From positions 1 to 64,000 of the forward strand of contig NZ_JASAOI010000022.1 of assembly GCF_029953285.1 (NCBI RefSeq): 64,000 nucleotides of DNA, given 5' to 3'. Positions within the stretch are counted from its first letter, which is position 1. Each line of letters starts with the position of its first letter. The stretch comes from Yinghuangia seranimata (GTDB lineage Bacteria > Actinomycetota > Actinomycetes > Streptomycetales > Streptomycetaceae). Below, one piece after another: positions 1 to 64,000 of the stretch. The notes beneath the pieces were generated by a model. The model saw only the letters and a program-made list of their open reading frames with translations. It was not told where the DNA came from and ran no database searches. The translations under genes and the position numbers were made by a program.

Positions 1-83
1 GCCCGCCCCCCGTCCGCGGCCCCCCCCCCCCCCGGGTGGCGGCCCCCCCGGGGGGGGGGGGGCCGCGGCGGCCCCCGCCGCGT
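1..83. repeat. G/C homopolymer-rich low-complexity stretch
   Basis: Runs of 13-14 G or C residues alternate over about 80 bases and can fold on themselves. No credible gene lies here. It may be a real low-complexity intergenic stretch or an assembly/sequencing artefact at a contig edge. Confidence 0.6.
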
Positions 84-127
84 GCCTCACCGAAGCCGCG
101 TTGGGAAGACGACCACTCCGAAAGGCG

Positions 128-150
128 CCCGGGAGTCACGTCCTCCCGGG
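128..150 (-). terminator. Putative terminator after superoxide dismutase
   Basis: CCCGGGAG (128-135) and CTCCCGGG (143-150) form an 8-bp stem with a 7-nt loop just downstream of the minus-strand dismutase gene. There is no U-tract, which is usual for actinomycete terminators. Confidence 0.45.
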
Positions 151-164
151 GGGTCGGTGCCGCG

Positions 165-791
165 TCAGACCAGCGCGCCGGCGGCCTTCGCTCGGGCGAA
201 CCGGGCGGCGACGTCCTGCCAGTTGACGATCTTCCACATGGCGTCGACGAAGTCCGGCTTCACGTTGCGGTACTGCAGGTAGAACGCGTGCTCCCAGGCG
301 TCGAACACCAGCAGCGGGACCGCGCCCTGGCCGATGTTGCCCTGGTGGTCGTAGACCTGCTCGACGATGAGGCGCCGCCCGAGCGGCTCCCACGCGAGCA
401 CACCCCAGCCGGAGCCCTGCGTCGTCGCGGTGGCTCTGGTCAGCTGGCTCCTGAACTTCGCGAAGCCGCCCAGGTGCTCGTCGAGGGCCTCGCGCAGCTC
501 GCCCTCGGCGCCGTCCCTGCCGGGCTCGCCGCCGCCGTCGCCGGACATGTTGGTCCAGTAGATGGAGTGCAGCACGTGGCCGGCGAGGTGGAAGGCCAGT
601 GTGCGCTCGAGGCCGACGATGCCGCCGAGCTGGTCCTTGTCGCGGGCCTCGGCGAGCTGCTCGAGCGTGTCGTTGGCGCCCTTGACGTACGCGGCGTGGT
701 GCTTGTCGTGGTGCAGCTCGATGATCTCGCCGCTGATCACCGGTTCCAGCGCCGTGTAGTCGTACGGCAGCTCCGGCAGCGTGTACGTCAT
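165..791 (-). CDS. sodF: Superoxide dismutase, Fe/Mn family (SodF type)
   Basis: Converts superoxide to oxygen and hydrogen peroxide in the cytoplasm. The 208-residue protein is full length for the family. The metal ligands are all visible: H27 in the ELHHDKHH motif, H75 in the VLHSIYW motif, and D164/H168 in the [11 protein letters not shown] motif. The sequence resembles the Streptomyces Fe-containing SodF more than Mn enzymes. The ATG at 789-791 is preceded by a purine-rich stretch. The gene stands alone, and a Nur-box-like inverted sequence lies 24 nt upstream (815-831). In Streptomyces, sodF is repressed by nickel-loaded Nur, so nickel-dependent repression is inferred here. This suggests a separate nickel enzyme (SodN) elsewhere in the genome. 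Confidence 0.95.
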
Positions 792-814
792 GGCTTCCTC
801 CGAGAGATTCTCAC

Positions 815-831
815 CTGCAAGTCATTTGCAA
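815..831. promoter_or_regulatory. Nur-box-like operator upstream of sodF
   Basis: Read on the minus strand the site is TTGCAA-N5-TTGCAG. This matches the TTGCAA-N5-TTGCAA pattern described for the nickel-responsive Fur-family repressor Nur at streptomycete sodF, with one mismatch. It sits 24 nt before the sodF start codon. Binding is inferred. Confidence 0.7.
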
Positions 832-942
832 TTAGAGATCCTATGCAGAAAGCGTGTGCGACGGGGGTGAGGGGTGACCTCTCAGCGCGTTCGACGTACG
901 GTGCGGACGAGGCGAACAGCCGGACGAGGAGGGCCACACCGC

Positions 943-2367
943 ATGACCGAGCAGGCCGCACAGCAGGGCGAAGTGACCGCGTACGACACCATCTACATCG
1001 ACGGCGTGTGGACGCCGTCGAGCGGCACGTCGGTGATCGAGGTCGTCGACCCCGCCACCGAGCGCGTGCACGCGACGGTGCCGCAGGGCACCTCCGAGGA
1101 CGTCGACCGCGCCGTCGCCGCGGCCCGCCGCGCGTTCCCGGCGTGGGCCGCGACGCCGCCCGCCGAACGCGCCGCCCACCTGGCGAAGGTCCGCGACCTG
1201 CTCGCCGAGCGCGCCGCCGAGATGGCCGAAGCCGTGGTCCGCGACCTCGGCGCGCCCGCGCCGCTCGCCCAGCGGGTGCACGTCGGCCTGCCGATCGGCG
1301 TGCTCGGCAGCTACGTGCGCCTCGCCGAGGAGTTCGCCTGGGAGGAGCGCATCGCCAACTCCCTCGTGGTGCGCGAACCCGTGGGTGTGGTGGGCGCGAT
1401 CACGCCGTGGAACTACCCGCTGCACCAGATCACCAACAAGGTCGGGCCCGCGCTCGCGGCCGGCTGCACCGTCGTGCTCAAGCCGAGCGAGGTCGCCCCG
1501 ACCGCCGCCTACCTGTTCCTGGAGATCCTGGACGCGGCCGGCATCCCGGCCGGCGTCGTCAACCTGGTCTCCGGCACCGGCCCGGTGGTGGGTGAGGCGA
1601 TCGCCGCGCACCCGGACGTCGACATGGTCTCCTTCACGGGGTCGACACGTGCCGGCACCCGCGTTGCCGAGCTCGCCGCGCCGACCGTCAAGCGCGTCGC
1701 GCTCGAACTCGGCGGCAAGTCGGCCAACGTCATCCTGCCCGGCGCCGACCTGGAGAAGGCGGTGCGCGCCGGCGTCAACGGCGCCTATCTCAACTCGGGC
1801 CAGACCTGCAGCGCGCTGACCCGCATGCTCGTGCACCGCGACGACCACGCGCGCGCCGTCGAGATCGCCGCCGAGGCGGCCGCCGCGCTCGACGGCAAGA
1901 TCGGCCCGATGGTCTCGGCCGTGCAGTACGAGCGCGTGCAGGGCTACATCACGCGCGGCGTCGACGAGGGCGCGACGCTGGTCGCCGGCGGCTCCGGGCG
2001 TCCGGACGGCGTCGAGACCGGCTACTACGTGCGCCCCACGGTGTTCGGCGACGTGACCCCCGAGATGACCGTCGCCCGCGAGGAGATCTTCGGTCCGGTG
2101 CTGTCCGTCATGGCGTACGCCGACGAGGCCGACGCCGAGCGCATCGCCAACGACACCGACTACGGCCTGTCCGGCGCGGTGTGGGCGGGCACCCAGGAGG
2201 AGGCCCTGGCGTTCGCGCGCCGGCTGCGCACCGGCCAGGTCGAGATCAACGGCGGCGCGTTCAACCCGCTCGCGCCGTTCGGCGGCTACAAGAAGTCGGG
2301 CAACGGGCGCGAACTGGGCCGCTACGGCCTGGAGGAGTACCTGGAAGTGAAGTCCATGCAGCTGTGA
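943..2367 (+). CDS. NAD(P)-dependent aldehyde dehydrogenase
   Basis: Oxidises an aldehyde to its carboxylic acid; the substrate cannot be told from sequence. The 474-residue protein has the standard family length. It carries the general-base motif LELGGKSAN (E255) and the nucleophile motif NSGQTCSA (C289), with the Rossmann cofactor domain in the N-terminal half. I chose the ATG at 943 because CGAGGAGGG lies about 10 nt upstream; a longer frame from 874 lacks a ribosome site. The gene is transcribed divergently from sodF, with about 150 nt between them. A weak GGGTGC...GCACCC hairpin at 2412-2428 may end its message before bioY. Confidence 0.93.
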
Positions 2368-2433
2368 CGCGCGGGGGGAGGGCTGTGGCGGGGTTCGACA
2401 AGATCCGGGCCGGGTGCGTTGTGCACCCCGACA

Positions 2434-2447
2434 TTAACGGTCGTTAA
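2434..2447. promoter_or_regulatory. Palindrome upstream of bioY
   Basis: TTAACG-GT-CGTTAA is a perfect 6-2-6 inverted repeat 54 nt before the bioY start. It is rich in A/T against a very GC-rich background. It could be the operator of a TetR- or GntR-type repressor controlling biotin uptake, but I cannot name the regulator. Confidence 0.4.
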
Positions 2448-2501
2448 CCCGCTTCGGTACGTTCACGGAGTCCCGCAACTGATCCCGAGTGTGGAGGCTC
2501 C

Positions 2502-3110
2502 GTGAGCACCGCCCTGCCCAGTTCCCACCCGATCGTCCTCGCCGACCTGGTGCCCGCCCAGGCGTTCCGCGGCGCGCTCGTGCGCGACGCCGTGCTGGTC
2601 GGCGGCGCCGCCGGCTTCGTCGGCCTCGCCGCCCAGCTGTCGATTCCGATCGCCGGGTCGCCCGTGCCGGTCACCGGCCAGACCTTCGCCGTCCTGCTCG
2701 CCGGCACCGCGCTCGGCGCGTGGCGCGGGCTCGCCGCGATGGCGCTCTACCTGGCGGCCGGCGCGGCCGGCATGCCGTGGTTCGCCGAGGGCACCTCCGG
2801 CACCGGCATGCCGACGTTCGGCTACCTCGTCGGGTTCCTCGGCGCGGCGGCGCTGGCCGGCGCGCTGGCCCGCCGCGGCGCCGACCGCGGGGCGCTGCGC
2901 ACCGCCGGTGTGATGCTCCTCGGCAACGCCGTCATCTACGCGGCGGGTGTCAGCTACCTGGCGCACGACCTGGGCATCAGCCTGTCCAAGGCGTACGACA
3001 TCGGCATGCGCGACTACCTGCTCGGCGACGCCCTCAAGATCGCCCTGGCGATGGGCCTGCTGCCGACCGCCTGGAAGGTTGTCGACCGGGTCCGGGGACC
3101 GCGCGGCTGA
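2502..3110 (+). CDS. bioY: BioY biotin transporter (ECF S component)
   Basis: BioY captures biotin in the membrane and works alone or with an ECF energising module. The 202-residue protein has about six hydrophobic segments. The stretch around residues 46-63 (IPIAGSPVPVTGQTFAVLL) and the following G-rich segment are family hallmarks. No bioM or bioN gene lies beside it, so any energising module must be shared or encoded elsewhere. The GTG at 2502 follows GTGGAGG. The gene is bounded upstream by an A/T-rich palindrome and downstream by a very strong hairpin, so it appears monocistronic. Confidence 0.93.
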   Translation: MSTALPSSHPIVLADLVPAQAFRGALVRDAVLVGGAAGFVGLAAQLSIPIAGSPVPVTGQTFAVLLAGTALGAWRGLAAMALYLAAGAAGMPWFAEGTSGTGMPTFGYLVGFLGAAALAGALARRGADRGALRTAGVMLLGNAVIYAAGVSYLAHDLGISLSKAYDIGMRDYLLGDALKIALAMGLLPTAWKVVDRVRGPRG

Positions 3111-3131
3111 CGCCGCGGAAGACCGCGAACA

Positions 3132-3167
3132 CCGAGGGCTCTCCGGGGATTTCCGGAGAGCCCTCGG
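3132..3167 (+). terminator. Strong intrinsic terminator after bioY
   Basis: Perfect 15-bp stem: CCGAGGGCTCTCCGG at 3132-3146 pairs with 3153-3167 around the loop GGATTT. The tail is only weakly T-rich. Confidence 0.85.
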
Positions 3168-3229
3168 ATTTCCGGCAATAGCTGTGAAAGCCTTCCGGCC
3201 GCCCGAGCACACGGCCTAGCATCCGCGCC

Positions 3230-3820
3230 ATGGATACGGGGCAGACACGGCGCGCGGCGGTGGCCGGAACCCTCACCGCCTTCCTGTTGGTCGCCGGACT
3301 CGGCAACCAGTGGCTGTACGACAAGCTCCTCGATCACTACGACTCGGGCAAGAACTCCGGCTGGCAGCTGGTCGCCCGCATCTCCTTCCCGCACTGGATC
3401 GTCGACAAGAGCGACAAGTTCGAGAACGTCCAGGGCAAGGTCATGGCCGGCATGCTGGTCGGCGCGATCCTGCTCGTCGTCGCGGTCGGCGTGGTGATCG
3501 CGATCGCCGCGCGGCGGCCCGGCTTCAATACGTTCATCTCCGGCTGGTTCGCGCTGGTGATCGGCGGCGCCGTGTACGGCGTCACGTACCTGACCATCGC
3601 CGGCGACAGCCTGACGCGCTACGACGAGAGCCAGCGCTCCCTCATGCAGTACCTCAACGTCGTCACCGAGGGCGCCGGCTACGGGCTGGTCACCGGCTGG
3701 GCCGTCGGCCTGGTGTGCGTCATGGCCGTGAGCAGCGGCTACGCGGCCGCGAGCCTGCCGTCCGCGTCCGCCCCGCCGCCCCCGTCGATGCCGCCGAGCG
3801 CGGGCGGATACCGCTACTGA
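3230..3820 (+). CDS. Hypothetical four-span membrane protein
   Basis: I do not recognise this family. The 196-residue product has hydrophobic segments at about residues 10-28, 75-95, 102-122 and 150-172, and ends in a Pro/Ser-rich tail (PSASAPPPPSMPPS) with a final Tyr. An extracytoplasmic or cytoplasmic loop rich in charged and aromatic residues separates spans 1 and 2. There is no ribosome site; TAGCAT ends 7 nt before the ATG, which could be a -10 element giving a leaderless message. It has no operon partner, lying between the bioY terminator and rpiB. Confidence 0.7.
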   Translation: MDTGQTRRAAVAGTLTAFLLVAGLGNQWLYDKLLDHYDSGKNSGWQLVARISFPHWIVDKSDKFENVQGKVMAGMLVGAILLVVAVGVVIAIAARRPGFNTFISGWFALVIGGAVYGVTYLTIAGDSLTRYDESQRSLMQYLNVVTEGAGYGLVTGWAVGLVCVMAVSSGYAAASLPSASAPPPPSMPPSAGGYRY

Positions 3821-3934
3821 CCGGGCGTCCGGGGCACCCGGGACACCCCGCCGCGAACCATGCGAAAAGCCGCGGCGGCCCTCGACAGGACCCCGCGAGG
3901 TGAGAACCCCGCGGGGGCCTGAGAGACTGCTGCC

Positions 3935-4408
3935 ATGCGTGTTTACCTCGGCTCCGACCACGCCGGCTACGACCTCAAGCAGCACCTCATCGGATGGCTC
4001 ACCGCCAACGGCCACGAGGCCGTCGACTGCGGCCCCGCCGTCCAGGCTGAGGCCTACGACTACCCGGTGTTCTGCCTGCGTGCGGGCGAGGCGGTCGCCG
4101 CCGACCCGGGCAGCCTCGGCATCGTCATCGGCGGTTCCGGCAACGGCGAGCAGATCGCCGCGAACAAGGTCAAGGGCATCCGTGCCGCCCTCGTGTGGCG
4201 CGAGGACATCGCGGCGCTGGCCCGCGAGCACAACAACGCCAACGTCATCAGCATCGGCGCGCGCATGCACACCGAGGACGAGGCGGCGAAGTTCGTGCAG
4301 GTCTTCCTCGACACCCCGTTCTCCGAGGCGCCGCGGCACATCAAGCGCATCGACCAGATGAGCGCCTACGAGACGACGGGCGAGCTGCCCCCGCTGCCCG
4401 AGGCCTGA
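3935..4408 (+). CDS. rpiB: Ribose-5-phosphate isomerase B
   Basis: Interconverts ribose 5-phosphate and ribulose 5-phosphate in the pentose phosphate pathway. The 157-residue protein opens with MRVYLGSDHAGYDLK and has the phosphate-binding GGSGNGEQIAANK loop (about residues 68-80). The Cys used as base in E. coli RpiB is Gly here and the following Glu is present, as in mycobacterial-type enzymes. The next gene on the same strand is a Nei-type glycosylase, a pairing I know from other actinomycetes, but 204 nt separate them, so a shared transcript is uncertain. Confidence 0.95.
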   Translation: MRVYLGSDHAGYDLKQHLIGWLTANGHEAVDCGPAVQAEAYDYPVFCLRAGEAVAADPGSLGIVIGGSGNGEQIAANKVKGIRAALVWREDIAALAREHNNANVISIGARMHTEDEAAKFVQVFLDTPFSEAPRHIKRIDQMSAYETTGELPPLPEA

Positions 4409-4612
4409 CGCCTCCCGGCGCGTCCTCGCCGGGCGCGCACGCGGCACCACAACCCTCGTCACGAGGCATCGCAGAACACGTTCCGACCCTCACCGCACGG
4501 CCCGGTACGGGCGCCTTCGGGCGCCGGTGCCGGGCCGTCGGCATGTCGGTGCGATCCGGTACGTTCGGGGGTACCGCCGCTTGTTTGGCATGCCGCCGAA
4601 AGGGGTCCCGCC

Positions 4613-5482
4613 GTGCCCGAAGGACACACGATCCACCGGCTCGCGAACGAGCACGCCCGCCGGTTCGCCGGCCGCCCCGTCGCGCTGTCCAGCCCGCAGG
4701 GCCGGTTCTCCGACGGCGCCGCGCTGCTCGACGGGCAGGAGCTGGTCGGCGCCGAGGCGCACGGCAAGCACCTGTTCCTGGAGTTCCCCGGCGAGCAGTG
4801 GATCCACGTGCACCTCGGCCTGGCCGGCGTCTTCCGGTTCGGCGAGTTCGCGGAGGTCGAGGACCCCGCGGGCGGTGTGGGACCGGGTCCGGTCGTCGGC
4901 GTCGTGCGGCTGCGCATCGTCGGCGAGGACGCCTGGTCCGACCTGCGCGGCCCCAACACCTGCCGGGTCGTCACCCGCGCCGAGAAGGACACCGTGCACG
5001 CCCGCCTCGGCCCCGACCCGCTGCGGCCCGACGCCGACCCCGCCCTGGCGTGGGCGCGCATCCAGCGCAGCGCCAAGCCGATCGCCGAGCTGCTGATGGA
5101 CCAGCGGGTGCTGGCCGGCGTCGGCAACGTCTACCGCGCCGAGGCGCTGTTCCGCGCCGGCCTCGACCCGCACCGCGAGGGGCGCCTGGTCAAGCGCGCG
5201 ACGTGGGACGCCATGTGGGCGGACCTGGTCGAGCTGATGGCCGAGGGCGTCCGCCTCAACCGCATCGACACGGTGCGCCCCGAGCACACCCCCGAGGCCA
5301 TGGGCCGCCCGCCGCGCAAGGACGACCACGGTGGCGAGGTGTACGTCTACCGGCGCACCGGGATGCCGTGCCTGGTCTGCGGCACCGAGGTCCGCATCGA
5401 GGGGCTGGCAGGCCGGAACCTGTTCTGGTGCCCGACCTGCCAGCGCAAGGCCCGCGCACGGCGCAAGCCGCGAGCCGCCTGA
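4613..5482 (+). CDS. Fpg/Nei-family DNA glycosylase (endonuclease VIII type)
   Basis: Removes oxidised bases from DNA and cleaves the resulting abasic site. After Met removal the N-terminal Pro of PEGHT is the Schiff-base nucleophile, followed by the conserved Glu. The conserved helix-two-turn-helix lies near residues 160-180 (LMDQRVLAGVGNVYRAE). The C-terminus has a zinc finger with two C-x2-C pairs (CLVC and CPTC). Length (289) fits. MPEGHT rather than MPELPE at the start favours Nei over MutM. The GTG at 4613 is fixed because the family requires Pro at position 2. The eis-like gene converges on it. Confidence 0.93.
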   Translation: MPEGHTIHRLANEHARRFAGRPVALSSPQGRFSDGAALLDGQELVGAEAHGKHLFLEFPGEQWIHVHLGLAGVFRFGEFAEVEDPAGGVGPGPVVGVVRLRIVGEDAWSDLRGPNTCRVVTRAEKDTVHARLGPDPLRPDADPALAWARIQRSAKPIAELLMDQRVLAGVGNVYRAEALFRAGLDPHREGRLVKRATWDAMWADLVELMAEGVRLNRIDTVRPEHTPEAMGRPPRKDDHGGEVYVYRRTGMPCLVCGTEVRIEGLAGRNLFWCPTCQRKARARRKPRAA

Positions 5483-5486
5483 CCGC

Positions 5487-5504
5487 GCGCGGCCCGAGCC
5501 GCGC
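5487..5504. terminator. Short bidirectional terminator between converging genes
   Basis: GCGCGGC (5487-5493) pairs with GCCGCGC (5498-5504) around CCGA. It occupies most of the 28-nt gap between the nei-type and eis-like stop codons, so it can serve both strands. Confidence 0.5.
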
Positions 5505-5510
5505 TCCCGT

Positions 5511-6761
5511 TCAGAAACCGAAGGCCATCAGCGGCTTCGGGTCGTGCGCGAACGCCCGGTTCACGTGCGCCAGCGCGCCTCGCCTCGTCTCCGTGATCCG
5601 CCCGGCCTGCGCGAGCGCCGCCGCCGAGACGCCGCCCAGGTACAGCGAGCCCAACCCGCGCACCCCGAGCGCCAGGTCCGCCGCGTCCGAGGTGCGCTCG
5701 CAACGCGCGCCGTGCTCGTCGCCGACCAGCCGCCAACGGCCCGCGTTCCACGGGCAGAACTCGTCGGCGACGTCGAGTACCACGTCGACCGGTGCGCTGT
5801 ACGTGCGTGCGGCGAGCGCCCGCCCCACGTCGACGAGCCGGACGAACAGGCCGTCCATGACCGACGGTTTGGCGGCCCGCGGGTCGGCGAGCCGGTACAG
5901 CAGCGGGTCGTCGACCGGGAGGTTGTCGACCTGCAGCGACGTCATCAGGTCGAGCTCGAACAGGTACCGCCACAGCGCGACCCGGACGACCGGGTCGGTC
6001 GCGAACACCTCGCGGACCACGGTGGTGCCGTTCGCCCCGCCCTGGTCCCAGTGCGGGGCGACGGCGTAGTACGCGTAGCCGCGTATCTGCCCGTCGGTCT
6101 CGGCCAGCACACAACGCAGCGGCGACGCGTGCTCGCCCAACGGGGCGACCAGGTGGCGCTTCTCCCAGCCACCGCTCCGGAGCATCACCCCCGGGCGGAC
6201 GGGCATCAGTTCCTCGTACACCTTGAGGCAGTCGGGCAGCGCCTCGGCGGGGTCGGCGAGGCGGATCCGCACCGCGTCCACGGGCAGGCCCGCGGTGGAC
6301 AGACGGCCGGGGCCGGACGGGGTGCGGAGCGACATGCGCCAGGTCGCGAGGCCGTACCCGAAGCGGCCGTAGATGTCGGGCTGCGACGCGGTGAGGGCGG
6401 CGAGGAACTCCCCGTCGCCTTCGTGTAGTCCGTCGAGTTGGTGGCGCATCATGGCACGGAGCGTGCCGCGCCTGCGGGCGGTCGGCATCACGCCGACCGC
6501 GGTGACGCCGGCGACCGGCAGCGCCGCGCCGCCGGGAACGGTCATGGTGAAGGAGAACGCGGCGGCGACGCCGACCAGGTCGGCGCCGAGATAGGCGCTG
6601 ACGCACCGCTCCGGCTCGCGGACGGACTCCAAGAAGGCGGCGCGTTCCGGGGGCTCCTCTTCGCCGAACGCGTGTGCCAGGACCGCGTTCCAGGCGTCCC
6701 ATGCCCCGGGGTCGGAGGGACGCACGCTGATGGGGGATCGGTGACCAGGATCACTGCTCAT
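5511..6761 (-). CDS. eis: Eis-like GNAT N-acetyltransferase
   Basis: Members of this family transfer acetyl groups from acetyl-CoA to amines such as aminoglycosides or lysines. The 416-residue length matches the tripartite Eis architecture: a GNAT domain with the acetyl-CoA motif VGVMPTARRRGTLRAMM (about residues 89-105), a second degenerate GNAT domain, and an SCP2-like C-terminal domain. The conserved IYGRFGYG motif holds the Tyr used as general acid. The protein ends in Phe, and in Eis the C-terminal carboxylate acts as general base. Whether it gives drug resistance cannot be told. It converges on the nei-type gene. Confidence 0.88.
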   Translation of the reverse strand: MSSDPGHRSPISVRPSDPGAWDAWNAVLAHAFGEEEPPERAAFLESVREPERCVSAYLGADLVGVAAAFSFTMTVPGGAALPVAGVTAVGVMPTARRRGTLRAMMRHQLDGLHEGDGEFLAALTASQPDIYGRFGYGLATWRMSLRTPSGPGRLSTAGLPVDAVRIRLADPAEALPDCLKVYEELMPVRPGVMLRSGGWEKRHLVAPLGEHASPLRCVLAETDGQIRGYAYYAVAPHWDQGGANGTTVVREVFATDPVVRVALWRYLFELDLMTSLQVDNLPVDDPLLYRLADPRAAKPSVMDGLFVRLVDVGRALAARTYSAPVDVVLDVADEFCPWNAGRWRLVGDEHGARCERTSDAADLALGVRGLGSLYLGGVSAAALAQAGRITETRRGALAHVNRAFAHDPKPLMAFGF

Positions 6762-6850
6762 CAGGCCTGCCTATCAAGGCGGATCGGCGAAAGGCGACTG
6801 AATTTCTGCTGATACGTGCCGGTTACGCGCATCACTGTTGGCTGACTTTG

Positions 6851-6879
6851 TCGACGTGGCGCTACGGTCTCGGTAGGGT
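6851..6879 (+). promoter_or_regulatory. Promoter of the SpoIIE-type phosphatase gene (leaderless layout)
   Basis: TCGACG (6851-6856), a 17-bp spacer and TAGGGT (6874-6879) resemble a vegetative -35/-10 pair. Exactly six bases separate the -10 from the ATG at 6886, and no Shine-Dalgarno sequence is present, so transcription probably starts at or next to the A of the start codon. Confidence 0.55.
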
Positions 6880-6885
6880 CGCGCA

Positions 6886-7992
6886 ATGGCGCAGACGAGG
6901 CGATCGCGAGTGCGGCGACTCGCCCGTCGAGCGCGGCAGTTGATGTTCTGGGGACGGCATGTCCTGCTGCCGTCCGACCGGTTCCTGCTGGTGCTGCTGC
7001 TGGCCGTGGTCACGATGTGCGGGCTGCTGCCCGACGTCGACGACGCGTGGTTCCCGGTCACGATGCTCGTGATTCCGGTGATCATCGGCGGTCTCGTGTT
7101 GAGCATGCCCAGCCTGCTGCTGCTCTACGGGGCGTGCGCCGGCGTGCTGCTCGCCGAGGAGCGCGCCCGTGAGCCGGACCAGGTCACCCCGGGCGCCGTC
7201 GGCGTGGTCGCCGTCGTGGCCTTCATGGTGTTGTTCGTAGCGCGCAAGCGGACGCGGCTCGGACTGCGTGGAGTACGCGGTGAGTCGATGCTGTTCGACC
7301 TCCAGGACCGGCTGCGCGCGCACGGCCTGGTGCCGGAACTGCCGGCGCAGTGGCACACGGATGTCGTCATACGGCCGGCCGGCGGGACCGCGTTCTCCGG
7401 CGACTTCGTGGTGGCCACGCGGGGCCGGCGCGGTGGCCGCACGCTCGAGATCGCGCTGATCGACGTGTCCGGCAAGGGCCTTGCGGCCGGGACCCGGGCG
7501 CTGCTGCTGTCCGGCGCGTTCGGCGGGCTGTTGGGCTCGCTGCCGCCGCGCGGCTTCCTTCCGGCCGCGAACGACTACCTCATGCGGCAGGGCTGGGACG
7601 AGGGCTTCGCCACCGCCGTGCACGTCGCCATCGACCTGGAGACGGGGAAGTACCAGTTGCTGTCGGCCGGACACCCGCCCGGCGCGCATTGGGTCGCGGC
7701 GTCGGGGCGTTGGGAGGTCAGCGAGGCGGAGGGGCCGCTGCTCGGCATTATCCCGGGCGCCACGTTCGGCAGCGTCACGGGCGAACTGCGGGCGGGCGAC
7801 GCGCTGCTGCTCTTCACCGACGGCATGGTCGAACTGCCCGGCCAGGACATCGACGTGGGCATCGACCGGCTGCTCGGCGAGGCCGAGAAGCTGGTCTCCG
7901 ACGACTTCTTGGACGGCGCGCGTCGCATCGTCGACTCGGCGAGCGGCAACATCGCCGACGACCGTGCGGTGGTGCTGATCCGGCGGCGCTGA
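6886..7992 (+). CDS. Membrane-bound SpoIIE/PP2C-type serine phosphatase
   Basis: Predicted to dephosphorylate an anti-sigma-factor antagonist or similar phosphoprotein, linking the membrane to a sigma-factor switch. The 368-residue protein has a basic N-terminus, then about four hydrophobic segments between residues 25 and 120. The C-terminal catalytic domain shows the metal-binding motifs SGDF, DVSGKG, SAGHPP, FTDGM and DDRAVV in the right order. No sensor domain other than the membrane part is seen, and no anti-sigma partner is adjacent. The ATG lies six bases after a good -10 element, suggesting leaderless expression. Confidence 0.9.
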   Translation: MAQTRRSRVRRLARRARQLMFWGRHVLLPSDRFLLVLLLAVVTMCGLLPDVDDAWFPVTMLVIPVIIGGLVLSMPSLLLLYGACAGVLLAEERAREPDQVTPGAVGVVAVVAFMVLFVARKRTRLGLRGVRGESMLFDLQDRLRAHGLVPELPAQWHTDVVIRPAGGTAFSGDFVVATRGRRGGRTLEIALIDVSGKGLAAGTRALLLSGAFGGLLGSLPPRGFLPAANDYLMRQGWDEGFATAVHVAIDLETGKYQLLSAGHPPGAHWVAASGRWEVSEAEGPLLGIIPGATFGSVTGELRAGDALLLFTDGMVELPGQDIDVGIDRLLGEAEKLVSDDFLDGARRIVDSASGNIADDRAVVLIRRR

Positions 7993-8231
7993 CGGCCGCT
8001 TTTCAGCCGTTCGGCCTGGCTGTTCCGGGCCGCCCGGAATGCGGGAATCGGCCCGCATCGCAAGGGTGTTCGTGACCTGCGTCACACCTTTAGAGGCGCT
8101 TAAGGAAGTGTCTCCTGATCCGCCGGGTTCGCCCTGTCCTGTCGCAGTTGACGGTGCATCAGCCCAGGCCGGAGAGTCTCCCCGTCGCCCTCGCGACCCT
8201 CCCACTCCGCTCCAGGTCTGGAGACCTCCGC

Positions 8232-9578
8232 ATGCGCATGCCCGCAGCAGCGGCGGCTCTCGCGGTGACCGGTGGTCTGGCCTTCGCCGTGACCCCGTCC
8301 GCGTCCGCCGCCACCGCCCCCGTCTGTGCCGCGAACCCGCTCGGCACCGCCGGGCTGTACGCCGAGTTCGTCGCCGGGGACGCGACCCGGTACTCGGACT
8401 CCGAGGGCGCCGTCGCGGTCGGCGGCGACGCGTACTTCGGCGACGGCGCGACGAACCAGGGCTTCTCCATAGGCTCGCGGCTGACCCCCGCCGACCTGAA
8501 GAAGCTGCCTGGCGGCGACGCGATGGTCGTCGCGGGGACGCTGTACGCGAACCAGGTCGTGCTGGCCGGACCCGGTGTCTACGGCAAGCTCGTCGACCGG
8601 CACACCGCCAACTTCGCGGTGGACGGCGCGGCCAAGCAGGGGGCGTCGCCCGTCGACTTCGCGGCCGAGTTCGCGAAGCTGCGCACGCTCTCGCGCGGCC
8701 TCGCCGAGACCACGCGCAACGGCAGCGTCGGCCACCCCATGGTCGAGCCCGGCAAGCCCGGCCAGTCGCTGCTGTTCGAGGGCAAGGACGCCAGGCTCAA
8801 CGTCTTCGCGGTCAACGCCGCGGACCTGCAGAACGCTCCCGAGATCGACATCAAGGTGCCGGCCGGCGCCTCCACCGTGATCAACGTGCTGGGCGGCGCG
8901 TACAACATGGACGCCAACGCCCGCACCGGCGTCGCGACCTACCACGTCAACCTGTGGGACCCGGCCGCCAACGCGTGGGTGACCGACGACTACGGCGCCG
9001 GCAGCGCGGCCTTCAAGGACGTCCGCAGCAAGCTGCTGTGGAACCTCCCCGAGGCCACCTCGGTGCTCAAGAACGGCACGTCGTGGCCCGGCACGATCCT
9101 CGCGCCGTACGCCAAGGTCGAGTTCGGCCGCGCCCTGGGCGGCTCGCAGATCGCCCCCGGCCACCTCAACGGCTCGGTGATCGCCAAGGAACTCGTCACC
9201 ATCCCCGGCGCCGAGACCCACCACATGGGCTTCACCGGCTGCCTGCCGGGCAAGGACACCCCCGGCACCCCGGCCACGCCGAACACTCCGACGACTCCCA
9301 CGCCGCCCGCGACGCCGGGCAAGCCGCTGCCGCCCGCGCCGCCCGTCCCGCCGTGCGAGACCGTGATCCCGCCCAAGCCGCGCGAGACGCCGGGCACCCC
9401 GACGACGAGCGCCCCGCCCGCGTCGCCGCCGGCCGAGGTCACCGGGCCGCCGCTGGCGCAGACCGGCGGCTCGAGCAGCACGCCGATCGTGCTGGGCGCG
9501 GGTGCGGCGCTGCTGCTCGGCGTCGCCGCGACGGCCGTCGGGGTCAGCCGCCGGCGCCGTTCGGCCGACCCGAGCTGA
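8232..9578 (+). CDS. Sortase-anchored surface protein, choice-of-anchor A family
   Basis: A secreted protein probably fixed to the wall. From the ATG at 8232 (448 aa) it begins with a signal peptide (MRMPAAAAALAV...SASA, about 26 residues). A globular region of about 290 residues follows, of the choice-of-anchor A type (LGTAGLYAEFVAGD ... EGAVAVGGDA). Next is a Pro/Thr-rich linker (residues about 310-405), LAQTG at 408-412, a hydrophobic span and an RRRR tail. LAxTG is the motif used by streptomycete class E sortases. Starting at 8148 would put 28 extra residues before the signal peptide, so I prefer 8232, with GGGAG 8 nt upstream. The function of the globular domain is unknown. Confidence 0.85.
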   Translation: MRMPAAAAALAVTGGLAFAVTPSASAATAPVCAANPLGTAGLYAEFVAGDATRYSDSEGAVAVGGDAYFGDGATNQGFSIGSRLTPADLKKLPGGDAMVVAGTLYANQVVLAGPGVYGKLVDRHTANFAVDGAAKQGASPVDFAAEFAKLRTLSRGLAETTRNGSVGHPMVEPGKPGQSLLFEGKDARLNVFAVNAADLQNAPEIDIKVPAGASTVINVLGGAYNMDANARTGVATYHVNLWDPAANAWVTDDYGAGSAAFKDVRSKLLWNLPEATSVLKNGTSWPGTILAPYAKVEFGRALGGSQIAPGHLNGSVIAKELVTIPGAETHHMGFTGCLPGKDTPGTPATPNTPTTPTPPATPGKPLPPAPPVPPCETVIPPKPRETPGTPTTSAPPASPPAEVTGPPLAQTGGSSSTPIVLGAGAALLLGVAATAVGVSRRRRSADPS

Positions 9579-9605
9579 GCCCGCCGCCTCGCGGCGGCCT
9601 GGACA

Positions 9606-9719
9606 CACGGAAGCCCGCCTCCTCGGGAGGCGGGGGTCCGGGCGGTGCCGGCGGCGCGGCCCGCGGCGCGGCGGCGGGCACCCCGGCACCCCCGCCGCCG
9701 GGGGCGGCGGGCTTCCGTG
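9606..9719. terminator. Large composite inverted repeat between convergent genes
   Basis: CACGGAAGCCCGCC (9606-9619) is repeated inverted and perfectly at 9706-9719, 86 nt apart. Inside its left arm begins a second perfect hairpin, CCCGCCTCC-TCG-GGAGGCGGG (9614-9634). The whole lies between the stop codons of the LAQTG protein and glutathione peroxidase and probably terminates both. Confidence 0.7.
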
Positions 9720-9735
9720 CGTTCCGGGCGGCGCG

Positions 9736-10224
9736 TCAGGCGAGCTGCGCCTCGATCGCCGCGACCAGCGCCGGGTCGTGCGGGTCGGTCGTGGGGCGGA
9801 ACCGGCCGGCCACGGCGCCGTCGGCCGTGATCAGCACCTTCTCGAAGTTCCACTGGACGTCGCCGGCCTTGCCCTCGGCGTCGGGCGCCTCGGTCAGCAC
9901 CGCGTACAGCGGGTGCCGGCCCTCGCCGTTGACCTCGATCTTCTCGGTCAGCGGGAAGCTCACGCCGTAGGTCGTCGAGCAGAACTCGGCGATCTCCTCC
10001 GACGACCCGGGCTCCTGCCCCATGAACTGGTTGCAGGGCACGCCGAGCACGGTGAAGCCGCGGTCGCCGTACTCCTTCTGCAGCTGCTCGAGGCCGGTGT
10101 ACTGCGGCGTGAGCCCGCACTTGGAGGCGACGTTGACGATCAGCGCGGGCTTGCCGCCGGTCAGCTCGCCGAGCGTGGCCGGGGTGCCGTCGAGGCGGGC
10201 GATAGAGGTGTCGAGCAGGCTCAC
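9736..10224 (-). CDS. Glutathione-peroxidase family thiol peroxidase
   Basis: Reduces hydroperoxides, in actinomycetes probably with thioredoxin or mycothiol-linked reductants rather than glutathione. The 162-residue length is standard. The peroxidatic site is cysteine, not selenocysteine (C36 in ASKCGLTPQY). The rest of the catalytic tetrad is present: Q70 in MGQEPG, and W125/N126 in VQWNFEK. Its ATG at 10224 follows AGGACAGCGGCAGTG with a weak ribosome site. It is read toward the LAQTG gene and shares the composite terminator. Upstream on the same strand, within about 40 nt, is the stop of an epimerase gene, so the two may be cotranscribed. Confidence 0.93.
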   Translation of the reverse strand: MSLLDTSIARLDGTPATLGELTGGKPALIVNVASKCGLTPQYTGLEQLQKEYGDRGFTVLGVPCNQFMGQEPGSSEEIAEFCSTTYGVSFPLTEKIEVNGEGRHPLYAVLTEAPDAEGKAGDVQWNFEKVLITADGAVAGRFRPTTDPHDPALVAAIEAQLA

Positions 10225-10261
10225 TGCCGCTGTCCTTCCGTCGATGCGGTGCTATGCGGTC

Positions 10262-11179
10262 CTACGAGTTCTCGCGGGATGTCCAGGCCTCCACGGTACG
10301 GCGCATGCCTTCACGCCAATCCACCGCACAGGGGCCCGTGAACGAGGCGCGCTTGGCGGTGTCCTGCACCTGCCCGCGCAGCGTCCCCGGCTGTTCAACG
10401 ACCTGGACCTCGGCGGTCTTCCCGGTCAGCTCGCCGAAGTAGGCCGTCCACTCCTGGACGCTCACCGGCTCGTCGCCGCCCCAGTTGACGACCGTGGCGG
10501 GCGTCGACGCGGCGGCCAGCAGCGCGGCGGCCTGCGTGTTGATGTCGTCCTGGTGGATGGGGCTGTACATGCACGGGTCCCACCGGGTCACCACCGGGCG
10601 GCCCTCGAGGACGGCGGTCAGGTGGTGGGTGGGCAGGCCGCCGTTGGGGCCGTACGACGCGTTCATGCGCGCGATGGTGACCGGCAGGTCGAACGCCCGG
10701 GCGCAGAACCGCGCGACCGCCTCCTCTGCCGTCTTGGACACCGAATACGTGGGCGCGTGCGCGACGTTGGCGTCGCCGAGCGCCGCGGTCTCGGTGTACA
10801 CGTGCATCGGGTCCTCGTGCGGCCTGAGCACCGACGCGGTCGACATGACCAGCGCGGCCTTGGCCTTGCGGCAGTGCTGGAGCAGCAGCCCGGTGCCCTC
10901 GGCGTTGACCCGGAGGGCCTCGTCGTAGTCCAGGCCGGGGGCCTGGAAGGTGGCCAGGTGCAGCACGTAGGTGAAGTCGTCCGGCAGCTCGCTGTAGTCC
11001 GCGGCGCCGAGGTCCACGGCGCGCGTGGTCACGCCGAGTGCGTCGACCTTGGCGCGGTCGTCCGGGTTGGAGAACCGGGCGATGCCCCACACCTCGTTGT
11101 CCTTGGCGAGGTACTCGGTCAGCGGATAGGCGATCTGCCCCGCGGGGCCGGTGATCAGGATCTTCTCGCCGGACAGCAT
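10262..11179 (-). CDS. NAD-dependent epimerase/dehydratase (extended SDR)
   Basis: Probably an NAD(P)-dependent sugar or steroid-type epimerase/dehydratase; the substrate is unknown. The 305-residue protein starts with the nucleotide-binding ILITGPAGQIAYPL motif and has the catalytic TYSVSK motif (Y-x3-K) near residue 155. I set the start at 11179 because AAGGAGG lies 8 nt upstream; the frame is open to 11287 but nothing supports that start. It is divergent from an MFS transporter gene, and a 20-bp inverted repeat sits between them, suggesting common control. glutathione peroxidase follows closely on the same strand. Confidence 0.87.
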   Translation of the reverse strand: MLSGEKILITGPAGQIAYPLTEYLAKDNEVWGIARFSNPDDRAKVDALGVTTRAVDLGAADYSELPDDFTYVLHLATFQAPGLDYDEALRVNAEGTGLLLQHCRKAKAALVMSTASVLRPHEDPMHVYTETAALGDANVAHAPTYSVSKTAEEAVARFCARAFDLPVTIARMNASYGPNGGLPTHHLTAVLEGRPVVTRWDPCMYSPIHQDDINTQAAALLAAASTPATVVNWGGDEPVSVQEWTAYFGELTGKTAEVQVVEQPGTLRGQVQDTAKRASFTGPCAVDWREGMRRTVEAWTSRENS

Positions 11180-11293
11180 CGTGCGCGCCTCCTTCAGGAT
11201 GTGACGCTTCGTCATATCCGAGATCCGGCCACGAAGCCAGGACGAAGCGGTCCGGCGGCCCGTGACCCTGGCCGCATCAGCCGCCATGCATAT

Positions 11294-11313
11294 CGTTTGA
11301 ATCCAAACAAACG
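11294..11313. promoter_or_regulatory. Operator-like inverted repeat between divergent genes
   Basis: CGTTTG-N8-CAAACG lies in the divergent region between the epimerase and the MFS transporter. TATCCT (11316-11321) immediately downstream could be the -10 of the transporter promoter, so a repressor bound here would block it. The regulator is not in the window. Confidence 0.45.
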
Positions 11314-11397
11314 ACTATCCTGGCGTCGGCCCGCGCCCGCCACGCGCGTAGCCTGAGACCCCGCAGAATCGTTCCCGTCCCGAGCCCAGGAGCACGC

Positions 11398-12648
11398 GTG
11401 CTGGCCCCGTACCGCCGAATATTCGAGGCGCCCGGCGCCCTGGCGTTCTCCGCCGCGGGATTCCTGTGCCGGATGCCGCTCTCGATGACCGGCATCGGGA
11501 TCGTCACGATGCTCTCCCAGATGCGCGGCTCCTACGGCCTCGCGGGCGCCGTCACCGCCGTCATGATGCTTTCCGGGGCCTTCTTCAGCCCGCAGATATC
11601 CCGCCTCGTCGACCGGTACGGCCAGCGCCGTGTCGCGCTCCCCGCCACCGTCGTCACCGTCGGCGGCTGCGCCGCGCTGCTGCTCTGCGCGCGCCTCGAC
11701 GCCCCGGACTGGACGCTCTTCGCGGCCACCCTCCCGATCGGGTGCATGCCCACCTACGGCTCGATGGTCCGCGCCCGCTGGACGCACATCTACCGCGGCG
11801 ACCCGCAGCGGCTGCACACCGCCTACTCGTTCGAGTCCGTGGTCGACGAGCTGTGCTTCATCGCCGGCCCGATCCTGTCGGTCGGCCTGTCCACGGTGGT
11901 CTTCCCCGAGGCCGGCGTGCTGTTGTCCGCCACGTTCCTCACCGTCGGCTCGGTCCTCTTCTGCGCGCAGCGCCGCACCGAGCCGCCCGTCCGGGTCCAC
12001 GACGGCGAGAACCACGGCTCCGCCATCCGCTCGGCCGGCCTGCGCGTCCTCGTCCTGACCTTCGCCGCCACCGGCGCCATCTTCGGCTCCGTCGACGTCG
12101 TCACCGTTGCCTTCGCCGAGGACGACGGCCACAAGGGCCTCGCCAGCGCCGCACTCGCCGTCTACGCCTTCGGCTCCTGCGTCGCCGGCATCGCCTTCGG
12201 CCTCGTCAAGCCGCGCGGCAGCGCCGCCACCCGTTTCCTGGTCGGCGTCGCCGTGATGGCCGCGAGCCTCGTGCCGCTCGCCTTCGCCGTGAACCTCTGG
12301 TACGTCGCCGGCGCGCTCTTCCTCGCAGGCCTGTCGATCGCCCCGACGATGGTCACCACGATGTCCCTCGTCGGCCAGTTCGTCCCCGAGCGCCAGCTCA
12401 CCGAGGGCATCTCCTGGACCATGACCGGTCTGGCCCTCGGCGTCGCCTCCGGATCCTCGCTCGGCGGCATGGTCGTCGACGGCCACGGCGCCGCCGCCGG
12501 CTACCTCGTCCCGGTCGCCGCCGGCACCCTCGCCCTCGTCCTGGCCCTCGCCGGCGCCCCCTGGCTCCGCCGCCGAACCCCCCGGACGCACATCGGCCCC
12601 GACACCGCGTCGCCGCAGGTCAGGGCCGATATCTCAGAGAGCGGATGA
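11398..12648 (+). CDS. MFS transporter
   Basis: A secondary transporter, probably an exporter; the substrate is unknown. The 416-residue protein has about 12 hydrophobic segments. The loop between spans 2 and 3 carries the MFS motif A region (SRLVDRYGQRRVALP, about residues 62-76). The GTG at 11398 follows CCAGGAG. Its last 9 bases lie inside the convergent tRNA-Gly gene, so the stop codon is part of the tRNA acceptor stem. Divergent pairing with an SDR epimerase and an intervening operator suggest a small inducible unit. Confidence 0.9.
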   Translation: MLAPYRRIFEAPGALAFSAAGFLCRMPLSMTGIGIVTMLSQMRGSYGLAGAVTAVMMLSGAFFSPQISRLVDRYGQRRVALPATVVTVGGCAALLLCARLDAPDWTLFAATLPIGCMPTYGSMVRARWTHIYRGDPQRLHTAYSFESVVDELCFIAGPILSVGLSTVVFPEAGVLLSATFLTVGSVLFCAQRRTEPPVRVHDGENHGSAIRSAGLRVLVLTFAATGAIFGSVDVVTVAFAEDDGHKGLASAALAVYAFGSCVAGIAFGLVKPRGSAATRFLVGVAVMAASLVPLAFAVNLWYVAGALFLAGLSIAPTMVTTMSLVGQFVPERQLTEGISWTMTGLALGVASGSSLGGMVVDGHGAAAGYLVPVAAGTLALVLALAGAPWLRRRTPRTHIGPDTASPQVRADISESG

Positions 12649-12710
12649 CGAGAATCGAACTCGCGTAATCAGTTTGGAAGACTGAGGCTCTACCATTGAG
12701 CTACATCCGC
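12640..12710 (-). tRNA. tRNA-Gly (anticodon TCC)
   Basis: The minus strand folds as a cloverleaf with acceptor stem GCGGATG/CATCCGC, D-stem GCTC/GAGC, anticodon stem TCAGT/ACTGA with loop CTTCCAA, and a TTCGATT T-loop. The discriminator base is U, as expected for glycine. CCA is not encoded. The 3' end overlaps the stop of the convergent MFS gene. Confidence 0.95.
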
Positions 12711-12854
12711 ATGTGAAACAGCGTCCGGCTCACGCCGGGCGCTCGGTGCCTAGGGTACCGGATCAGCCGGGGTCGTGTGCGGACCGCAGGCAAGGGCGCC
12801 AAACAAGGCAGTGCAAACTGTAGCGTGGCGTCCTCTAGACTCTTCCGAGCGCCA

Positions 12855-12930
12855 CGGGGCGTAGCGTAGTGGCTAGCGCGCCTGCTTTGGGAGCAGGAGA
12901 TCGGGAGTTCGAGTCTCCCCGCCCCGACCA
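12855..12930 (+). tRNA. tRNA-Pro (anticodon TGG)
   Basis: Acceptor stem CGGGGCG/CGCCCCG, anticodon stem CCTGC/GCAGG with loop TTTGGGA, T-arm GGGAG-TTCGAGT-CTCCC. The 3' CCA is encoded (12928-12930). TAGACT at 12836-12841 is placed as a -10 for this gene. It lies directly upstream of tig, as in Streptomyces. Confidence 0.95.
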
Positions 12931-13045
12931 TTCGTCCGGTGCGGACAACCGCCCCCAGCGCACCCGCATACCAACCGATCGCGCCTGGCCGAAGGCAACC
13001 AGAAGCACAGGTCAGCACAGCCGCCCGCAACAAGGAGACCCAACC

Positions 13046-14407
13046 GTGAAGAGCGCCGTGGAGACTCTGAACCCGACCCGGGTTCGGCTCACCGTCGAGG
13101 TTCCCTCCGAGGAGCTCAAGCCCAGCCTCGATGCGGCGTACAAGAAGATCAGCCAGTCGATCACGGTGCCGGGCTTCCGCAAGGGCAAGATCCCTTCGCG
13201 CATCATCGACCAGCGCTTCGGCCGCGAGGCCGTCTTCGTCGAGGCGTTCGACGACATCCTGTCCTCGTCGTACGGCAAGGCCGTCGAGGAGAACGAGCTG
13301 CGCGTGCTCGGCCAGCCCGAGGTGACCGAGGTCACCGAGGTCTCCGAGCTGTCGAACGGCGCGGACCTGAAGTTCATCGCCGAGGTCGACACCCGCCCGA
13401 CCATCGAGGTCCCGGAGTACGAGGGCATCGAGGTCACCGTGGACGACCTCGCGGTCTCCGACGAGGACATCGAGGAGCAGCTCGGCCAGCTGCGCGACCG
13501 CTTCGGCTCGCTCAAGGTCGTCGAGCGCGCCGCCGCCAAGGACGACACCGTGGTGCTCGACCTCGAGGCGAAGGTCGACGGCGAGGTCCTCGAGGACGGC
13601 GTGGCGTCGGGTCTCTCGTACGTGGTCGGCAGCGGCACCATGCTCGACGGCCTGGACGAGGCCGTCGAGGGCCTGTCCGCCGGCGAGACCGCGACCTTCG
13701 CCAGCGACCTGCAGGGCGGCAGCGGCGAGGGTCAGACCGCGGACGTGACGGTCACCGTCACCTCGGTCAAGACCAAGGAACTGCCGGAGCTGGACGACGA
13801 CTTCGCGCAGCTGGCCAGCGAGTTCGACACGCTGGACGAGCTGAAGGGCGACGTCCGCACCCGCCTGGAGCACACCAAGGCGCACGACCAGATCAACGAC
13901 GGCCGCGACAAGGTCCTCGAGAAGCTCCTCGAGCTCGTCGAGGTCCCGCTGCCGGAGAAGGTCGTCGCCGACGAGATCCAGCAGCGCAAGGACCAGATGG
14001 ACCAGCAGCTCGCCATGATGGGCGTCTCGCTGGAGAAGTGGCTGGAGATCCAGGGCCAGACCGCCGAGGCGTACGACGCGGAGCTCGAGGAGTCGGTCTC
14101 CAAGGGCATGCGCGTCCAGTTCCTGCTGGACGAGGTCGTCAAGAAGGAGCAGCTGTCCGTCAACCAGGACGAGCTGACCCAGCACCTGATCGCCCGTGCC
14201 CAGCAGTCCGGCATGAGCCCCGACCAGTTCGCCCAGCAGGTCATGCAGGCCGGCTACGTGCCGGTGCTGGTCGGCGAGGTGGCGCGCGGCAAGGCGCTCG
14301 ACCTGATCGCCGGTGCGGCCAAGGCCGTCGACGCGTCGGGCAACGAGGTCGACCTGGGCAAGGACCTGCACGCGGACGACGAGGGCCACGAGGGCCACGA
14401 CCACTGA
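13046..14407 (+). CDS. tig: Trigger factor
   Basis: Ribosome-bound chaperone and prolyl isomerase that meets nascent chains at the exit tunnel. The 453-residue protein has the ribosome-docking signature FRKGKIP near residue 45. A FKBP-like PPIase domain follows (about residues 160-245), and the C-terminal helical arms come last. It ends in an Asp/Glu/His-rich tail typical of actinobacterial trigger factors. The GTG at 13046 follows CAAGGAG; an upstream in-frame extension would run through tRNA-Pro and is not credible. A perfect 18-bp terminator follows, so tig is transcribed apart from clpP1. Confidence 0.97.
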
Positions 14408-14439
14408 TCCGCCGGTCCGTTCGCGACCTGTGACGTGGT

Positions 14440-14479
14440 GTGAGGGCCCGGCCGCTGCCTCCAGCGGCCGGGCCCTCAC
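14440..14479 (+). terminator. Strong terminator after tig
   Basis: A perfect 18-bp stem (14440-14457 with 14462-14479) closed by the 4-nt loop CCTC. Confidence 0.88.
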
Positions 14480-14521
14480 GCATACCCCCGAGAGCGCCTT
14501 CGCGCGTATGGGCGCGGGCTG

Positions 14522-14538
14522 GTGCGCTCTGGGCGAAC
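14522..14538. promoter_or_regulatory. ClgR-box-like site upstream of clpP1
   Basis: GTGCGC-N5-GCGAAC differs by one base from the GTTCGC-N5-GCGAAC pattern described for the activator ClgR at clpP1 in Streptomyces. It lies about 170 nt before the clpP1 start, in the tig-clpP1 gap. The rest of that 302-nt gap (14408-14709) holds the tig terminator and no gene. Confidence 0.6.
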
Positions 14539-14709
14539 AGCCCGGCGTCGGGGATGGTCACGGCGGATCAGCGCGTTAGGGTCGCTGTACGAGGGGGGAC
14601 ACCACCGCAGGCCCGTGCCGCACCCGGCCGGACCCGTGTGCATCGGGTGCCCCCGCAAGGTCGACTTCAGGACGGCTCGGGTTGCCGTCGGAAACGAGCA
14701 GGTGGATAC

Positions 14710-15348
14710 GTGACGAATCCGCAGATCGTGACTCCGGGACTCGCGGTGCCCGCCATGCGCGCACCCCAGGGCGGTATGGGGCTCGACGACCAGGTCTACA
14801 ACCGACTGCTGCGCGAGCGGATCATCTTCCTCGGGGCGCCGGTCGACGACCAGATCGCGAACGCGATCTCGGCGCAGCTGCTGCTGCTCAACGCCGAAGA
14901 CCCGGAAAAGGACATCTCGCTGTACATCAACTCGCCGGGCGGCTCCGTCACGGCGGGCATGGCGATCTACGACACCATGCAGTTCATCAGCAACGACGTC
15001 TCGACCGTCGCGATGGGCCTGGCCGCCTCGATGGGCCAGTTCCTGCTGACCGCCGGGGCGCCGGGCAAGCGCATCGCGCTCGCGAACACCGAGATCCTCA
15101 TGCACCAGCCCTCAGCGGGCCTGGGCGGCGCGGCGTCGGACATCCGCATCCAGGCCCAGCAGCTGCTGCGCCTCAAGCGCCGCATGGCTGAGCTGATCGC
15201 GGAGCACTCCGGGCGCACGTACGAGGAGATCGAGCGCGACTCGGACCGCGACCGCTGGTTCACCGCGGCCGAGGCGAAGGAGTACGGCCTCGTGGACCAC
15301 GTCGTCATCAGCGCCCGCGAGGTGCCGAGCAACGGCAGCGCGAGCTGA
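14710..15348 (+). CDS. clpP1: ATP-dependent Clp protease proteolytic subunit ClpP1
   Basis: Serine protease subunit that stacks with ClpP2 and is fed by ClpX or ClpC. The 212-residue protein shows the catalytic triad: S107 in [10 protein letters not shown]132 in LMHQPSAG, and D181 in the DSDRDRWF segment. The oxyanion-loop [10 protein letters not shown] is intact. The GTG at 14710 follows CAGGTGG; an ATG at 14755 is a shorter alternative. It begins the clpP1-clpP2 unit, with 65 nt to clpP2, and a ClgR-like site lies upstream. Confidence 0.96.
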
Positions 15349-15413
15349 GCGATCCGACGGGCCCGTCCCGCCGCCGAGCCAACCAGCAGCAGCAGTCCGG
15401 AGGATCTGAAGCC

Positions 15414-16088
15414 ATGACCGACCTGTCGTTCCCCTTCCCGAGGCCCGACGCCCAGGCGTACATGCCGGGGCGTGCCGAGGGCCGCTACATCGTCCCGCAG
15501 TTCGAAGAGCGCACGTCGCAGGGCATCAAGCGCTACGACCCGTACGCGAAGCTCTTCGAGGAGCGCATCATCTTCCTCGGCGTCCAGATCGACGACACGT
15601 CGGCCAACGACGTGATGGCCCAGCTGCTCACGCTGGAGTCGATGGACCCGGACCGCGACATCTCGATCTACATCAACTCGCCCGGCGGCTCGTTCACCGC
15701 GCTGACCGCCATCTACGACACGATGCAGTTCGTCCGCCCGGACATCCAGACGGTGTGCATGGGCCAGGCGGCGTCCGCCGCGGCCGTCCTGCTCGCCGCC
15801 GGCACGCCGGGCAAGCGAATGGCGCTGCCGAACTCCCGCATCCTCATCCACCAGCCGTACAGTGAAACTGGGCGCGCACAGGTGTCGGACCTGGAGATCC
15901 AGGCCAACGAGATCCTGCGCATGCGCTCGCTGCTGGAGGAGATGCTCGCCAAGCACAGCAACCGTTCGCTCGACCAGGTGCGCGAGGACATCGAGCGCGA
16001 CAAGATCCTCACCGCCGAAGAGGCGCGCGAGTACGGCCTCATCGACGAGATCACCTCGCCGCGGAAGTCGCCCCGGTCGTCCGGATGA
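15414..16088 (+). CDS. clpP2: ATP-dependent Clp protease proteolytic subunit ClpP2
   Basis: Second ClpP ring subunit of the heteromeric actinobacterial protease. The 224-residue protein has S121 ([10 protein letters not shown]), H146 (LIHQPYSE) and D196 (IERDKILTA), plus the NSPGGSFTA loop. The N-terminal extension relative to ClpP1 is normal for ClpP2. The ATG at 15414 has a clear CCGGAGG site. Together with ClpP1 it forms the core that ClpX, encoded next, unfolds substrates into. A strong hairpin at 16095-16128 separates it from clpX. Confidence 0.96.
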
Positions 16089-16094
16089 CGGCGG

Positions 16095-16128
16095 CATCGG
16101 CCGGTCGAACGGTTTCGACCGGCCGATG
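16095..16128 (+). terminator. Terminator between clpP2 and clpX
   Basis: CATCGGCCGGTCGAA (16095-16109) pairs perfectly with 16114-16128 around CGGT, a 15-bp stem. It suggests clpX has its own promoter in the 176 nt that follow. Confidence 0.82.
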
Positions 16129-16304
16129 GGCCCGTTTCCGGCGGTAACAGGGTGGCGACCGCGGTTCGAGGGAGCGGTTGCCCACCCGAATGACCCCCGG
16201 TGGGGGCAAAACCGGGGGACGGGCGTTTGCGGCGGGGTACCGTCGAAAGACCAGGCACCAGGTCCGGTTCTCACACCGGGGCCCAGGCGAAGGAGATGCA
16301 CCTC

Positions 16305-17579
<1,275 letters not shown>

Positions 17580-17610
17580 GCGCTCCGGCCACCGCCACGA
17601 ACCTGTGCCG

Positions 17611-17643
17611 CGGCCCCTGTTCCCGCACCGGGAACGGGGGCCG
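17611..17643 (+). terminator. Terminator after clpX
   Basis: CGGCCCC-T-GTTCCCG (17611-17625) pairs with CGGGAAC-G-GGGGCCG (17629-17643) around CAC, with one T-G mismatch. Confidence 0.75.
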
Positions 17644-17663
17644 TCGGCGTTGTCGGCGTCGGG

Positions 17664-18533
17664 TCAGCCGGCGCGGCCGAAGTAGATGTTCTCGATCAGT
17701 TTGACGGTCAGCGTGACGCTCTGCGGACTGCTCACGTAGAGCACGTTCTTGTCGTCGCCCCACATGCAGGCCGTGGCGCCCTGCGCGGTCCAGCACCGGG
17801 TGAGCCCCGGGTCGGACCACGAGACCTGCTGCTCAACGGCGTTGTCGATCTTCGGGACGAACGCCCGGACGTAGTCGGACGGGACGGTGCCGCGCTTGGC
17901 GCCGAGCACGACCATCTTGGCGTTCGGGCTGGTCGCGGGGCCGTACACCTTGGTGACCACGGCGTCGAAGTCGCGGCTGAAGACCGTGTTGACGTCCTGG
18001 ACCACGGGTGGCACGTCGGCGTCGGCCTGCTGCGTCGCCCCGTCGATGGTCGTGGGGAGCGTGAGCGCCTTGGGTGCCGCCGTCGGTGACCTGCTGCCGC
18101 CGGACGTGCTCGGGCGGGGCTGCGTCGTGCCGGTGACCGGCGGGCTGTTCGACCCGTGCGCGGTCGAGCCCTTGTCGTCCTTCTTGAGCACCAGGACGAG
18201 CACGACGGCCGCGACGAGCACGACCACCGCGCCGATCACGCCCGCGACGACGGCGGTGCGCTTGGCCGAACCAGGCGGCCGCGGCGGCGGATACGGCGGG
18301 CCGGGCGGCCCTGACGGGTACGAGGGCCCGCCGTATCCGCCCCCGGGCGGCATCGGCGCGCCGGGGTAACCGCCGCCCGGCGGTCCCGGCGGTCCTCCGT
18401 ACCCGCCGCCGGGCGGCGGCATCTGCGGCCCGCCTGGATATCCCGAACTCGGCCCGCCCGGATAGCCGCCGGGCGGCGGCCCGCTACCGGAAGGAGGCCC
18501 CCACCCCGGGTAGTCCCCGTCGTTTCCGCTCAT
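17664..18533 (-). CDS. Proline/glycine-rich single-span membrane protein, paralogue 1
   Basis: Unknown function. The 289-residue protein has a Gly/Pro/Tyr-rich cytoplasmic N-terminus (about 90 residues with repeated GGYPG and PPGGGYGGP units), one membrane span (about residues 95-118), a Ser/Thr/Pro linker, and an external domain of about 140 residues. The external domain ends with a [17 protein letters not shown] motif. This matches the C-rich end of the two following minus-strand proteins, so I treat the three as a paralogous family. The start at 18533 ([10 protein letters not shown]) is the start of the low-complexity tail; no clear ribosome site is visible. Function is not inferable. Confidence 0.72.
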
Positions 18534-18641
18534 GAGACGCCGCGGCGCGGCCGAACGGCCCCGCCGCCCCTCCTCTCCCATGCTCGGACGGCGCTGCCGC
18601 GTCGTCCGTTTCGTGGAGTTTTCCCCCGCGCGGTGCCGTGG

Positions 18642-19256
18642 CTACCGCGCCTGTTCGATGTCGGGACGCATCTCCCTGGTGAGCGCCCCGAGTTGGTCGA
18701 GAGTCCCGAACGCCGTGCGGCCCGGCAGCGCGAGCACCGAGCCGACGCTGTGCCGGTCCGCCCACACGCACATCGGCAGCGTCAGCCCGCCGGCCAGGTA
18801 GGTGACCGGGTGGCACCGCAGCACGCCGCCGAGCGGGCCGGCGTCCATCGGGCGGATGTCGGCCGGGTCGACGGGCCGGGCGTGTGCCCGCAGTTCGGCG
18901 TAGAAGCGGTCGAGCTTGGCGGCCGTGCCGCCGGGGCGGGTGTCGGCCGCGGCGACCACGATGACGTCCGCCGCCGACGCTCCGGGTTGGCCGTAGGCGG
19001 CCGTCACCCCGTCGCCGTGCAACCGCGCGCGCACGTCGGCAAGGTCGACCGCGCCGTCGAGACGCACCAGCCCGCCCGCCGCGACCGGCGTCCCGACCCG
19101 CAGGGGCGTGTCGTCGCGGGCGCACCGGCCGATCAGCGCCAGCGCGCCGAACACCACGGCGACGGCCGCGAGCAGCCCCAGCGCGGGGCGCGCGTAGCGG
19201 CGCCGGACGGGAGGAGCGGCCCGGTCGTACGGGACGGCTTCGTGCGGCACCTGCAC
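18642..19256 (-). CDS. Single-span membrane protein, paralogue 2
   Basis: Unknown function, about 204 residues. It has a short N-terminus, one span (about residues 23-43) and an extracytoplasmic domain. That domain contains AADVIVVAAADT, DAGPLGGVLRCHPV and CVWADRHSVGSVLA, closely parallel to the third paralogue (AAGPLGGTLECMPA ... CGWADKNTVLVA). The two Cys are therefore conserved and may form a disulphide. The start is uncertain: GTG codons at 19256 and 19250 are both possible and neither has a good ribosome site; the open frame extends further upstream with untypical composition. Confidence 0.65.
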   Translation of the reverse strand: MQVPHEAVPYDRAAPPVRRRYARPALGLLAAVAVVFGALALIGRCARDDTPLRVGTPVAAGGLVRLDGAVDLADVRARLHGDGVTAAYGQPGASAADVIVVAAADTRPGGTAAKLDRFYAELRAHARPVDPADIRPMDAGPLGGVLRCHPVTYLAGGLTLPMCVWADRHSVGSVLALPGRTAFGTLDQLGALTREMRPDIEQAR

Positions 19257-19588
19257 CTCGGCGGCAGCGGACGACACGGACGAACTGCGCGGCCCGCACG
19301 ATACCGGGCGGGTCCGGCACCGGCCAGCCGCGCACTCCGGCGCGAACGCGCGGCAGGGGGACGACCCCCCACTCGGCCGTCCCCCTGTTTTCCGAAAGCC
19401 CGCAGGCCGGTTCGCAACTCCCGCGTCGATTCCGTGCCGCCACTCCCCAGGACGGCACTGATGGTCCGACGCGGGTCCGCGAACCGGCGTCGCCGGCCTT
19501 CGCGTCCGCGTCACAGCGCGCTGCCCGCCCCCCGGCGGCACCGCGCCGCGTCACACCTCCGGGTGACGCTGTGTGGCGCGGGACGCCG

Positions 19589-20299
19589 TCACTTCTCCAG
19601 GTCGGCGCGCATCTCCTGCAGCTTCTTCGCGGCGGCGTCGGCCGACAGCTTGTCGAAGTAGGCGACGAGCACGGTGTTCTTGTCCGCCCAGCCGCAGATC
19701 GCCGCCGGGTACGCGTCCTGCGCGGGCATGCACTCGAGCGTTCCGCCGAGCGGGCCCGCGGCGTAGGTCGTCATGGTCGCGCCCTGGGGCACGCTGCCGC
19801 CGTCGCGGTTCACGTAGTCGACCATCTCGCGGATCATGTGCTCGAAGCGCTTGCCGTCCATGGCGGGCAGGCCGTCGATGCCCTCGAGCAGCACCTCGCG
19901 CGGTCCCGACGCGGTCTTGCCGTACGCGGCGACGAGCACGTTCATCCCGGGCTGGATGTCTCCCGGGTCGAGCGGGACGTCGGTGACCTCGGCGCCCAGC
20001 CGCGTGTAGCCGCCGGTGCGGGCCGCCGAGACCAGCACGTGGGTGCCGGACGCGCCGGTGGTCGCCGGGGCGGACGGCTTCTTGGTGGCCGTGGGCGCGG
20101 CGGTGGCGGCGTCGGTCGGCTTGTCGGCGGCCGGCGACGACGCGGGCGCGGCGGACGCGGTCGCGGTCGGGGCCGACGAGGCCTTGTCGTCCTTGGCGTC
20201 GTCCTGGCCCGGGATCTTGCAGGCGGTCAGGGCGAGCGCCCCGACGGCAAGGGCGACGGCGGTCGAGGCGAGGCGGCCCGAGACGAGACGGGTAGACAC
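19589..20299 (-). CDS. Putative lipoprotein, paralogue 3
   Basis: A predicted secreted lipoprotein of 236 residues. The signal peptide ends in LTAC (lipobox, Cys about residue 27), followed by an Ala/Thr/Pro-rich linker to about residue 85. A domain related to paralogues 1 and 2 follows, with the conserved AAGPLGGTLECMPA and ICGWADKNTVLVAYF segments. The GTG at 20299 is preceded by GGGGGG. Unlike its two relatives it is lipid-anchored rather than single-span. A triple 11-nt direct repeat like a PHO box lies 135-167 nt upstream on the same strand, so phosphate control is possible. The ligand or partner is unknown. Confidence 0.78.
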   Translation of the reverse strand: MSTRLVSGRLASTAVALAVGALALTACKIPGQDDAKDDKASSAPTATASAAPASSPAADKPTDAATAAPTATKKPSAPATTGASGTHVLVSAARTGGYTRLGAEVTDVPLDPGDIQPGMNVLVAAYGKTASGPREVLLEGIDGLPAMDGKRFEHMIREMVDYVNRDGGSVPQGATMTTYAAGPLGGTLECMPAQDAYPAAICGWADKNTVLVAYFDKLSADAAAKKLQEMRADLEK

Positions 20300-20613
20300 G
20301 GTGGATCCCCCCAGGGATGAGTAGCGGTCGGCCGGAGTCCACAGCGATCCGCCTTGGTTCCCCCCTCGGCGGGCCGCTCTCCGGCTCGGCACGAACATTA
20401 GCCCGCCGACCAGGGGGTTTCCTCCATCGCCCGGCGCGGTGACAGCACAGTGACACATCGGTGACCGCTCCGCGGCGACCGGGACGCCCCCGAGACCGAG
20501 AAGGCGCCCGCCCGCCGCCCTTGCCGCCCGCGGCCGAGCCGCTCCGCCTCCGCCACCCGTGCGGGTCCGTGCGGTGCCGAAGCGCCCCTTGCTCTTCCGT
20601 AGACTTGCCTACT
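20300..20613. other. Divergent intergenic region between the lipoprotein and valS
   Basis: This 314-nt stretch has no credible gene. It holds the PHO-box-like repeats (20434-20466) and TAGACT at 20600-20605, a possible -10 only 8 nt before the valS GTG. I looked for a T-box leader before valS and saw none. Confidence 0.6.
20434..20466 (-). promoter_or_regulatory. PHO-box-like triple 11-nt direct repeat
   Basis: On the minus strand three consecutive 11-nt units read GGTCACCGATG, TGTCACTGTGC and TGTCACCGCGC. Streptomyces PhoP binds tandem 11-nt units with the core GTTCACC. Spacing and core agree well. The site is oriented toward the lipoprotein gene and also upstream of valS. Binding is inferred. 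Confidence 0.55.
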
Positions 20614-23238
20614 GTGACCGAGACTCCTTCCTCCGCAGCCGCTGCCGAAGCGCAGACCCTCTCGTCCCAGTACGCCCCCACCGAGGTAGAGGGCAAGCTG
20701 TACGAGCGCTGGGTAGCCGCGGGCTACTTCGAGGCCGATGCGAAGAGCGAGAAGCCGGCCTACACGATCGTCATCCCGCCGCCGAACGTCACCGGATCGC
20801 TGCACCTGGGCCACGCGTTCCAGCACACGCTGATGGACGCGCTCACCCGCCGCCGCCGCATGCAGGGCTACGAGGCGCTGTGGCTGCCGGGCATGGACCA
20901 CGCCGGCATCGCGACGCAGAACGTCGTCGAGCGCGAGCTGGCCAAGGAGGGCGTGTCCCGCCACGACCTCGGCCGCGAGGCGTTCGTCGACCGTGTGTGG
21001 CAGTGGAAGGAAGAGTACGGCGGCAAAATCCTCGGCCAGATGCGCCGCCTCGGCGACGGCGTCGACTGGTCGCGCGAGCGCTTCACGATGGACGAGGGCC
21101 TGTCCCGCGCCGTCCAGACCATCTTCAAGAAGCTGTACGACGACGGCCTCATCTACCGCGCCGAGCGCATCATCAACTGGTGCCCGCGCTGTCTGACCGC
21201 GCTGTCCGACATCGAGGTCGAGCACCAGGACGACGACGGCGAGCTCGTGTCGATCCGCTACGGCGAGGGCGACAACGCCATCGTGGTCGCGACGACCCGC
21301 GCCGAGACGATGCTCGGCGACACCGCCGTCGCGGTCCACCCGGACGACGAGCGCTACCGCCACCTCGTCGGCACCGAGATCGAACTGCCGCTCACCGGCC
21401 GCCGTATCCCGATCGTCGCCGACCACCACGTCGACCCCGAGTTCGGCACCGGCGCGGTCAAGGTGACCCCGGCGCACGACCCGAACGACTTCGAGATCGG
21501 CCGCCGCCACAACCTGCCGAACCTGACCGTGATGGACGAGCGCGGCAACATCACCGTGCACGGCCCGTTCCTCGGCCTGGACCGCTTCGAGGCCCGTTCC
21601 ACGATCGTCGGCGCGCTGCGCGCCGAGGGCCGGATCGTCGCCGAGAAGCGGCCGTACTCGCACGCGGTGGGGCACTGCTCGCGCTGCAAGACCACCGTCG
21701 AGCCGCGCCTTTCGCTGCAGTGGTGGGTCAAGGTCGCGCCGCTCGCGCAGGCCGCGGGCGACGCGGTGCGCGACGGACGGGTGACCATCCACCCGCAGGA
21801 GCTGGCCGGCCGCTACTTCGCGTGGGTCGACAACATGCACGACTGGTGCATCTCGCGCCAGCTGTGGTGGGGCCACCGCATCCCGGTCTGGTACGGCCCG
21901 AACGGCGAGACGGTGTGCGTCGGTCCGGACGACGAGCCGCCGGCCGGCGAGGGCTGGACGCAGGACAGCGACGTGCTCGACACGTGGTTCTCCTCCGGCC
22001 TGTGGCCGTTCTCCACGCTCGGCTGGCCGGACGAGACGCCGGACCTGGCCAAGTTCTACCCGACCGACGTGCTGCTGACCGGCCACGACATCATCTTCTT
22101 CTGGGTCGCCCGGATGATGATGTTCGGCCTGTACGCGATGGACGGCACCCCGCCGTTCCACACCATCGCGCTCACCGGCCTGGTCCGCGATCAGTTCGGC
22201 AAGAAGATGTCGAAGTCGTTCGGCAACGTCGTCGACCCGCTGGACTGGATGGACACGTTCGGCACCGACGCGCTGCGCTTCACGCTCGCCCGCGGCGCCA
22301 ACCCCGGCACCGACGTGCCGATCGGCGAGGACTGGGTCCAGGCGTCCCGCAACTTCTGCAACAAGATCTGGAACGCGACGCGGTTCGCGCTCATGAACGG
22401 TGCCACGGTCGAGGGCCCGCTGCCCGCCGCCGAGGACCTGTCGACCGTCGACCGCTGGATCCTGTCCCGGCTCGACGCGACCGTGGCCGAGGTCGACGGG
22501 CTCTACGAGGACTTCCAGTTCGCGAAGCTGGCGGACGCGCTGTTCCACTACGCGTGGGACGAGGTCTTCGACTGGTACGTCGAGCTCTCCAAGATCACAC
22601 TGCAGGCCGGCGGCGACGGGGCCGCGGCCACCCGCCGCGTGCTCGGCCACGTCCTGGACGTGACGCTGCGCCTGCTGCACCCGATCGTCCCGTTCGTCAC
22701 CGAGGAGCTGTGGACCACGCTCACCGGCGGCGAGTCGCTCGTCATCGCCGCCTGGCCGACCCCGGAGGGCCGCCGCGACGCGGCCGCCGAGGCCGAGGTG
22801 ACGACCCTTCAGCAGGTCATCACCGAGGTCCGCCGGTTCCGCGGCGACCAGGGCCTCAAGCCCGGCCAGAAGGTCCCCGCGCGGCTGACCCTCGAAGGCA
22901 CCGCGCTGGCCGCGCACGAGGCGGCGATCCGCACGCTGGCCCGCCTGGAGCCGGACGCGGAAGGCTTCTCCGCGACCACCTCGCTGCCGGTCGCCGGCGC
23001 CGTCGTCGAACTGGACCTGTCCGGCGCGATCGACGTGCCCGCCGAGCGCCGCCGCCTGGAGAAGGACCGCGCGGCCGCCGAGAAGGTCCGCGACCAGTGC
23101 ACCAAGAAGCTCGCCAACGAGGGCTTCCTGAGCAAGGCGTCCGCCGAGGTGGTCGCCAAGGTCCGCGGCCAGCTCGAGACCGCCGAGGCGGACATCGCCC
23201 GCATCAGCGGCCAGCTGGACCGCCTCCCGCAGGCCTGA
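20614..23238 (+). CDS. valS: Valyl-tRNA synthetase
   Basis: Charges tRNA-Val and edits mischarged Thr. The 874-residue protein has the HIGH-type motif ([15 protein letters not shown], about residues 48-62) and the KMSKS motif ([10 protein letters not shown], about 530). It also has the CP1 editing domain between them and a C-terminal coiled-coil arm (about 810-874). The GTG at 20614 gives the expected N-terminus; a longer open frame from 20461 has untypical Pro/Arg composition. No ribosome site is seen, but TAGACT ends 8 nt before the GTG, so a leaderless or nearly leaderless message is possible. Confidence 0.97.
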
Positions 23239-23331
23239 GGCCCGCCGGGTGCGCGCCGCGCGGGACGGCGCGCACCCGGGGCCCCGACCGCCGACCCCAT
23301 CGCAGACCCACGACGAACCGGTGAAACCCAC

Positions 23332-24714
23332 ATGACCGACCCTGCCGCCCTCGCCGAACTGCGCGCCGTCGAGGCCGAGTTGGTCTCCCGCTGGCCGGAG
23401 ACCAAGATCGAGCCGTCGATCACCCGGGTCGCCGCCCTCATGGACGTGCTCGGCGAGCCGCAGCGCTCCTACCCGGTCATCCACATCACCGGCACCAACG
23501 GGAAGACCTCGACCGCCCGCATGATCGAGGCGCTGCTGCGCGCGTTCTCGCTGCGCACCGGCCGCTACACCAGCCCGCACGTGGAGTCGGTGACCGAGCG
23601 GATCAGCCTGGACGGCGCGCCGATCAGCCCCGAGGCCTTCGTCGAGGCGTACCGCGACATCAAGCCGTACGTCGACCTGGTCGACGGATCGCAGCCGATG
23701 GCCATGTCGTTCTTCGAGGTGCTCACCGGCATGGCGTACGCGGCGTTCGCCGACGCGCCGGTCGACGTCGCGGTCGTCGAGGTCGGCCTCGGCGGCACCT
23801 GGGACGCCACCAACGTCGCCGACGGCTCGGTCGCCGTCATCACGCCGATCGCCGTCGACCACGCCGACAAGCTGGGCGAGACGCCCGGGGAGATCGCCGT
23901 CGAGAAGGCCGGCATCGTCAAGCCGGGCGCGCTCGCGGTGCTCGCGCAGCAGCCGCTGGACGCCGCCGAGACGCTGCTGCGCCGTAGCGTCGAGGTCGGC
24001 GCGACGGTCGCGCGCGAAGGCATGGAGTTCGGCGTGGTGCGCCGCGACCTGGCGGTCGGCGGGCAGATGGTGACGCTGCAGGGCCTCGCGGGGGAGTACC
24101 CCGACATCTTCCTGCCGCTGCACGGCGCGCACCAGGCGCACAACGCCGCCGTCGCGCTGGCCGCGGTGGAGGCGTTCTTCGGGGTCGGCAGCGGCCAGCG
24201 GGTCGGCCTGGACTACACCGGCAAGCTGGACGCCGACATCGTGCGCGAGGCGTTCGCCGGCGTCACCTCGCCGGGCCGCATGGAGATCGTGCGCCGCGGC
24301 CCGACGGTGGTGCTGGACGCCGCGCACAACCCGGCGGGCGCGCGCACCGCGGCCGAGGCGGTGACCGAGTCGTTCGACTTCACCCACCTGGTCGGCGTGG
24401 TCTCGGCGATGTCGGACAAGGACGTGCGGGGCATCCTCGAGGCGTTCGAGCCGGTGTTCGCCGAGATCGTGGTGACCCAGAACTCGATGCCGCGCGCCAT
24501 GAAGGTGGACGAACTGGCGGCGCTGGCCGTCGAGGTGTTCGGCGAGGACCGGGTCGAGGTCGTGCCGCGCCTCGACGACGCGATCGACGCGGCCGTGCGG
24601 CTCGCGGAGGACGAGGGCGACCTGGGCGGCGCCGCCGTGCTGATCACCGGGTCCGTGGTCACGGTGGGCGAGGCGCGGGTGCTGCTCACCGGCGGCCGGA
24701 ACGGGAAGGGCTGA
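23332..24714 (+). CDS. folC: Folylpolyglutamate synthase / dihydrofolate synthase
   Basis: Adds glutamate to folates (and to dihydropteroate) using ATP. The 460-residue protein has the P-loop HITGTNGKTST (about residues 50-60). The folate-binding SPHVESVTERISLDG follows, and the Mur-ligase-like central and C-terminal domains end in the DAAHNPAGA motif near residue 330. The ATG at 23332 is the only sensible start. It lies 93 nt after valS and 3 nt before the DUF4233 gene, an arrangement typical of actinobacteria. Confidence 0.95.
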   Translation: MTDPAALAELRAVEAELVSRWPETKIEPSITRVAALMDVLGEPQRSYPVIHITGTNGKTSTARMIEALLRAFSLRTGRYTSPHVESVTERISLDGAPISPEAFVEAYRDIKPYVDLVDGSQPMAMSFFEVLTGMAYAAFADAPVDVAVVEVGLGGTWDATNVADGSVAVITPIAVDHADKLGETPGEIAVEKAGIVKPGALAVLAQQPLDAAETLLRRSVEVGATVAREGMEFGVVRRDLAVGGQMVTLQGLAGEYPDIFLPLHGAHQAHNAAVALAAVEAFFGVGSGQRVGLDYTGKLDADIVREAFAGVTSPGRMEIVRRGPTVVLDAAHNPAGARTAAEAVTESFDFTHLVGVVSAMSDKDVRGILEAFEPVFAEIVVTQNSMPRAMKVDELAALAVEVFGEDRVEVVPRLDDAIDAAVRLAEDEGDLGGAAVLITGSVVTVGEARVLLTGGRNGKG

Positions 24715-24717
24715 GAC

Positions 24718-25044
24718 ATGCGGGCGTTGTGTTCGACGCACCTGATCGGCGAGGCGATCGTGATCTGCCTCGGCGCGCTGGTGGCCATGCAGTTGAGCGA
24801 CGTGTCCACGGGGACGTTGTGGGCGGTCGCCGGGCCGGCGGCGGTGCTGTGCGTGCTGCTGTGCGCCAGACTGTCCGCGCCGTGGGCGGTTTCGGCCGGT
24901 TGGGCGCTGCAGATCGCGTTGATCGCCGCCGGGTTCGTCGTCCCGATGATGTTCGTCGTGGGTGTGCTGTTCGCCGGCATCTGGTACATGTGTGTGCGCG
25001 TCGGCCGTACGATCGACGCCGCCAAGGCCGCCCGGGCCGGATGA
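24718..25044 (+). CDS. DUF4233 membrane protein
   Basis: A small membrane protein (108 aa) with three to four hydrophobic segments covering most of its length and a short basic C-terminus. DUF4233 proteins are regularly encoded between folC and ndk in actinobacteria; their function is not known to me. Only 3 nt separate it from folC, so the two are almost certainly cotranscribed. Confidence 0.85.
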
Positions 25045-25192
25045 CCCGGCGTGGCCCGGTCCGTGCGGACCGGTGCCCGGGGGACCGTCGGCGGTTGTCG
25101 GCGCCGTGACCCCGGATAGGCTCGGGGCGTTGAGTCGATCGGAGCCGATCGGCCGCCCGAGCATGTTCAGAAACCCTTTGAGGAGTGTCCCC

Positions 25193-25603
25193 GTGTCCGA
25201 GCGCACCCTTGTCCTCGTCAAGCCCGACGGCGTAAGGCGCGGTCTCGTCGGCGAGGTCATCGGCCGGATCGAGCGCAAGGGCTTCACTCTCGCGGCCCTC
25301 GACCTGCGGGTGATGGACCGCGAGACGATCGAGCGGCACTACGAGGAGCACGTCGGCCGGCCGTTCTACCCGAGCCTGGTCGAGTTCATGACGTCCGGTC
25401 CCTCGGTCGCCATGGTCGTCGAGGGCGAGCGGGTCATCGAGGCGTTCCGCGCGCTGGCCGGCGCGACCGACCCGATCAAGGCCGCGCCCGGCACCATCCG
25501 CGGCGACCTCGCGACGGTGACGCAGCAGAACATCGTGCACGGGTCGGACTCGCCGGAGTCGGCCGCCCGCGAGATCAAGAACTTCTTCCCGGGCCTGGCC
25601 TGA
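25193..25603 (+). CDS. ndk: Nucleoside diphosphate kinase
   Basis: Transfers the gamma phosphate between nucleoside di- and triphosphates through a phosphohistidine. The 136-residue protein has the [12 protein letters not shown] start (K10) and the active-site NIVHGSDS motif with H116. The GTG at 25193 follows AGGAG with good spacing; the frame is open further upstream but without support. It completes the folC-DUF4233-ndk group. Confidence 0.97.
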
Positions 25604-25837
25604 CGGGTCGTCCGCTGACGGGAAATCGGCCGTTTGCGGGACCGTTAGGCACGAAAAATTAAAAAAGACCCGAATGCCGTGCGTGGCACACGATGTTCTG
25701 TCTGATGATCACGTCATCGTGGTCGACAGGTGTTCCGCTCGGTGTGGCACGCCTACGATTGAGACCGGTCCCGCCTCCCCGCCGCAGGCCGGTTAATGTC
25801 CTCATGGCTTCAAGCCCCGGAAGGCCCTGGTTGCTTC
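25604..25837 (+). promoter_or_regulatory. mreB upstream region with A/T tract
   Basis: A 13-nt pure A/T tract at 25654-25666 stands out in a very GC-rich background, about 170 nt before mreB. TACGAT at 25754-25759 could be a -10 element. Sigma-factor assignment is not possible by eye. Confidence 0.35.
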
Positions 25838-26869
25838 ATGGCGAACAATTTGTCGTTCATCGGTCGTGACATGGCAGTCGACCTCGGCACGGCCAACACG
25901 CTGGTGTACGTCAGAGGACGAGGCATCGTGCTGAACGAGCCGTCCGTCGTCGCCAAGAACACCAGCACAGGCGGCATCCTCGCGGTGGGTGCCGAGGCGA
26001 AGAAGATGATCGGCCGCACCCCCGGCAACATCGTCGCTATCCGGCCACTCAAGGACGGCGTGATCGCCGACTTCGAGATCACCGAGCGGATGCTGCGCTA
26101 CTTCATCCTCAAGGTGCACCGCCGCCGCTACCTCGCGCGCCCGCGCGTCGTCGTGTGCGTGCCCAGCGGCATCACCGGCGTCGAGCGCCGCGCCGTGGTC
26201 GAGGCGTCCAGCCAGGCCGGCGCGCGCAGCGTGCACATCATCGAGGAGCCGATGGCGGCGGCGATCGGCGCGGGGCTGCCGGTGCACGAGGCGACCGGCA
26301 ACATGGTCGTCGACATCGGCGGCGGCACCACCGAGGTCGCCGTCATCTCGCTCGGCGGCATCGTCACGGCGCAGTCCATCCGCGTCGCGGGCGACGAACT
26401 CGACACGGCGATCATCAACTTCGTGAAGAAGGAGTACTCGCTGCTGCTCGGCGAGCGCAGTGCCGAGGAGATCAAGATGTCGATCGGGTCGGCGTACGAC
26501 CTGGGCGACGACGCGCACAGCGAGATCCGCGGCCGCGACCTGGTCTCCGGCCTGCCGAAGACGATCGTCATCTCGACCGCCGAGGTACGCAAGGCGATCG
26601 AGGAGCCGGTCAACACCATCATCGACGCCGTCAAGACGACGCTCGACAAGTGCCCGCCGGAACTGTCCGGCGACATCATGGACCGCGGCATCGTCCTGAC
26701 CGGCGGCGGCGCGCTGCTCCGCGGCCTCGACGAACGGCTGCGCGCGGAGACCGGCATGCCGATCCACATCGCCGACAACCCGCTCGACTCCGTCGCGCTG
26801 GGCGCCGGCAAGTGCGTCGAGGAGTACGAGGCGCTTCAGCAGGTCCTCGACGCGCAGCCGCGCCGCTAG
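25838..26869 (+). CDS. mreB: Rod-shape-determining actin-like protein MreB
   Basis: Actin-like filament protein; in streptomycetes it is needed mainly for spore wall synthesis. The 343-residue protein has the ATPase phosphate-1 motif [10 protein letters not shown], the phosphate-2 motif [11 protein letters not shown] and the adenosine motif [11 protein letters not shown] chose the ATG at 25838 ([15 protein letters not shown]...), which matches the usual N-terminus, over 25796. It heads the mreB-mreC-mreD-mrdA-rodA operon. Confidence 0.96.
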
Positions 26870-26935
26870 CCCCCCACCCGGTCAGCCGGGTCGCAAGGTA
26901 CCTCCCGAGAACACCGAGAAAGGGGCGGGCGCATC

Positions 26936-27949
26936 GTGAAGGACTCCCGCCGCGGCCGCATGGTGCTCGTGCTGCTGCTCGCGATCTCCTTCGCCCTGAT
27001 CACCGTGGACATCCACGGCGGCCGCAACTCGCCCATCTCCCATGTCCGGGACTGGGCGTCGGCGGTCTTCGGGCCGGCCGAGCGCGCCACCGCGTCCGCG
27101 GTCGACCCCGTCGGCCGTGCGATCGACGCCGTGCGTGACGCGGGGAACCACGAGGACGAGAAGAAGCGGCTCCAGGAGGAGAACGCGCGGCTCCGCCAGG
27201 AGCTGCAGAACGTCGAGTTGGACAAGAACCGGGTCGCCGACCTGGACCGGCTGCTCAAGGTCGCGTCCGCGGGCCAGTACAAGATCGAGCCGGCGCGCGT
27301 CGTCGCGGTCGGGCCCGCGCAGGGCTTCTCGTGGACGGTCACCATCGACGCGGGCAGCCGCGACGGCATCAAGCCGGACATGACCGTGATCAACGGCGAA
27401 GGCCTGGTCGGCCGGGTGACCTCGGTCGGCCCGATGACCGCGACCGTGCTGCTCGCCACCGACCCGGGCTTCTCGGTCGGTTCGCGCATGGCCGCGTCCA
27501 TGGAGATAGGGATCACCACCGGCCAGGGCGACCGGCCGATGCGGCTCCAGCTGCTGAACGCGCAGGCGCAGGTCAAGACCGGCGACCGGCTGGTGACCTT
27601 CGGGTCGCAGGGCGGCCGGCCGTTCGTGCCCGGCGTGCCGGTCGGCACCGTCACGGAGATCCGCTCGACGCCCGGCGCGCTGACCCGCACCGTCGAGGTC
27701 AAGCCGTTCGTGAAGTTCACCAGCCTGGACAACGTCGGCGTGGTGATCGAACCGCCGCGCAGCGACCCGCGCGACGCGGTGCTGCCGGCCGCGGCCGACC
27801 AGCCCCCCGCGGCTCCGGCGGCCCCGGCCGCTCCGGCGCCGCCGGCCGCCCCCGCCGCCGCGGTGCCGCCCGCGACCCCGCCGCCCACCGCGACCGGGAA
27901 GTCGTCGGCCAACGGGCGGCCCACCAAGACCCCGACAGGGAGGGACTGA
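26936..27949 (+). CDS. mreC: Rod-shape-determining protein MreC
   Basis: Membrane-anchored scaffold that activates PBP2 of the elongation complex. The 337-residue protein has an N-terminal span (about residues 8-25), a coiled coil rich in Glu/Lys/Arg (about 70-110), the beta-domain of MreC (about 115-270), and a long Ala/Pro linker tail (about 280-325). The Pro/Ala tail is longer than in rods and is common in actinomycetes. The GTG at 26936 has a weak site (GAAAGGGGCGGG). mreD begins 3 nt after its stop. Confidence 0.94.
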   Translation: MKDSRRGRMVLVLLLAISFALITVDIHGGRNSPISHVRDWASAVFGPAERATASAVDPVGRAIDAVRDAGNHEDEKKRLQEENARLRQELQNVELDKNRVADLDRLLKVASAGQYKIEPARVVAVGPAQGFSWTVTIDAGSRDGIKPDMTVINGEGLVGRVTSVGPMTATVLLATDPGFSVGSRMAASMEIGITTGQGDRPMRLQLLNAQAQVKTGDRLVTFGSQGGRPFVPGVPVGTVTEIRSTPGALTRTVEVKPFVKFTSLDNVGVVIEPPRSDPRDAVLPAAADQPPAAPAAPAAPAPPAAPAAAVPPATPPPTATGKSSANGRPTKTPTGRD

Positions 27950-27952
27950 GCG

Positions 27953-28468
27953 ATGGGCGCCGCACGCGTGCTGTACGCCGCCGTCCTGATCGTCGTCGGC
28001 CTGGTCGTCCAGGTCAGCGTCCTCGCCCGGCTCGGCCTGCCCGGTGCGGTGCCGGACCTGCTGCTGCTGGTCGTGGTCGGGATGGCCATGACCTACGGAC
28101 CGACGGCGGGGTGCGCGATCGGCTTCGCCGCCGGGCTGTGCGCCGACCTCGCGCCGCCCGCCGACCACGCGGCCGGGCGCTACGCGTTCGTGCTGTGCGT
28201 CGCCGGGTACATCGCGGGCCTGTTCGCGACCCGCAACCGCCAGTCGGTGATAACGCCGATCCTCGTCGTCGTGCTCCTCGCGGCACTGACCACGGCGCTG
28301 TACGCGGGCGTCGGCGCGCTGGTGGGCGACACCGCGGCGCGCGACGTCGGCCTGAGCAGCCTGCTCATCACGTCCGTCATCTACGACGCGCTGCTGGCGC
28401 CGTTCGTGGTGCCGCTGGTGATGGCCGGCGCACGGCGCACCGACCCGCAGCCGCTCCTGCCGCTGTGA
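27953..28468 (+). CDS. mreD: Rod-shape-determining membrane protein MreD
   Basis: Polytopic partner of MreC in the elongation complex. The 171-residue protein has about five hydrophobic segments and little else recognisable, as usual for MreD; assignment rests on size, topology and its place between mreC and mrdA. The ATG at 27953 lies after GGGAGGGACTGAGCG. Confidence 0.9.
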   Translation: MGAARVLYAAVLIVVGLVVQVSVLARLGLPGAVPDLLLLVVVGMAMTYGPTAGCAIGFAAGLCADLAPPADHAAGRYAFVLCVAGYIAGLFATRNRQSVITPILVVVLLAALTTALYAGVGALVGDTAARDVGLSSLLITSVIYDALLAPFVVPLVMAGARRTDPQPLLPL

Positions 28469-28552
28469 CCGGGCGGGCCCGGGCGGCGCGCGTGCGCCGC
28501 CCGACCGCCGGCTCCTCCGTCCGCCGTACGACCCCGTGGGAGTGATACGCCG

Positions 28553-30802
28553 ATGATGCCCAGCCTGACGAACGCGGGGCGTTCGCGCGGTGACGGCGCC
28601 CACGGCGTCCGGGTCCGCCTGATCGTGCTCCAGGTCCTCGTCCTGTCGCTGATCGTCACGCTGTTCGGCCGCCTGTGGTACCTGCAGATCCGCCAGGGCG
28701 ACGAGTTCGCCAAGGCGGCGACGAGCAACAACGTGCGCAACGTGGTCACCCCTGCGGTGCGCGGCTCGATCCTCGACGACAAGGGCCGGCCGCTGGTCAA
28801 CAACCACACCGCGCTGGTGGTGTCGGTCAGCCGCACCGAGCTGGAGACCCAGGCCGACAAGGGCGCCAAGGTGCTGGAGCGGCTGGCCGGCGTGCTCGGC
28901 ATGAAGCCGGAGGACCTCAAGCTCAAGACCCGGCTGTGCGAGCGCAACGTGCCGCAGCCGTGCTGGAACGGCTCCCCGTACCAGCCGATCCCGGTCAGCC
29001 AGAACGCCACGACCGAGCAGGCGCTCAGCATCATGGAGCACCGCGAGGACTTCCCGGGGGTGAACGCCGAACCGGCCGCGGTGCGCGGCTACCCGGCGCC
29101 CGAGGGCGTCAACGCGGCGAGCACGCTCGGGTACCTGTCGCCGGTCAGCGACGAGGAGCTGACCAAGCAGAAGGCGGCCGGCAAGAACGACCTGCAGCGC
29201 TCCGACCAGGTCGGGCGCAGCGGCCTGGAGCGCACGTACGACACGGACCTGCGCGGCAAGACCGGCGTCACCCAGCTCGCCGTCGACAACCTCGGCCGGG
29301 TGACCGGCACCGTGTCGGAGACCCCCGCGACGCCCGGCAACCACCTGGTGACCAGCATCGACGCGCGCATCCAGGCGGTCGCCGAACAGCAGCTCCAGGA
29401 GGCGATCCTGCGGGCCCGGTCGACCTACGACGCGGGCAACACGCACAAGAACTTCGTCGCCGACGGCGGCGCGGTCGTGGTGCTGGACGTCAAGACCGGC
29501 CGGGTCGTCGCGATGGCCAGCGCCCCCAGCTACGACCCGAACGTGTGGGTCGGCGGCATCTCCAAGCAGAACTACGAGACGCTGACCAGCCCGGACTCCG
29601 GCATGCCGCTGGTGCCGCGGGCCATACAGGGTCAGTTCGCCCCGGGCTCGATCTTCAAGGTGATCTCGACCTCGGCGGCCGCCGAGAACGGCTACTCGCT
29701 CAAGGCCAACTACCCGTGCCCGTCGGGCATCACGGTCGGCGGCATCACGTTCAACAACCTGGAGTCGGCCAGCTACGGCGACATCTCGCTGCAGCGCGCG
29801 CTCGAGGTGTCGTGCAACAGCGTGTTCTACGGGCTGTCCTACGACATGTGGCTCAAGCAGGGCGGCCTGAAGGGCACCCACCACCCGATGGTGGACATGG
29901 CCCGCGCGTACGGCCTCGGCTCGCCGACCGGCATCGACATCCCGGGCGAGGTGCCCGGCCGCATCGTCGACCAGGGCGTGCGCCGCGCCGAGTGGGAGAA
30001 GAACAAGGACACCTGGTGCCGGCTGTCCAACGATCCCAAGACGCCGTCGCAGGAGAAGATCGTCTACCACGAGAACTGCCTGGACGGCTGGCAGTTCCGT
30101 GCCGGTGACGCGGTCAACTTCGCGATCGGGCAGGGCGAGACGCTGGTGACGCCGCTGCAGATGGCGCGTGTGTACGCGGCGATCGCCAACGGCGGCACGC
30201 TGTGGGAGCCGACCATCGGCAAGGCGATCGTGACCCCGGACGGCAAGCTGGTCCGGGAGATCCAGCCGAAGGAGGCCGGCAAGCTGCCGGTGTCGCCGGC
30301 GACCATGGCGTACCTGCAGACCGCGCTCAAGAGCGTGTCGGTCAACGGCACCGCCGCGCGGGTGTTCGCCGGATGGCCGATGGACAAGCTGCCGATAGGA
30401 GCGAAGACCGGTACCGGCTCGGTGCAGAACAAGCAGTCCACGTCGTGGTTCGCGACCGAGGGCGGGCCGGCCGACGGACCGCAGTACGCGATCGTGATGA
30501 TGGTCAGCCAGGGCGGCACCGGCTCCGGTACGTCCGGGCCGAGCGTCCGCAAGATCTACGAGGCGCTGTTCGGCGTCGACGACAAGGGCCAGATCGACCC
30601 GTCCAAGGCGATGCTCCCGGCGCCGCCGACCGCGCTGCCGCAGATCAAGGCGGACGGCATGGTCGTGCCCGCGGCGTCGTTCACGTTCGACGCGCCGCGC
30701 CCGCCCGCCCCGGACGGCGGGCCCGGGACCAGCGTGGTGGCCGCGGCGCCGGGCGCGCAGCCGCCTGAGCGGGTGGCGTACCGAGGGGGGAGGTTCGTGT
30801 GA
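28553..30802 (+). CDS. mrdA: Penicillin-binding protein 2 (transpeptidase, class B)
   Basis: Crosslinks peptidoglycan with RodA. The 749-residue protein has an N-terminal membrane anchor (about residues 20-45), the pedestal domain and the transpeptidase domain. The latter shows S-x-x-K (S366 in PGSIFKV), S-x-N (VSCNSVF) and K-T-G (K618 in GAKTGTGS). Start is ATG 28553, or 28556 just after it. The last 4 nt overlap the start of rodA (GTGA), indicating translational coupling. It ends in a Pro/Ala tail of about 70 residues. Confidence 0.95.
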   Translation: MMPSLTNAGRSRGDGAHGVRVRLIVLQVLVLSLIVTLFGRLWYLQIRQGDEFAKAATSNNVRNVVTPAVRGSILDDKGRPLVNNHTALVVSVSRTELETQADKGAKVLERLAGVLGMKPEDLKLKTRLCERNVPQPCWNGSPYQPIPVSQNATTEQALSIMEHREDFPGVNAEPAAVRGYPAPEGVNAASTLGYLSPVSDEELTKQKAAGKNDLQRSDQVGRSGLERTYDTDLRGKTGVTQLAVDNLGRVTGTVSETPATPGNHLVTSIDARIQAVAEQQLQEAILRARSTYDAGNTHKNFVADGGAVVVLDVKTGRVVAMASAPSYDPNVWVGGISKQNYETLTSPDSGMPLVPRAIQGQFAPGSIFKVISTSAAAENGYSLKANYPCPSGITVGGITFNNLESASYGDISLQRALEVSCNSVFYGLSYDMWLKQGGLKGTHHPMVDMARAYGLGSPTGIDIPGEVPGRIVDQGVRRAEWEKNKDTWCRLSNDPKTPSQEKIVYHENCLDGWQFRAGDAVNFAIGQGETLVTPLQMARVYAAIANGGTLWEPTIGKAIVTPDGKLVREIQPKEAGKLPVSPATMAYLQTALKSVSVNGTAARVFAGWPMDKLPIGAKTGTGSVQNKQSTSWFATEGGPADGPQYAIVMMVSQGGTGSGTSGPSVRKIYEALFGVDDKGQIDPSKAMLPAPPTALPQIKADGMVVPAASFTFDAPRPPAPDGGPGTSVVAAAPGAQPPERVAYRGGRFV

Positions 30803-32061
30803 ATCTCGGCCTGAAGATGCGGGCCGGCCGGCCCAAGGCGTTCGGTCTCGGCGGGCCGCCGACCCTGCAGAAGCTCAGCCCGGCGTTCTCGCAGCGCCGG
30901 TCGTTCGCGGCCCGTGCGATCGAGCGCGACGCGCCGGTGCGGCGGCTCGACTGGATGCTGTTCGGCTCGGCGCTGGCGCTGTCGGTGATCGGCGCGCTGC
31001 TGGTGTGGTCGGCGACCCGGCCGCGCACCCAGCTGACCGGCGGCGATCCGCAGGCGTTCCTGAAGAAGCACCTGCTGAATCTCGCGATCGGCCTGGTGCT
31101 GTTCACCGTCGTCGCGGTGGTCGGGCACCGGCGCATGCGCGTCCTGGTGCCGTTCATCGGCATCGTCGCGATGTTCGGCCTGTTCGCCGCGCTCAGCCCG
31201 CTCGGCGCGACCATCAACGGGCAGAAGGCGTGGATCCTGCTGCCCGCGGGCTTCTCGCTGCAACCCGCGGAGCTTGCCAAGATCGGCGTGATCCTCGGCA
31301 TGGCCATGCTGCTCGCCGAGCGCGTCGACACCGGCGACGTGGAACGCCCCGGCAACCGCGCGGTGTTCTGGTCGCTGGTCGTCGCGGTGGCGCCGATCGG
31401 CGTCATCATGCTGATGCCCGACATGGGTTCGGCGATGGTCATCGGCGTGATCATCCTGGGCGTGCTGCTCGCCTCCGGCGCGCAGGCCCGCTGGATGGCC
31501 GGGCTGATGATGCTCGGCGCGGTCGGCGCGGCCGCGGTGTGGAAGCTCGGGATACTGAGCCAGTACCAGATCGACCGGTTCGCGGCGTTCGCCGACCCGA
31601 GCCTGGACCCGGCGGGCGTCGGCTACAACACCGCGCAGGCCCGGCTGGCGATCGGCTCCGGCGGGCTGACCGGCAAAGGCCTGTTCCACGGCCAGCAGAC
31701 CGCCGGGCAGTTCGTGCCCGAGCAGCAGACGGACTTCGTGTTCTCGGTGGCCGGCGAGGAACTGGGCCTCATCGGCTGCGCGGTGATCCTGTTCCTGTTC
31801 AGCGTCGTGCTGTGGCGCGGCATCCGGATCGCATCGAACGCCGACGACCTGTTCGGCACGATCATCGCGTCCGGCGTCGTGGCGTGGCTCGGCTTCCAGA
31901 TGTTCGAGAACATCGGCATGAACATCGGCATCATGCCGGTGGCCGGCCTGCCGCTGCCGTTCGTGAGTTACGGCGGATCGTCGATGTTCGCGATCTGGAT
32001 CGCCCTCGGACTGCTCCAGTCGGTGCACATGCGCGGCGCCCGCGCGTTCACCCGCGCCTGA
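30799..32061 (+). CDS. rodA: SEDS glycosyltransferase RodA
   Basis: Polymerises lipid II into glycan strands in the elongation complex. The 420-residue protein has about ten spans. Conserved SEDS segments are visible: the QPAELAKIG loop and a following acidic MLMPDMGSA loop, with LPFVSYGGSSM near the C-terminus. The GTG at 30799 overlaps the mrdA stop. A strong hairpin at 32099-32133 follows, closing the mre operon before the sugar/acyl cluster. Confidence 0.95.
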   Translation: MNLGLKMRAGRPKAFGLGGPPTLQKLSPAFSQRRSFAARAIERDAPVRRLDWMLFGSALALSVIGALLVWSATRPRTQLTGGDPQAFLKKHLLNLAIGLVLFTVVAVVGHRRMRVLVPFIGIVAMFGLFAALSPLGATINGQKAWILLPAGFSLQPAELAKIGVILGMAMLLAERVDTGDVERPGNRAVFWSLVVAVAPIGVIMLMPDMGSAMVIGVIILGVLLASGAQARWMAGLMMLGAVGAAAVWKLGILSQYQIDRFAAFADPSLDPAGVGYNTAQARLAIGSGGLTGKGLFHGQQTAGQFVPEQQTDFVFSVAGEELGLIGCAVILFLFSVVLWRGIRIASNADDLFGTIIASGVVAWLGFQMFENIGMNIGIMPVAGLPLPFVSYGGSSMFAIWIALGLLQSVHMRGARAFTRA

Positions 32062-32098
32062 CCCTCCGAAGGCCGCTCCGCCGCACCTCGCTCCCCAC

Positions 32099-32133
32099 CC
32101 GCCCCGCCCGCCGCACCCCGGCAGGCGGGGCGG
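32099..32133 (+). terminator. Terminator after rodA
   Basis: CCGCCCCGCC (32099-32108) pairs with GGCGGGGCGG (32124-32133). Inside, GCCG (32110-32113) pairs with CGGC (32119-32122), extending the stem past one mismatch. Confidence 0.7.
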
Positions 32134-32418
32134 TCCGCGTGACCGGCCCGGCGCGCCTGCCGTTGTGCATGCCGTGAAGCGCGTGCGGCCGTCGCCGTGT
32201 ACGGGATCCGGGGCCGCGCGGGGCGGCACCACGCCCAGCGGTACGCCGCGTTCCTGCGGATTTCGCCCCTTCGAGTGAGTAACCCCCGGGAGCACGCGCC
32301 GGTTAATGACTCGGAGTCCGGGGGTTTCGACTCTCCGGTGGACGTCGGGGCGGCGGAGCGGGCACGGGGCCGCGGACCACCCGACAACGCAGCGCACGTC
32401 GCGGAAGTGGGAGACGCC
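32134..32418 (+). promoter_or_regulatory. Upstream region of the sugar/acyl cluster
   Basis: The region contains no credible gene. AACCCCCGG (32281-32289) is inverted perfectly at 32318-32326. A palindrome GACTC-G-GAGTC lies at 32308-32318, with further GAGT and GACTC copies at 32273-32280 and 32329-32333. These repeats look like a control region for the genes that follow. No obvious -35/-10 pair stands out. Confidence 0.4.
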
Positions 32419-33567
32419 ATGGCGGGGAAGTCCGGGGCGGCAGCGGCCGTACCCCTGGGGTGGCCGAGCCTCGGCGCCGCGGAACTGGACGCCGTGGCGG
32501 CGGTCTTCCGGTCCGGCTGGGTGGCCGGTGCGGGCCCCGCGTGCCGTGCGTTCGAAGAGGAGTTCGCCCGCGCGTGCGGCGTCGGCCACGCCGTAGCGGT
32601 CGCCAACTGCACCGCCGGCCTGCACCTCGCGCTGCTCGCGCACGGCGTCGGCGCTGGCGACGAGGTGATCGTCGCCGACTACACGTTCCCCGCCACCGGC
32701 CACGCCGTGCTGTACACCGGTGCCACGCCGGTGTTCGCCGACGTCCGCGCGGACACCGGCACCGTCGACCCCGACGCGGTCGCGGCGCTGATCGGGCCGC
32801 GCACCGTGGGCATCGTCGCCGTGGACGCGGCGGGTCTGCCCGCCGACTACGCCGAGCTCGGCGAACTCGCGGCCCGCCACGACCTGTTCCTCATCGAGGA
32901 CGCCGCCTGCGCGGCCGGCGCCACGTACCGCGGCCGGCCCGCCGGCTCGCTCGCGCCGGTCGCCGCCTTCAGCTTCCACGGCCGCAAGGGCATCACCTGC
33001 GGCGAGGGCGGCGCCGTCGTCACCGACGACGCGGCGTTCGCCGCCAAGGTCCGCAAACTCGCCGCGTTCGGCCTGGAGAGCGCCTGGAACCGCGCCGCCA
33101 GCACCGAACTGCCCGTGCCGGTCTTCGACGAGGCCGGCTACAACTACAAGCTCTCCGACATCGCCGCCGCGATCATGCGCGTGCAGCTGACCCGGCTGCC
33201 CGAACTGCTCGCCGCCCGCGCCCGCGTCGCACAGGGCTACGCCGAGCTGCTGACCGGTCTCGACGGCGTGGCGCTGCCCGGCGTCCCGGACGACCGCACC
33301 ACCACGTGGCAGTCCTACCTGGTGACGCTCGACCCCGGCGTCGACCGCGGCCGGGTCGCCGCCCACCTGCGCGAGCAGGAGATCGGCTGCAACTTCGGCA
33401 CTTACGCCTCGCATGTGCAGCCGGTGTACGGCGCGCGCGAGACCTGCCCGGTGTCCGCCGACCTGTTCCGCCGCCAGCTGGCCGTCCCCATGCACGCCGA
33501 GCTGTCCGAGGCCGACGTCGAGCGGGTCGCCATCGCGCTGCGCAAGGCGGTCGAGAACAGCAGCTGA
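32419..33567 (+). CDS. DegT/DnrJ/EryC1-type PLP aminotransferase
   Basis: Probably transfers an amino group to a keto-sugar nucleotide. The 382-residue protein has the family fold. The PLP lysine is K190 in the SFHGRKGITCGEGGAVVTDD region, and the cofactor-stacking Asp is in the LIEDAACAAGA motif. The start at 32419 (MAGKSGAAAAVPL) follows GGGAG; the frame is open further upstream without support. It is the first gene of the cluster. It and the next two genes point to an amino-sugar route, with the acylation genes downstream. Confidence 0.9.
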   Translation: MAGKSGAAAAVPLGWPSLGAAELDAVAAVFRSGWVAGAGPACRAFEEEFARACGVGHAVAVANCTAGLHLALLAHGVGAGDEVIVADYTFPATGHAVLYTGATPVFADVRADTGTVDPDAVAALIGPRTVGIVAVDAAGLPADYAELGELAARHDLFLIEDAACAAGATYRGRPAGSLAPVAAFSFHGRKGITCGEGGAVVTDDAAFAAKVRKLAAFGLESAWNRAASTELPVPVFDEAGYNYKLSDIAAAIMRVQLTRLPELLAARARVAQGYAELLTGLDGVALPGVPDDRTTTWQSYLVTLDPGVDRGRVAAHLREQEIGCNFGTYASHVQPVYGARETCPVSADLFRRQLAVPMHAELSEADVERVAIALRKAVENSS

Positions 33568-33613
33568 GACCCCGTCCCACCCACCGACCAGCGCAAGCCA
33601 CCAGGAGTTCAGC

Positions 33614-34543
33614 GTGTCCGTCCCCACCGTGTTCTTCTCCGGCGGTGCCGGGTTCATCGCGGGCCACACCATCCCGATCCTGCTCGAACGCGGCTACCGG
33701 GTGCGGATCTTCGACAACATGCTGCGCGGCGACCGGGCCCGGGTCGAGGAGTACGCCGCGACCGGCATGGTCGACCTGGTCGAGCAGGACGTGCGGTACG
33801 GCGCCGCGGTGCACAACGCGATGAAGGGCTGCACGCACGCGGTCCACTTCGCCACGGTGTCGATCAACAAGAGCATCGCGGACCCGTACGAGAGCATCGA
33901 CATCAACGTCACCGGCAACCACAACGTGTTCGCCGCCGCGGCCGACCACGGCGTGCGCCGCCTGGTGTTCGCGTCCTCGGCGTCGGTGTACGGCGACCCC
34001 GAGAAGCTCCCGATGCACGAGGACGACAAGCTCGCGCCGCTCACCCCGTACTGCATCAGCAAGCGCATGGGGGAGGACCTGCTCGGCTTCTACCAGCGCG
34101 CCAAGGGCCTGTCGTGGGTCGCGCTGCGGTTCTTCAACGTGTACGGCCCGGGCCAGAAGACCGAGGCCTACTACACCTCGGTCATCAACACCTTCCTGCG
34201 CCGCATCCGTTCGGGCGAGCCGCCGGTCATCGACGGCCGCGGCGACCAGTCGATGGACTTCGTGCACGTCACCGACATCGCGCGGGCCGTCGTCGCGGCG
34301 CTCGAGAGCGAGCGCGACAACCTGCCGGTCAACATCGGCACCGGCGTCGACACCTCGATCGCGCAGCTCGCCAAGATCCTCATCGCCGCGGTCGGCGCGT
34401 CCATGGAGCCGCGCTTCAACCCGCGCGACGTGCTGGTGTCGCGGCGCGCCGCCGACATCTCCCGGGCCCGCGACGTCCTCGGCTGGGAGCCGCTGGTCTC
34501 GGTCGAGCAGGGCATGGCGGAACTGGTGCGCGGCGCCGTCTGA
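33614..34543 (+). CDS. NDP-sugar epimerase/dehydratase (extended SDR)
   Basis: A UDP-glucose epimerase-like enzyme that likely makes or remodels the sugar nucleotide. The 309-residue protein opens with SGGAGFIAGH. The third Gly of the GxxGxxG motif is Ala, so it is GxxGxxA. Catalytic S-SASVYG (about residues 118-124) and Y146/K150 (PYCISK) are intact. RFFNVYGPGQ and DFVHVTD are typical of the family. The GTG at 33614 has CCAGGAG. It lies 46 nt after the aminotransferase. Confidence 0.9.
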   Translation: MSVPTVFFSGGAGFIAGHTIPILLERGYRVRIFDNMLRGDRARVEEYAATGMVDLVEQDVRYGAAVHNAMKGCTHAVHFATVSINKSIADPYESIDINVTGNHNVFAAAADHGVRRLVFASSASVYGDPEKLPMHEDDKLAPLTPYCISKRMGEDLLGFYQRAKGLSWVALRFFNVYGPGQKTEAYYTSVINTFLRRIRSGEPPVIDGRGDQSMDFVHVTDIARAVVAALESERDNLPVNIGTGVDTSIAQLAKILIAAVGASMEPRFNPRDVLVSRRAADISRARDVLGWEPLVSVEQGMAELVRGAV

Positions 34544-34601
34544 CGCGCACCCCGTCCACCCCCTCAGCCCGCGACTCCCGGAACACCGAAGGTCTCCCGC
34601 C

Positions 34602-35813
34602 GTGCGCATCGCCGTCGTCAACAACTTCTTCCCGCCACGCGTGGGCGGCAGCTCCCATCTGTCCGCCGCACTCGCCCAGGAGTACGCCGCGCGCGGGCAC
34701 GAGGTGATCGTGCTGACCGCGGCGTACCGCGGCGCACCCGCGTACGAGGAGGCCGACGGCGTCCGGATCCACCGGCTGCCCGCGTTCGTGATGCCCAAGC
34801 TGGGCCTGTCGATCGACTTCGACATCACGTTCACCACCGGGCCGCGCAACCTGCGCCGGGTCTTCCGGCTGCTCGACGACTTCCGGCCGGACGTCATCCA
34901 CCAGCACGGCCAGTTCCTCGACCTGAGCTGGCTGACCGGACGCTACGCGCGCAAGCGCGGCGTCCCGGTGCTGCTGTCGGTGCACACCCGCCTGGAGAGC
35001 CCGCGGGCCTTCTACGCGCGCGCGTTCCGCATGATCGACCGGGTCTTCCTGCGCCGCGTGCTGCGCCGCTACGACCCGCGCTACGTGATCATGGACGAAC
35101 TCGCCGCGACCTACTGCGCCGACCGGTACGACGCGACCGCGGACCGCTACGACTACATCCCGGTCGCCGTCGACCCGACCCGCTTCGAGGGCCCGCCCAG
35201 CCGCGACATCCGGGCCGAGCTCGGCCTCGGCGACCGCCCGCTGATCGTCTCGGTCGGGCACGTCATCCCGCTCCGCGACCGCTGCCTGCTCATGGACGCG
35301 CTCCCGGCCGTGCTCGGCAAGTACCCGGACACCAAGCTCGTGGTGGTCGGCAACATCTACTACGACGCCTTCCTGGCGCGGGCCCGCGAACTCGGCGTCG
35401 CGGACGCCGTGGTGTGCGTCGGCGCGGTGCCGAAGGACGACGTCCCGTCCTACTTCGCGGCCGCCGACATCGAGGTCCACGACCTGTCGGGCGGCGGCTG
35501 CGGCACCGCGAGCCTGGAGGCGATGGCGGCCGGACGGGCCACCGTCGTCGCGGTGCGCGAGACCAACTTCCCGGGCATCCGGCTGCGCAACTGGGACAAC
35601 GCGGTGCTGGTGTCCAACCACGACGCCGACGAACTGGCGCTCGCGCTCATTCGGCTGCTCGACGACCCGGCCGAGCGCGCCGCGATCGCGGCCAGGCAGC
35701 GCGCGCTGGTGCACGCCGAGTTCACCCTCGAGCGGGTCACCGAGCAGCACCTGGAGGTGTTCGAGCGGATGCTCGGCCTGGTCCGCGAGGAGGCGGCGGA
35801 TGTTCCTGGATGA
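34602..35813 (+). CDS. Glycosyltransferase family 4
   Basis: A retaining GT-B glycosyltransferase that likely adds the cluster's sugar to a lipid carrier or glycan. The 403-residue protein starts with VVNNFFPPRVGGSSHLSAAL, the acceptor-domain signature. It has the donor-domain core KLVVVGNIYYDAF, VVCVGAVPKDDVPSYFAAAD, and GTASLEAMAAG where the E-x7-E motif usually lies. The GTG at 34602 follows GAAGGTC. It overlaps the next gene by 14 nt. Confidence 0.9.
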   Translation: MRIAVVNNFFPPRVGGSSHLSAALAQEYAARGHEVIVLTAAYRGAPAYEEADGVRIHRLPAFVMPKLGLSIDFDITFTTGPRNLRRVFRLLDDFRPDVIHQHGQFLDLSWLTGRYARKRGVPVLLSVHTRLESPRAFYARAFRMIDRVFLRRVLRRYDPRYVIMDELAATYCADRYDATADRYDYIPVAVDPTRFEGPPSRDIRAELGLGDRPLIVSVGHVIPLRDRCLLMDALPAVLGKYPDTKLVVVGNIYYDAFLARARELGVADAVVCVGAVPKDDVPSYFAAADIEVHDLSGGGCGTASLEAMAAGRATVVAVRETNFPGIRLRNWDNAVLVSNHDADELALALIRLLDDPAERAAIAARQRALVHAEFTLERVTEQHLEVFERMLGLVREEAADVPG

Positions 35814-36453
35814 CGAGCGCAGCCGCCGGCTCCGGCCGGGCATCCTGACCGACCTGGTCGGCCAGTACATGAACGACTCGGAGCGGGCCGCCCTCTACGG
35901 GCTGCCGCCGACCACGCGCATCCGCGAACGCGCCAAGATCGTCAGCCCGGAGCGGCTCGAGATCGGCGACCACTGCTGGATCGGCGAGGGCGCCGTGCTC
36001 GACGCCAGCGGCGGCCTGCGCATCGGCGAGCACACCAGCATCGGCCTCAACGTGCTGGTGTTCACGCATTCCAGCTGGCTCGCCAACATGACCCTGCAGA
36101 ACCACTCCGGCTCGGAGCTGATCGAACGCAAGCCGATCACCATCGGCAAGGGCTGCTTCATCGGCGGCAACAGCGTGATCATGCCGGGCGTCGTCATCGG
36201 CGACTTCGTCACGGTCCAGCCGCTGTCCGTCGTCTTCAAGGACGTTCCCGACCGCTGCATGGTCGGCGGCAACCCCGCACGGGTGTTCCAGCGGTTCGAC
36301 GAGGAGCACGTCGAGGCCGAGGCGCGCCGGGTCCGTGCGGCGAAACCCACCCAAAGTCAGGAATCACCGTGGCCAACCGCATCCACCCCACCGCTGTCGT
36401 CGGTGACGGCGTCGTCCTCGGCGACGGCAACGTCATCGGACCGTACAGCGTGA
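35800..36453 (+). CDS. Left-handed beta-helix acyltransferase (WbbJ/maa type)
   Basis: Probably O- or N-acetylates a sugar. The 217-residue protein shows hexapeptide repeats (IGDHCWIGEGAVLDA ... IGKGCFIGGNSVIMPGVVIGDFV) and the terminal GGNPARVF motif of the family. It starts at ATG 35800, inside the end of the glycosyltransferase gene. Its last 28 codons read through the start of the next gene in another frame. That Ser/Thr/Pro-rich tail (about residues 190-217) looks unlike the rest and may be non-functional or a sign of a missed frame change upstream. Confidence 0.82.
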   Translation: MFLDDERSRRLRPGILTDLVGQYMNDSERAALYGLPPTTRIRERAKIVSPERLEIGDHCWIGEGAVLDASGGLRIGEHTSIGLNVLVFTHSSWLANMTLQNHSGSELIERKPITIGKGCFIGGNSVIMPGVVIGDFVTVQPLSVVFKDVPDRCMVGGNPARVFQRFDEEHVEAEARRVRAAKPTQSQESPWPTASTPPLSSVTASSSATATSSDRTA

Positions 36454-37067
36454 TCGTCGGGCCGTGCCGGATCGGGGACGGGAACTGGATCGGCCCGCAC
36501 GTGACGATCGGCACGCCCGCGGAATGGCGCGGCGGCCCGCACCCGGTCGCCTGGGAGGGTGAACTCGACGGCTCCGGTGTCGAGATCGGGGACCGCAACA
36601 CCATCCGCGAGTTCGTCACGGTGCACCAGGGCACCCGGCGCAGCACGCGGATCGGCGACGAGTGCTACCTGCTCGTGCGCAGCCACGCCGGCCACGACGT
36701 GGTTCTGGCCGACGGCGTCACCCTGTCGTGCTCGGTGCAACTCGGCGGCCACACCGAGGTCGGCGCGCACGCCAACATCGGGATGGGCGCCACCGTCCAC
36801 CAGTTCGGCCGCATCGGCCCGGGCGCCATGGTCGGCATGGGCGCCTCGGTGCGCCGCGAGGTCGGCCCGTTCAGCATCGCCGTCGGCAATCCCGCGCGCA
36901 CCGTCGGCGTCAACGAGGTCGGCCTCAGCCGGGTCGGCATCGAGGGCGACACCGCCGCCGCGATGGGCGAGTACGTCAAGGGCCGCGCCGCGGTGCCCGA
37001 CGGCCTGCCCGCCGACATCGCCGCGCTGCTCGCCGCGTGGGAGCGCCCGGCCCCCGCGCACACCTGA
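36369..37067 (+). CDS. LpxA-like acyl-ACP acyltransferase
   Basis: A close structural relative of LpxA, which transfers a hydroxyacyl chain from ACP to UDP-GlcNAc. The 232-residue protein starts with the LpxA hallmark IHPTAVV. It has the VTVHQGT motif, the SHAGHDVVLADGVTLS segment aligned with the catalytic-His region (AHIAHDC in LpxA), GMGATVHQFGRIG, and the ending VGVNEVGLSRVGI like the LpxA C-terminal start. This is unexpected in a Gram-positive. A gene for ACP lies 49 nt downstream and can be the acyl donor. The GTG at 36369 is supported by the LpxA-like N-terminus despite the 85-nt overlap with the previous gene. Confidence 0.85.
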   Translation: MANRIHPTAVVGDGVVLGDGNVIGPYSVIVGPCRIGDGNWIGPHVTIGTPAEWRGGPHPVAWEGELDGSGVEIGDRNTIREFVTVHQGTRRSTRIGDECYLLVRSHAGHDVVLADGVTLSCSVQLGGHTEVGAHANIGMGATVHQFGRIGPGAMVGMGASVRREVGPFSIAVGNPARTVGVNEVGLSRVGIEGDTAAAMGEYVKGRAAVPDGLPADIAALLAAWERPAPAHT

Positions 37068-37116
37068 CGTCCACCACCCAGCGACATGCCCGGGACGGGC
37101 AGGAAAGGGGAAACCC

Positions 37117-37356
37117 GTGTCCACCAACGACCGGCTGAAGAACGTCTTCGCGTACGCGCTGGACCTCGACGGCGACACCGACATCGAGAGCCTGCGCTAC
37201 CGCGAGATCGACAAGTGGGACTCGCTCGGGCACATGGCGCTGGTCGCCGCGATCGAGGACGAGTTCGACGTCCAGTTCGACACCGACCAGGTGATCGACA
37301 TGAACGCCTACAAGGTGGCGTACGACATGCTGCGGGAGTTGGGCGTCGGTGAGTGA
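37117..37356 (+). CDS. Acyl carrier protein
   Basis: Carries the acyl chain as a thioester on phosphopantetheine. The 79-residue protein is acidic and has the attachment motif WDSLGHM, with S36 as the modified residue, where housekeeping ACPs have DSLD. The GTG at 37117 follows AGGAAAGGGG. It overlaps the ketoreductase by 8 nt. It is a dedicated ACP next to a reductase, an acyl ligase and an LpxA-like transferase, not the fab-cluster AcpP. Confidence 0.9.
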   Translation: MSTNDRLKNVFAYALDLDGDTDIESLRYREIDKWDSLGHMALVAAIEDEFDVQFDTDQVIDMNAYKVAYDMLRELGVGE

Positions 37357-38110
37357 CACGCGCGCCGCGCGGCCGGCCGACCGGGTCTGCGTGGTCACCG
37401 GCGGCACCCGCGGCATCGGGCTGGCCACTGCCCGGGCGCTCGCCGAGACCGGCGCGACCGTCGTCCTGACCGGCCGCGACGAGGCGGCCGCGAAGGACGC
37501 GGCCGCGCGCGTCGCCGCCGAGTACGGCGTCCCGGTGTCCGGCCGCGCGCTGGAGGTCACCGACAGTACCGCCGTCCGCGCGCTGTTCGCCGACGTCGCG
37601 CGCGAACACGGCACGGTCGACTGCCTGGTGGCCAACGCCGGCGTGCTCGAGGACGCGCTCATCGGCATGATCCGCGACGACCTGGTCGACCGCATGCTCG
37701 GCACCAACGTCGCCGGAACGCTGGCCTGCCTCCAGGCCGCCGCGCGCGTGATGATGCGCAAGCGGCAGGGCGCGATCGTGCTGCTTGCGTCGATCGTCGG
37801 TGAACGCGGCAACGCCGGCCAGGCCGCGTACGCCGCGTCCAAGGGTGCGGTCAGCGCGCTCACCAAGTCGGCCGCCAAGGAACTGGGCCGGTACGGCATC
37901 CGCGTCAACGCCGTCGCCCCCGGCGTCATCCGCACCGACATGATCGCCCACCTGCCCGACGACCTGGTCGCCGCGCGCACCGCCGACACCCCGCTCGGCC
38001 GGGTCGGCACCGCCGACGACGTGGCCCGCGCGATCCGCTTCCTGTGCGGCCCCGACGCCGCGTTCGTGACGGGGCAGATCCTCGGCGTCGACGGAGGCCT
38101 GGTCCTGTGA
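37349..38110 (+). CDS. 3-oxoacyl-ACP reductase (FabG-like SDR)
   Basis: Predicted to reduce a 3-oxoacyl chain bound to the neighbouring ACP using NADPH. The 253-residue protein has TGGTRGIG (residues 17-24), the NAG motif (VANAGV), catalytic Ser (LLASIVGERG), and Y161/K165 (AAYAASKGA). The C-terminus (GQILGVDGGLVL) is FabG-like. It overlaps ACP by 8 nt and the next gene by 4 nt, so these three are translated together. A sugar-modifying SDR role is possible but less likely next to ACP. Confidence 0.88.
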   Translation: MSDTRAARPADRVCVVTGGTRGIGLATARALAETGATVVLTGRDEAAAKDAAARVAAEYGVPVSGRALEVTDSTAVRALFADVAREHGTVDCLVANAGVLEDALIGMIRDDLVDRMLGTNVAGTLACLQAAARVMMRKRQGAIVLLASIVGERGNAGQAAYAASKGAVSALTKSAAKELGRYGIRVNAVAPGVIRTDMIAHLPDDLVAARTADTPLGRVGTADDVARAIRFLCGPDAAFVTGQILGVDGGLVL

Positions 38111-39594
38111 CGAACGCGTCCGACCCCGCACCGTCGAGCGGCGGGCCGAAGGGGGACACCGCGGGCCCGCTCGCCGACGAGCTCGTCCACCCCGGCGCCG
38201 TGCTCCTCGACGCCGCCTCCGGCACCCGGCTGACCGGGTCCGAACTGCGCGGCCGCGTCGCGGAGTCCGCCGAGTGCTACACCCGCCTCGCGCCCGGCAT
38301 CGTGTTCGCGCTCACCTCGCCCGACCTGCCGGGCGTGCTGCGCTACCTCGGCGCGCTGGCCGCCGCCCGCCCGGTGCTGCTGCTCGACCCCGCGCTGGAC
38401 CGCACCGCGCTGGAGACCCTCGCGCACCGCTTCCGCCCGGCCGCGATCGTCGGCGCCGACGGCCCCGCCCCACTCGGCTACCGCGCGTTGGACTCGGCCG
38501 GCTGGGTCCGCATCGACCCGGACGCCGCCGAACCGCACCCCGACCTGGCGGTGCTGCTCACCACCAGCGGCTCCACCGGCAACCCCAAGCTCGTGCGGCT
38601 GTCGCGCACCGCCGTCCTCGCCAACGCCCGCTCCATCGCGCTCGCGCTGGGCCTCGGCCCCGGCGAGGTGGCCCCGACCAGCCTGCCGCTGCACTACAGC
38701 TACGGCCTGTCGGTGCTCAACAGCCACCTCGTGGTCGGCGCCACCGTGCTCATCGAGTCGAACGGCGTGCTGGCCCGGCAGTTCTGGCGGTCGGTCGACG
38801 AGCACCGCGCGACCAGCTTCGCCGGCGTCCCCTACCACTACGAGATGCTGCGCCGCATCGGCTTCGACCCGGCCGGGCACCCCGCGCTGCGCACCCTCAC
38901 GCAGGCCGGCGGCCGGCTGCGCACCTCCCTGGTCCGGGACTTCGCGGACCGCATGGAGAAGGTCGGCGGGCGGCTCGTCGTCATGTACGGGCAGACCGAG
39001 GCCACCGCGCGCATGGCCGTGCTGCCGCCCGAGCGCCTCGCCGACAAGCTCGGCACCGCCGGACGGGCCATCCCCGGCGGCGCGTTCGCCATCCGGCCGC
39101 TCGACACGGCCGCGCCCGGGCGCAACGGCGTGGGCCACCCTGTCGCCGAGGCGGCAGGGGAGGCCGTCGGCGAGGTCGTGTACTCCGGCCCCAACGTGAT
39201 GATGGGCTACGCCGAGTCCGAGGCCGAGCTCATGCGCGGCGACGACCTCGGCGGCGTACTGGCCACCGGCGACCTCGGCCGGCTCGACGACGAGGGCTTC
39301 CTCACCGTCACCGGCCGGCTCAAGCGCATCGGCAAGGTCTTCGGCACCCGGGTCAGCCTCGACGACCTGGAGGACCTGCTGCGCGGGCACGCCGCCGCGG
39401 CCGCGGTCCCCGGCGACGACCGCATCGTGGTGTGGCTGGAGGGCGCCGACAGCGAACTGTGCCGCGCCGCCGGGCGCACCCTCGCCGAACGGCTGCGCGT
39501 GCACGCGTCGGGCTTCGACGTGCGCACCGTGCCGACACTGCCGCTGCTGGCCAGCGGCAAGATCGACTACCGCGCGCTGGAGGCCGGCGTATGA
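38107..39594 (+). CDS. AMP-forming acyl ligase (acyl-CoA/acyl-ACP synthetase)
   Basis: Activates a carboxylic acid as acyl-AMP and probably loads it on the cluster's ACP or CoA. The 495-residue protein has the P-loop TTSGSTGNPKL (about residues 151-161), YGQTEATARM, ATGDLGRLDDEG, and the hinge/catalytic Lys (LASGKIDYRAL, near 487). The N-terminus is short and lacks a typical fatty-acyl specificity segment. It starts 4 nt inside the ketoreductase gene (GTGA) and ends 4 nt inside the LuxE-type gene (ATGA). Confidence 0.88.
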   Translation: MTNASDPAPSSGGPKGDTAGPLADELVHPGAVLLDAASGTRLTGSELRGRVAESAECYTRLAPGIVFALTSPDLPGVLRYLGALAAARPVLLLDPALDRTALETLAHRFRPAAIVGADGPAPLGYRALDSAGWVRIDPDAAEPHPDLAVLLTTSGSTGNPKLVRLSRTAVLANARSIALALGLGPGEVAPTSLPLHYSYGLSVLNSHLVVGATVLIESNGVLARQFWRSVDEHRATSFAGVPYHYEMLRRIGFDPAGHPALRTLTQAGGRLRTSLVRDFADRMEKVGGRLVVMYGQTEATARMAVLPPERLADKLGTAGRAIPGGAFAIRPLDTAAPGRNGVGHPVAEAAGEAVGEVVYSGPNVMMGYAESEAELMRGDDLGGVLATGDLGRLDDEGFLTVTGRLKRIGKVFGTRVSLDDLEDLLRGHAAAAAVPGDDRIVVWLEGADSELCRAAGRTLAERLRVHASGFDVRTVPTLPLLASGKIDYRALEAGV

Positions 39595-40694
39595 CCATCG
39601 CGGCGGACCCCGGAGCGAGCGCCGTGCGGGACTTCGTGTTCGCCCGCACGCAGGACGACCGCGAGCGGCACCTGCTGCCCGAGCTGCGCCGGCTGACCGA
39701 GCACCACCGGGCCAACTGCGCGCCGTACGACCGCGTGCTGCGCGCGCTCGGCGTGCCGGCCGGCGACCCTGGCGCGCGCATCGCCGACCTGCCGTGGCTG
39801 CCGGTCCGGCTGTTCAAGCACCACGACCTGGCCAGCGTGCCCGCCGACGCGGTGTTCAAGACGCTGACCTCGTCCGGCACCACCGGCGCCGAGGTGTCCC
39901 GCATCCACCTCGACCGGCAGGCCGCCGCCGACCAGACCCGCGCGCTCAGCCGCACGCTCCAGGCGGTGCTCGGCGGGCGGCGGCTGCCGATGCTGATGGT
40001 GGACACGCCGTCCGTCGTGAAGGACCGCCGCTCGTTCTCGGCGCGCGGCGCCGGCGTGCTCGGCATGGCCGGCTTCGGCCGCGACCACACCTACGTGCTG
40101 GACGCCGACGGCCGGCCCGACCCCGACGCGGTCGCCCGCTTCCTCACCGCGCACGGGAACGCGCCGTTCCTGGTGTTCGGCTTCACCTTCATGGTGTGGC
40201 AGTACCTGTACGAGGTGGCCGCCCGGCACCGCTTCGACCTGTCGCAGGGCATCCTCGTGCACTCCGGCGGCTGGAAGAAGCTCGCCGACCGCGCCGTCGA
40301 CAACGCGACGTTCCGCGCGCGGTTCGCCGCCGACACCGGCCTCACCCGCATCCACAACTACTACGGCATGGTCGAGCAGATCGGCACCGTGTTCGTCGAA
40401 GGCCCCGACGGCGACGCGCTGTACTGCCCCGACTTCGCCGACGTCGTGGTCCGCGACCCGGTGACGTGGGCCGAGCAGCCGGTCGGCGTCCCCGGCGTGA
40501 TCGAGGTGGTCAGCGCGCTGCCGCGGTCGTACCCCGGGCACGTCCTGCTCACCGAGGACCTCGGCGTCGTCCACGGCGTCGACGACGGCCACTGGCCCGG
40601 CAAGCGGTTCTCCGTGCTCGGCCGACTGCCCCGCGCGGAGGCCCGCGGCTGCAGCGACACCTACGCAGAATCCCAGGGAGACAAGCCCGCATGA
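39591..40694 (+). CDS. LuxE-type acyl-protein synthetase
   Basis: LuxE activates a fatty acid with ATP, forms an acyl-enzyme thioester and passes it to LuxC for reduction. The 367-residue protein has the adenylation motif TSSGTTG (about residues 93-99). HSGGWKKL and YYGMVEQIGTVF are typical of the LuxE family, and RGCSDTY near the end contains C354, placed like the LuxE acyl-accepting Cys. It overlaps the LuxC-type gene by 4 nt. No luciferase genes (luxAB) are nearby, so the aldehyde is not for light. Confidence 0.88.
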   Translation: MTIAADPGASAVRDFVFARTQDDRERHLLPELRRLTEHHRANCAPYDRVLRALGVPAGDPGARIADLPWLPVRLFKHHDLASVPADAVFKTLTSSGTTGAEVSRIHLDRQAAADQTRALSRTLQAVLGGRRLPMLMVDTPSVVKDRRSFSARGAGVLGMAGFGRDHTYVLDADGRPDPDAVARFLTAHGNAPFLVFGFTFMVWQYLYEVAARHRFDLSQGILVHSGGWKKLADRAVDNATFRARFAADTGLTRIHNYYGMVEQIGTVFVEGPDGDALYCPDFADVVVRDPVTWAEQPVGVPGVIEVVSALPRSYPGHVLLTEDLGVVHGVDDGHWPGKRFSVLGRLPRAEARGCSDTYAESQGDKPA

Positions 40695-41953
40695 TGATCC
40701 GTCAGCGCTGTCCCGCGGGACCCGACCGGGAACTCGACGGACTGCTCGACGAGCTGGCCGCCGACGTGCCCGGCGGGCCGCTGGCGGTCGGCGACCCGCG
40801 GATCGCCGACTTCCTCGTCGGCTTCGGCCGCACCCTGCTGGAGCCCGCGCTCGTCCGGCGGCACCCCGAACTCGCGCCGCTCGGCTTCTTCCTGCGCCGC
40901 GCCGAACTGGACGCGCAGCTCGCCCGCATCGCCGAGCCCGACGTCGCGGGCGCCCGCCTGATGCGCTTCCCGCGCGGCCTGGTCTTCCACATCCCGCCAG
41001 CCAACGTCGACACGATCTTCGTGTACGCGTGGGCGCTCGCCGCGCTCACCGGCAACCGCAACGTGGTCCGCGTCTCGCCGCGTTCGGGCGCGGCCGCGGA
41101 GCTCGTCCTGGACCGCCTCGGGGCCGCGCTCGCCGACGCGCACCCGGCGGTCGCCGCGACCCAGAAGATGATCACCTACGACCGCGACGACCGGGCCACC
41201 GCCGCCCTGTCGGCGCGCTGCGACCTGCGCGTGGTGTGGGGCGGCGACCACTCGGTCGACGCCGTCCGGCGCGCGCCCCTCGCCCCCGCCGCGCGCGACC
41301 TCACGTTCCCCGACCGCGCCTCGTACGCCGTCGTCTCCGCGGAGGGCTGGCTGCGCGCCGCACCCGACGAGCGCGACCGCGCCGTCGCCGACCTCTACAA
41401 CGACAGCTACTGGTTCGACCAGGCCGCGTGCGCCTCGCCGCGCGCGCTCTACGTGGTCGGCACCGACGCGGACGCCGCCGAGACGCGCGCCGACCTGTTC
41501 GCCCGCCTCGAGGCGCTGCTCGCCGCGCGCGGCGAACCCCTCGACCCCGCGATGGCCGTACACAAGCGCGTCGCCGCCTATGGAGAGGCCGCCGTCGGCC
41601 GCGCCGCCCGGCTCGACTTCCGGGCCGGCGACACGCTCGCCGTCCTCGACCTCGCCGATCCGCTCGACACACCGCGCGGCTGGCTCGGCGCGGGGGCGTT
41701 CCCCGCGGCGACGCTCGCGAGCCTCGCCGACCTCGCGCCCATGCTCGGCCGCCGCGACCAGACGCTCACCCACTTCGGCTTCGCCGCCGACGAGCTCGCC
41801 GCGTTCGCGACCGCCGTGGCCGGGCGCGGTATCGACCGCATCGTGCCGTTCGGATCCGCGCTGTCCTTCGCCCCCGTCTGGGACGGCTACGACCTGCCGC
41901 GCGAGTTCACCCGGCTGACGACCGTCGGGCGTCCCGCCCAGGCCCGTCGGTGA
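40691..41953 (+). CDS. LuxC-type acyl reductase
   Basis: LuxC reduces an acyl thioester to an aldehyde with NADPH. The 420-residue protein has the LuxC substrate/cofactor region FHIPPANVDTIFVYAW (about residues 98-113), GNRNVVRVSPRSG, and the nucleophile C247 in WFDQAACASPRAL. The pairing with LuxE by a 4-nt overlap (ATGA at 40691) mirrors luxC/luxE function. The aldehyde product is probably used by another cluster enzyme, but which one is not clear. Confidence 0.88.
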   Translation: MMIRQRCPAGPDRELDGLLDELAADVPGGPLAVGDPRIADFLVGFGRTLLEPALVRRHPELAPLGFFLRRAELDAQLARIAEPDVAGARLMRFPRGLVFHIPPANVDTIFVYAWALAALTGNRNVVRVSPRSGAAAELVLDRLGAALADAHPAVAATQKMITYDRDDRATAALSARCDLRVVWGGDHSVDAVRRAPLAPAARDLTFPDRASYAVVSAEGWLRAAPDERDRAVADLYNDSYWFDQAACASPRALYVVGTDADAAETRADLFARLEALLAARGEPLDPAMAVHKRVAAYGEAAVGRAARLDFRAGDTLAVLDLADPLDTPRGWLGAGAFPAATLASLADLAPMLGRRDQTLTHFGFAADELAAFATAVAGRGIDRIVPFGSALSFAPVWDGYDLPREFTRLTTVGRPAQARR

Positions 41954-43077
41954 GCGGCTCAGCGGCCGGGCAGGCCGCGCCGGACGAGGCCCGTCCCGGA
42001 ACCGACGCGGCCGACCTCGGGGTCGACCTCGGGGCCGACGTCGGCGGGACTCCCCGGGCGGACCGGGCCCGCGACGGTGCCGCCGGTCCCGTGCCCGAGC
42101 CCACTCCCGCGCCGTCCCGTTCCAAGGCCTGGCTCGGCCGGGTCGGCAAACTGGTGGCGTTGCTGCGGCCGCTGCTGCTCGTGCTGGCGGTCGGCGGCAT
42201 CGCGTACATCGTCCTGCGGCACTGGAGCGACGTTGCCGCGACTCTGCGCGAACTGCCCTGGTACGCCGTGGCGGTCAGCGGCGCGGTGCTGCTCGTCGGC
42301 ATGGCCGTGGGCGTGCTGGCGTGGCAGGTCCTCGTCGACAGCATGGGACGGCCGGTCGGCTTCCGCACCGGCGCGCAGATCCAGCTGGTCAGCCAGCTCG
42401 GCAAGTACGTGCCGGGCTCGGTGTGGAGCTACGTGCTCCAGCTCGAACTCGGCCGCAAGGCGCAGGTCTCCCGCGCCCGCCTGTTCACGGCGACCATCCT
42501 GCACGTCATCATCTCGATCGTCGTGTCGATGCTGCTCGGCATCCTCGCGCTGCCCGTCCTCCTCGACGACGCACCCGGCGTGGCCTGGGTGTTCGTCCTG
42601 CTCCCCGTCGGGTTCGTCGCCCTCAGCCCCGCCGTGCTGGCGCGGGCCGGGGAACTCGTGCTGCGGCTGCTGCGCAGGCCGCCCGTCAAACTGCGCCTCA
42701 CCTGGGGCGTCGTCGGCCGCGTGGCGGGGCTGTCGGGGCTCGGGTACAGCCTGTTCGGCCTGCACCTGTGGATCCTCGCGCGCGCCGTCGCGCCCGCGCA
42801 CCTCGGCCAACTCCTGCTGTGCGTCGGCGCGATCGCGGTCGGCCTCACCGCGGGCGTGTTCGCGTTCGTGCTCCCGTCGGGCGCGGGGGTCCGCGAGATC
42901 GTCATCGTCGCCTCCCTGGCCACCACGATGCCGCGCGGCCAGGCGGTCGCGCTCGCGCTGGTCTCCCGCATCCTGTTCACCGTCGCCGACCTGGTGAGCG
43001 CCGCCGTCGCCGCGCTGCTCGCCCGGGGCGTGCTCAACACCGCCAAGGCGGTGCCCGAGGCGCGGGAGCCCGCATGA
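41950..43077 (+). CDS. Flippase-like membrane protein (lysylphosphatidylglycerol synthase TM family)
   Basis: A polytopic membrane protein (375 aa) with a long hydrophilic, acidic N-terminus (about 60 residues) and about eight hydrophobic segments. The region QLGKYVPGSVWSYVLQLELGRKAQVSRARLF matches the MprF/UPF0104-type flippase family, with the conserved GKY-PG motif. It may move the lipid-linked product across the membrane. The GTG start overlaps LuxC by 4 nt and the stop overlaps the next gene by 4 nt. Confidence 0.78.
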   Translation: MSGSAAGQAAPDEARPGTDAADLGVDLGADVGGTPRADRARDGAAGPVPEPTPAPSRSKAWLGRVGKLVALLRPLLLVLAVGGIAYIVLRHWSDVAATLRELPWYAVAVSGAVLLVGMAVGVLAWQVLVDSMGRPVGFRTGAQIQLVSQLGKYVPGSVWSYVLQLELGRKAQVSRARLFTATILHVIISIVVSMLLGILALPVLLDDAPGVAWVFVLLPVGFVALSPAVLARAGELVLRLLRRPPVKLRLTWGVVGRVAGLSGLGYSLFGLHLWILARAVAPAHLGQLLLCVGAIAVGLTAGVFAFVLPSGAGVREIVIVASLATTMPRGQAVALALVSRILFTVADLVSAAVAALLARGVLNTAKAVPEAREPA

Positions 43078-45152
43078 TGCTCCACCGGCTGTCCGGCGTC
43101 CGCGCCCTGACCGCCCGCGTCCGGCGGTTCACGGAGCGGCGCGGCGGATGGCCGCGGTGGGCCGCGCTGCTGGCGCTCGCCTGGGCCCTGCCGTTCGGCG
43201 CGCACGCCGTCGGCGCCGACCCGCTGTCGCTCCTGGTCGTCTACCTCGGCACCGCGTCGCTGCTGCGGGCCGGCGGCGCGCTGCTCGACCGCCTGGTGTT
43301 CGCGGCCGTCCTGCTGTGCGGCGCGGCGATCGCGGCGGGGCTGGTGTTCTCCGTCTGGCCGTGGGGGCTGGCGCCCGCGCCGATCGCCGCGTGCGGCACG
43401 ACCGCGCTGGTCGCGGTCGCGTTCGCCACCGGCCGGCGCCCGTCGCTTCCACTCCGCGTTCGCTGGCCGGACGCGGTCGCGGCGGCCTCGGGCCTCGCCG
43501 CCGCGGCCACGCTGTGGTGGCCCACGCACGGGCTGGGCTTCCGCAAGTCGCTGCCGTACATGCTCGCCGTCGGACAAGGCGACCGCATGCGGCACTTCAT
43601 GCTGTTCGACGCGATCCAGCAGGTCGGCGGGTACGGCTTCCTGCACGTCGGCCAGGCCCGCACCATCGCCCTGCCCGGCATGGAGAGCAACTACCCCAGC
43701 GGCATGCACTTCCTGTACGCCCTGGGCGACTTCTTCGCACGCTCCACCACGGACACCGGCCCGTCGACCGCGCAGTTCCACCACTACTACCTGTTCGCGA
43801 TCGCCGGATACGCGTTCTTCGTGCTGTGCACCGTGTGGGCGTGCCGCTGGGTCGCCGGCCCCATCGTGAACGAGCGCCTGCGCACCCTCGCGTGCGTGGG
43901 CGTCGGCGCGTACCTGTGCACCGGCGCGCTCATGGCGCAGTTCTGGAACGAGTCGGACGCCGAGATCCTCGGCCTGGCCTTCTTCGCCGTCCTCGTGGCC
44001 GTCATCGCCAGGCCGCCGCTGCCGGCCGGCGACCACGCGCTGCTGGTCGGGGCGCTGGTGGTCGCCCTGGTGTCCGTCTACTCGCTGTTCGCGGTGCCCG
44101 CTGCGCTGTGCATCGCGGTCGGCGCGTACGGCTACCGCACACGGCTGCGCCGCCACCTGCGCGGCTACCTCGGCGTCGGGCTCGCCGCGCTGCCGTTCGT
44201 TCTGGTGCCCGTGGTCGTACCGCGCCTCATCGGCACCCTCGACGTCGGCAACCACCTGCTGCTGCCCGGCCCGATCGTGCGCATGCAGCGGCGCTTCCTC
44301 GTCGCGCTCGGCATCGCCGCGGTCATCGGGCTGTCCTGGCGCCGCACGCGGCGCTCGACGGCGTACCGCGTCATGTTCGGGCAGCTGGTCGCCGCGACCG
44401 CCGCGCTGGCGGTGTTCTGGGCGTACCAGATCGTGTCCGTGGGCCGCACCCTCTACTACTTCGAAAAGGCCCTGCACGCCTGGGCGGTGCTGTGCCTCGT
44501 CGGTATCGCGCCGGTCATGCTGCGGCTGCGCCGCGACCCCGTGCCGGACCCCCGCCGCACGCGTCGCGGCCGGCGCGCGGTCGTCGCGGCCGGGACGGCG
44601 CTCGCGGCCGTGGCCTTCGTCGGCGCCGTGCACTGGGGGAAACCCGAGTACAGCGGCGAGCGGCCCGGCCCCGACATGAACTGGGGGACGGTGTGGGCGT
44701 CCCGGAGCATCACCTACCCGTACCCGCTGACCATGCGCAGCATGGACGTCCTCAACTTCGCCGGCTACACGGGCGACGGCGTGCCCACCATCTCGCTGCT
44801 TTCCGACGACCCGTGGCGCAACGTCGACGCGTCCAACCTGCTCGCGATGCTCAACCACCAGTACGGGACGCTGCAGAAGACGCTCGGCAAGCTCGCCGCC
44901 GTGACCGACCTCGCGCCCGGCACCGCCAAGCGGCCCGCGCCCACCGGCGCCGCGGAGCCCGAGGGCCCGCTGTCGGAACGCGCCGTCGCGAGCCTGCGCC
45001 GCGTGCACAACCTGCTCGCGGGGAGCCCGGTACCGCTCCGGGTCGTCGTGTGGGACCCGTCCGTGGAACGGGAGTTGCGCGCCTTCGCCGCGAAACGCCC
45101 CGAACTGGGCGTCACCGTCGTCCGCGTCGACCGGCTCGGCAAGCCGATCTGA
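43074..45152 (+). CDS. Large multi-span membrane protein, glycosyltransferase-like (copy A)
   Basis: Unknown function. The 692-residue protein has about 12 hydrophobic segments over residues 30-500 and a C-terminal soluble part of about 170 residues. The layout is that of GT-C glycosyltransferases, but I do not see a decisive catalytic motif. Shared with the next protein are GDRMRHFMLFDAIQ, PGMESNYPSGMHFLYAL, HLLLPGPIV, and MLNHQYGTLQKTL. This shows they are paralogues. The acidic GD in the first large loop could be catalytic. It overlaps the flippase gene by 4 nt. Confidence 0.78.
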   Translation: MMLHRLSGVRALTARVRRFTERRGGWPRWAALLALAWALPFGAHAVGADPLSLLVVYLGTASLLRAGGALLDRLVFAAVLLCGAAIAAGLVFSVWPWGLAPAPIAACGTTALVAVAFATGRRPSLPLRVRWPDAVAAASGLAAAATLWWPTHGLGFRKSLPYMLAVGQGDRMRHFMLFDAIQQVGGYGFLHVGQARTIALPGMESNYPSGMHFLYALGDFFARSTTDTGPSTAQFHHYYLFAIAGYAFFVLCTVWACRWVAGPIVNERLRTLACVGVGAYLCTGALMAQFWNESDAEILGLAFFAVLVAVIARPPLPAGDHALLVGALVVALVSVYSLFAVPAALCIAVGAYGYRTRLRRHLRGYLGVGLAALPFVLVPVVVPRLIGTLDVGNHLLLPGPIVRMQRRFLVALGIAAVIGLSWRRTRRSTAYRVMFGQLVAATAALAVFWAYQIVSVGRTLYYFEKALHAWAVLCLVGIAPVMLRLRRDPVPDPRRTRRGRRAVVAAGTALAAVAFVGAVHWGKPEYSGERPGPDMNWGTVWASRSITYPYPLTMRSMDVLNFAGYTGDGVPTISLLSDDPWRNVDASNLLAMLNHQYGTLQKTLGKLAAVTDLAPGTAKRPAPTGAAEPEGPLSERAVASLRRVHNLLAGSPVPLRVVVWDPSVERELRAFAAKRPELGVTVVRVDRLGKPI

Positions 45153-45176
45153 CGGCGGCTCTTGGGAGGGGAACAG

Positions 45177-47282
45177 GTGCTCGACCGTGTTGAGGCACCA
45201 CCCGTCGCACGCGCGGCGGTTCCGGGCGGCCCGCGTGTGCGGCGCGGCAGCCCGTCGCGGCGCACCACCGCCGCACTCGGTCTGCTGGCCGCCGGCTGGG
45301 CCGTCGTCCTGCTCGCGCACCTGGCGCACGCCGACCTGGTCGTGCTGCCGCTGCTCGTCGTCGGGACCGCCGCGCTGCTGCGCACCGGCGGGACGCTGCT
45401 CGACCGGCTCGTCATCGCCGCCGGAGCCGTCGCGGGCGGCGCGCTGGCCGCCGGACTGCTGTTCTCCGTGTGGCCGTGGGGCCTGCACCCGGTCGCCGTC
45501 GGCGGATTCGGCTGGAGCGTGCTCGTCGCGGCAGGCTGGGCGGCCCGCCGCGCGCCCGCGCTGCCGCGCCGCGTGACCGGCGGCGACCTCGTCGTCCTCG
45601 GCACCGGCCTCGGCGCGTGGCTCATGGCCGCCTGGCCCACCGTCAACCGGCCCGCGGTCGACGCCCTCGCGTTCTTCGCCGGCAACGACACCGGCGACCG
45701 GCTGCGCCAGTTCAGCATGTTCGACGCCGTGCTGCGCTTCGACGGCTACCCGTTCCTCGACCCCGGCCGCACCCACGACGTCCTCGTGCCGGGCATGGCG
45801 ACGAACTACCCCGGCGGCACCGGCTTCCTCTATGCGCTCGTCGACTCCTTCCGCACGTCCGGCGGCCCCACGGGCGACGGCGTCGCCGAAGCTCACCGCT
45901 ACTACGGCCTGTTGCTCGGCGGCTACGCGCTCCTCGCCCTCGTCGTCGTCTGGGCCGCCCGCTGGGTCGCCGGGCACCGCGCCGCCGGATGGCGCGGCGT
46001 CCTCGTCCTGACGGCCATCGGCACGTTCGTCGCGACCGGCATCATGACCGCGTTCGTCTGGTACGGCTTCGACTCCCAGGTGCTCGGCCTCGTCTTCACG
46101 GCGCTCACCGTCGCGCTGCTCGTGCGCTACCCGGACCGGCCCGTCGAGCAGACCGTCGTCGCGGGACTCGCGCTGACCGGCGTCGCGTTCACATATCCGC
46201 TGTACGTGCCGGCCCTCGGCGTCGCCGCCGCCGTGACGCTGTGGGGCATGCGCGCCCGGCTCAAGACGCGGCCGGTCGCGACCGCCGCCGCCCTGCTCTG
46301 CGTCGCCCCGCTCGTGCTGCTGCCGATCGCCGTGCCGCGCCTGGCCGGCGACTTCCACGCGGGCTCGCACCTGCTGCTGCGGGGCCCGATCGTCCAGGCG
46401 CCGCGCCACCTGCTGTTCGCCGCCACCGCGCTCGTCACGGTCGTGATGACGGTCACCACGGCACGCAGGGCGCCGACACAGCGGCTCATGGCCGTCCAGG
46501 TCGCCGCCGCCGCGAGCGTCGCCTGCGGACTGTGGCTCTACCAGCGCGTCCGCATCGGGGCGTCCTCCTACTACCTGGAGAAACTCCTCTACGCGTGGCT
46601 CGTGACCGCCCTGATCGCCCTCGGCGGCAGCGGCACGCTGCTGCGCGGCCGCGGCAGACAGCGACGCGCACCTGCCGCGACCGGGGCGCGCCTGTGGCTC
46701 CGGCGCGGCACCGCCGCCCTCGCCGCCGCGCTCGCCGGAGTCTTGATCGCGGGCGGCGTCAGCTTCGGGCGCCCCGAGTTCGCGTCCGGCCGCCCCGCCG
46801 AGAACAACACCTGGGGCCGCGTATGGGCCGCCGGACTCATCGTCAGCCCCGCACAGAACGAACTCGTCGCGATGCAGCGGCGCCGGCTCCTCGGCGACGG
46901 CACGTTCACCATGGTCGTCCTGCGCCACGGCCGCTCCGACTGGCAGAGCGCCCTGGTCACCATGCAGGCCGCCGCCATGAACCACCAGCTCGGCAGGCTC
47001 GAGGACTACGTCGCCACGATGCCGCTCGTGCCCGTCGACAAGGAAGAGGCGCGGTCCGCGCTCGACCCCATGTGGTACGTCAGCCGGAACTGGGCCGACA
47101 ACCTGGAGATCTACGCCCGGAAGACCCCGACGCCGCTGCGCATCGTCTCGTTCGAGCCCGACGCGACCACCGCACTTACTGCGGCGGCGGCCCGGAACCC
47201 GTGCCGGTGCGTGCGCGTCGTCCCCGTGGGCCCCGGCGTACCGCCCGTCGCAGCGGTCTCAGCCGCTCCGGGCAGGCGTTAG
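45177..47282 (+). CDS. Large multi-span membrane protein, glycosyltransferase-like (copy B)
   Basis: Paralogue of the preceding protein (701 aa), with the same layout: Arg-rich N-terminus, many spans, and a C-terminal soluble domain. Matching motifs are GDRLRQFSMFDAVL, PGMATNYPGGTGFLYAL, HLLLRGPIV, and AMNHQLGRLEDYV. Divergence is substantial, so the two copies are old. The GTG at 45177 follows GGGAGGGG. It lies 24 nt after copy A. It ends the cluster, 41 nt before the radical-SAM gene, with no terminator between them. Confidence 0.78.
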   Translation: MLDRVEAPPVARAAVPGGPRVRRGSPSRRTTAALGLLAAGWAVVLLAHLAHADLVVLPLLVVGTAALLRTGGTLLDRLVIAAGAVAGGALAAGLLFSVWPWGLHPVAVGGFGWSVLVAAGWAARRAPALPRRVTGGDLVVLGTGLGAWLMAAWPTVNRPAVDALAFFAGNDTGDRLRQFSMFDAVLRFDGYPFLDPGRTHDVLVPGMATNYPGGTGFLYALVDSFRTSGGPTGDGVAEAHRYYGLLLGGYALLALVVVWAARWVAGHRAAGWRGVLVLTAIGTFVATGIMTAFVWYGFDSQVLGLVFTALTVALLVRYPDRPVEQTVVAGLALTGVAFTYPLYVPALGVAAAVTLWGMRARLKTRPVATAAALLCVAPLVLLPIAVPRLAGDFHAGSHLLLRGPIVQAPRHLLFAATALVTVVMTVTTARRAPTQRLMAVQVAAAASVACGLWLYQRVRIGASSYYLEKLLYAWLVTALIALGGSGTLLRGRGRQRRAPAATGARLWLRRGTAALAAALAGVLIAGGVSFGRPEFASGRPAENNTWGRVWAAGLIVSPAQNELVAMQRRRLLGDGTFTMVVLRHGRSDWQSALVTMQAAAMNHQLGRLEDYVATMPLVPVDKEEARSALDPMWYVSRNWADNLEIYARKTPTPLRIVSFEPDATTALTAAAARNPCRCVRVVPVGPGVPPVAAVSAAPGRR

Positions 47283-47323
47283 GCTGGGAGGCTGTTCCCC
47301 CATCCCCTCCCGGAGGATGCACC

Positions 47324-49249
47324 ATGTCTGTCGAGTCGGTGTTCCCGCGCCTGGAGCCGCTGCTGCCGCGCGTGCAGAAGCCGATCCAGTACGTCGGCGG
47401 CGAGCTGAACTCGACCGTGAAGGACTGGGACGCGGCGGCCGTCCGCTGGGCCCTCATGTACCCCGACGCGTACGAGGTCGGCCTGCCCAACCAGGGCGTC
47501 ATGATCCTGTACGAGGTGCTCAACGAGGTCGCGGACGTCCTCGCCGAGCGCACCTACGCGGTGTGGCCCGACATGGAGAAGCTCATGCGCGAGCACTCCG
47601 TGCCCCAGTTCACCGTCGACGCGCACCGCCCCGTCGGCGCGTTCGACGTCTTCGGCGTGAGCTTCTCGACCGAGCTCGGCTACACCAACCTGCTCAACGC
47701 GCTCGACCTCGCGGGCATCCCGCTGGAGGCCAAGGACCGCGGCGCCGACGACCCGATCGTGCTCATCGGCGGCCACGCCTCCTTCAACCCCGAGCCGATC
47801 GCCGACTTCATCGACGCCGCCGTCGTCGGCGACGGCGAGCAGGCCGTGCTCCAGGTCACCGACGTGATCCGGGCCTGGAAGGCCGAAGGCCGCCCCGGCG
47901 GGCGCGACGAGCTGCTGTTCCGCCTCGCCGCCACCGGCGGCGTGTACGTGCCGCGCTTCTACGACGTCGACTACCTCGACGACGGCCGCATCCAGCGCGT
48001 CGCGCCGAACCGCTCCGGCGTGCCGTGGCGGGTGTCCAAGCACACCGTCATGGACCTCGACGAGTGGCCGTACCCGAAGCAGCCGCTGGTGCCGCTCGCG
48101 GAGACCGTCCACGAGCGCATGTCCGTCGAGATCTTCCGCGGCTGCACCCGGGGCTGCCGGTTCTGCCAGGCCGGCATGATCACCCGCCCGGTCCGCGAGC
48201 GCAGCATCACCGGCATCGGCGAGATGGTCGAGAAGGGCCTCAAGGCGACCGGCTTCGAAGAGGTCGGCCTGCTGTCCCTCTCGTCCGCCGACCACTCCGA
48301 GATCGCCGAGGTCGCCAAGGGCCTCGCCGACCGGTACACCGAGGACAAGATCGGCCTGTCGCTGCCGTCGACCCGCGTCGACGCGTTCAACATCGACCTG
48401 GCCAACGAGCTGACCCGCAACGGCCGCCGCAGCGGCCTGACGTTCGCGCCCGAAGGCGGCAGCGAGCGCATGCGCAAGGTCATCAACAAGATGGTCAGCG
48501 AAGAGGACCTGATCCGCACCGTCGCCACCGCGTACGGCAACGGCTGGCGCCAGGTGAAGCTGTACTTCATGTGCGGCCTCCCGACGGAGACGGACGAGGA
48601 CGTGCTCCAGATCGCGGAGATGGCCAAGAAGGTCATCGCCAAGGGCCGCGAGGTCTCCGGCAGCCGCGACATCCGCTGCACGGTGTCCATCGGCGGCTTC
48701 GTGCCCAAGCCGCACACGCCGTTCCAGTGGGCGCCGCAGCTCGACCACAAGACGACCGACGAGCGCCTGCAGAAGCTGCGCGACGTCATCCGTGCCGACA
48801 AGCAGTACGGCAAGTCGATCGGCTTCCGCTACCACGACGGCAAGCCGGGCATCGTCGAGGGACTGCTGTCCCGCGGCGACCGCCGCGTCGGCAAGGTCAT
48901 CCGCGCGGTGTGGGAGGACGGCGGCCGCTTCGACGGCTGGAGCGAGCACTTCAGCTACGACCGCTGGATGCGCTGCGCCGACAAGGCCCTCGCCGACGAC
49001 CCGGTCGACGTCGACTGGTACACCACCCGCGAGCGCGACTGGAACGAGGTCCTCCCCTGGGACCACCTCGACTCCGGCCTCGACAAGGACTGGCTGTGGG
49101 AGGACTGGCAGGACGCCCTCGACGAGGTCGAGGTCGAGGACTGCCGCTGGACCCCGTGCTTCGACTGCGGCGTCTGCCCGCAGATGGGCACCGAGATCCA
49201 GATCGGCCCGACCGGCCAGAAGCTGCTGCCCCTGTCGGTCGTGAAGTAG
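47324..49249 (+). CDS. B12-binding-type radical SAM protein (TIGR03960)
   Basis: A conserved radical-SAM enzyme of unknown reaction, usually encoded beside a DUF2344 protein. The 641-residue protein has an N-terminal B12-binding-like region, then the [4Fe-4S] motif C-x3-C-x2-C (C274, C278, C281 in GCTRGCRFC). SAM-binding motifs follow, and a Cys-rich C-terminus (CFDCGVCPQ) may hold another cluster. The ATG at 47324 follows CGGAGG. In relatives the DUF2344 gene is adjacent; here about 2.6 kb intervenes. Confidence 0.93.
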   Translation: MSVESVFPRLEPLLPRVQKPIQYVGGELNSTVKDWDAAAVRWALMYPDAYEVGLPNQGVMILYEVLNEVADVLAERTYAVWPDMEKLMREHSVPQFTVDAHRPVGAFDVFGVSFSTELGYTNLLNALDLAGIPLEAKDRGADDPIVLIGGHASFNPEPIADFIDAAVVGDGEQAVLQVTDVIRAWKAEGRPGGRDELLFRLAATGGVYVPRFYDVDYLDDGRIQRVAPNRSGVPWRVSKHTVMDLDEWPYPKQPLVPLAETVHERMSVEIFRGCTRGCRFCQAGMITRPVRERSITGIGEMVEKGLKATGFEEVGLLSLSSADHSEIAEVAKGLADRYTEDKIGLSLPSTRVDAFNIDLANELTRNGRRSGLTFAPEGGSERMRKVINKMVSEEDLIRTVATAYGNGWRQVKLYFMCGLPTETDEDVLQIAEMAKKVIAKGREVSGSRDIRCTVSIGGFVPKPHTPFQWAPQLDHKTTDERLQKLRDVIRADKQYGKSIGFRYHDGKPGIVEGLLSRGDRRVGKVIRAVWEDGGRFDGWSEHFSYDRWMRCADKALADDPVDVDWYTTRERDWNEVLPWDHLDSGLDKDWLWEDWQDALDEVEVEDCRWTPCFDCGVCPQMGTEIQIGPTGQKLLPLSVVK

Positions 49250-49265
49250 CCCCGACGAGCCCCCC

Positions 49266-49303
49266 GGGCCCGGAGACCACCCGCAAGGGAGGCCTCCGGG
49301 CCC
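49266..49303 (+). terminator. Terminator after the radical SAM gene
   Basis: GGGCCCGGAG (49266-49275) pairs with CTCCGGGCCC (49294-49303), followed by GTTCGTTT. It isolates the radical-SAM gene from the DUF2344 gene. Confidence 0.72.
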
Positions 49304-49349
49304 GTTCGTTTCGCCGCCTGCGGACACGCGACGGCCGTAGGTTGAGGCC

Positions 49350-49580
49350 GTGCACGACCGCGAGCTGGACTTGACGGTGGTCCTGTCGTATGAGGACCCG
49401 TGGTGGGTGGCACGCTGCCTCGACGTCGAGGTGACGAGCCATGGCCGCACGAAAACCGAGGCGCTCGCCATGGTGCGCGAGGCGCTCGAGCTGTTCTTCG
49501 AGGACAACGCGAACACCGTGCCGCCGGCGCCGCTGATCGAGCCGCGCATCGAGCGCCTGCGTGTGCGGGTCCCCACGTGA
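49350..49580 (+). CDS. HicB-like antitoxin, solitary
   Basis: A 76-residue protein of the HicB antitoxin type (YEDPWWVARCLDVEVTSHGRTKTEALAMVREALELFFED), which normally neutralises the HicA ribonuclease. The stop overlaps a GTG (GTGA at 49577-49580) where a HicA start is often placed, but the following frame (VSPVPR then divergent sequence) has no HicA-like dsRNA-binding fold. It is therefore an orphan or the remains of a pair. It may now be a stand-alone regulator. Confidence 0.8.
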   Translation: MHDRELDLTVVLSYEDPWWVARCLDVEVTSHGRTKTEALAMVREALELFFEDNANTVPPAPLIEPRIERLRVRVPT

Positions 49581-49651
49581 GCCCGGTGCCCCGTTGGTGC
49601 GCGACGTCTCCGGAGCGCCGTCGCGGCCCCGACCGCATCGTCGCGGAGGCA

Positions 49652-50045
49652 GCGGCGCTTTGGGGACCGTGGCCGGGTGGGGGGCGTCCTGCCGGGTGCC
49701 AGGGGTTCCGGGGGAGGGCGCATGGCCGTGGAGGACCAGGACGGAGGCGCACGCGGGGAGCCGTCCCCTGCGGTGGAGCCCGTCGGCCTCGTCAAGCCCC
49801 TGTACCCGTCGCCCCCGCCGAGCCGGTCGGCCTCGTCGAAGCCGTCGAGCCCGTCCAGCCCGTCCAGCCCGTCGCGGGCGAGCGGGGCGATGCGGAGCGG
49901 GTCGACCCCGTAGCGCCGTCGCAGTTCCAGCCACATCGCGGCGGTGGGGCAACCGTCGCATAGGCTGCGGCGCTTTGGGGGAACCGTGGCCGGGCGGGGG
50001 GCGTCCTGCCCGGTGCCAGGGGTTCCGGGGGAGGGCGCATGGCCG
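49652..50045 (+). repeat. Imperfect direct repeat of about 78 bp (two copies)
   Basis: Copy 1 (49652-49728) and copy 2 (49967-50045) share the motif that starts GCGGCGCTTTGGGG and ends GGGCGCATGGCCG, with only a few differences. Copy 2 contains the ribosome site and ATG of the 584-residue gene; copy 1 contains an equivalent ATG at 49722. A 5' gene region was duplicated here. The rest of the 458-nt stretch 49581-50038 holds the broken copy 1 reading frame. Confidence 0.8.
49722..49913 (+). pseudogene. Broken duplicate of the start of the Arg/Trp-rich gene
   Basis: The 63-residue frame begins MAVEDQDGGARGEPSPAVEPVGLVKP, closely like the start of the gene at 50039 (MAAGEQDRGGQGEP ...). It then becomes Ser/Pro-rich and stops. 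In the other plus-strand frame the sequence continues with VEPVGLVEAVEPVQPVQPVAGERGDAERVD, again matching the intact gene, so a frameshift lies between. The remainder of the gene is not duplicated. Confidence 0.7.
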
Positions 50046-51793
50046 CAGGGGAGCAGGACAGAGGCGGACAGGGGGAGCCTGTCGCGGCCGAGCGGGGCGA
50101 TGCGGAGCGGGTCGACCTCGGCAAGCCGGGGGCCGGGGAGCCGTCCCGGGTCGTGGAGCCCGTCGATCTCGGCAAGCCTGTCGACCACGTCGAGCCCGTT
50201 GACCTGACTGAGCCTGTCCAGCACGTCGAGCCCGTCGATCTCGTCAAAACCGTCGAGCCCGTCCAGCAGGTCGAGCCTGTCGGCCTCGTCGAAAGCGGCC
50301 GGCCCGTCGAGCCCGCGGCGCAGAACGCGCCCGCGTGGCTGGTCTGGCCGCTTCGGGTCGTCGCCATCATCGTCGTCGTGCCCGTTCAGCTGGTGCGCGC
50401 GTTTGCTCTCGCCCTCGGGAAGGCGGCCAAGCGCGTCGGGCGGGTGCTCTGGGCCGGGCTCGTCTGGCCGTTTCGGCAGGTCGGGCGCGGGCTGGTCCGG
50501 GTCGGGCGGAAGGCGGCCGCGCCGCTGAAGGCGTTGGGGCGGTTGGTCGTCCGGGGCCTCAAGGCGCTCGGGCGCGGGGTCGCGTGGCCGTTCCGGCGGC
50601 TCGGGGCCGCGCTGCGGTGGCTGGGCCGGTGGATCGCCCGGGGTCTCCGGGCGCTCGGGCGTGTGCTGCGGGTTCTGGCCCGTGGTCTCGTCTGGCCCCT
50701 GCGGCGGCTTTGGCTCGGGCTGCGGTGGCTCGGGCGCTGGATCGGGCGGGGGTTCGCCGCCGGGTTCCGGGCGTTCGGGCGTGGGCTGAAGGTCGTCGGC
50801 CGGGTGCTGCGCGTGCTGGTGCGCGGCTTCGTCTGGCCGCTCCGGCGGCTCTGGCGTGGGCTGCGGTGGCTCGGGCGGGCGTTCGCGCGGGGGCTGGCGG
50901 CGTTCGGGCGGCTGCTCCGGCGGCCGCTCTCGTGGCTCGCGCGCGGGCTGCGGCGGTTCGGCCGCGGGCTTCGGCGCGCCATGTCGGCGCTCGTGACGAT
51001 GTTCGCGTGGTTTCTCTCGTTCCTCGTCGGTGTTGTGCGGTGGCTCTGGCGGGATGTGGTTGTCCGCTCGGTCCGTGCGCTCGCGCGGCCTGCGGTGTTC
51101 CTCGCCCGCGGCCTCGCCCGGCTCGCCCGAGCCACCGCCGTCGGGCTCGGGCACGTGCTGCGTTGGACGTGGCGGGTCGTCGTGTGGCCGTTCACTCGTG
51201 TGGGGCTCGCGCTTCGCTGGTTGGGACGAAATCTGCGGCCGCCGCTGGCGTGGGCCGCGCGTGCCGCCGCCCGGCTCGGCGTGCTGGTCGCGGGTGTCCT
51301 GGTCTGGCCGTTCGTCCGGCTCGGCCGGGGCGTCAAGTGGGGCGGCGGCCGGCTGCGTCGCGGCCTGGGCGCCACGGCGCGGGTCGTCGGCGGCGCCTTG
51401 CGGTGGAGCGCCCGCGTCGTGTGGCGCGTCCTGTGCTTCCTCGGCCTGGTCCTCGCCTGGCCGTTCGTGGCCGCGTGGCGGTACGTGCTGCGTCCGGTCC
51501 TGCGTGCCGCGCGGGACGCGCTGCGCTGGGCCGGCCGGCTCCTGCGGGCCGGGCTGCGCGCGCTGGCCAGGCCGTTCGTCGCGCTGTACCGCCAGGTGCT
51601 GACCCCGGTCGGCCACGCGGTGCGTGACGCGGCCCGCGCGGTCGGCCGCACCTTCCGCCAGGTGTTCGCCGAGGCCGTCGCCGCGCTGCGCTCGGCGGGG
51701 AGCACCGTGCGGAGCTCCGTGAGCGAGGCGGGACGGAGCGTGCGCGCGACACTGCGTGACGTCCGGCGCGCCCTGCGTCGGGGCGGACGATGA
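50039..51793 (+). CDS. Arg/Trp/Leu-rich membrane-associated repeat protein, unknown
   Basis: I do not recognise this 584-residue protein. The N-terminal 100 residues are acidic with a V-E-P-V-D-L type repeat (about residues 40-95). From about residue 100 it is strongly basic and dominated by Arg, Leu, Gly, Val, Ala and Trp. A Trp-Pro motif ([LVA]-W-P-[LF]) recurs at Trp 103, 143, 183, 219, 266, 383, 423 and 474, often followed by LRWLGR-like runs. One clear hydrophobic span with no charge (about 105-125) exists; the others are amphipathic. A good GGGGGAGGG site precedes ATG 50039. The opposite-strand frame is Thr/Arg/Pro-rich and not credible. It may coat the membrane or bind nucleic acid; function unknown. 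Confidence 0.7.
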   Translation: MAAGEQDRGGQGEPVAAERGDAERVDLGKPGAGEPSRVVEPVDLGKPVDHVEPVDLTEPVQHVEPVDLVKTVEPVQQVEPVGLVESGRPVEPAAQNAPAWLVWPLRVVAIIVVVPVQLVRAFALALGKAAKRVGRVLWAGLVWPFRQVGRGLVRVGRKAAAPLKALGRLVVRGLKALGRGVAWPFRRLGAALRWLGRWIARGLRALGRVLRVLARGLVWPLRRLWLGLRWLGRWIGRGFAAGFRAFGRGLKVVGRVLRVLVRGFVWPLRRLWRGLRWLGRAFARGLAAFGRLLRRPLSWLARGLRRFGRGLRRAMSALVTMFAWFLSFLVGVVRWLWRDVVVRSVRALARPAVFLARGLARLARATAVGLGHVLRWTWRVVVWPFTRVGLALRWLGRNLRPPLAWAARAAARLGVLVAGVLVWPFVRLGRGVKWGGGRLRRGLGATARVVGGALRWSARVVWRVLCFLGLVLAWPFVAAWRYVLRPVLRAARDALRWAGRLLRAGLRALARPFVALYRQVLTPVGHAVRDAARAVGRTFRQVFAEAVAALRSAGSTVRSSVSEAGRSVRATLRDVRRALRRGGR

Positions 51794-51897
51794 CACACCC
51801 ATGACAGAAGGCCTCCCGCTCCCCGTACCCTGGAGCCAGAGCCATCCCGTGATCACACTGATCCCTACTTGAGGACTGAGCAGCCCTGGCACGCCGA

Positions 51898-52707
51898 ATG
51901 CCCGAAGGACCGCCGCCCGCACCGGCCGTCCAGAAACTGCGCCTGCGTTACGCCAAGCGCGGCCGTCTGCGGTTCACCAGCCACCGGGACTTCCAGCGGG
52001 CGTTCGAGCGCGCGCTGCGCCGGTCCGAGGTGCCGATGGCGTACTCGGCCGGGTTCACCCCGCACCCCAAGGTGTCGTACGCGGGTGCCGCGCCGACCGG
52101 CGTGGCCAGCGAGGCCGAGTACCTGGAGCTGTCGGTGGCCCGCCGCTGCGAGCCGGCCGAGCTGTGCGCGCTGCTCGACGCGTCGCTGCCCCCGGGCCTG
52201 GACGTGCTGGAGGTCGTCGAGGCCGCCCCGGGCAACCTGGCCGAGCGGCTGCAGGCGTCGGTGTGGGAGATCCGGCTGCCCGAGGTCGAGCCGGAGACGG
52301 CCGCCAAGGCGGTCGCGGCGTTCATGGGCGCTGAGTCGGTCCAGGTCGAGCGGATGACCAAGAACGGCATGCGCACCTTCGACGCGCGGGCCGCGGTCGC
52401 GGCCCTGGACTCGCCCCTCGAGCGGGGCACACCGTCCGATGATGAGATTGACGCAGGTCACCCGGGTGTCGATGGGAGCGGCGACCGACCCTGTGCGATA
52501 CTGCGACTGGTTGTACGGCACACCACACCCGCCGTCCGACCCGACGACGTTCTGTCCGGTCTTCGCTTGGTCGCCGACCTCGCGCCGCCCGTACCCGCCG
52601 CGGTGACCCGCCTGGCGCAGGGGCCGCTCGACGCCGAGACCGGTGCGGTGACCGATCCGCTCGCGCCCGAGCATGCGGTGACCTCGACGGGGAACGAGGA
52701 ACTGTAG
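51898..52707 (+). CDS. TIGR03936 family protein (DUF2344), radical-SAM partner
   Basis: Conserved partner of the TIGR03960 radical SAM protein; function unknown. The 269-residue protein has the signature KLRLRYAKRGRLRFTSHRDF and YSAGFTPHPKVSYA (about residues 12-60), both typical of the family. It ends in a variable Pro/Glu-rich region. The ATG at 51898 is the only credible start; no clear ribosome site is seen. It lies 104 nt after the Arg-rich gene and 185 nt before the RNase gene. Confidence 0.9.
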   Translation: MPEGPPPAPAVQKLRLRYAKRGRLRFTSHRDFQRAFERALRRSEVPMAYSAGFTPHPKVSYAGAAPTGVASEAEYLELSVARRCEPAELCALLDASLPPGLDVLEVVEAAPGNLAERLQASVWEIRLPEVEPETAAKAVAAFMGAESVQVERMTKNGMRTFDARAAVAALDSPLERGTPSDDEIDAGHPGVDGSGDRPCAILRLVVRHTTPAVRPDDVLSGLRLVADLAPPVPAAVTRLAQGPLDAETGAVTDPLAPEHAVTSTGNEEL

Positions 52708-52892
52708 GCGGGCTGTGCTGCGGACCGAAGCAGCGGACCGTCGTCGACGTCTCGGCCCGGAACGACCGTGCCTGAGACGCATTCCGACAGACTTTCGTCG
52801 GCCCCGCCCGGTGCGGGGCCGGCGAGCGAGAACGAGCTTCTGTGCGGCGCCCTTTGTGGAGCGCCCGGAAGCGTGACGGGAGACAGACCCGC

Positions 52893-55800
52893 ATGCTCGA
52901 CAACGAGCCGAACGGTGTGGCATCCGATGATGCCCGTGGCCAGGGAGACCAGGCGCACGACACCGCCACTTCCAACGAGACCGTGACCGCCGCGGACACG
53001 GCCGGCGACCCCGCCGAGTCCGCCCCGGCACCGCGCCGGCGCCGTCGCGCCGCGACCCGCCCGGCCGGGCCGCCCGCGGCGAGCACCGAGCAGACCCCCG
53101 AAACCCCCGCGCCCGCCGCCGAGGAGCCGAAGGCCGACGAGCCGAAGGCGGAGGAGACGGCCCCCGCCGAGGAGCCCGCTCCCCGTCGGACGCGGCGTAC
53201 CCGCAAGCGTGTGGCCGCCGAGCCCGAGCCGGAGCCCGCTGCCGAGGAGCCGAAGGCGGAAGAGCCCGCCGAGGAGCCCAAGGCGGAGGAGGCCGCCCCG
53301 GCCGAGGAGCCCGCCCCGCGTCGGACGCGGCGTACCCGCAAGCGTGTGGCCGCCGAGCCCGAGCCGGAGCCCGCTGCCGAGGAGCCGAAGGCGGAAGAGC
53401 CCGCCGAGGAGCTTGCGGCCGAGGAGGAGCCGGTCGAGGAGACCGCGCCCGAGGCCGAGGCCCCCGAGGCCGAGCCGGAGGCCGAACCCGAGCCGGAGCC
53501 CGCTCCCCGCGCGCGCCGTGCCGCGATCTTCCAGCCGCTGTTCCAGGCCCCCGACGCGACCGCGCCGGTGTTCGCCGCACCGTCCGCGCCGTCCGCGGCC
53601 GCCGCCGGGGACGAGGACGAGGAGCCGGCCGAGGAGCCGCGCACCCGTCGTCGCCGCACCCGCCGCAACCCGGCCGCCGAGGCCGCCGCGAGCATGGCCG
53701 GCGTCACCGTCGCCGGGCCGGGTGCCGCGCAGCAGGCCGTCGAGGACGAGCAGGAGGCGGAGGGCGAGGAGCACGACGCCGAGCTCGAGGCCGAGGGCGA
53801 CGAGTCCGGCGACCGCCCGACCCGCCGTCGTCGCCGGGGCGGCCGTCGCCGGCGTGGCCGCGGCGAGGGCGAGCGCGCCGAGGGCGAGGAGTCCGAGGAC
53901 GCCGACGAGGCGGGTGCCGAGGACGTCGACGAGGACGCTGAGGGCGCCGACGAGGACGAGGGCGAGGCCGGCAGCACCACGAGCCGCCGCCGTCGCCGTC
54001 GCCGCCGCCGGGACGGCGCCGAGGGCGACACCCCGTCCGCCGACGACCCCGAGCGCACCGTCGTCAAGGTCCGCGAGCCGCGCCGCCGCGGCGACCGTGC
54101 GACCGAGGGCGAGGACGCCGGCGACGGCGTGCAGAGCGTCAAGGGCTCGACCCGCCTGGAGGCGAAGAAGCAGCGCCGCCGCGAGGGCCGCGAGCAGGGC
54201 CGCCGACGTGTGCCGATCATCACCGAGGCCGAGTTCCTGGCCCGCCGCGAGGCGGTCGAGCGTGTGATGGTCGTGCGCCAGACCGGCGAGCGCACGCAGA
54301 TCGGCGTGCTCGAGGACGGCGTGCTCGTCGAGCACTACGTGAACAAGGAGCAGGCGACCTCGTACGTCGGCAACGTGTACCTGGGCAAGGTGCAGAACGT
54401 GCTGCCGTCGATGGAGGCCGCGTTCGTCGACATCGGCAAGGGCCGCAACGCCGTGCTGTACGCCGGCGAGGTCAACTTCGAGGCCGGTTCGCCGCGCCGC
54501 ATCGAGGCGGTCCTCAAGGGCGGCCAGTCGGTGCTCGTGCAGGTCACCAAGGACCCGATCGGCCACAAGGGCGCCCGGCTGACCAGCCAGGTCTCGCTGC
54601 CGGGCCGCTACCTGGTCTACGTGCCCGAGGGCACGATGACCGGCATCAGCCGCAAGCTGCCCGACACCGAGCGGGCGCGCCTCAAGACGATCCTGAAGAA
54701 GATCGTCCCCGAGGACGCGGGCGTCATCGTGCGCACCGCGGCCGAGGGCGCCAGCGAGGAGGAGCTGGCGCGCGACGTCAGCCGCCTGCAGGCGCAGTGG
54801 GAGGAGATCAAGAAGAAGGCCGCGACGGCGAACGCGCCGGCGCTGCTGTACGGCGAGCCGGACATGACGGTCCGGGTCATCCGCGACATCTTCAACGAGG
54901 ACTTCACCAAGCTCGTGGTGTCCGGCGACGAGGCGTGGGAGACCGTCCACGACTACGTGTCGCACGTCGCGCCCGACCTGGCGCCGCGGCTGTCGAAGTG
55001 GTCGAGCGACGTCGACGTGTTCGCGACGTACCGCGTCGACGAGCAGCTGATGAAGGCGCTGGACCGCAAGGTGTGGCTGCCGAGCGGCGGCTCGCTGGTC
55101 ATCGACCGCACCGAGGCGATGGTCGTCGTCGACGTCAACACCGGGAAGTTCACCGGCCAGGGCGGCAACCTCGAGGAGACCGTCACCCGGAACAACCTGG
55201 AGGCGGCCGAGGAGATCGTGCGCCAGCTGCGGCTGCGCGACCTCGGCGGCATCATCGTCATCGACTTCATCGACATGGTGCTGGAGAGCAACCGCGACCT
55301 CGTGCTGCGGCGCCTCCTGGAGTGCCTGGGCCGGGACCGGACCAAGCACCAGGTCGCCGAGGTGACGTCGCTGGGGCTGGTCCAGATGACCCGCAAGCGG
55401 GTCGGCCAGGGCCTGCTGGAGGCGTTCTCCGAGAACTGCGACAAGTGCAACGGCCGCGGTGTGATCGTCCGCATGGACACGCCCGAGGCCAAGCAGGGCG
55501 GCGGCTCCGGGCGTCGTCGGCGCGGCAAGGGCGGCCAGAACGGCAACGGCGCGGCCGCCGCCGAGCACACGCACGACGAGCACGAGCACGCCGAAGAGGC
55601 GGCTGAGGCCGTCGAGGTCATCGAAGCGATCGAGGCGGCCGAAGCGGTCGAGGCCGTGGAAGCGGCTGAGGCGGTCGAGGCGGTCGAGGCCGTGGAGGCG
55701 CCCACCGCCGCCGAGACCGCGGAGGCGGTCGCGGAAGCCGTCGCCGAGGCGGTCGAGGTCGTGGAGGCCGTGCAGGCGGTCGAGGCGGCCGAGGCCGAGC

Positions 55801-56318
55801 CGGCCGAGGCACCCGCCGCCGAGCCCGAGGCGGCCGCCGAAGGGACGGGCGAGGAGGCGGCCGAGGAGGCCGCAGCCGAGCCGGCCGCCGAGGAGGCGCC
55901 CGCCGAGGAGCCGAAGAAGAAGCGGGCCGCGCGTAAGACGGCCGCCACCAAGAAGACGGCGGCCAAGAAGACGACGACCGCCAAGAAGACCGCGGCGAAG
56001 AAGACGACCCGCAAGGCGGCGGCCGAGGCCGCCGCGGAGCAGCCGTCGGAGACGCCGGAGAAGGCGCCTGAGAAGGCGCCTGAGAAGGCGCCTGAGAAGG
56101 CGGCGGAGAAGGCGGCGGAGAAGGCGGCGGAGACGCCCGCCGCGACGCCCGAGGCCGCGCCGGAGCCCGCTCCGGCCCGGACCCGCAAGAGGGCGCCGCG
56201 CCGGGCCACCCGCCCGGCCGGCTCCCCGGAGGCGGCCCAGCCGGACGGCGCGTCCGGCAGCGGCTCGGACGGTGCGGAGACGGCTCCCGAGCCGGTTTCC
56301 GCGACCTCCCGCGGCTGA
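52893..56318 (+). CDS. rne: Ribonuclease E/G
   Basis: Endoribonuclease of RNA processing and decay. The 1141-residue protein has an acidic/basic disordered N-terminus (about residues 1-430), then the catalytic core: S1 domain (KVQNVLPSMEAAFVDIGKGRNAVLY, about 500-540), the metal-binding D747 (VDVNTGKFTG) and D791 (VIDFIDM), and the Zn-link CDKCNGRG (about 848). A long disordered tail of Ala/Glu/Val and Lys repeats follows. The N-terminal extension is as in actinobacterial RNase E. Repeats at DNA level occur in both disordered ends. The ATG at 52893 has GGGAG upstream. Confidence 0.95.
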   Translation: MLDNEPNGVASDDARGQGDQAHDTATSNETVTAADTAGDPAESAPAPRRRRRAATRPAGPPAASTEQTPETPAPAAEEPKADEPKAEETAPAEEPAPRRTRRTRKRVAAEPEPEPAAEEPKAEEPAEEPKAEEAAPAEEPAPRRTRRTRKRVAAEPEPEPAAEEPKAEEPAEELAAEEEPVEETAPEAEAPEAEPEAEPEPEPAPRARRAAIFQPLFQAPDATAPVFAAPSAPSAAAAGDEDEEPAEEPRTRRRRTRRNPAAEAAASMAGVTVAGPGAAQQAVEDEQEAEGEEHDAELEAEGDESGDRPTRRRRRGGRRRRGRGEGERAEGEESEDADEAGAEDVDEDAEGADEDEGEAGSTTSRRRRRRRRRDGAEGDTPSADDPERTVVKVREPRRRGDRATEGEDAGDGVQSVKGSTRLEAKKQRRREGREQGRRRVPIITEAEFLARREAVERVMVVRQTGERTQIGVLEDGVLVEHYVNKEQATSYVGNVYLGKVQNVLPSMEAAFVDIGKGRNAVLYAGEVNFEAGSPRRIEAVLKGGQSVLVQVTKDPIGHKGARLTSQVSLPGRYLVYVPEGTMTGISRKLPDTERARLKTILKKIVPEDAGVIVRTAAEGASEEELARDVSRLQAQWEEIKKKAATANAPALLYGEPDMTVRVIRDIFNEDFTKLVVSGDEAWETVHDYVSHVAPDLAPRLSKWSSDVDVFATYRVDEQLMKALDRKVWLPSGGSLVIDRTEAMVVVDVNTGKFTGQGGNLEETVTRNNLEAAEEIVRQLRLRDLGGIIVIDFIDMVLESNRDLVLRRLLECLGRDRTKHQVAEVTSLGLVQMTRKRVGQGLLEAFSENCDKCNGRGVIVRMDTPEAKQGGGSGRRRRGKGGQNGNGAAAAEHTHDEHEHAEEAAEAVEVIEAIEAAEAVEAVEAAEAVEAVEAVEAPTAAETAEAVAEAVAEAVEVVEAVQAVEAAEAEPAEAPAAEPEAAAEGTGEEAAEEAAAEPAAEEAPAEEPKKKRAARKTAATKKTAAKKTTTAKKTAAKKTTRKAAAEAAAEQPSETPEKAPEKAPEKAPEKAAEKAAEKAAETPAATPEAAPEPAPARTRKRAPRRATRPAGSPEAAQPDGASGSGSDGAETAPEPVSATSRG
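53166..53410 (+). repeat. Direct repeat inside the RNase E N-terminus
   Basis: About 110 bp at 53166-53275 recur almost exactly at 53301-53410, a 135-bp offset. They encode an in-frame 45-residue repeated unit of RTRRTRKRVAAEPEPEPAAEEPK type. A likely source of length variation. Confidence 0.8.
56058..56129 (+). repeat. Tandem 12-bp repeats at the RNase E C-terminus
   Basis: Six 12-bp units, GAGAAGGCGCCT x3 then GAGAAGGCGGCG x3, encode EKAP/EKAA runs. Slippage-prone and probably variable between strains. Confidence 0.85.
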
Positions 56319-56340
56319 CCGGCGGTACGGACAACGCCCT

Positions 56341-56370
56341 CGTCACCCCCGGTTTGACCCGGGGGTGACG
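56341..56370 (+). terminator. Terminator after rne
   Basis: CGTCACCCCCGG (56341-56352) pairs perfectly with 56359-56370 around TTTGAC. Confidence 0.8.
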
Positions 56371-56383
56371 GGATCCGTAGTCT
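56354..56383 (+). promoter_or_regulatory. Putative rplU-rpmA promoter
   Basis: TTGACC (56354-56359), 18-bp spacer and TAGTCT (56378-56383) fit a vegetative promoter. The -35 lies in the loop and right arm of the rne terminator. It predicts a leader of about 120 nt before rplU. Confidence 0.5.
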
Positions 56384-56422
56384 TGACCCTCGGCATGTTT
56401 ATGCCAAGCCCTTGAGCACCCC

Positions 56423-56447
56423 CCTCCCGGAGTCACTCCGGGGGAGG
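56423..56447 (+). promoter_or_regulatory. Hairpin in the rplU leader
   Basis: CCGGAG (56427-56432) and CTCCGG (56436-56441) pair around TCA, with further C/G pairs outside, in the stretch CCCCTC ... GGGGAGG. It may control the ribosomal-protein operon; it could also be a simple terminator-like stem. No known leader family is assigned. Confidence 0.35.
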
Positions 56448-56511
56448 CCGCCCGGCATCGGTCGGGATCGGCTGGCGTCATGGGTTCCGATCGAACAGAG
56501 AGCGGGTTCGC

Positions 56512-56826
56512 GTGTACGCGATCATTCGCGCCGGTGGGCGGCAGCACAAAGTTGCCATCGGCGATGTCATTCAGGCTGACCGGGTCCAGAGCGCGGCCGG
56601 CGAGACCGTCGAGCTCCCCGTGCTGCTCCTGGTCGACGGCGAGGCCGTGACGAGCGACCCGTGGGTCCTCGCGGGTGTGAAGGTGACGGCCGAGGTCGTC
56701 GACCACACCAAGGGCAAGAAGATCGACATCCTGAAGTACAAGAACAAGACCGGCTACCGCAAGCGCATGGGTCACCGCCAGCAGCACACCCAGCTCAAGG
56801 TCGTCGGCATCGAGACTGGGAAGTAG
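56512..56826 (+). CDS. rplU: Ribosomal protein bL21
   Basis: 50S subunit protein. The 104-residue protein begins [18 protein letters not shown] and has the conserved [17 protein letters not shown] ending. The GTG at 56512 gives the normal N-terminus. It precedes rpmA by 5 nt and they are cotranscribed. Confidence 0.97.
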
Positions 56827-56831
56827 GGGAC

Positions 56832-57086
56832 ATGGCACACAAAAAGGGCGCATCGTCCACCCGTAACGGCCGTGACTCCAACGCCCAGCGGCTCGGCGTG
56901 AAGCGTTTCGGCGGCCAGCTGGTCAACGCCGGCGAGATCATCGTCCGCCAGCGCGGCACGCACTTCCACCCGGGTGCCAACGTCGGCCGTGGCGGCGACG
57001 ACACCCTGTTCGCGCTCTCCGCCGGTGCGGTCGAGTTCGGCACCCGTCGTGGGCGCCGCGTCGTGAACATCGTCCCGGCGGCCTGA
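56832..57086 (+). CDS. rpmA: Ribosomal protein bL27
   Basis: 50S subunit protein near the peptidyl-transferase centre. The 84-residue protein starts [16 protein letters not shown] and has the [21 protein letters not shown] core. No N-terminal leader needing cleavage is present. A perfect terminator follows. Confidence 0.97.
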
Positions 57087-57115
57087 AGGCCTGCCTAGGG
57101 ACACCCTTGCTTGAC

Positions 57116-57151
57116 CCCGAAGGCGGACCGGAAAGCCGGTCCGCCTTCGGG
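57116..57151 (+). terminator. Terminator after rpmA
   Basis: A perfect 16-bp stem (57116-57131 with 57136-57151) with loop AAAG, followed by CTTTG. Confidence 0.9.
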
Positions 57152-57185
57152 CTTTGTCGGTACCAACTCCTCTTGGAGGACCATC

Positions 57186-58625
57186 GTGACCACCTTCGTC
57201 GACCGCGTGGTGCTGCACGTCGCGGCCGGAAACGGCGGCCACGGCTGCGCCTCCATCCACCGGGAGAAGTTCAAGCCGCTCGGCGGCCCTGACGGCGGCA
57301 ACGGCGGACGCGGCGGCGACGTGTCGCTCGTCGTCGACCCGAACGTCACCACGCTGCTGGAGTACCACCACTCGCCGCACCGCAAGGCGACCAGCGGCAA
57401 GCCCGGCGCGGGCGGCAACCGCAGCGGCGCCGACGGCGGCGACCTGGTGCTGCCGGTGCCCGACGGCACCGTGATCAAGCGCCTGCTGCCCGGCGGCAAG
57501 GAAGAGCTCGTCGAGGACCTCGTCGGCGTCGGCACCAAGTTCGTGCTCGCCCAGGGCGGCCGCGGCGGACTCGGCAACGCGGCGCTCGCGTCGCCGCGCC
57601 GCAAGGCGCCCGGCTTCGCGCTGCTCGGCGAGCCCGGCGGGGGCGGCGACTACGTCCTGGAGCTCAAGACCGTCGCGGACGTCGCGCTGGTCGGCTACCC
57701 GAGCGCCGGCAAGTCCTCGCTGATCGCGGCGCTCAGCGCGGCCCGCCCCAAGATCGCCGACTACCCGTTCACCACCCTGGTCCCGAACCTCGGCGTGGTC
57801 ACGGCGGGCGACGTCGTCTACACCGTCGCCGACGTGCCCGGCCTCATCCCCGGCGCGAGCCAGGGCAAGGGCCTCGGCCTGGAGTTCCTGCGGCACGTCG
57901 AGCGCTGCAAGGCGCTCGTGCACGTGCTGGACTGCGCGACCCTCGAACCGGGCCGCGACCCGATCAGCGACCTCGACACGATCGAGGCCGAGCTGGCGGC
58001 GTACGGCGGCCTGGACGACCGGCCGCGCATCGTCGCGCTCAACAAGACCGACATCCCCGACGGCCACGACCTCGCCGACCTCGTGCGCGCCGAGCTCGAG
58101 GGCCGCGGCCTCAAGGTGTACGAGGTCTCCGCCGTCAGCCGCGCCGGCCTGCGCGAGCTGTCCTTCGCGATGGCCGGGCTGGTCCAGGCGGCGCGCGACG
58201 CCGCCCCGCCGGCCGAGGCGACCCGCGTCGTGCTGCGCCCGGCCGCGGTCGACGACAGCGGCTTCACCGTCACGCGGCGCGGCGACGCGTTCATCGTGCG
58301 CGGCGCCAAGCCCGAGCGCTGGGTGCGGCAGACCGACTTCTCCAACGACGAGGCGGTCGGCTACCTCGCGGACCGGCTCGCCCGGCTCGGTGTCGAGGAG
58401 GCGCTGTTCGAGGCCGGCGCCCGTCCCGGCGCCGAGGTGGTCATCGGCGACGACGAGACCGGCGTGGTCTTCGACTGGGAGCCGACCGTCGCGACCGGCG
58501 CCGAGATGCTCGGCCGCCGCGGCGAGGACCACCGCTTCGAGGAGCCGCGCCCGGCCGTGACGCGGCGCCGCGAGCGCGAGTCGATCCGCGGGCAGTACGA
58601 GGACTTCGACCCGTTCAGCGAGTAG
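57186..58625 (+). CDS. obgE: Obg family GTPase
   Basis: Essential GTPase tied to ribosome assembly and, in Streptomyces, to the onset of aerial growth. The 479-residue protein has the Gly-rich Obg domain (about residues 1-160, with repeated GG motifs), the G domain (GYPSAGKSS about 170, DVPGLI, NKTD) and the OCT C-terminal domain. The GTG at 57186 follows TTGGAGG. Its message is separated from rpmA by a terminator. Confidence 0.97.
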
Positions 58626-58680
58626 CACGCCGCCGGCAGGGCACTGTCGGAACGCACCAACAGCTCGACGCAGCCTGTGT

Positions 58681-58697
58681 CCTGACGTGACGTCAGG
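58681..58697. promoter_or_regulatory. Perfect palindrome before proB
   Basis: CCTGACGT-G-ACGTCAGG, an 8-1-8 inverted repeat, ends 18 nt before the proB ATG and just before its ribosome site. The one-base centre argues for a protein-binding DNA operator rather than an RNA hairpin. Confidence 0.5.
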
Positions 58698-58715
58698 GGA
58701 GTGGGAGTACGGCGC

Positions 58716-59846
58716 ATGTCAGTCCCGGATCGGCGCGAGGACGTCACCTCCGCGCGCCGCGTCGTGGTCAAGGTCGGGTCGTCGTCCCTGACCACCGCCG
58801 CCGGCGGGCTCGACGCGGACCGTGTCGACGCGCTCGTCGACGTGCTCGCCGCCAAGCGGGCCGAGGGCACCGAGATCGTCCTCGTCTCGTCCGGCGCGAT
58901 CGCGACCGGCCTCGCGCCGCTGGGACTCGACCGCCGACCGCGCGACCTCGCCACCGCGCAGGCCGCCGCGAGCGTCGGGCAGGGGCTGCTGGTCGCGCGC
59001 TACACCGCGTCCTTCGCGCGGTACGGGCTGCGGGTCGGCCAGGTCCTGCTGACCGTCGACGACATGACCCGGCGCGCGCACTACCGCAACGCCTACCAGA
59101 CCCTCGACCGGCTGCTGACGCTCGGCGTCCTGCCCGTCGTCAACGAGAACGACACCGTCGCCACCGAGGAGATCCGGTTCGGCGACAACGACCGGCTCGC
59201 GGCGCTGGTCGCCCACCTGGTGCGGGCCGACCTGCTCGTGCTGCTGTCCGACGTCGACGGCCTCTACGACGGCGACCCGGCCAAGCCGACCTCCTCCCGG
59301 CTCGCCGAGGTGCGCGGCGCCGCGGACCTCGAGGGCGTCGAGATCGGCAAGGCCGGCAAGGCCGGGGTCGGCACCGGCGGCATGGTCACCAAGGTCGAGG
59401 CGGCGCGCATCGCCACCACCGCCGGCATCCCCGTGGTGCTGACCGCCGCACGGCACGCGTCCGAGGCGCTGACCGGCAAGGAGACCGGCACGTTCTTCCA
59501 CCGCACGGGCGCACGCGGCGCCGACCGGCTGCTGTGGCTGGCGCACGCCACCACCGCGCGCGGCCGGCTCGTGCTCGACGCGGGCGCCGTCGGCGCGGTC
59601 GCGGAACGGCACAAGTCGCTGCTCCCGGCCGGGATCACGGCGGTCGAGGGCGGTTTCGCGGCGGGCGACCCGGTCGACCTTGTCGACGAAAACGGCAACA
59701 TCATCGCCCGCGGACTGGTCAACTTTGATGCAAAGGAACTCCCCGGGCTCCTGGGCCGCTCCACCCACGAGCTGGCCCGGGAACTGGGACCGGCGTATGA
59801 GCGCGAGGTCGTGCACCGCGACGACCTCGTGCTGCTGCGCCGCTGA
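58716..59846 (+). CDS. proB: Glutamate 5-kinase
   Basis: First step of proline synthesis, phosphorylating glutamate. The 376-residue protein has the amino-acid-kinase domain (VVVKVGSSSLTT start, NENDTV, LLSDVDGLYDGDP) and a C-terminal PUA domain (about 285-370). The ATG at 58716 has GGGAG. proA, the next step, is 2.4 kb downstream with two genes between, an order seen in other actinomycetes. Confidence 0.96.
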   Translation: MSVPDRREDVTSARRVVVKVGSSSLTTAAGGLDADRVDALVDVLAAKRAEGTEIVLVSSGAIATGLAPLGLDRRPRDLATAQAAASVGQGLLVARYTASFARYGLRVGQVLLTVDDMTRRAHYRNAYQTLDRLLTLGVLPVVNENDTVATEEIRFGDNDRLAALVAHLVRADLLVLLSDVDGLYDGDPAKPTSSRLAEVRGAADLEGVEIGKAGKAGVGTGGMVTKVEAARIATTAGIPVVLTAARHASEALTGKETGTFFHRTGARGADRLLWLAHATTARGRLVLDAGAVGAVAERHKSLLPAGITAVEGGFAAGDPVDLVDENGNIIARGLVNFDAKELPGLLGRSTHELARELGPAYEREVVHRDDLVLLRR

Positions 59847-59879
59847 CGTACGCGACACGGGAGCGGCACCTGTGCGGGG

Positions 59880-59903
59880 CCCGGCGGCGGATGCGCCGCC
59901 GGG
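59880..59903 (+). terminator. Putative terminator after proB
   Basis: CCCGGCGGCG (59880-59889) pairs with CGCCGCCGGG (59894-59903) around GATG. Confidence 0.65.
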
Positions 59904-59937
59904 GCGCCGTCCCGTGTCATCGACGGGAGGCGGACCG

Positions 59938-60378
59938 GTGCAGGGACGTGGCAGGGAACTGCCGTGGGAGGCCGCGCCGTCGGTGCGACCGGACGACAGG
60001 CCTGAGGGACGCGCCGACGAGGCCACCATCCGGATCGAGGAGACCCGGATGTGGCACATCACCCTCACCGTCGCCGGGCAGGCCGTCCCACCCGACGACA
60101 TCCGCCGTGCGCTCGAACGCCTGGCCCACGACCACCCGTTCCTCCTCGCCGGCCGGTACGCCACCGATCAGGCGGAGATCCGCTACTGGGAAGAGGCCCG
60201 CGACCTCCAGGACGCCGCCGCCCTCGCGCTCCGGCTGTGGGGCGAACACCGCCGCTCGGCCGGCCTCCCGCAGTGGGAGATCATCGGCCTGGAGGTCGTC
60301 GACCGCGGAATATGGCAGCTCCGCGCGAAGTCCCCGAACACGGGCCCGGTCATCCCGGGCGGCGTCCAGCCGTTCTGA
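59938..60378 (+). CDS. Conserved hypothetical protein
   Basis: A soluble protein of 146 residues with no recognised domain. The well-conserved-looking core is MWHITLTVAGQAVPPDDIRRALERLAHDHPFLLAGRY ... EIRYWEEARDLQDAA. The GTG at 59938 follows GGGAGG with good spacing; the upstream part of the open frame overlaps proB and is not credible. It is in the proB-proA interval as in other actinomycetes I have seen, suggesting a linked but unknown role. Confidence 0.72.
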   Translation: MQGRGRELPWEAAPSVRPDDRPEGRADEATIRIEETRMWHITLTVAGQAVPPDDIRRALERLAHDHPFLLAGRYATDQAEIRYWEEARDLQDAAALALRLWGEHRRSAGLPQWEIIGLEVVDRGIWQLRAKSPNTGPVIPGGVQPF

Positions 60379-60432
60379 CGCCGCCCTCAGGAGGCGGGCC
60401 CGCCCGGGGTGCCGGGCCCGCCGGGGCCGGGG

Positions 60433-61955
60433 TCAGGCCTCGTCGGCCAGGTGGGCGTAGCCGCCCCGCAGCTCGCGCTTGAGGATCTTGCCGCTGGGGT
60501 TCTTCGGCAGCGCCTCCGCGACCGCGACGTACTTGGGGACCTTGAAGCCCGCCAGTCGGGTGCGGCAGTGGGCGATGACGTCGTCGGGGTCGATCTTCTC
60601 GCCGGGTTTGGCGACGACGACGGCGGTGACGGCCTCGATCCAGTACGGGTGGGCGATGCCGAAGACGGCGGCCTCGGCGACGGCGGGGTGCTGGTGGATG
60701 ACCTCTTCGACCTCGCGGCTGGCGACGTTCTCGCCGCCGGTCTTGACCATGTCCTTCTTGCGGTCGACGACGGTGAGGTAGCCCTCGTCGTCCAGGACGC
60801 CCAGGTCGCCGGAGTGGAACCACTGGTTGCGGAAGGCCTCGGCGGTGCGGTCGGGGTCGTTCCAGTAGCAGAGCATGGTGTGCGGGCCGCGGTGCACGAT
60901 CTCGCCGACGGTGCCCGGCGGGACCGGCTCGTCGTTGTCGTCGACGACGCGGGTCTCGACGTTCAGCCCGGCACGGCCGGCGGAGCCGGCTTTGCGCTCC
61001 TGGTCGGCGGGTCCGAGGATGGTGGCGACGGGGGACATCTCGGTCTGGCCGTAGAAGTTGTACAGCGCCAACTGCGGCAGGCGGCGCCGTAGTTCGTGCA
61101 GTACCTCGACGGGCATGGCGGCCGCGCCGTAGTAGCCCTTGCGGAGTGTGGACAGGTCGCGGGTGTCGAAGTCGGGGTGCCGCAGCAGCGAGATCCACAC
61201 CGTCGGCGGGCAGAACAGCTTGGTGACCTTCTCGGCCTCGACGGTCGCGAGGATCGTCGCGGCATCGGGCGCGGGCAGGATGATCGAGGTGGCGCCGAGC
61301 TGGATGTCGGGCGTCAGGAAGCAGTGCAGCTGCGCGCAGTGGTAGAGCGGCAGGGCGTGGATCTCGACGTCGTCGGCCGCCATGCCGCCGTCCACGATCG
61401 CGGTGGTGTACTGCGCGATGAGGTTGCGGCTGGTCATCACGGCGCCCTTGGGGCGCGACTCGGTGCCGGAGGTGTACATGATCTGGACGGGGTCGTCGTC
61501 GTCCAGGTCGACGTCGGGGCACGGGGCGGTGGACGCGCCGAGCGCGGCGAACGGCTCCCAGCCCTCGGCCCCGGCGGTGTCGCCGGCCGGGATCACGGCG
61601 CGCACGTTCAGCGCGTGCGGGGTGAGGCCCGCGGCGGCGAGCGCCGCGTCCGCCGTGGCGGTCAGGTCGGCGCCTGCGACGACGCCGGTGGCGCCGGCGT
61701 GGGTGAGGACGTAGGCGACCTCGTCGGGGTTGAGCATGAAGTTGACCGGGACCGACACGGCGCCGATCCGGGCGAGTGCGAAGTAGGCGGTCGCGAAGCC
61801 GTGTGAGTTGCGGGCCAGCAGGACGACGCGGTCGCCCTTGGCCACCCCGCGCTCGGCGAACCCGGCGGGGTGCGGGCGGCGGACCGGGCCAGCAGGTCGG
61901 CGAGCCCGTGCCGGCGCGCGCGGACGGCAGGGGTCAAGGCCTTCTCCGAAGTCAC
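60433..61955 (-). pseudogene. Frameshifted/deleted AMP-forming acyl-CoA synthetase
   Basis: Encodes most of a long-chain acyl-CoA synthetase-like enzyme (TSGTESRPKGAVM, FYGQTEMSPVA, WFHSGDLGVLDDEG, PSGKILKREL are all present). The start, GTG at 61955 with GGAG upstream, encodes the usual N-terminus (TSEKALTPAVRARRHGLADLLARSAARTP). The frame then does not join the rest: after about residue 31, near 61860-61870, the downstream coding sequence (AGFAERGVAKGDRVVLLARNSHGF) resumes in another frame. About 30 residues of the ATP-binding N-terminal part expected in relatives are missing. Either a true inactivating deletion or an assembly error. A downstream restart could give an N-truncated protein. 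Confidence 0.75.
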
Positions 61956-62194
61956 GTTCCGCTCCGTTCGTCCTGGTCAGGTGTGGGCCAGGGGGGTCCC
62001 TGGGCCGTGCCAGGGGAGCATTGTGGGCCGTCGCGGCGCCGCTGCGGAAGACGTACGCGCCGTTGTCCGCGCACCTGCGTCCCATGCCCGCTCCGGGACC
62101 CGCCCGTGTGCCGTGCGGTGAGCGGCCCGACCCCCGCGGGTGACGGGCCGTCTCGCCTGGCGGAAATCCCGGCCGGGTCACCGCGCGGGCTCGG

Positions 62195-62200
62195 TAGGCT
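62195..62200 (+). promoter_or_regulatory. -10 element of a leaderless proA promoter
   Basis: TAGGCT lies six bases before the proA ATG and there is no ribosome site. The -35 is not clear. The 251-nt gap 61956-62206 is otherwise without a gene; it holds divergent starts of proA and the broken synthetase. Confidence 0.4.
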
Positions 62201-62206
62201 GGCTGC

Positions 62207-63505
62207 ATGACCAGCAGCGCAGCCTCCTCCACGTCCTCGGATGTCCTCGACACCGCCCGTCGTGCCCGGGAAGCCGCGGCGCTGCTCGCGCCACTGGAGC
62301 GCAAGGTCAAGGACGCGGCGCTGCTGGCCGTCGCCGACGCCCTGGTGGCCCGCTCGGCCGAGATCGTCGAGGCCAACGCCGTCGACGTGGCGCGCGCCCG
62401 CGAGAACGGCACGCCCGAGTCGACGATCGACCGGCTCGCGCTGACCGCGGAGCGGATCGCCGCCATCGCCTCCGACGTGCGCGACGTGGTCGGCCTGCCC
62501 GACCCGGTCGGCGAGGTCGTCCGCGGTTCGACGCTCCCCAACGGCCTGGAACTGCGCCAGGTGCGTGTGCCGCTCGGCGTCGTCGGCATCATCTACGAGG
62601 CCCGCCCGAACGTGACCGTGGACGCCGCCGCGCTGTGCCTGAAGTCGGGCAACGCGGTCCTGCTGCGCGGCTCGTCGTCGGCGTACGCCTCCAACACCGC
62701 CCTCGTGGCCGTGCTGCGCGACGCGGTCGTGTCGGCCGGGATCCCCGCCGACGCGGTCCAGCTGGTGCCCGGCGAGAGCCGCGACAGCGTCAACGAGCTG
62801 ATGCGTGCCCGCGGCCTGGTCGACGTGCTGATCCCGCGCGGCGGCGCGTCCCTGATCCGCACCGTGGTCGAGGGCTCGACCGTCCCGGTGATCGAGACCG
62901 GCGTCGGCAACTGCCACGTGTACGTCGACGCGGACGCCGACCTGCAGATGGCCGTCGACATCCTGATCAACTCGAAGGCGCAGCGCGTGTCGGTGTGCAA
63001 CAGCGCCGAGACGCTCCTCGTGCACGCCGACATCGCCGACGCGTTCGTGCCGGTCGCGCTCGCCGCGCTCAAGGACGCCGGCGTCACCGTGCACGGCGAC
63101 GCCGCCGTGCAGAAGTACTCGGCGGACGTCGTTCCGGCGACCGACGAGGACTGGGACACCGAGTACCTCTCGTACGACATCGCCGCCGCCGTCGTCGACT
63201 CGCTGGACGACGCCGTCGCGCACATCCGCCGCCACACCTCGGGCCACACCGAGGCCATCGTGACCCGCTCGCAGGCCGAGGCGCGCCGCTTCGTGCGGCT
63301 CGTCGACTCCACGGCGGTCATGGTCAACGCCTCGACCCGCTTCACCGACGGCGGCCAGTTCGGCTTCGGCGCCGAGATCGGCATCTCCACCCAGAAGCTG
63401 CACGCCCGCGGCCCGATGGGCCTGCCCGAGCTCACCTCCACCAAGTACGTCGTCACCGGCGACGGCCACCTCCGCGACGCGGCCCCGACCCAGCCCAGCT
63501 GCTGA
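62207..63505 (+). CDS. proA: Glutamate-5-semialdehyde dehydrogenase (gamma-glutamyl phosphate reductase)
   Basis: Second step of proline synthesis, NADPH reduction of glutamyl phosphate. The 432-residue protein is full length, with the cofactor region [16 protein letters not shown] and catalytic C264 ([12 protein letters not shown]). The ATG at 62207 sits six bases after a TAGGCT -10, so the message is probably leaderless. Confidence 0.96.
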
Positions 63506-63543
63506 CCGCCGCCCCGCCGGAGAACAACCCGTTGATCGATTCT

Positions 63544-63571
63544 TTGATTCAATCAATGGGTTCGCTACAGT
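63544..63571 (+). promoter_or_regulatory. Promoter with overlapping palindrome before the last gene
   Basis: TTGATT-C-AATCAA (63544-63556) is a palindrome whose first half is a -35-like TTGATT, 16 bp before the -10 TACAGT (63566-63571). The -10 is six bases before the GTG at 63578. This is the usual layout of a repressed leaderless promoter. Confidence 0.5.
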
Positions 63572-63577
63572 GCGCGC

Positions 63578-64000
63578 GTGTCGCAGACGACGGGAGAACC
63601 GTCCCCTACGGAACAACCGCCCCCGCAACCCGACTGGCGTGAGGCCGAACAGGCCGCGCAGGCGGAACGCGCCCAGCACCGTCGCCTACCGGTGATCCTG
63701 CAAATAGGCGTGGGCGTAGTGACCACGGCCCTGGTCACTGCCGGCCTGCACGCGTTGTTCGACGCCCGGTCGGACGACACACGGCACCCCGTGCCGCCGC
63801 TCGCGGCGCCGTCCACGGCGGGCATGGGCGCCCCCGGCACGCCCGCCCCCTCGGCCACCGCCGAGAAACCGTCCCTGGAACACCCCTTCGCGGGCTCGAA
63901 GGCGGCCGACTATGCCGACGGCATTGCCGGCATCACCGTCGCCGAGGCGAAGGACGTCCAGGGCTACTCCGCCGACCAGGTGCGCCAGGTGACCGGGCTG
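63578..64000 (+). CDS. Single-span membrane protein, partial (cut by window end)
   Basis: The first 141 codons only; no stop before the window ends. The N-terminus is polar and Gln/Pro-rich (about 45 residues). One hydrophobic span follows (VILQIGVGVVTTALVTAGLHALF, about 46-68) and then a Pro/Ala-rich linker and a polar external domain start. I do not recognise the family. A GTG start follows a TACAGT -10 by six bases. The leading 45 residues would be cytoplasmic. Confidence 0.6.
   Translation, partial: MSQTTGEPSPTEQPPPQPDWREAEQAAQAERAQHRRLPVILQIGVGVVTTALVTAGLHALFDARSDDTRHPVPPLAAPSTAGMGAPGTPAPSATAEKPSLEHPFAGSKAADYADGIAGITVAEAKDVQGYSADQVRQVTGL

What the first reader, a model, noticed from the sequence alone, without database searches (positions are those of the whole stretch)
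32419..47282. A compact acyl/amino-sugar cluster inserted between rodA and a radical-SAM gene
Seen in sequence: thirteen same-strand genes with 4-14 nt overlaps between most of them. They encode an amino-transferase, sugar epimerase, GT4, two beta-helix acyltransferases, ACP, ketoreductase, acyl ligase, LuxE-type and LuxC-type subunits, flippase-like protein and two large membrane proteins. Known: in Streptomyces I know the rodA to rne interval as much shorter. Inferred: a pathway that makes an acyl-modified amino sugar attached to lipid or wall, with the LuxC/LuxE pair making an aldehyde. I know no described product for this gene set.
Basis: partly seen in the sequence, partly recalled or inferred. 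Interest (0 to 1): 0.85.

Follow-up and report, generated by a model that had tools for sequence, protein, structure and literature searches.

The report
Acyl-amino-sugar surface-glycan operon in Yinghuangia
A soil actinomycete carries a compact set of genes that probably makes an amino sugar capped with a short hydroxy-acid and attaches it to its cell surface, using a relay of enzymes related to those behind bacterial light production and behind a sugar decoration of the cholera bacterium.

Summary
In detail: 13 same-strand genes lie between rodA and a radical-SAM gene, 8 of 12 junctions overlapping. The insertion is in 3 of 3 Yinghuangia genomes; 37 other relatives have about 20 bp to 8.7 kb there. 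Five genes (ACP, SDR, AMP-ligase, LuxE, LuxC) form a module kept in that order in 83 of 91 similarity-chosen loci. The same order is in print for Aeromonas flagellin-glycosylation islands, read there as fatty-aldehyde genes. I read it as a tetronate-type supply of a short hydroxyacyl-ACP: LuxE/LuxC reduce one carboxyl of a small diacid, the SDR reduces the aldehyde, ligase and ACP carry the acid to an N-acyltransferase. Support: an acyltransferase often abuts the module (LpxA-like in Actinobacteria, PseH-like or PglD-like elsewhere); one relative has an Fe-alcohol dehydrogenase in place of the SDR; an unexplained 102-Da unit in Aeromonas AH-3 flagellin glycan fits dihydroxybutanoyl (C4H6O3). 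One large membrane protein models as a GT-C glycosyltransferase and the other is its paralogue, so the sugar is probably flipped and added outside. Substrate and product are inferred, not tested. New variant of a known kind.

The parts
32419..33567 (+). DegT/ArnB-like PLP sugar aminotransferase (382 aa)
   Evidence: Pfam DegT 2.8e-101 (with a longer start); best solved relatives ArnB 2.8e-65 and perosamine synthetase 8.6e-61
33614..34543 (+). extended SDR, GalE-type sugar-nucleotide epimerase (309 aa); carries SSASVYG, an epimerase-type motif (meaning recalled)
   Evidence: Pfam Epimerase; solved relatives include UDP-glucose 4-epimerase, UDP-glucuronate decarboxylase, WbpP and WbgU
34602..35813 (+). 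GT4 glycosyltransferase (403 aa)
   Evidence: Pfam Glyco_trans_4_4 and Glycos_transf_1
35800..36453 (+). hexapeptide (WcaF/maltose-acetyltransferase-like) transferase (217 aa)
   Evidence: Pfam Hexapep; NCBIfam WcaF family 73 bits, under cut-off 192
36369..37067 (+). LpxA-like acyltransferase, proposed acyl-ACP-dependent N-acyltransferase of the amino sugar (232 aa)
   Evidence: NCBIfam LpxA 176.9 bits under cut-off 226; H109 aligns with E. coli LpxA H125, M157 with G173
37117..37356 (+). acyl carrier protein (79 aa), module gene 1
   Evidence: DSL site, WDS in 16 of 16 rows; PP-binding 18.9 bits, under cut-off 20.8
37349..38110 (+). SDR reductase, FabG-like by family score (253 aa), module gene 2; proposed aldehyde reductase
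   Evidence: Pfam adh_short_C2 2.7e-63; N120, S148, Y161, K165 kept in at least 14 of 15 rows
38107..39594 (+). AMP-dependent acid ligase, proposed acid:ACP ligase (495 aa), module gene 3
   Evidence: Pfam AMP-binding; nearest solved relatives an NRPS-type ligase (3wvn, 3wv4) and oxalate/oxalyl-CoA ligases
39591..40694 (+). LuxE-type acyl-protein synthetase (367 aa), module gene 4
   Evidence: Pfam LuxE 2.8e-41; C354 in 16 of 16 rows, in line with the GCS of solved LuxE 7xc6_E
40691..41953 (+). LuxC-type acyl-thioester reductase (420 aa), module gene 5
   Evidence: Pfam LuxC 4.6e-24; C247 in 16 of 16 rows, in line with the DQQAC cysteine of solved LuxC 7xc6_A
41950..43077 (+). LPG_synthase_TM (MprF flippase-type) membrane protein (375 aa), proposed lipid-sugar flippase
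   Evidence: Pfam LPG_synthase_TM 54.5 bits, cut-off 33.4
43074..45152 (+). large membrane protein A (692 aa), paralogue of B, proposed GT-C glycosyltransferase
   Evidence: 35% identical to B in A1; fold inferred from the model of B
45177..47282 (+). large membrane protein B (701 aa), GT-C fold by model; start could be 45162
   Evidence: AlphaFold2 model pTM 0.75, mean pLDDT 68, 7 sequences; VIA-align Z 18.1 Pmt4, 15.0 AftB, 13.2 ArnT

Best explanation
The operon makes an exported glycan unit that carries an amino sugar N-acylated with a short hydroxy-acid. Shown: gene identities, conserved catalytic residues, module synteny, GT-C model. Inferred steps: (1) LuxE adenylates one carboxyl of a small, polar dicarboxylic acid and passes it to the LuxC cysteine; LuxC reduces it to a semialdehyde. 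(2) The SDR reduces the aldehyde to the hydroxy-acid. (3) The AMP-ligase loads this acid on the ACP. (4) The DegT enzyme makes the amino-sugar nucleotide and the LpxA-like transferase moves the hydroxyacyl group from ACP to its amine. (5) GT4 passes the sugar to a carrier, the LPG_synthase_TM protein flips it, and the GT-C proteins add it to an outside acceptor. The chemistry of steps 1-4 is that proposed for tetronate (2,4-dihydroxybutanoyl) on V. cholerae O1 perosamine.
For: Core order ACP-SDR-AMP-LuxE-LuxC on one strand in 83 of 91 loci. Acyltransferase beside the module: LpxA-like directly upstream of ACP in 49 of 91 loci; PseH-like upstream of ACP or SDR in 25 of 31 loci of one gammaproteobacterial order, PglD-like in 1 more and 1.2 kb off in another; GNAT in Chitinophaga L100 and PglD-type in Campylobacterales L101 and Deinococcus L117. 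The Aeromonas paper also prints the five genes directly downstream of pseH in strain AH-3. Different acyltransferase folds in one slot fit an acyl-donor role. A DegT gene is in the stretch in 80 of 89 loci outside Yinghuangia. In L180 the set is ACP, AMP-ligase, Fe-alcohol dehydrogenase and a LuxE-LuxC fusion, homologous to the window's LuxE (35%, 6e-53), LuxC (23%, 2e-17), ligase (28%, 5e-24) and ACP (33%, 2e-11) (E-values for a three-protein set), with the LuxE cysteine kept: an alcohol dehydrogenase stands where the SDR is. In print: RfbL takes 2,4-dihydroxybutanoate, RfbK is its putative carrier; tetronate is made from malate. No ketosynthase is among the 13 genes. Aeromonas AH-3, of the group with the same five genes, has an unknown 102-Da unit; C4H6O3 is 102.032.
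Against: No substrate or product was tested. 102 Da is a nominal mass; C5H10O2 (102.068) fits the reported total of 1491.5 as well, and AH-3 is the only module-bearing strain whose glycan I saw described. In the gammaproteobacterial set the strict order holds in only 20 of 31 loci. The SDR is missing from 8 loci (L072, L078, L083, L097; L173, L174, L185, L194), and in the three Amycolatopsis genomes checked the best other match is 45% identical (150 of about 250 candidates scored in two of them). The SDR looks like FabG by family score. Micromonosporaceae loci have no acyltransferase directly beside the module; only weak PseH-like hits lie about 1.5 kb behind LuxC in 5 Micromonospora loci. The epimerase-like SDR does not explain a 4-keto substrate for the aminotransferase. 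That RfbM is an Fe-ADH and RfbN a LuxE/LuxC protein is recalled, not read.
Confidence: 0.6

Rival explanations
1. Lipid reading: LuxE/LuxC make a long-chain fatty aldehyde or alcohol that becomes part of a glycolipid ('liposugar'), as authors of the Aeromonas and enterobacterial island papers suggested.
For: Family names and published suggestion; LuxC/LuxE in light-producing bacteria act on fatty acids (recalled).
Against: LuxE and LuxC score 51.5 and 25.8 bits against cut-offs of 550 and 750 for the long-chain families; the LpxA-like protein has Met where E. coli LpxA has Gly173, which in P. aeruginosa LpxA goes with C10 (recalled); the nearest solved relatives of the ligase include oxalate ligases; the 102-Da unit is no fatty acyl.
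Confidence: 0.15
2. Two separate acyl branches: ligase, ACP and FabG-like SDR give a medium-chain 3-hydroxyacyl-ACP that the LpxA-like enzyme puts on the amino sugar, as in lipid A; LuxE/LuxC serve another step.
For: LpxA-like 166-177 bits with the catalytic His kept; the SDR matches FabG models best.
Against: LuxE/LuxC stay with ACP and ligase across phyla even where no LpxA-like protein was found; Fe-alcohol dehydrogenase can stand in for the SDR (one locus); no ketosynthase among the 13 genes.
Confidence: 0.15
3. A secreted small molecule (amino-sugar natural product) rather than a surface glycan.
For: Uncommon and patchy in the class: 3 of 394 evenly drawn genomes at E 1e-90, the window's own included.
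Against: A GT-C model and a flippase-type protein in the same operon; relatives sit beside pseudaminic-type genes (25 of 89 loci) and in some loci beside glf; no peptide or polyketide synthase among the 13 genes.
Confidence: 0.07

Closest known systems
Aeromonas Group II and enterobacterial flagellin glycosylation islands (PMC7874193, PMC4875605; passages read)
   Same: Aeromonas: the same five genes in the same order (ACP, 3-oxoacyl-ACP reductase, AMP-dependent synthetase, luxE, luxC), downstream of pseH in AH-3. Enterobacteria: the same five gene types listed (order not given in the passages read)
   Different: Aeromonas has pseudaminic-acid genes and a Maf; here an LpxA-like transferase, a different sugar set, a flippase-type protein and GT-C-type proteins, between rodA and a radical-SAM gene
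V. cholerae O1 tetronate pathway (rfbKLMNO; passages of PMC12208996, PMC3441752, PMC10746206 read)
   Same: ACP, acid ligase, LuxE/LuxC proteins, acyltransferase, DegT amino sugar (roles of RfbM, RfbN, RfbO and RfbE recalled)
   Different: SDR instead of Fe-alcohol dehydrogenase; LuxE and LuxC separate; LpxA-like transferase. The window's LuxE is 41-57% identical to module LuxE of other phyla but 35% to the LuxE part of the fused L180 protein
LpxA of lipid A synthesis
   Same: LpxA-family sequence, catalytic His kept
   Different: below both LpxA cut-offs, shorter C terminus, Met at the ruler position
lux fatty-acid reductase (LuxC, LuxE)
   Same: both conserved cysteines align with those of solved LuxE and LuxC
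   Different: far below the long-chain cut-offs; no luciferase gene among the 13

Membership tests
Five-gene ACP-SDR-AMP-LuxE-LuxC glycan module | five genes in that order on one strand | tested here: met
   Window genes 37117-41953; order printed for Aeromonas Group II
Flagellin glycosylation island | pseudaminic-acid genes and Maf beside the module | tested here: not met
   None of the 13 genes matches NeuB, Maf or a cytidylyltransferase family in Pfam; genes outside the 13 were not all scanned
V. cholerae O1 tetronate pathway | carrier, acid ligase, LuxE and LuxC proteins homologous to the RfbKLMN-type set | tested here: inconclusive
   Homology shown to the L180 set; L180 is unnamed and its likeness to rfbKLMN is by architecture and recall; the V. 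cholerae proteins were not at hand
V. cholerae O1 tetronate pathway | Fe-containing alcohol dehydrogenase | tested here: not met
   SDR in its place
V. cholerae O1 tetronate pathway | substrate malate, product 2,4-dihydroxybutanoyl group | not testable with these tools
   needs enzymology or mass spectrometry
LpxA (lipid A) equivalog | NCBIfam LpxA score over cut-off | tested here: not met
   176.9 against 226 and 166 against 231.05 bits
Long-chain lux fatty-acid reductase | NCBIfam LuxE and LuxC over cut-off | tested here: not met
   51.5/550 and 25.8/750 bits
GT-C glycosyltransferase superfamily (protein B) | GT-C fold | tested here: met
   By model only: ranks 1 to 46 are GT-C transferases or complexes holding a GT-C-type subunit (assignment of some rows recalled), Z 9.2-18.1, 6-14% identity; Foldseek alone weak, AftA E 2.2e-3
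Exosortase A acyl ligase TIGR03098 | score over cut-off | tested here: not met
   135.1 against 592.35 bits

The most novel reading that the evidence does not exclude
The ACP-reductase-ligase-LuxE-LuxC module is a portable hydroxyacyl-capping cassette, found here in Actinobacteria, Pseudomonadota, Campylobacterota, Bacteroidota, Acidobacteriota and Deinococcota, that plugs into whichever amino-sugar N-acyltransferase is at hand (LpxA-like, PseH-like GNAT or PglD-like). Its 'fatty aldehyde' annotation is wrong, it accounts for the unknown 102-Da unit (and perhaps the 376-Da pseudaminic acid) of Aeromonas flagellin, and glycan capping rather than light production is the commoner job of LuxC/LuxE relatives.
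Probability: 0.45. Interest if true: 0.75.

Novelty: new variant of a known kind. Interest (0 to 1): 0.6.

Why it matters
If true, a module that the two papers found here call fatty-acid or liposugar genes gets a definite chemistry, many surface-glycan clusters gain a predicted acyl group, and unexplained masses in published flagellin spectra can be re-read. For actinomycetes it predicts an envelope sugar not described in what I could search, in Yinghuangia, Amycolatopsis, Lentzea, Saccharothrix and Actinoplanes.

Tried and rejected
Rejected: Streptomyces-type ordinary wall operon (the interval is short in the relatives); lipid A synthesis (below LpxA cut-offs); bioluminescence; PEP-CTERM/exosortase ligase. 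Led nowhere or weak: the promoter and terminator scan of 30700-49600 found no promoter-like site and no + strand terminator-like site, which says little in a genome of over 70% GC; protein 6 and protein 3 were run in a wrong frame and the genes were scanned correctly; the family F27 beside pse genes in Micromonosporaceae was aligned as a possible acyltransferase but the member scanned has no Pfam match and it was not folded; the 376-Da pseudaminic acid fits acetyl replaced by dihydroxybutanoyl (376.148 against 376.14), but a review calls the lateral-flagellin derivative probably phosphorylated, so I do not lean on it. The Aeromonas fgi-1 mutant loses the 102-Da unit together with the rest of the chain while the module is intact, so it tests nothing here. 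Transketolase-bearing LuxC/LuxE loci (L098, L119, L129; L177, L182, L186, L196), one with an HMGL-like synthase and one with part of it, suggest a variant in which the aldehyde is lengthened; not followed. Wilhelms 2012 is not held and Morona 1995 was seen only as a reference-list entry.

Selection limits: the 91 loci were chosen for likeness to the window's LuxE or fetched from genomes with such a hit; many are Amycolatopsis, so they are not independent, and two of the 91 are Yinghuangia. L102 (3.3 kb) and the short loci were left out of the counts; L028 counts as a miss because its ACP was not found in place. The 31 gammaproteobacterial loci are 31 of the 32 genomes that matched at 1.2e-76 or better (the 32nd is L130, seen apart). 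In one search gene neighbours are those that matched a query only; distances to the acyltransferase were measured. The cysteine counts rest on 16 of 97 proteins.
Full report
Observation. Eight of twelve junctions overlap, seven of them by 4-14 nt and one, between the two hexapeptide-transferase genes, by 85 nt. The genome is a Yinghuangia: a genome listed as same genus (G002) has a contig of the same length as Y. soli NZ_JAKFHA010000050.1. In 3 of 3 Yinghuangia genomes rodA and the radical-SAM gene are 13.4-23.9 kb apart; of 38 other relatives, 37 could be measured and have about 20 bp to 8.7 kb, 36 of them at most 3.3 kb (distances between match ends). Gene order from DegT to the flippase-type gene is the same in all three, but the last block holds 1, 2 or 3 copies of the large membrane protein.

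The conserved core. tblastn of the window genes against the 80 loci and later loci shows that ACP, SDR, AMP-ligase, LuxE and LuxC travel together. On 91 loci of at least 10 kb the strict one-strand order holds in 83; the 8 exceptions lack the SDR (L072, L078, L083, L097), have it elsewhere or split (L098, L119), have LuxC turned (L118) or no ACP found (L028). In the whole class the module-type LuxE is uncommon: 3 of 394 evenly drawn genomes at E 1e-90, the window's own included. In one gammaproteobacterial order (class name taken from Thiodictyon, L098) 39 of 295 genomes match at 1e-5, 32 of them at 1.2e-76 or better. Of 31 stretches fetched from these, the strict order holds in 20; others lack the SDR (L173, L174, L185, L194), swap SDR and ACP (L184, L191) or are rearranged.

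What stands beside the core. Outside Yinghuangia, 43 of 89 loci have DegT, an LpxA-like gene and a Gfo/Idh oxidoreductase in the stretch, 24 have pse-type genes with DegT and no LpxA-like gene, 5 have the Yinghuangia-type DegT and SDR (4 of them together with the Gfo/Idh set), and 3 have transketolase. An LpxA-like gene is directly upstream of ACP in 49 of 91. In the 31 gammaproteobacterial loci a PseH-like gene lies within 141 nt upstream of ACP or SDR in 24 and 17 nt upstream of ACP in L173, so 25 of 31; a PglD-like gene takes that place in L183 and lies 1.2 kb off in L186. The Aeromonas paper prints the five genes downstream of pseH. Chitinophaga L100 has a GNAT gene there and Campylobacterales L101 a PglD-type gene; Deinococcus has a PglD-type gene behind LuxC. 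This is my main argument that the core supplies the acyl donor for an amino-sugar acyltransferase. It is an inference from position. Against it, the Micromonosporaceae loci have no such gene directly beside the core, only weak PseH-like hits about 1.5 kb behind LuxC in 5 Micromonospora loci.

Active sites. LuxC C247 and LuxE C354 are kept in 16 of 16 aligned proteins and align with cysteines of solved LuxC and LuxE (that these are the catalytic ones is recalled). The SDR keeps N120, S148, Y161 and K165 in at least 14 of 15 rows. The LpxA-like protein keeps the residues aligned with E. coli H122, H125, H144 and H160 and has Met at Gly173. LuxE and LuxC are far below the long-chain NCBIfam cut-offs.

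Known parallels. The same five-gene order is printed for Aeromonas Group II islands, and the five gene types for enterobacterial islands, both read as fatty-acid or liposugar genes (passages). V. cholerae O1 puts tetronate on perosamine; genes VC0248-VC0252 are assigned to it, RfbL takes 2,4-dihydroxybutanoate with RfbK as putative carrier, and the acid comes from malate. In an unnamed relative (L180) I found ACP, AMP-ligase, Fe-alcohol dehydrogenase and a LuxE-LuxC fusion in a row, homologous to the window's ACP, ligase, LuxE and LuxC. The alcohol dehydrogenase standing for the SDR, in this one locus, points to aldehyde reduction as the SDR's task. Aeromonas AH-3, named among Group II strains, carries an unexplained 102-Da unit at the end of its flagellin glycan; a dihydroxybutanoyl residue weighs 102.032. 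The reported masses cannot tell it from C5H10O2, and it is one strain.

Destination. The model of membrane protein B (pTM 0.75, mean pLDDT 68) matches GT-C transferases: Pmt4 Z 18.1 over 342 residues, AftB 15.0, ArnT 13.2. Foldseek alone gave only AftA at E 2.2e-3, and the tool warns that helical models can reach Z 13-14 without clear relatives, so I rest on ranks 1 to 46 all being GT-C-type (some assignments recalled). With the MprF-type protein this points to flipping of a lipid-linked sugar and transfer outside.

Open points. Which acid, which amino sugar and which acceptor are unknown. The epimerase-like SDR does not give the 4-keto sugar an ArnB-like enzyme would need. The module can lack its SDR. 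In ten library searches the only papers I recognised as describing the core were the Aeromonas and enterobacterial ones; I saw listings and passages, not all hits.

Noticed in passing
window 50039-51793: 584-aa ORF with no Pfam match: Pro/Val/Glu repeats at the start, then many Trp- and Arg-rich amphipathic repeats such as LRWLGRWI; a 40% relative lies at the same place in another Yinghuangia (L111).
   Followed up: partly
window 49350-49580: Small DUF7387 protein directly behind the radical-SAM gene.
   Followed up: no
window 36369-36453: 85-nt overlap of two hexapeptide-transferase genes in different frames; 82 nt between the matches in both other Yinghuangia genomes.
   Followed up: partly
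L182:174-7840, L196:365-9628, also L177, L186, L098, L119: LuxE/LuxC with both halves of a transketolase; L182 also has an HMGL-like synthase (part of one at the edge of L196), L196 and L177 a TPP enzyme: a variant pathway that seems to lengthen the aldehyde.
   Followed up: partly
L182:13598-17066: A second LuxE-LuxC fusion next to a histidine kinase gene.
   Followed up: no
L024, L025, L028, L054, L072 and others: In a number of Pseudonocardiales loci the cluster lies near glf and a HAD gene, that is near arabinogalactan-type genes.
   Followed up: partly
window 17664-20458: Three minus-strand ORFs of about 300 aa with no Pfam match.
   Followed up: no
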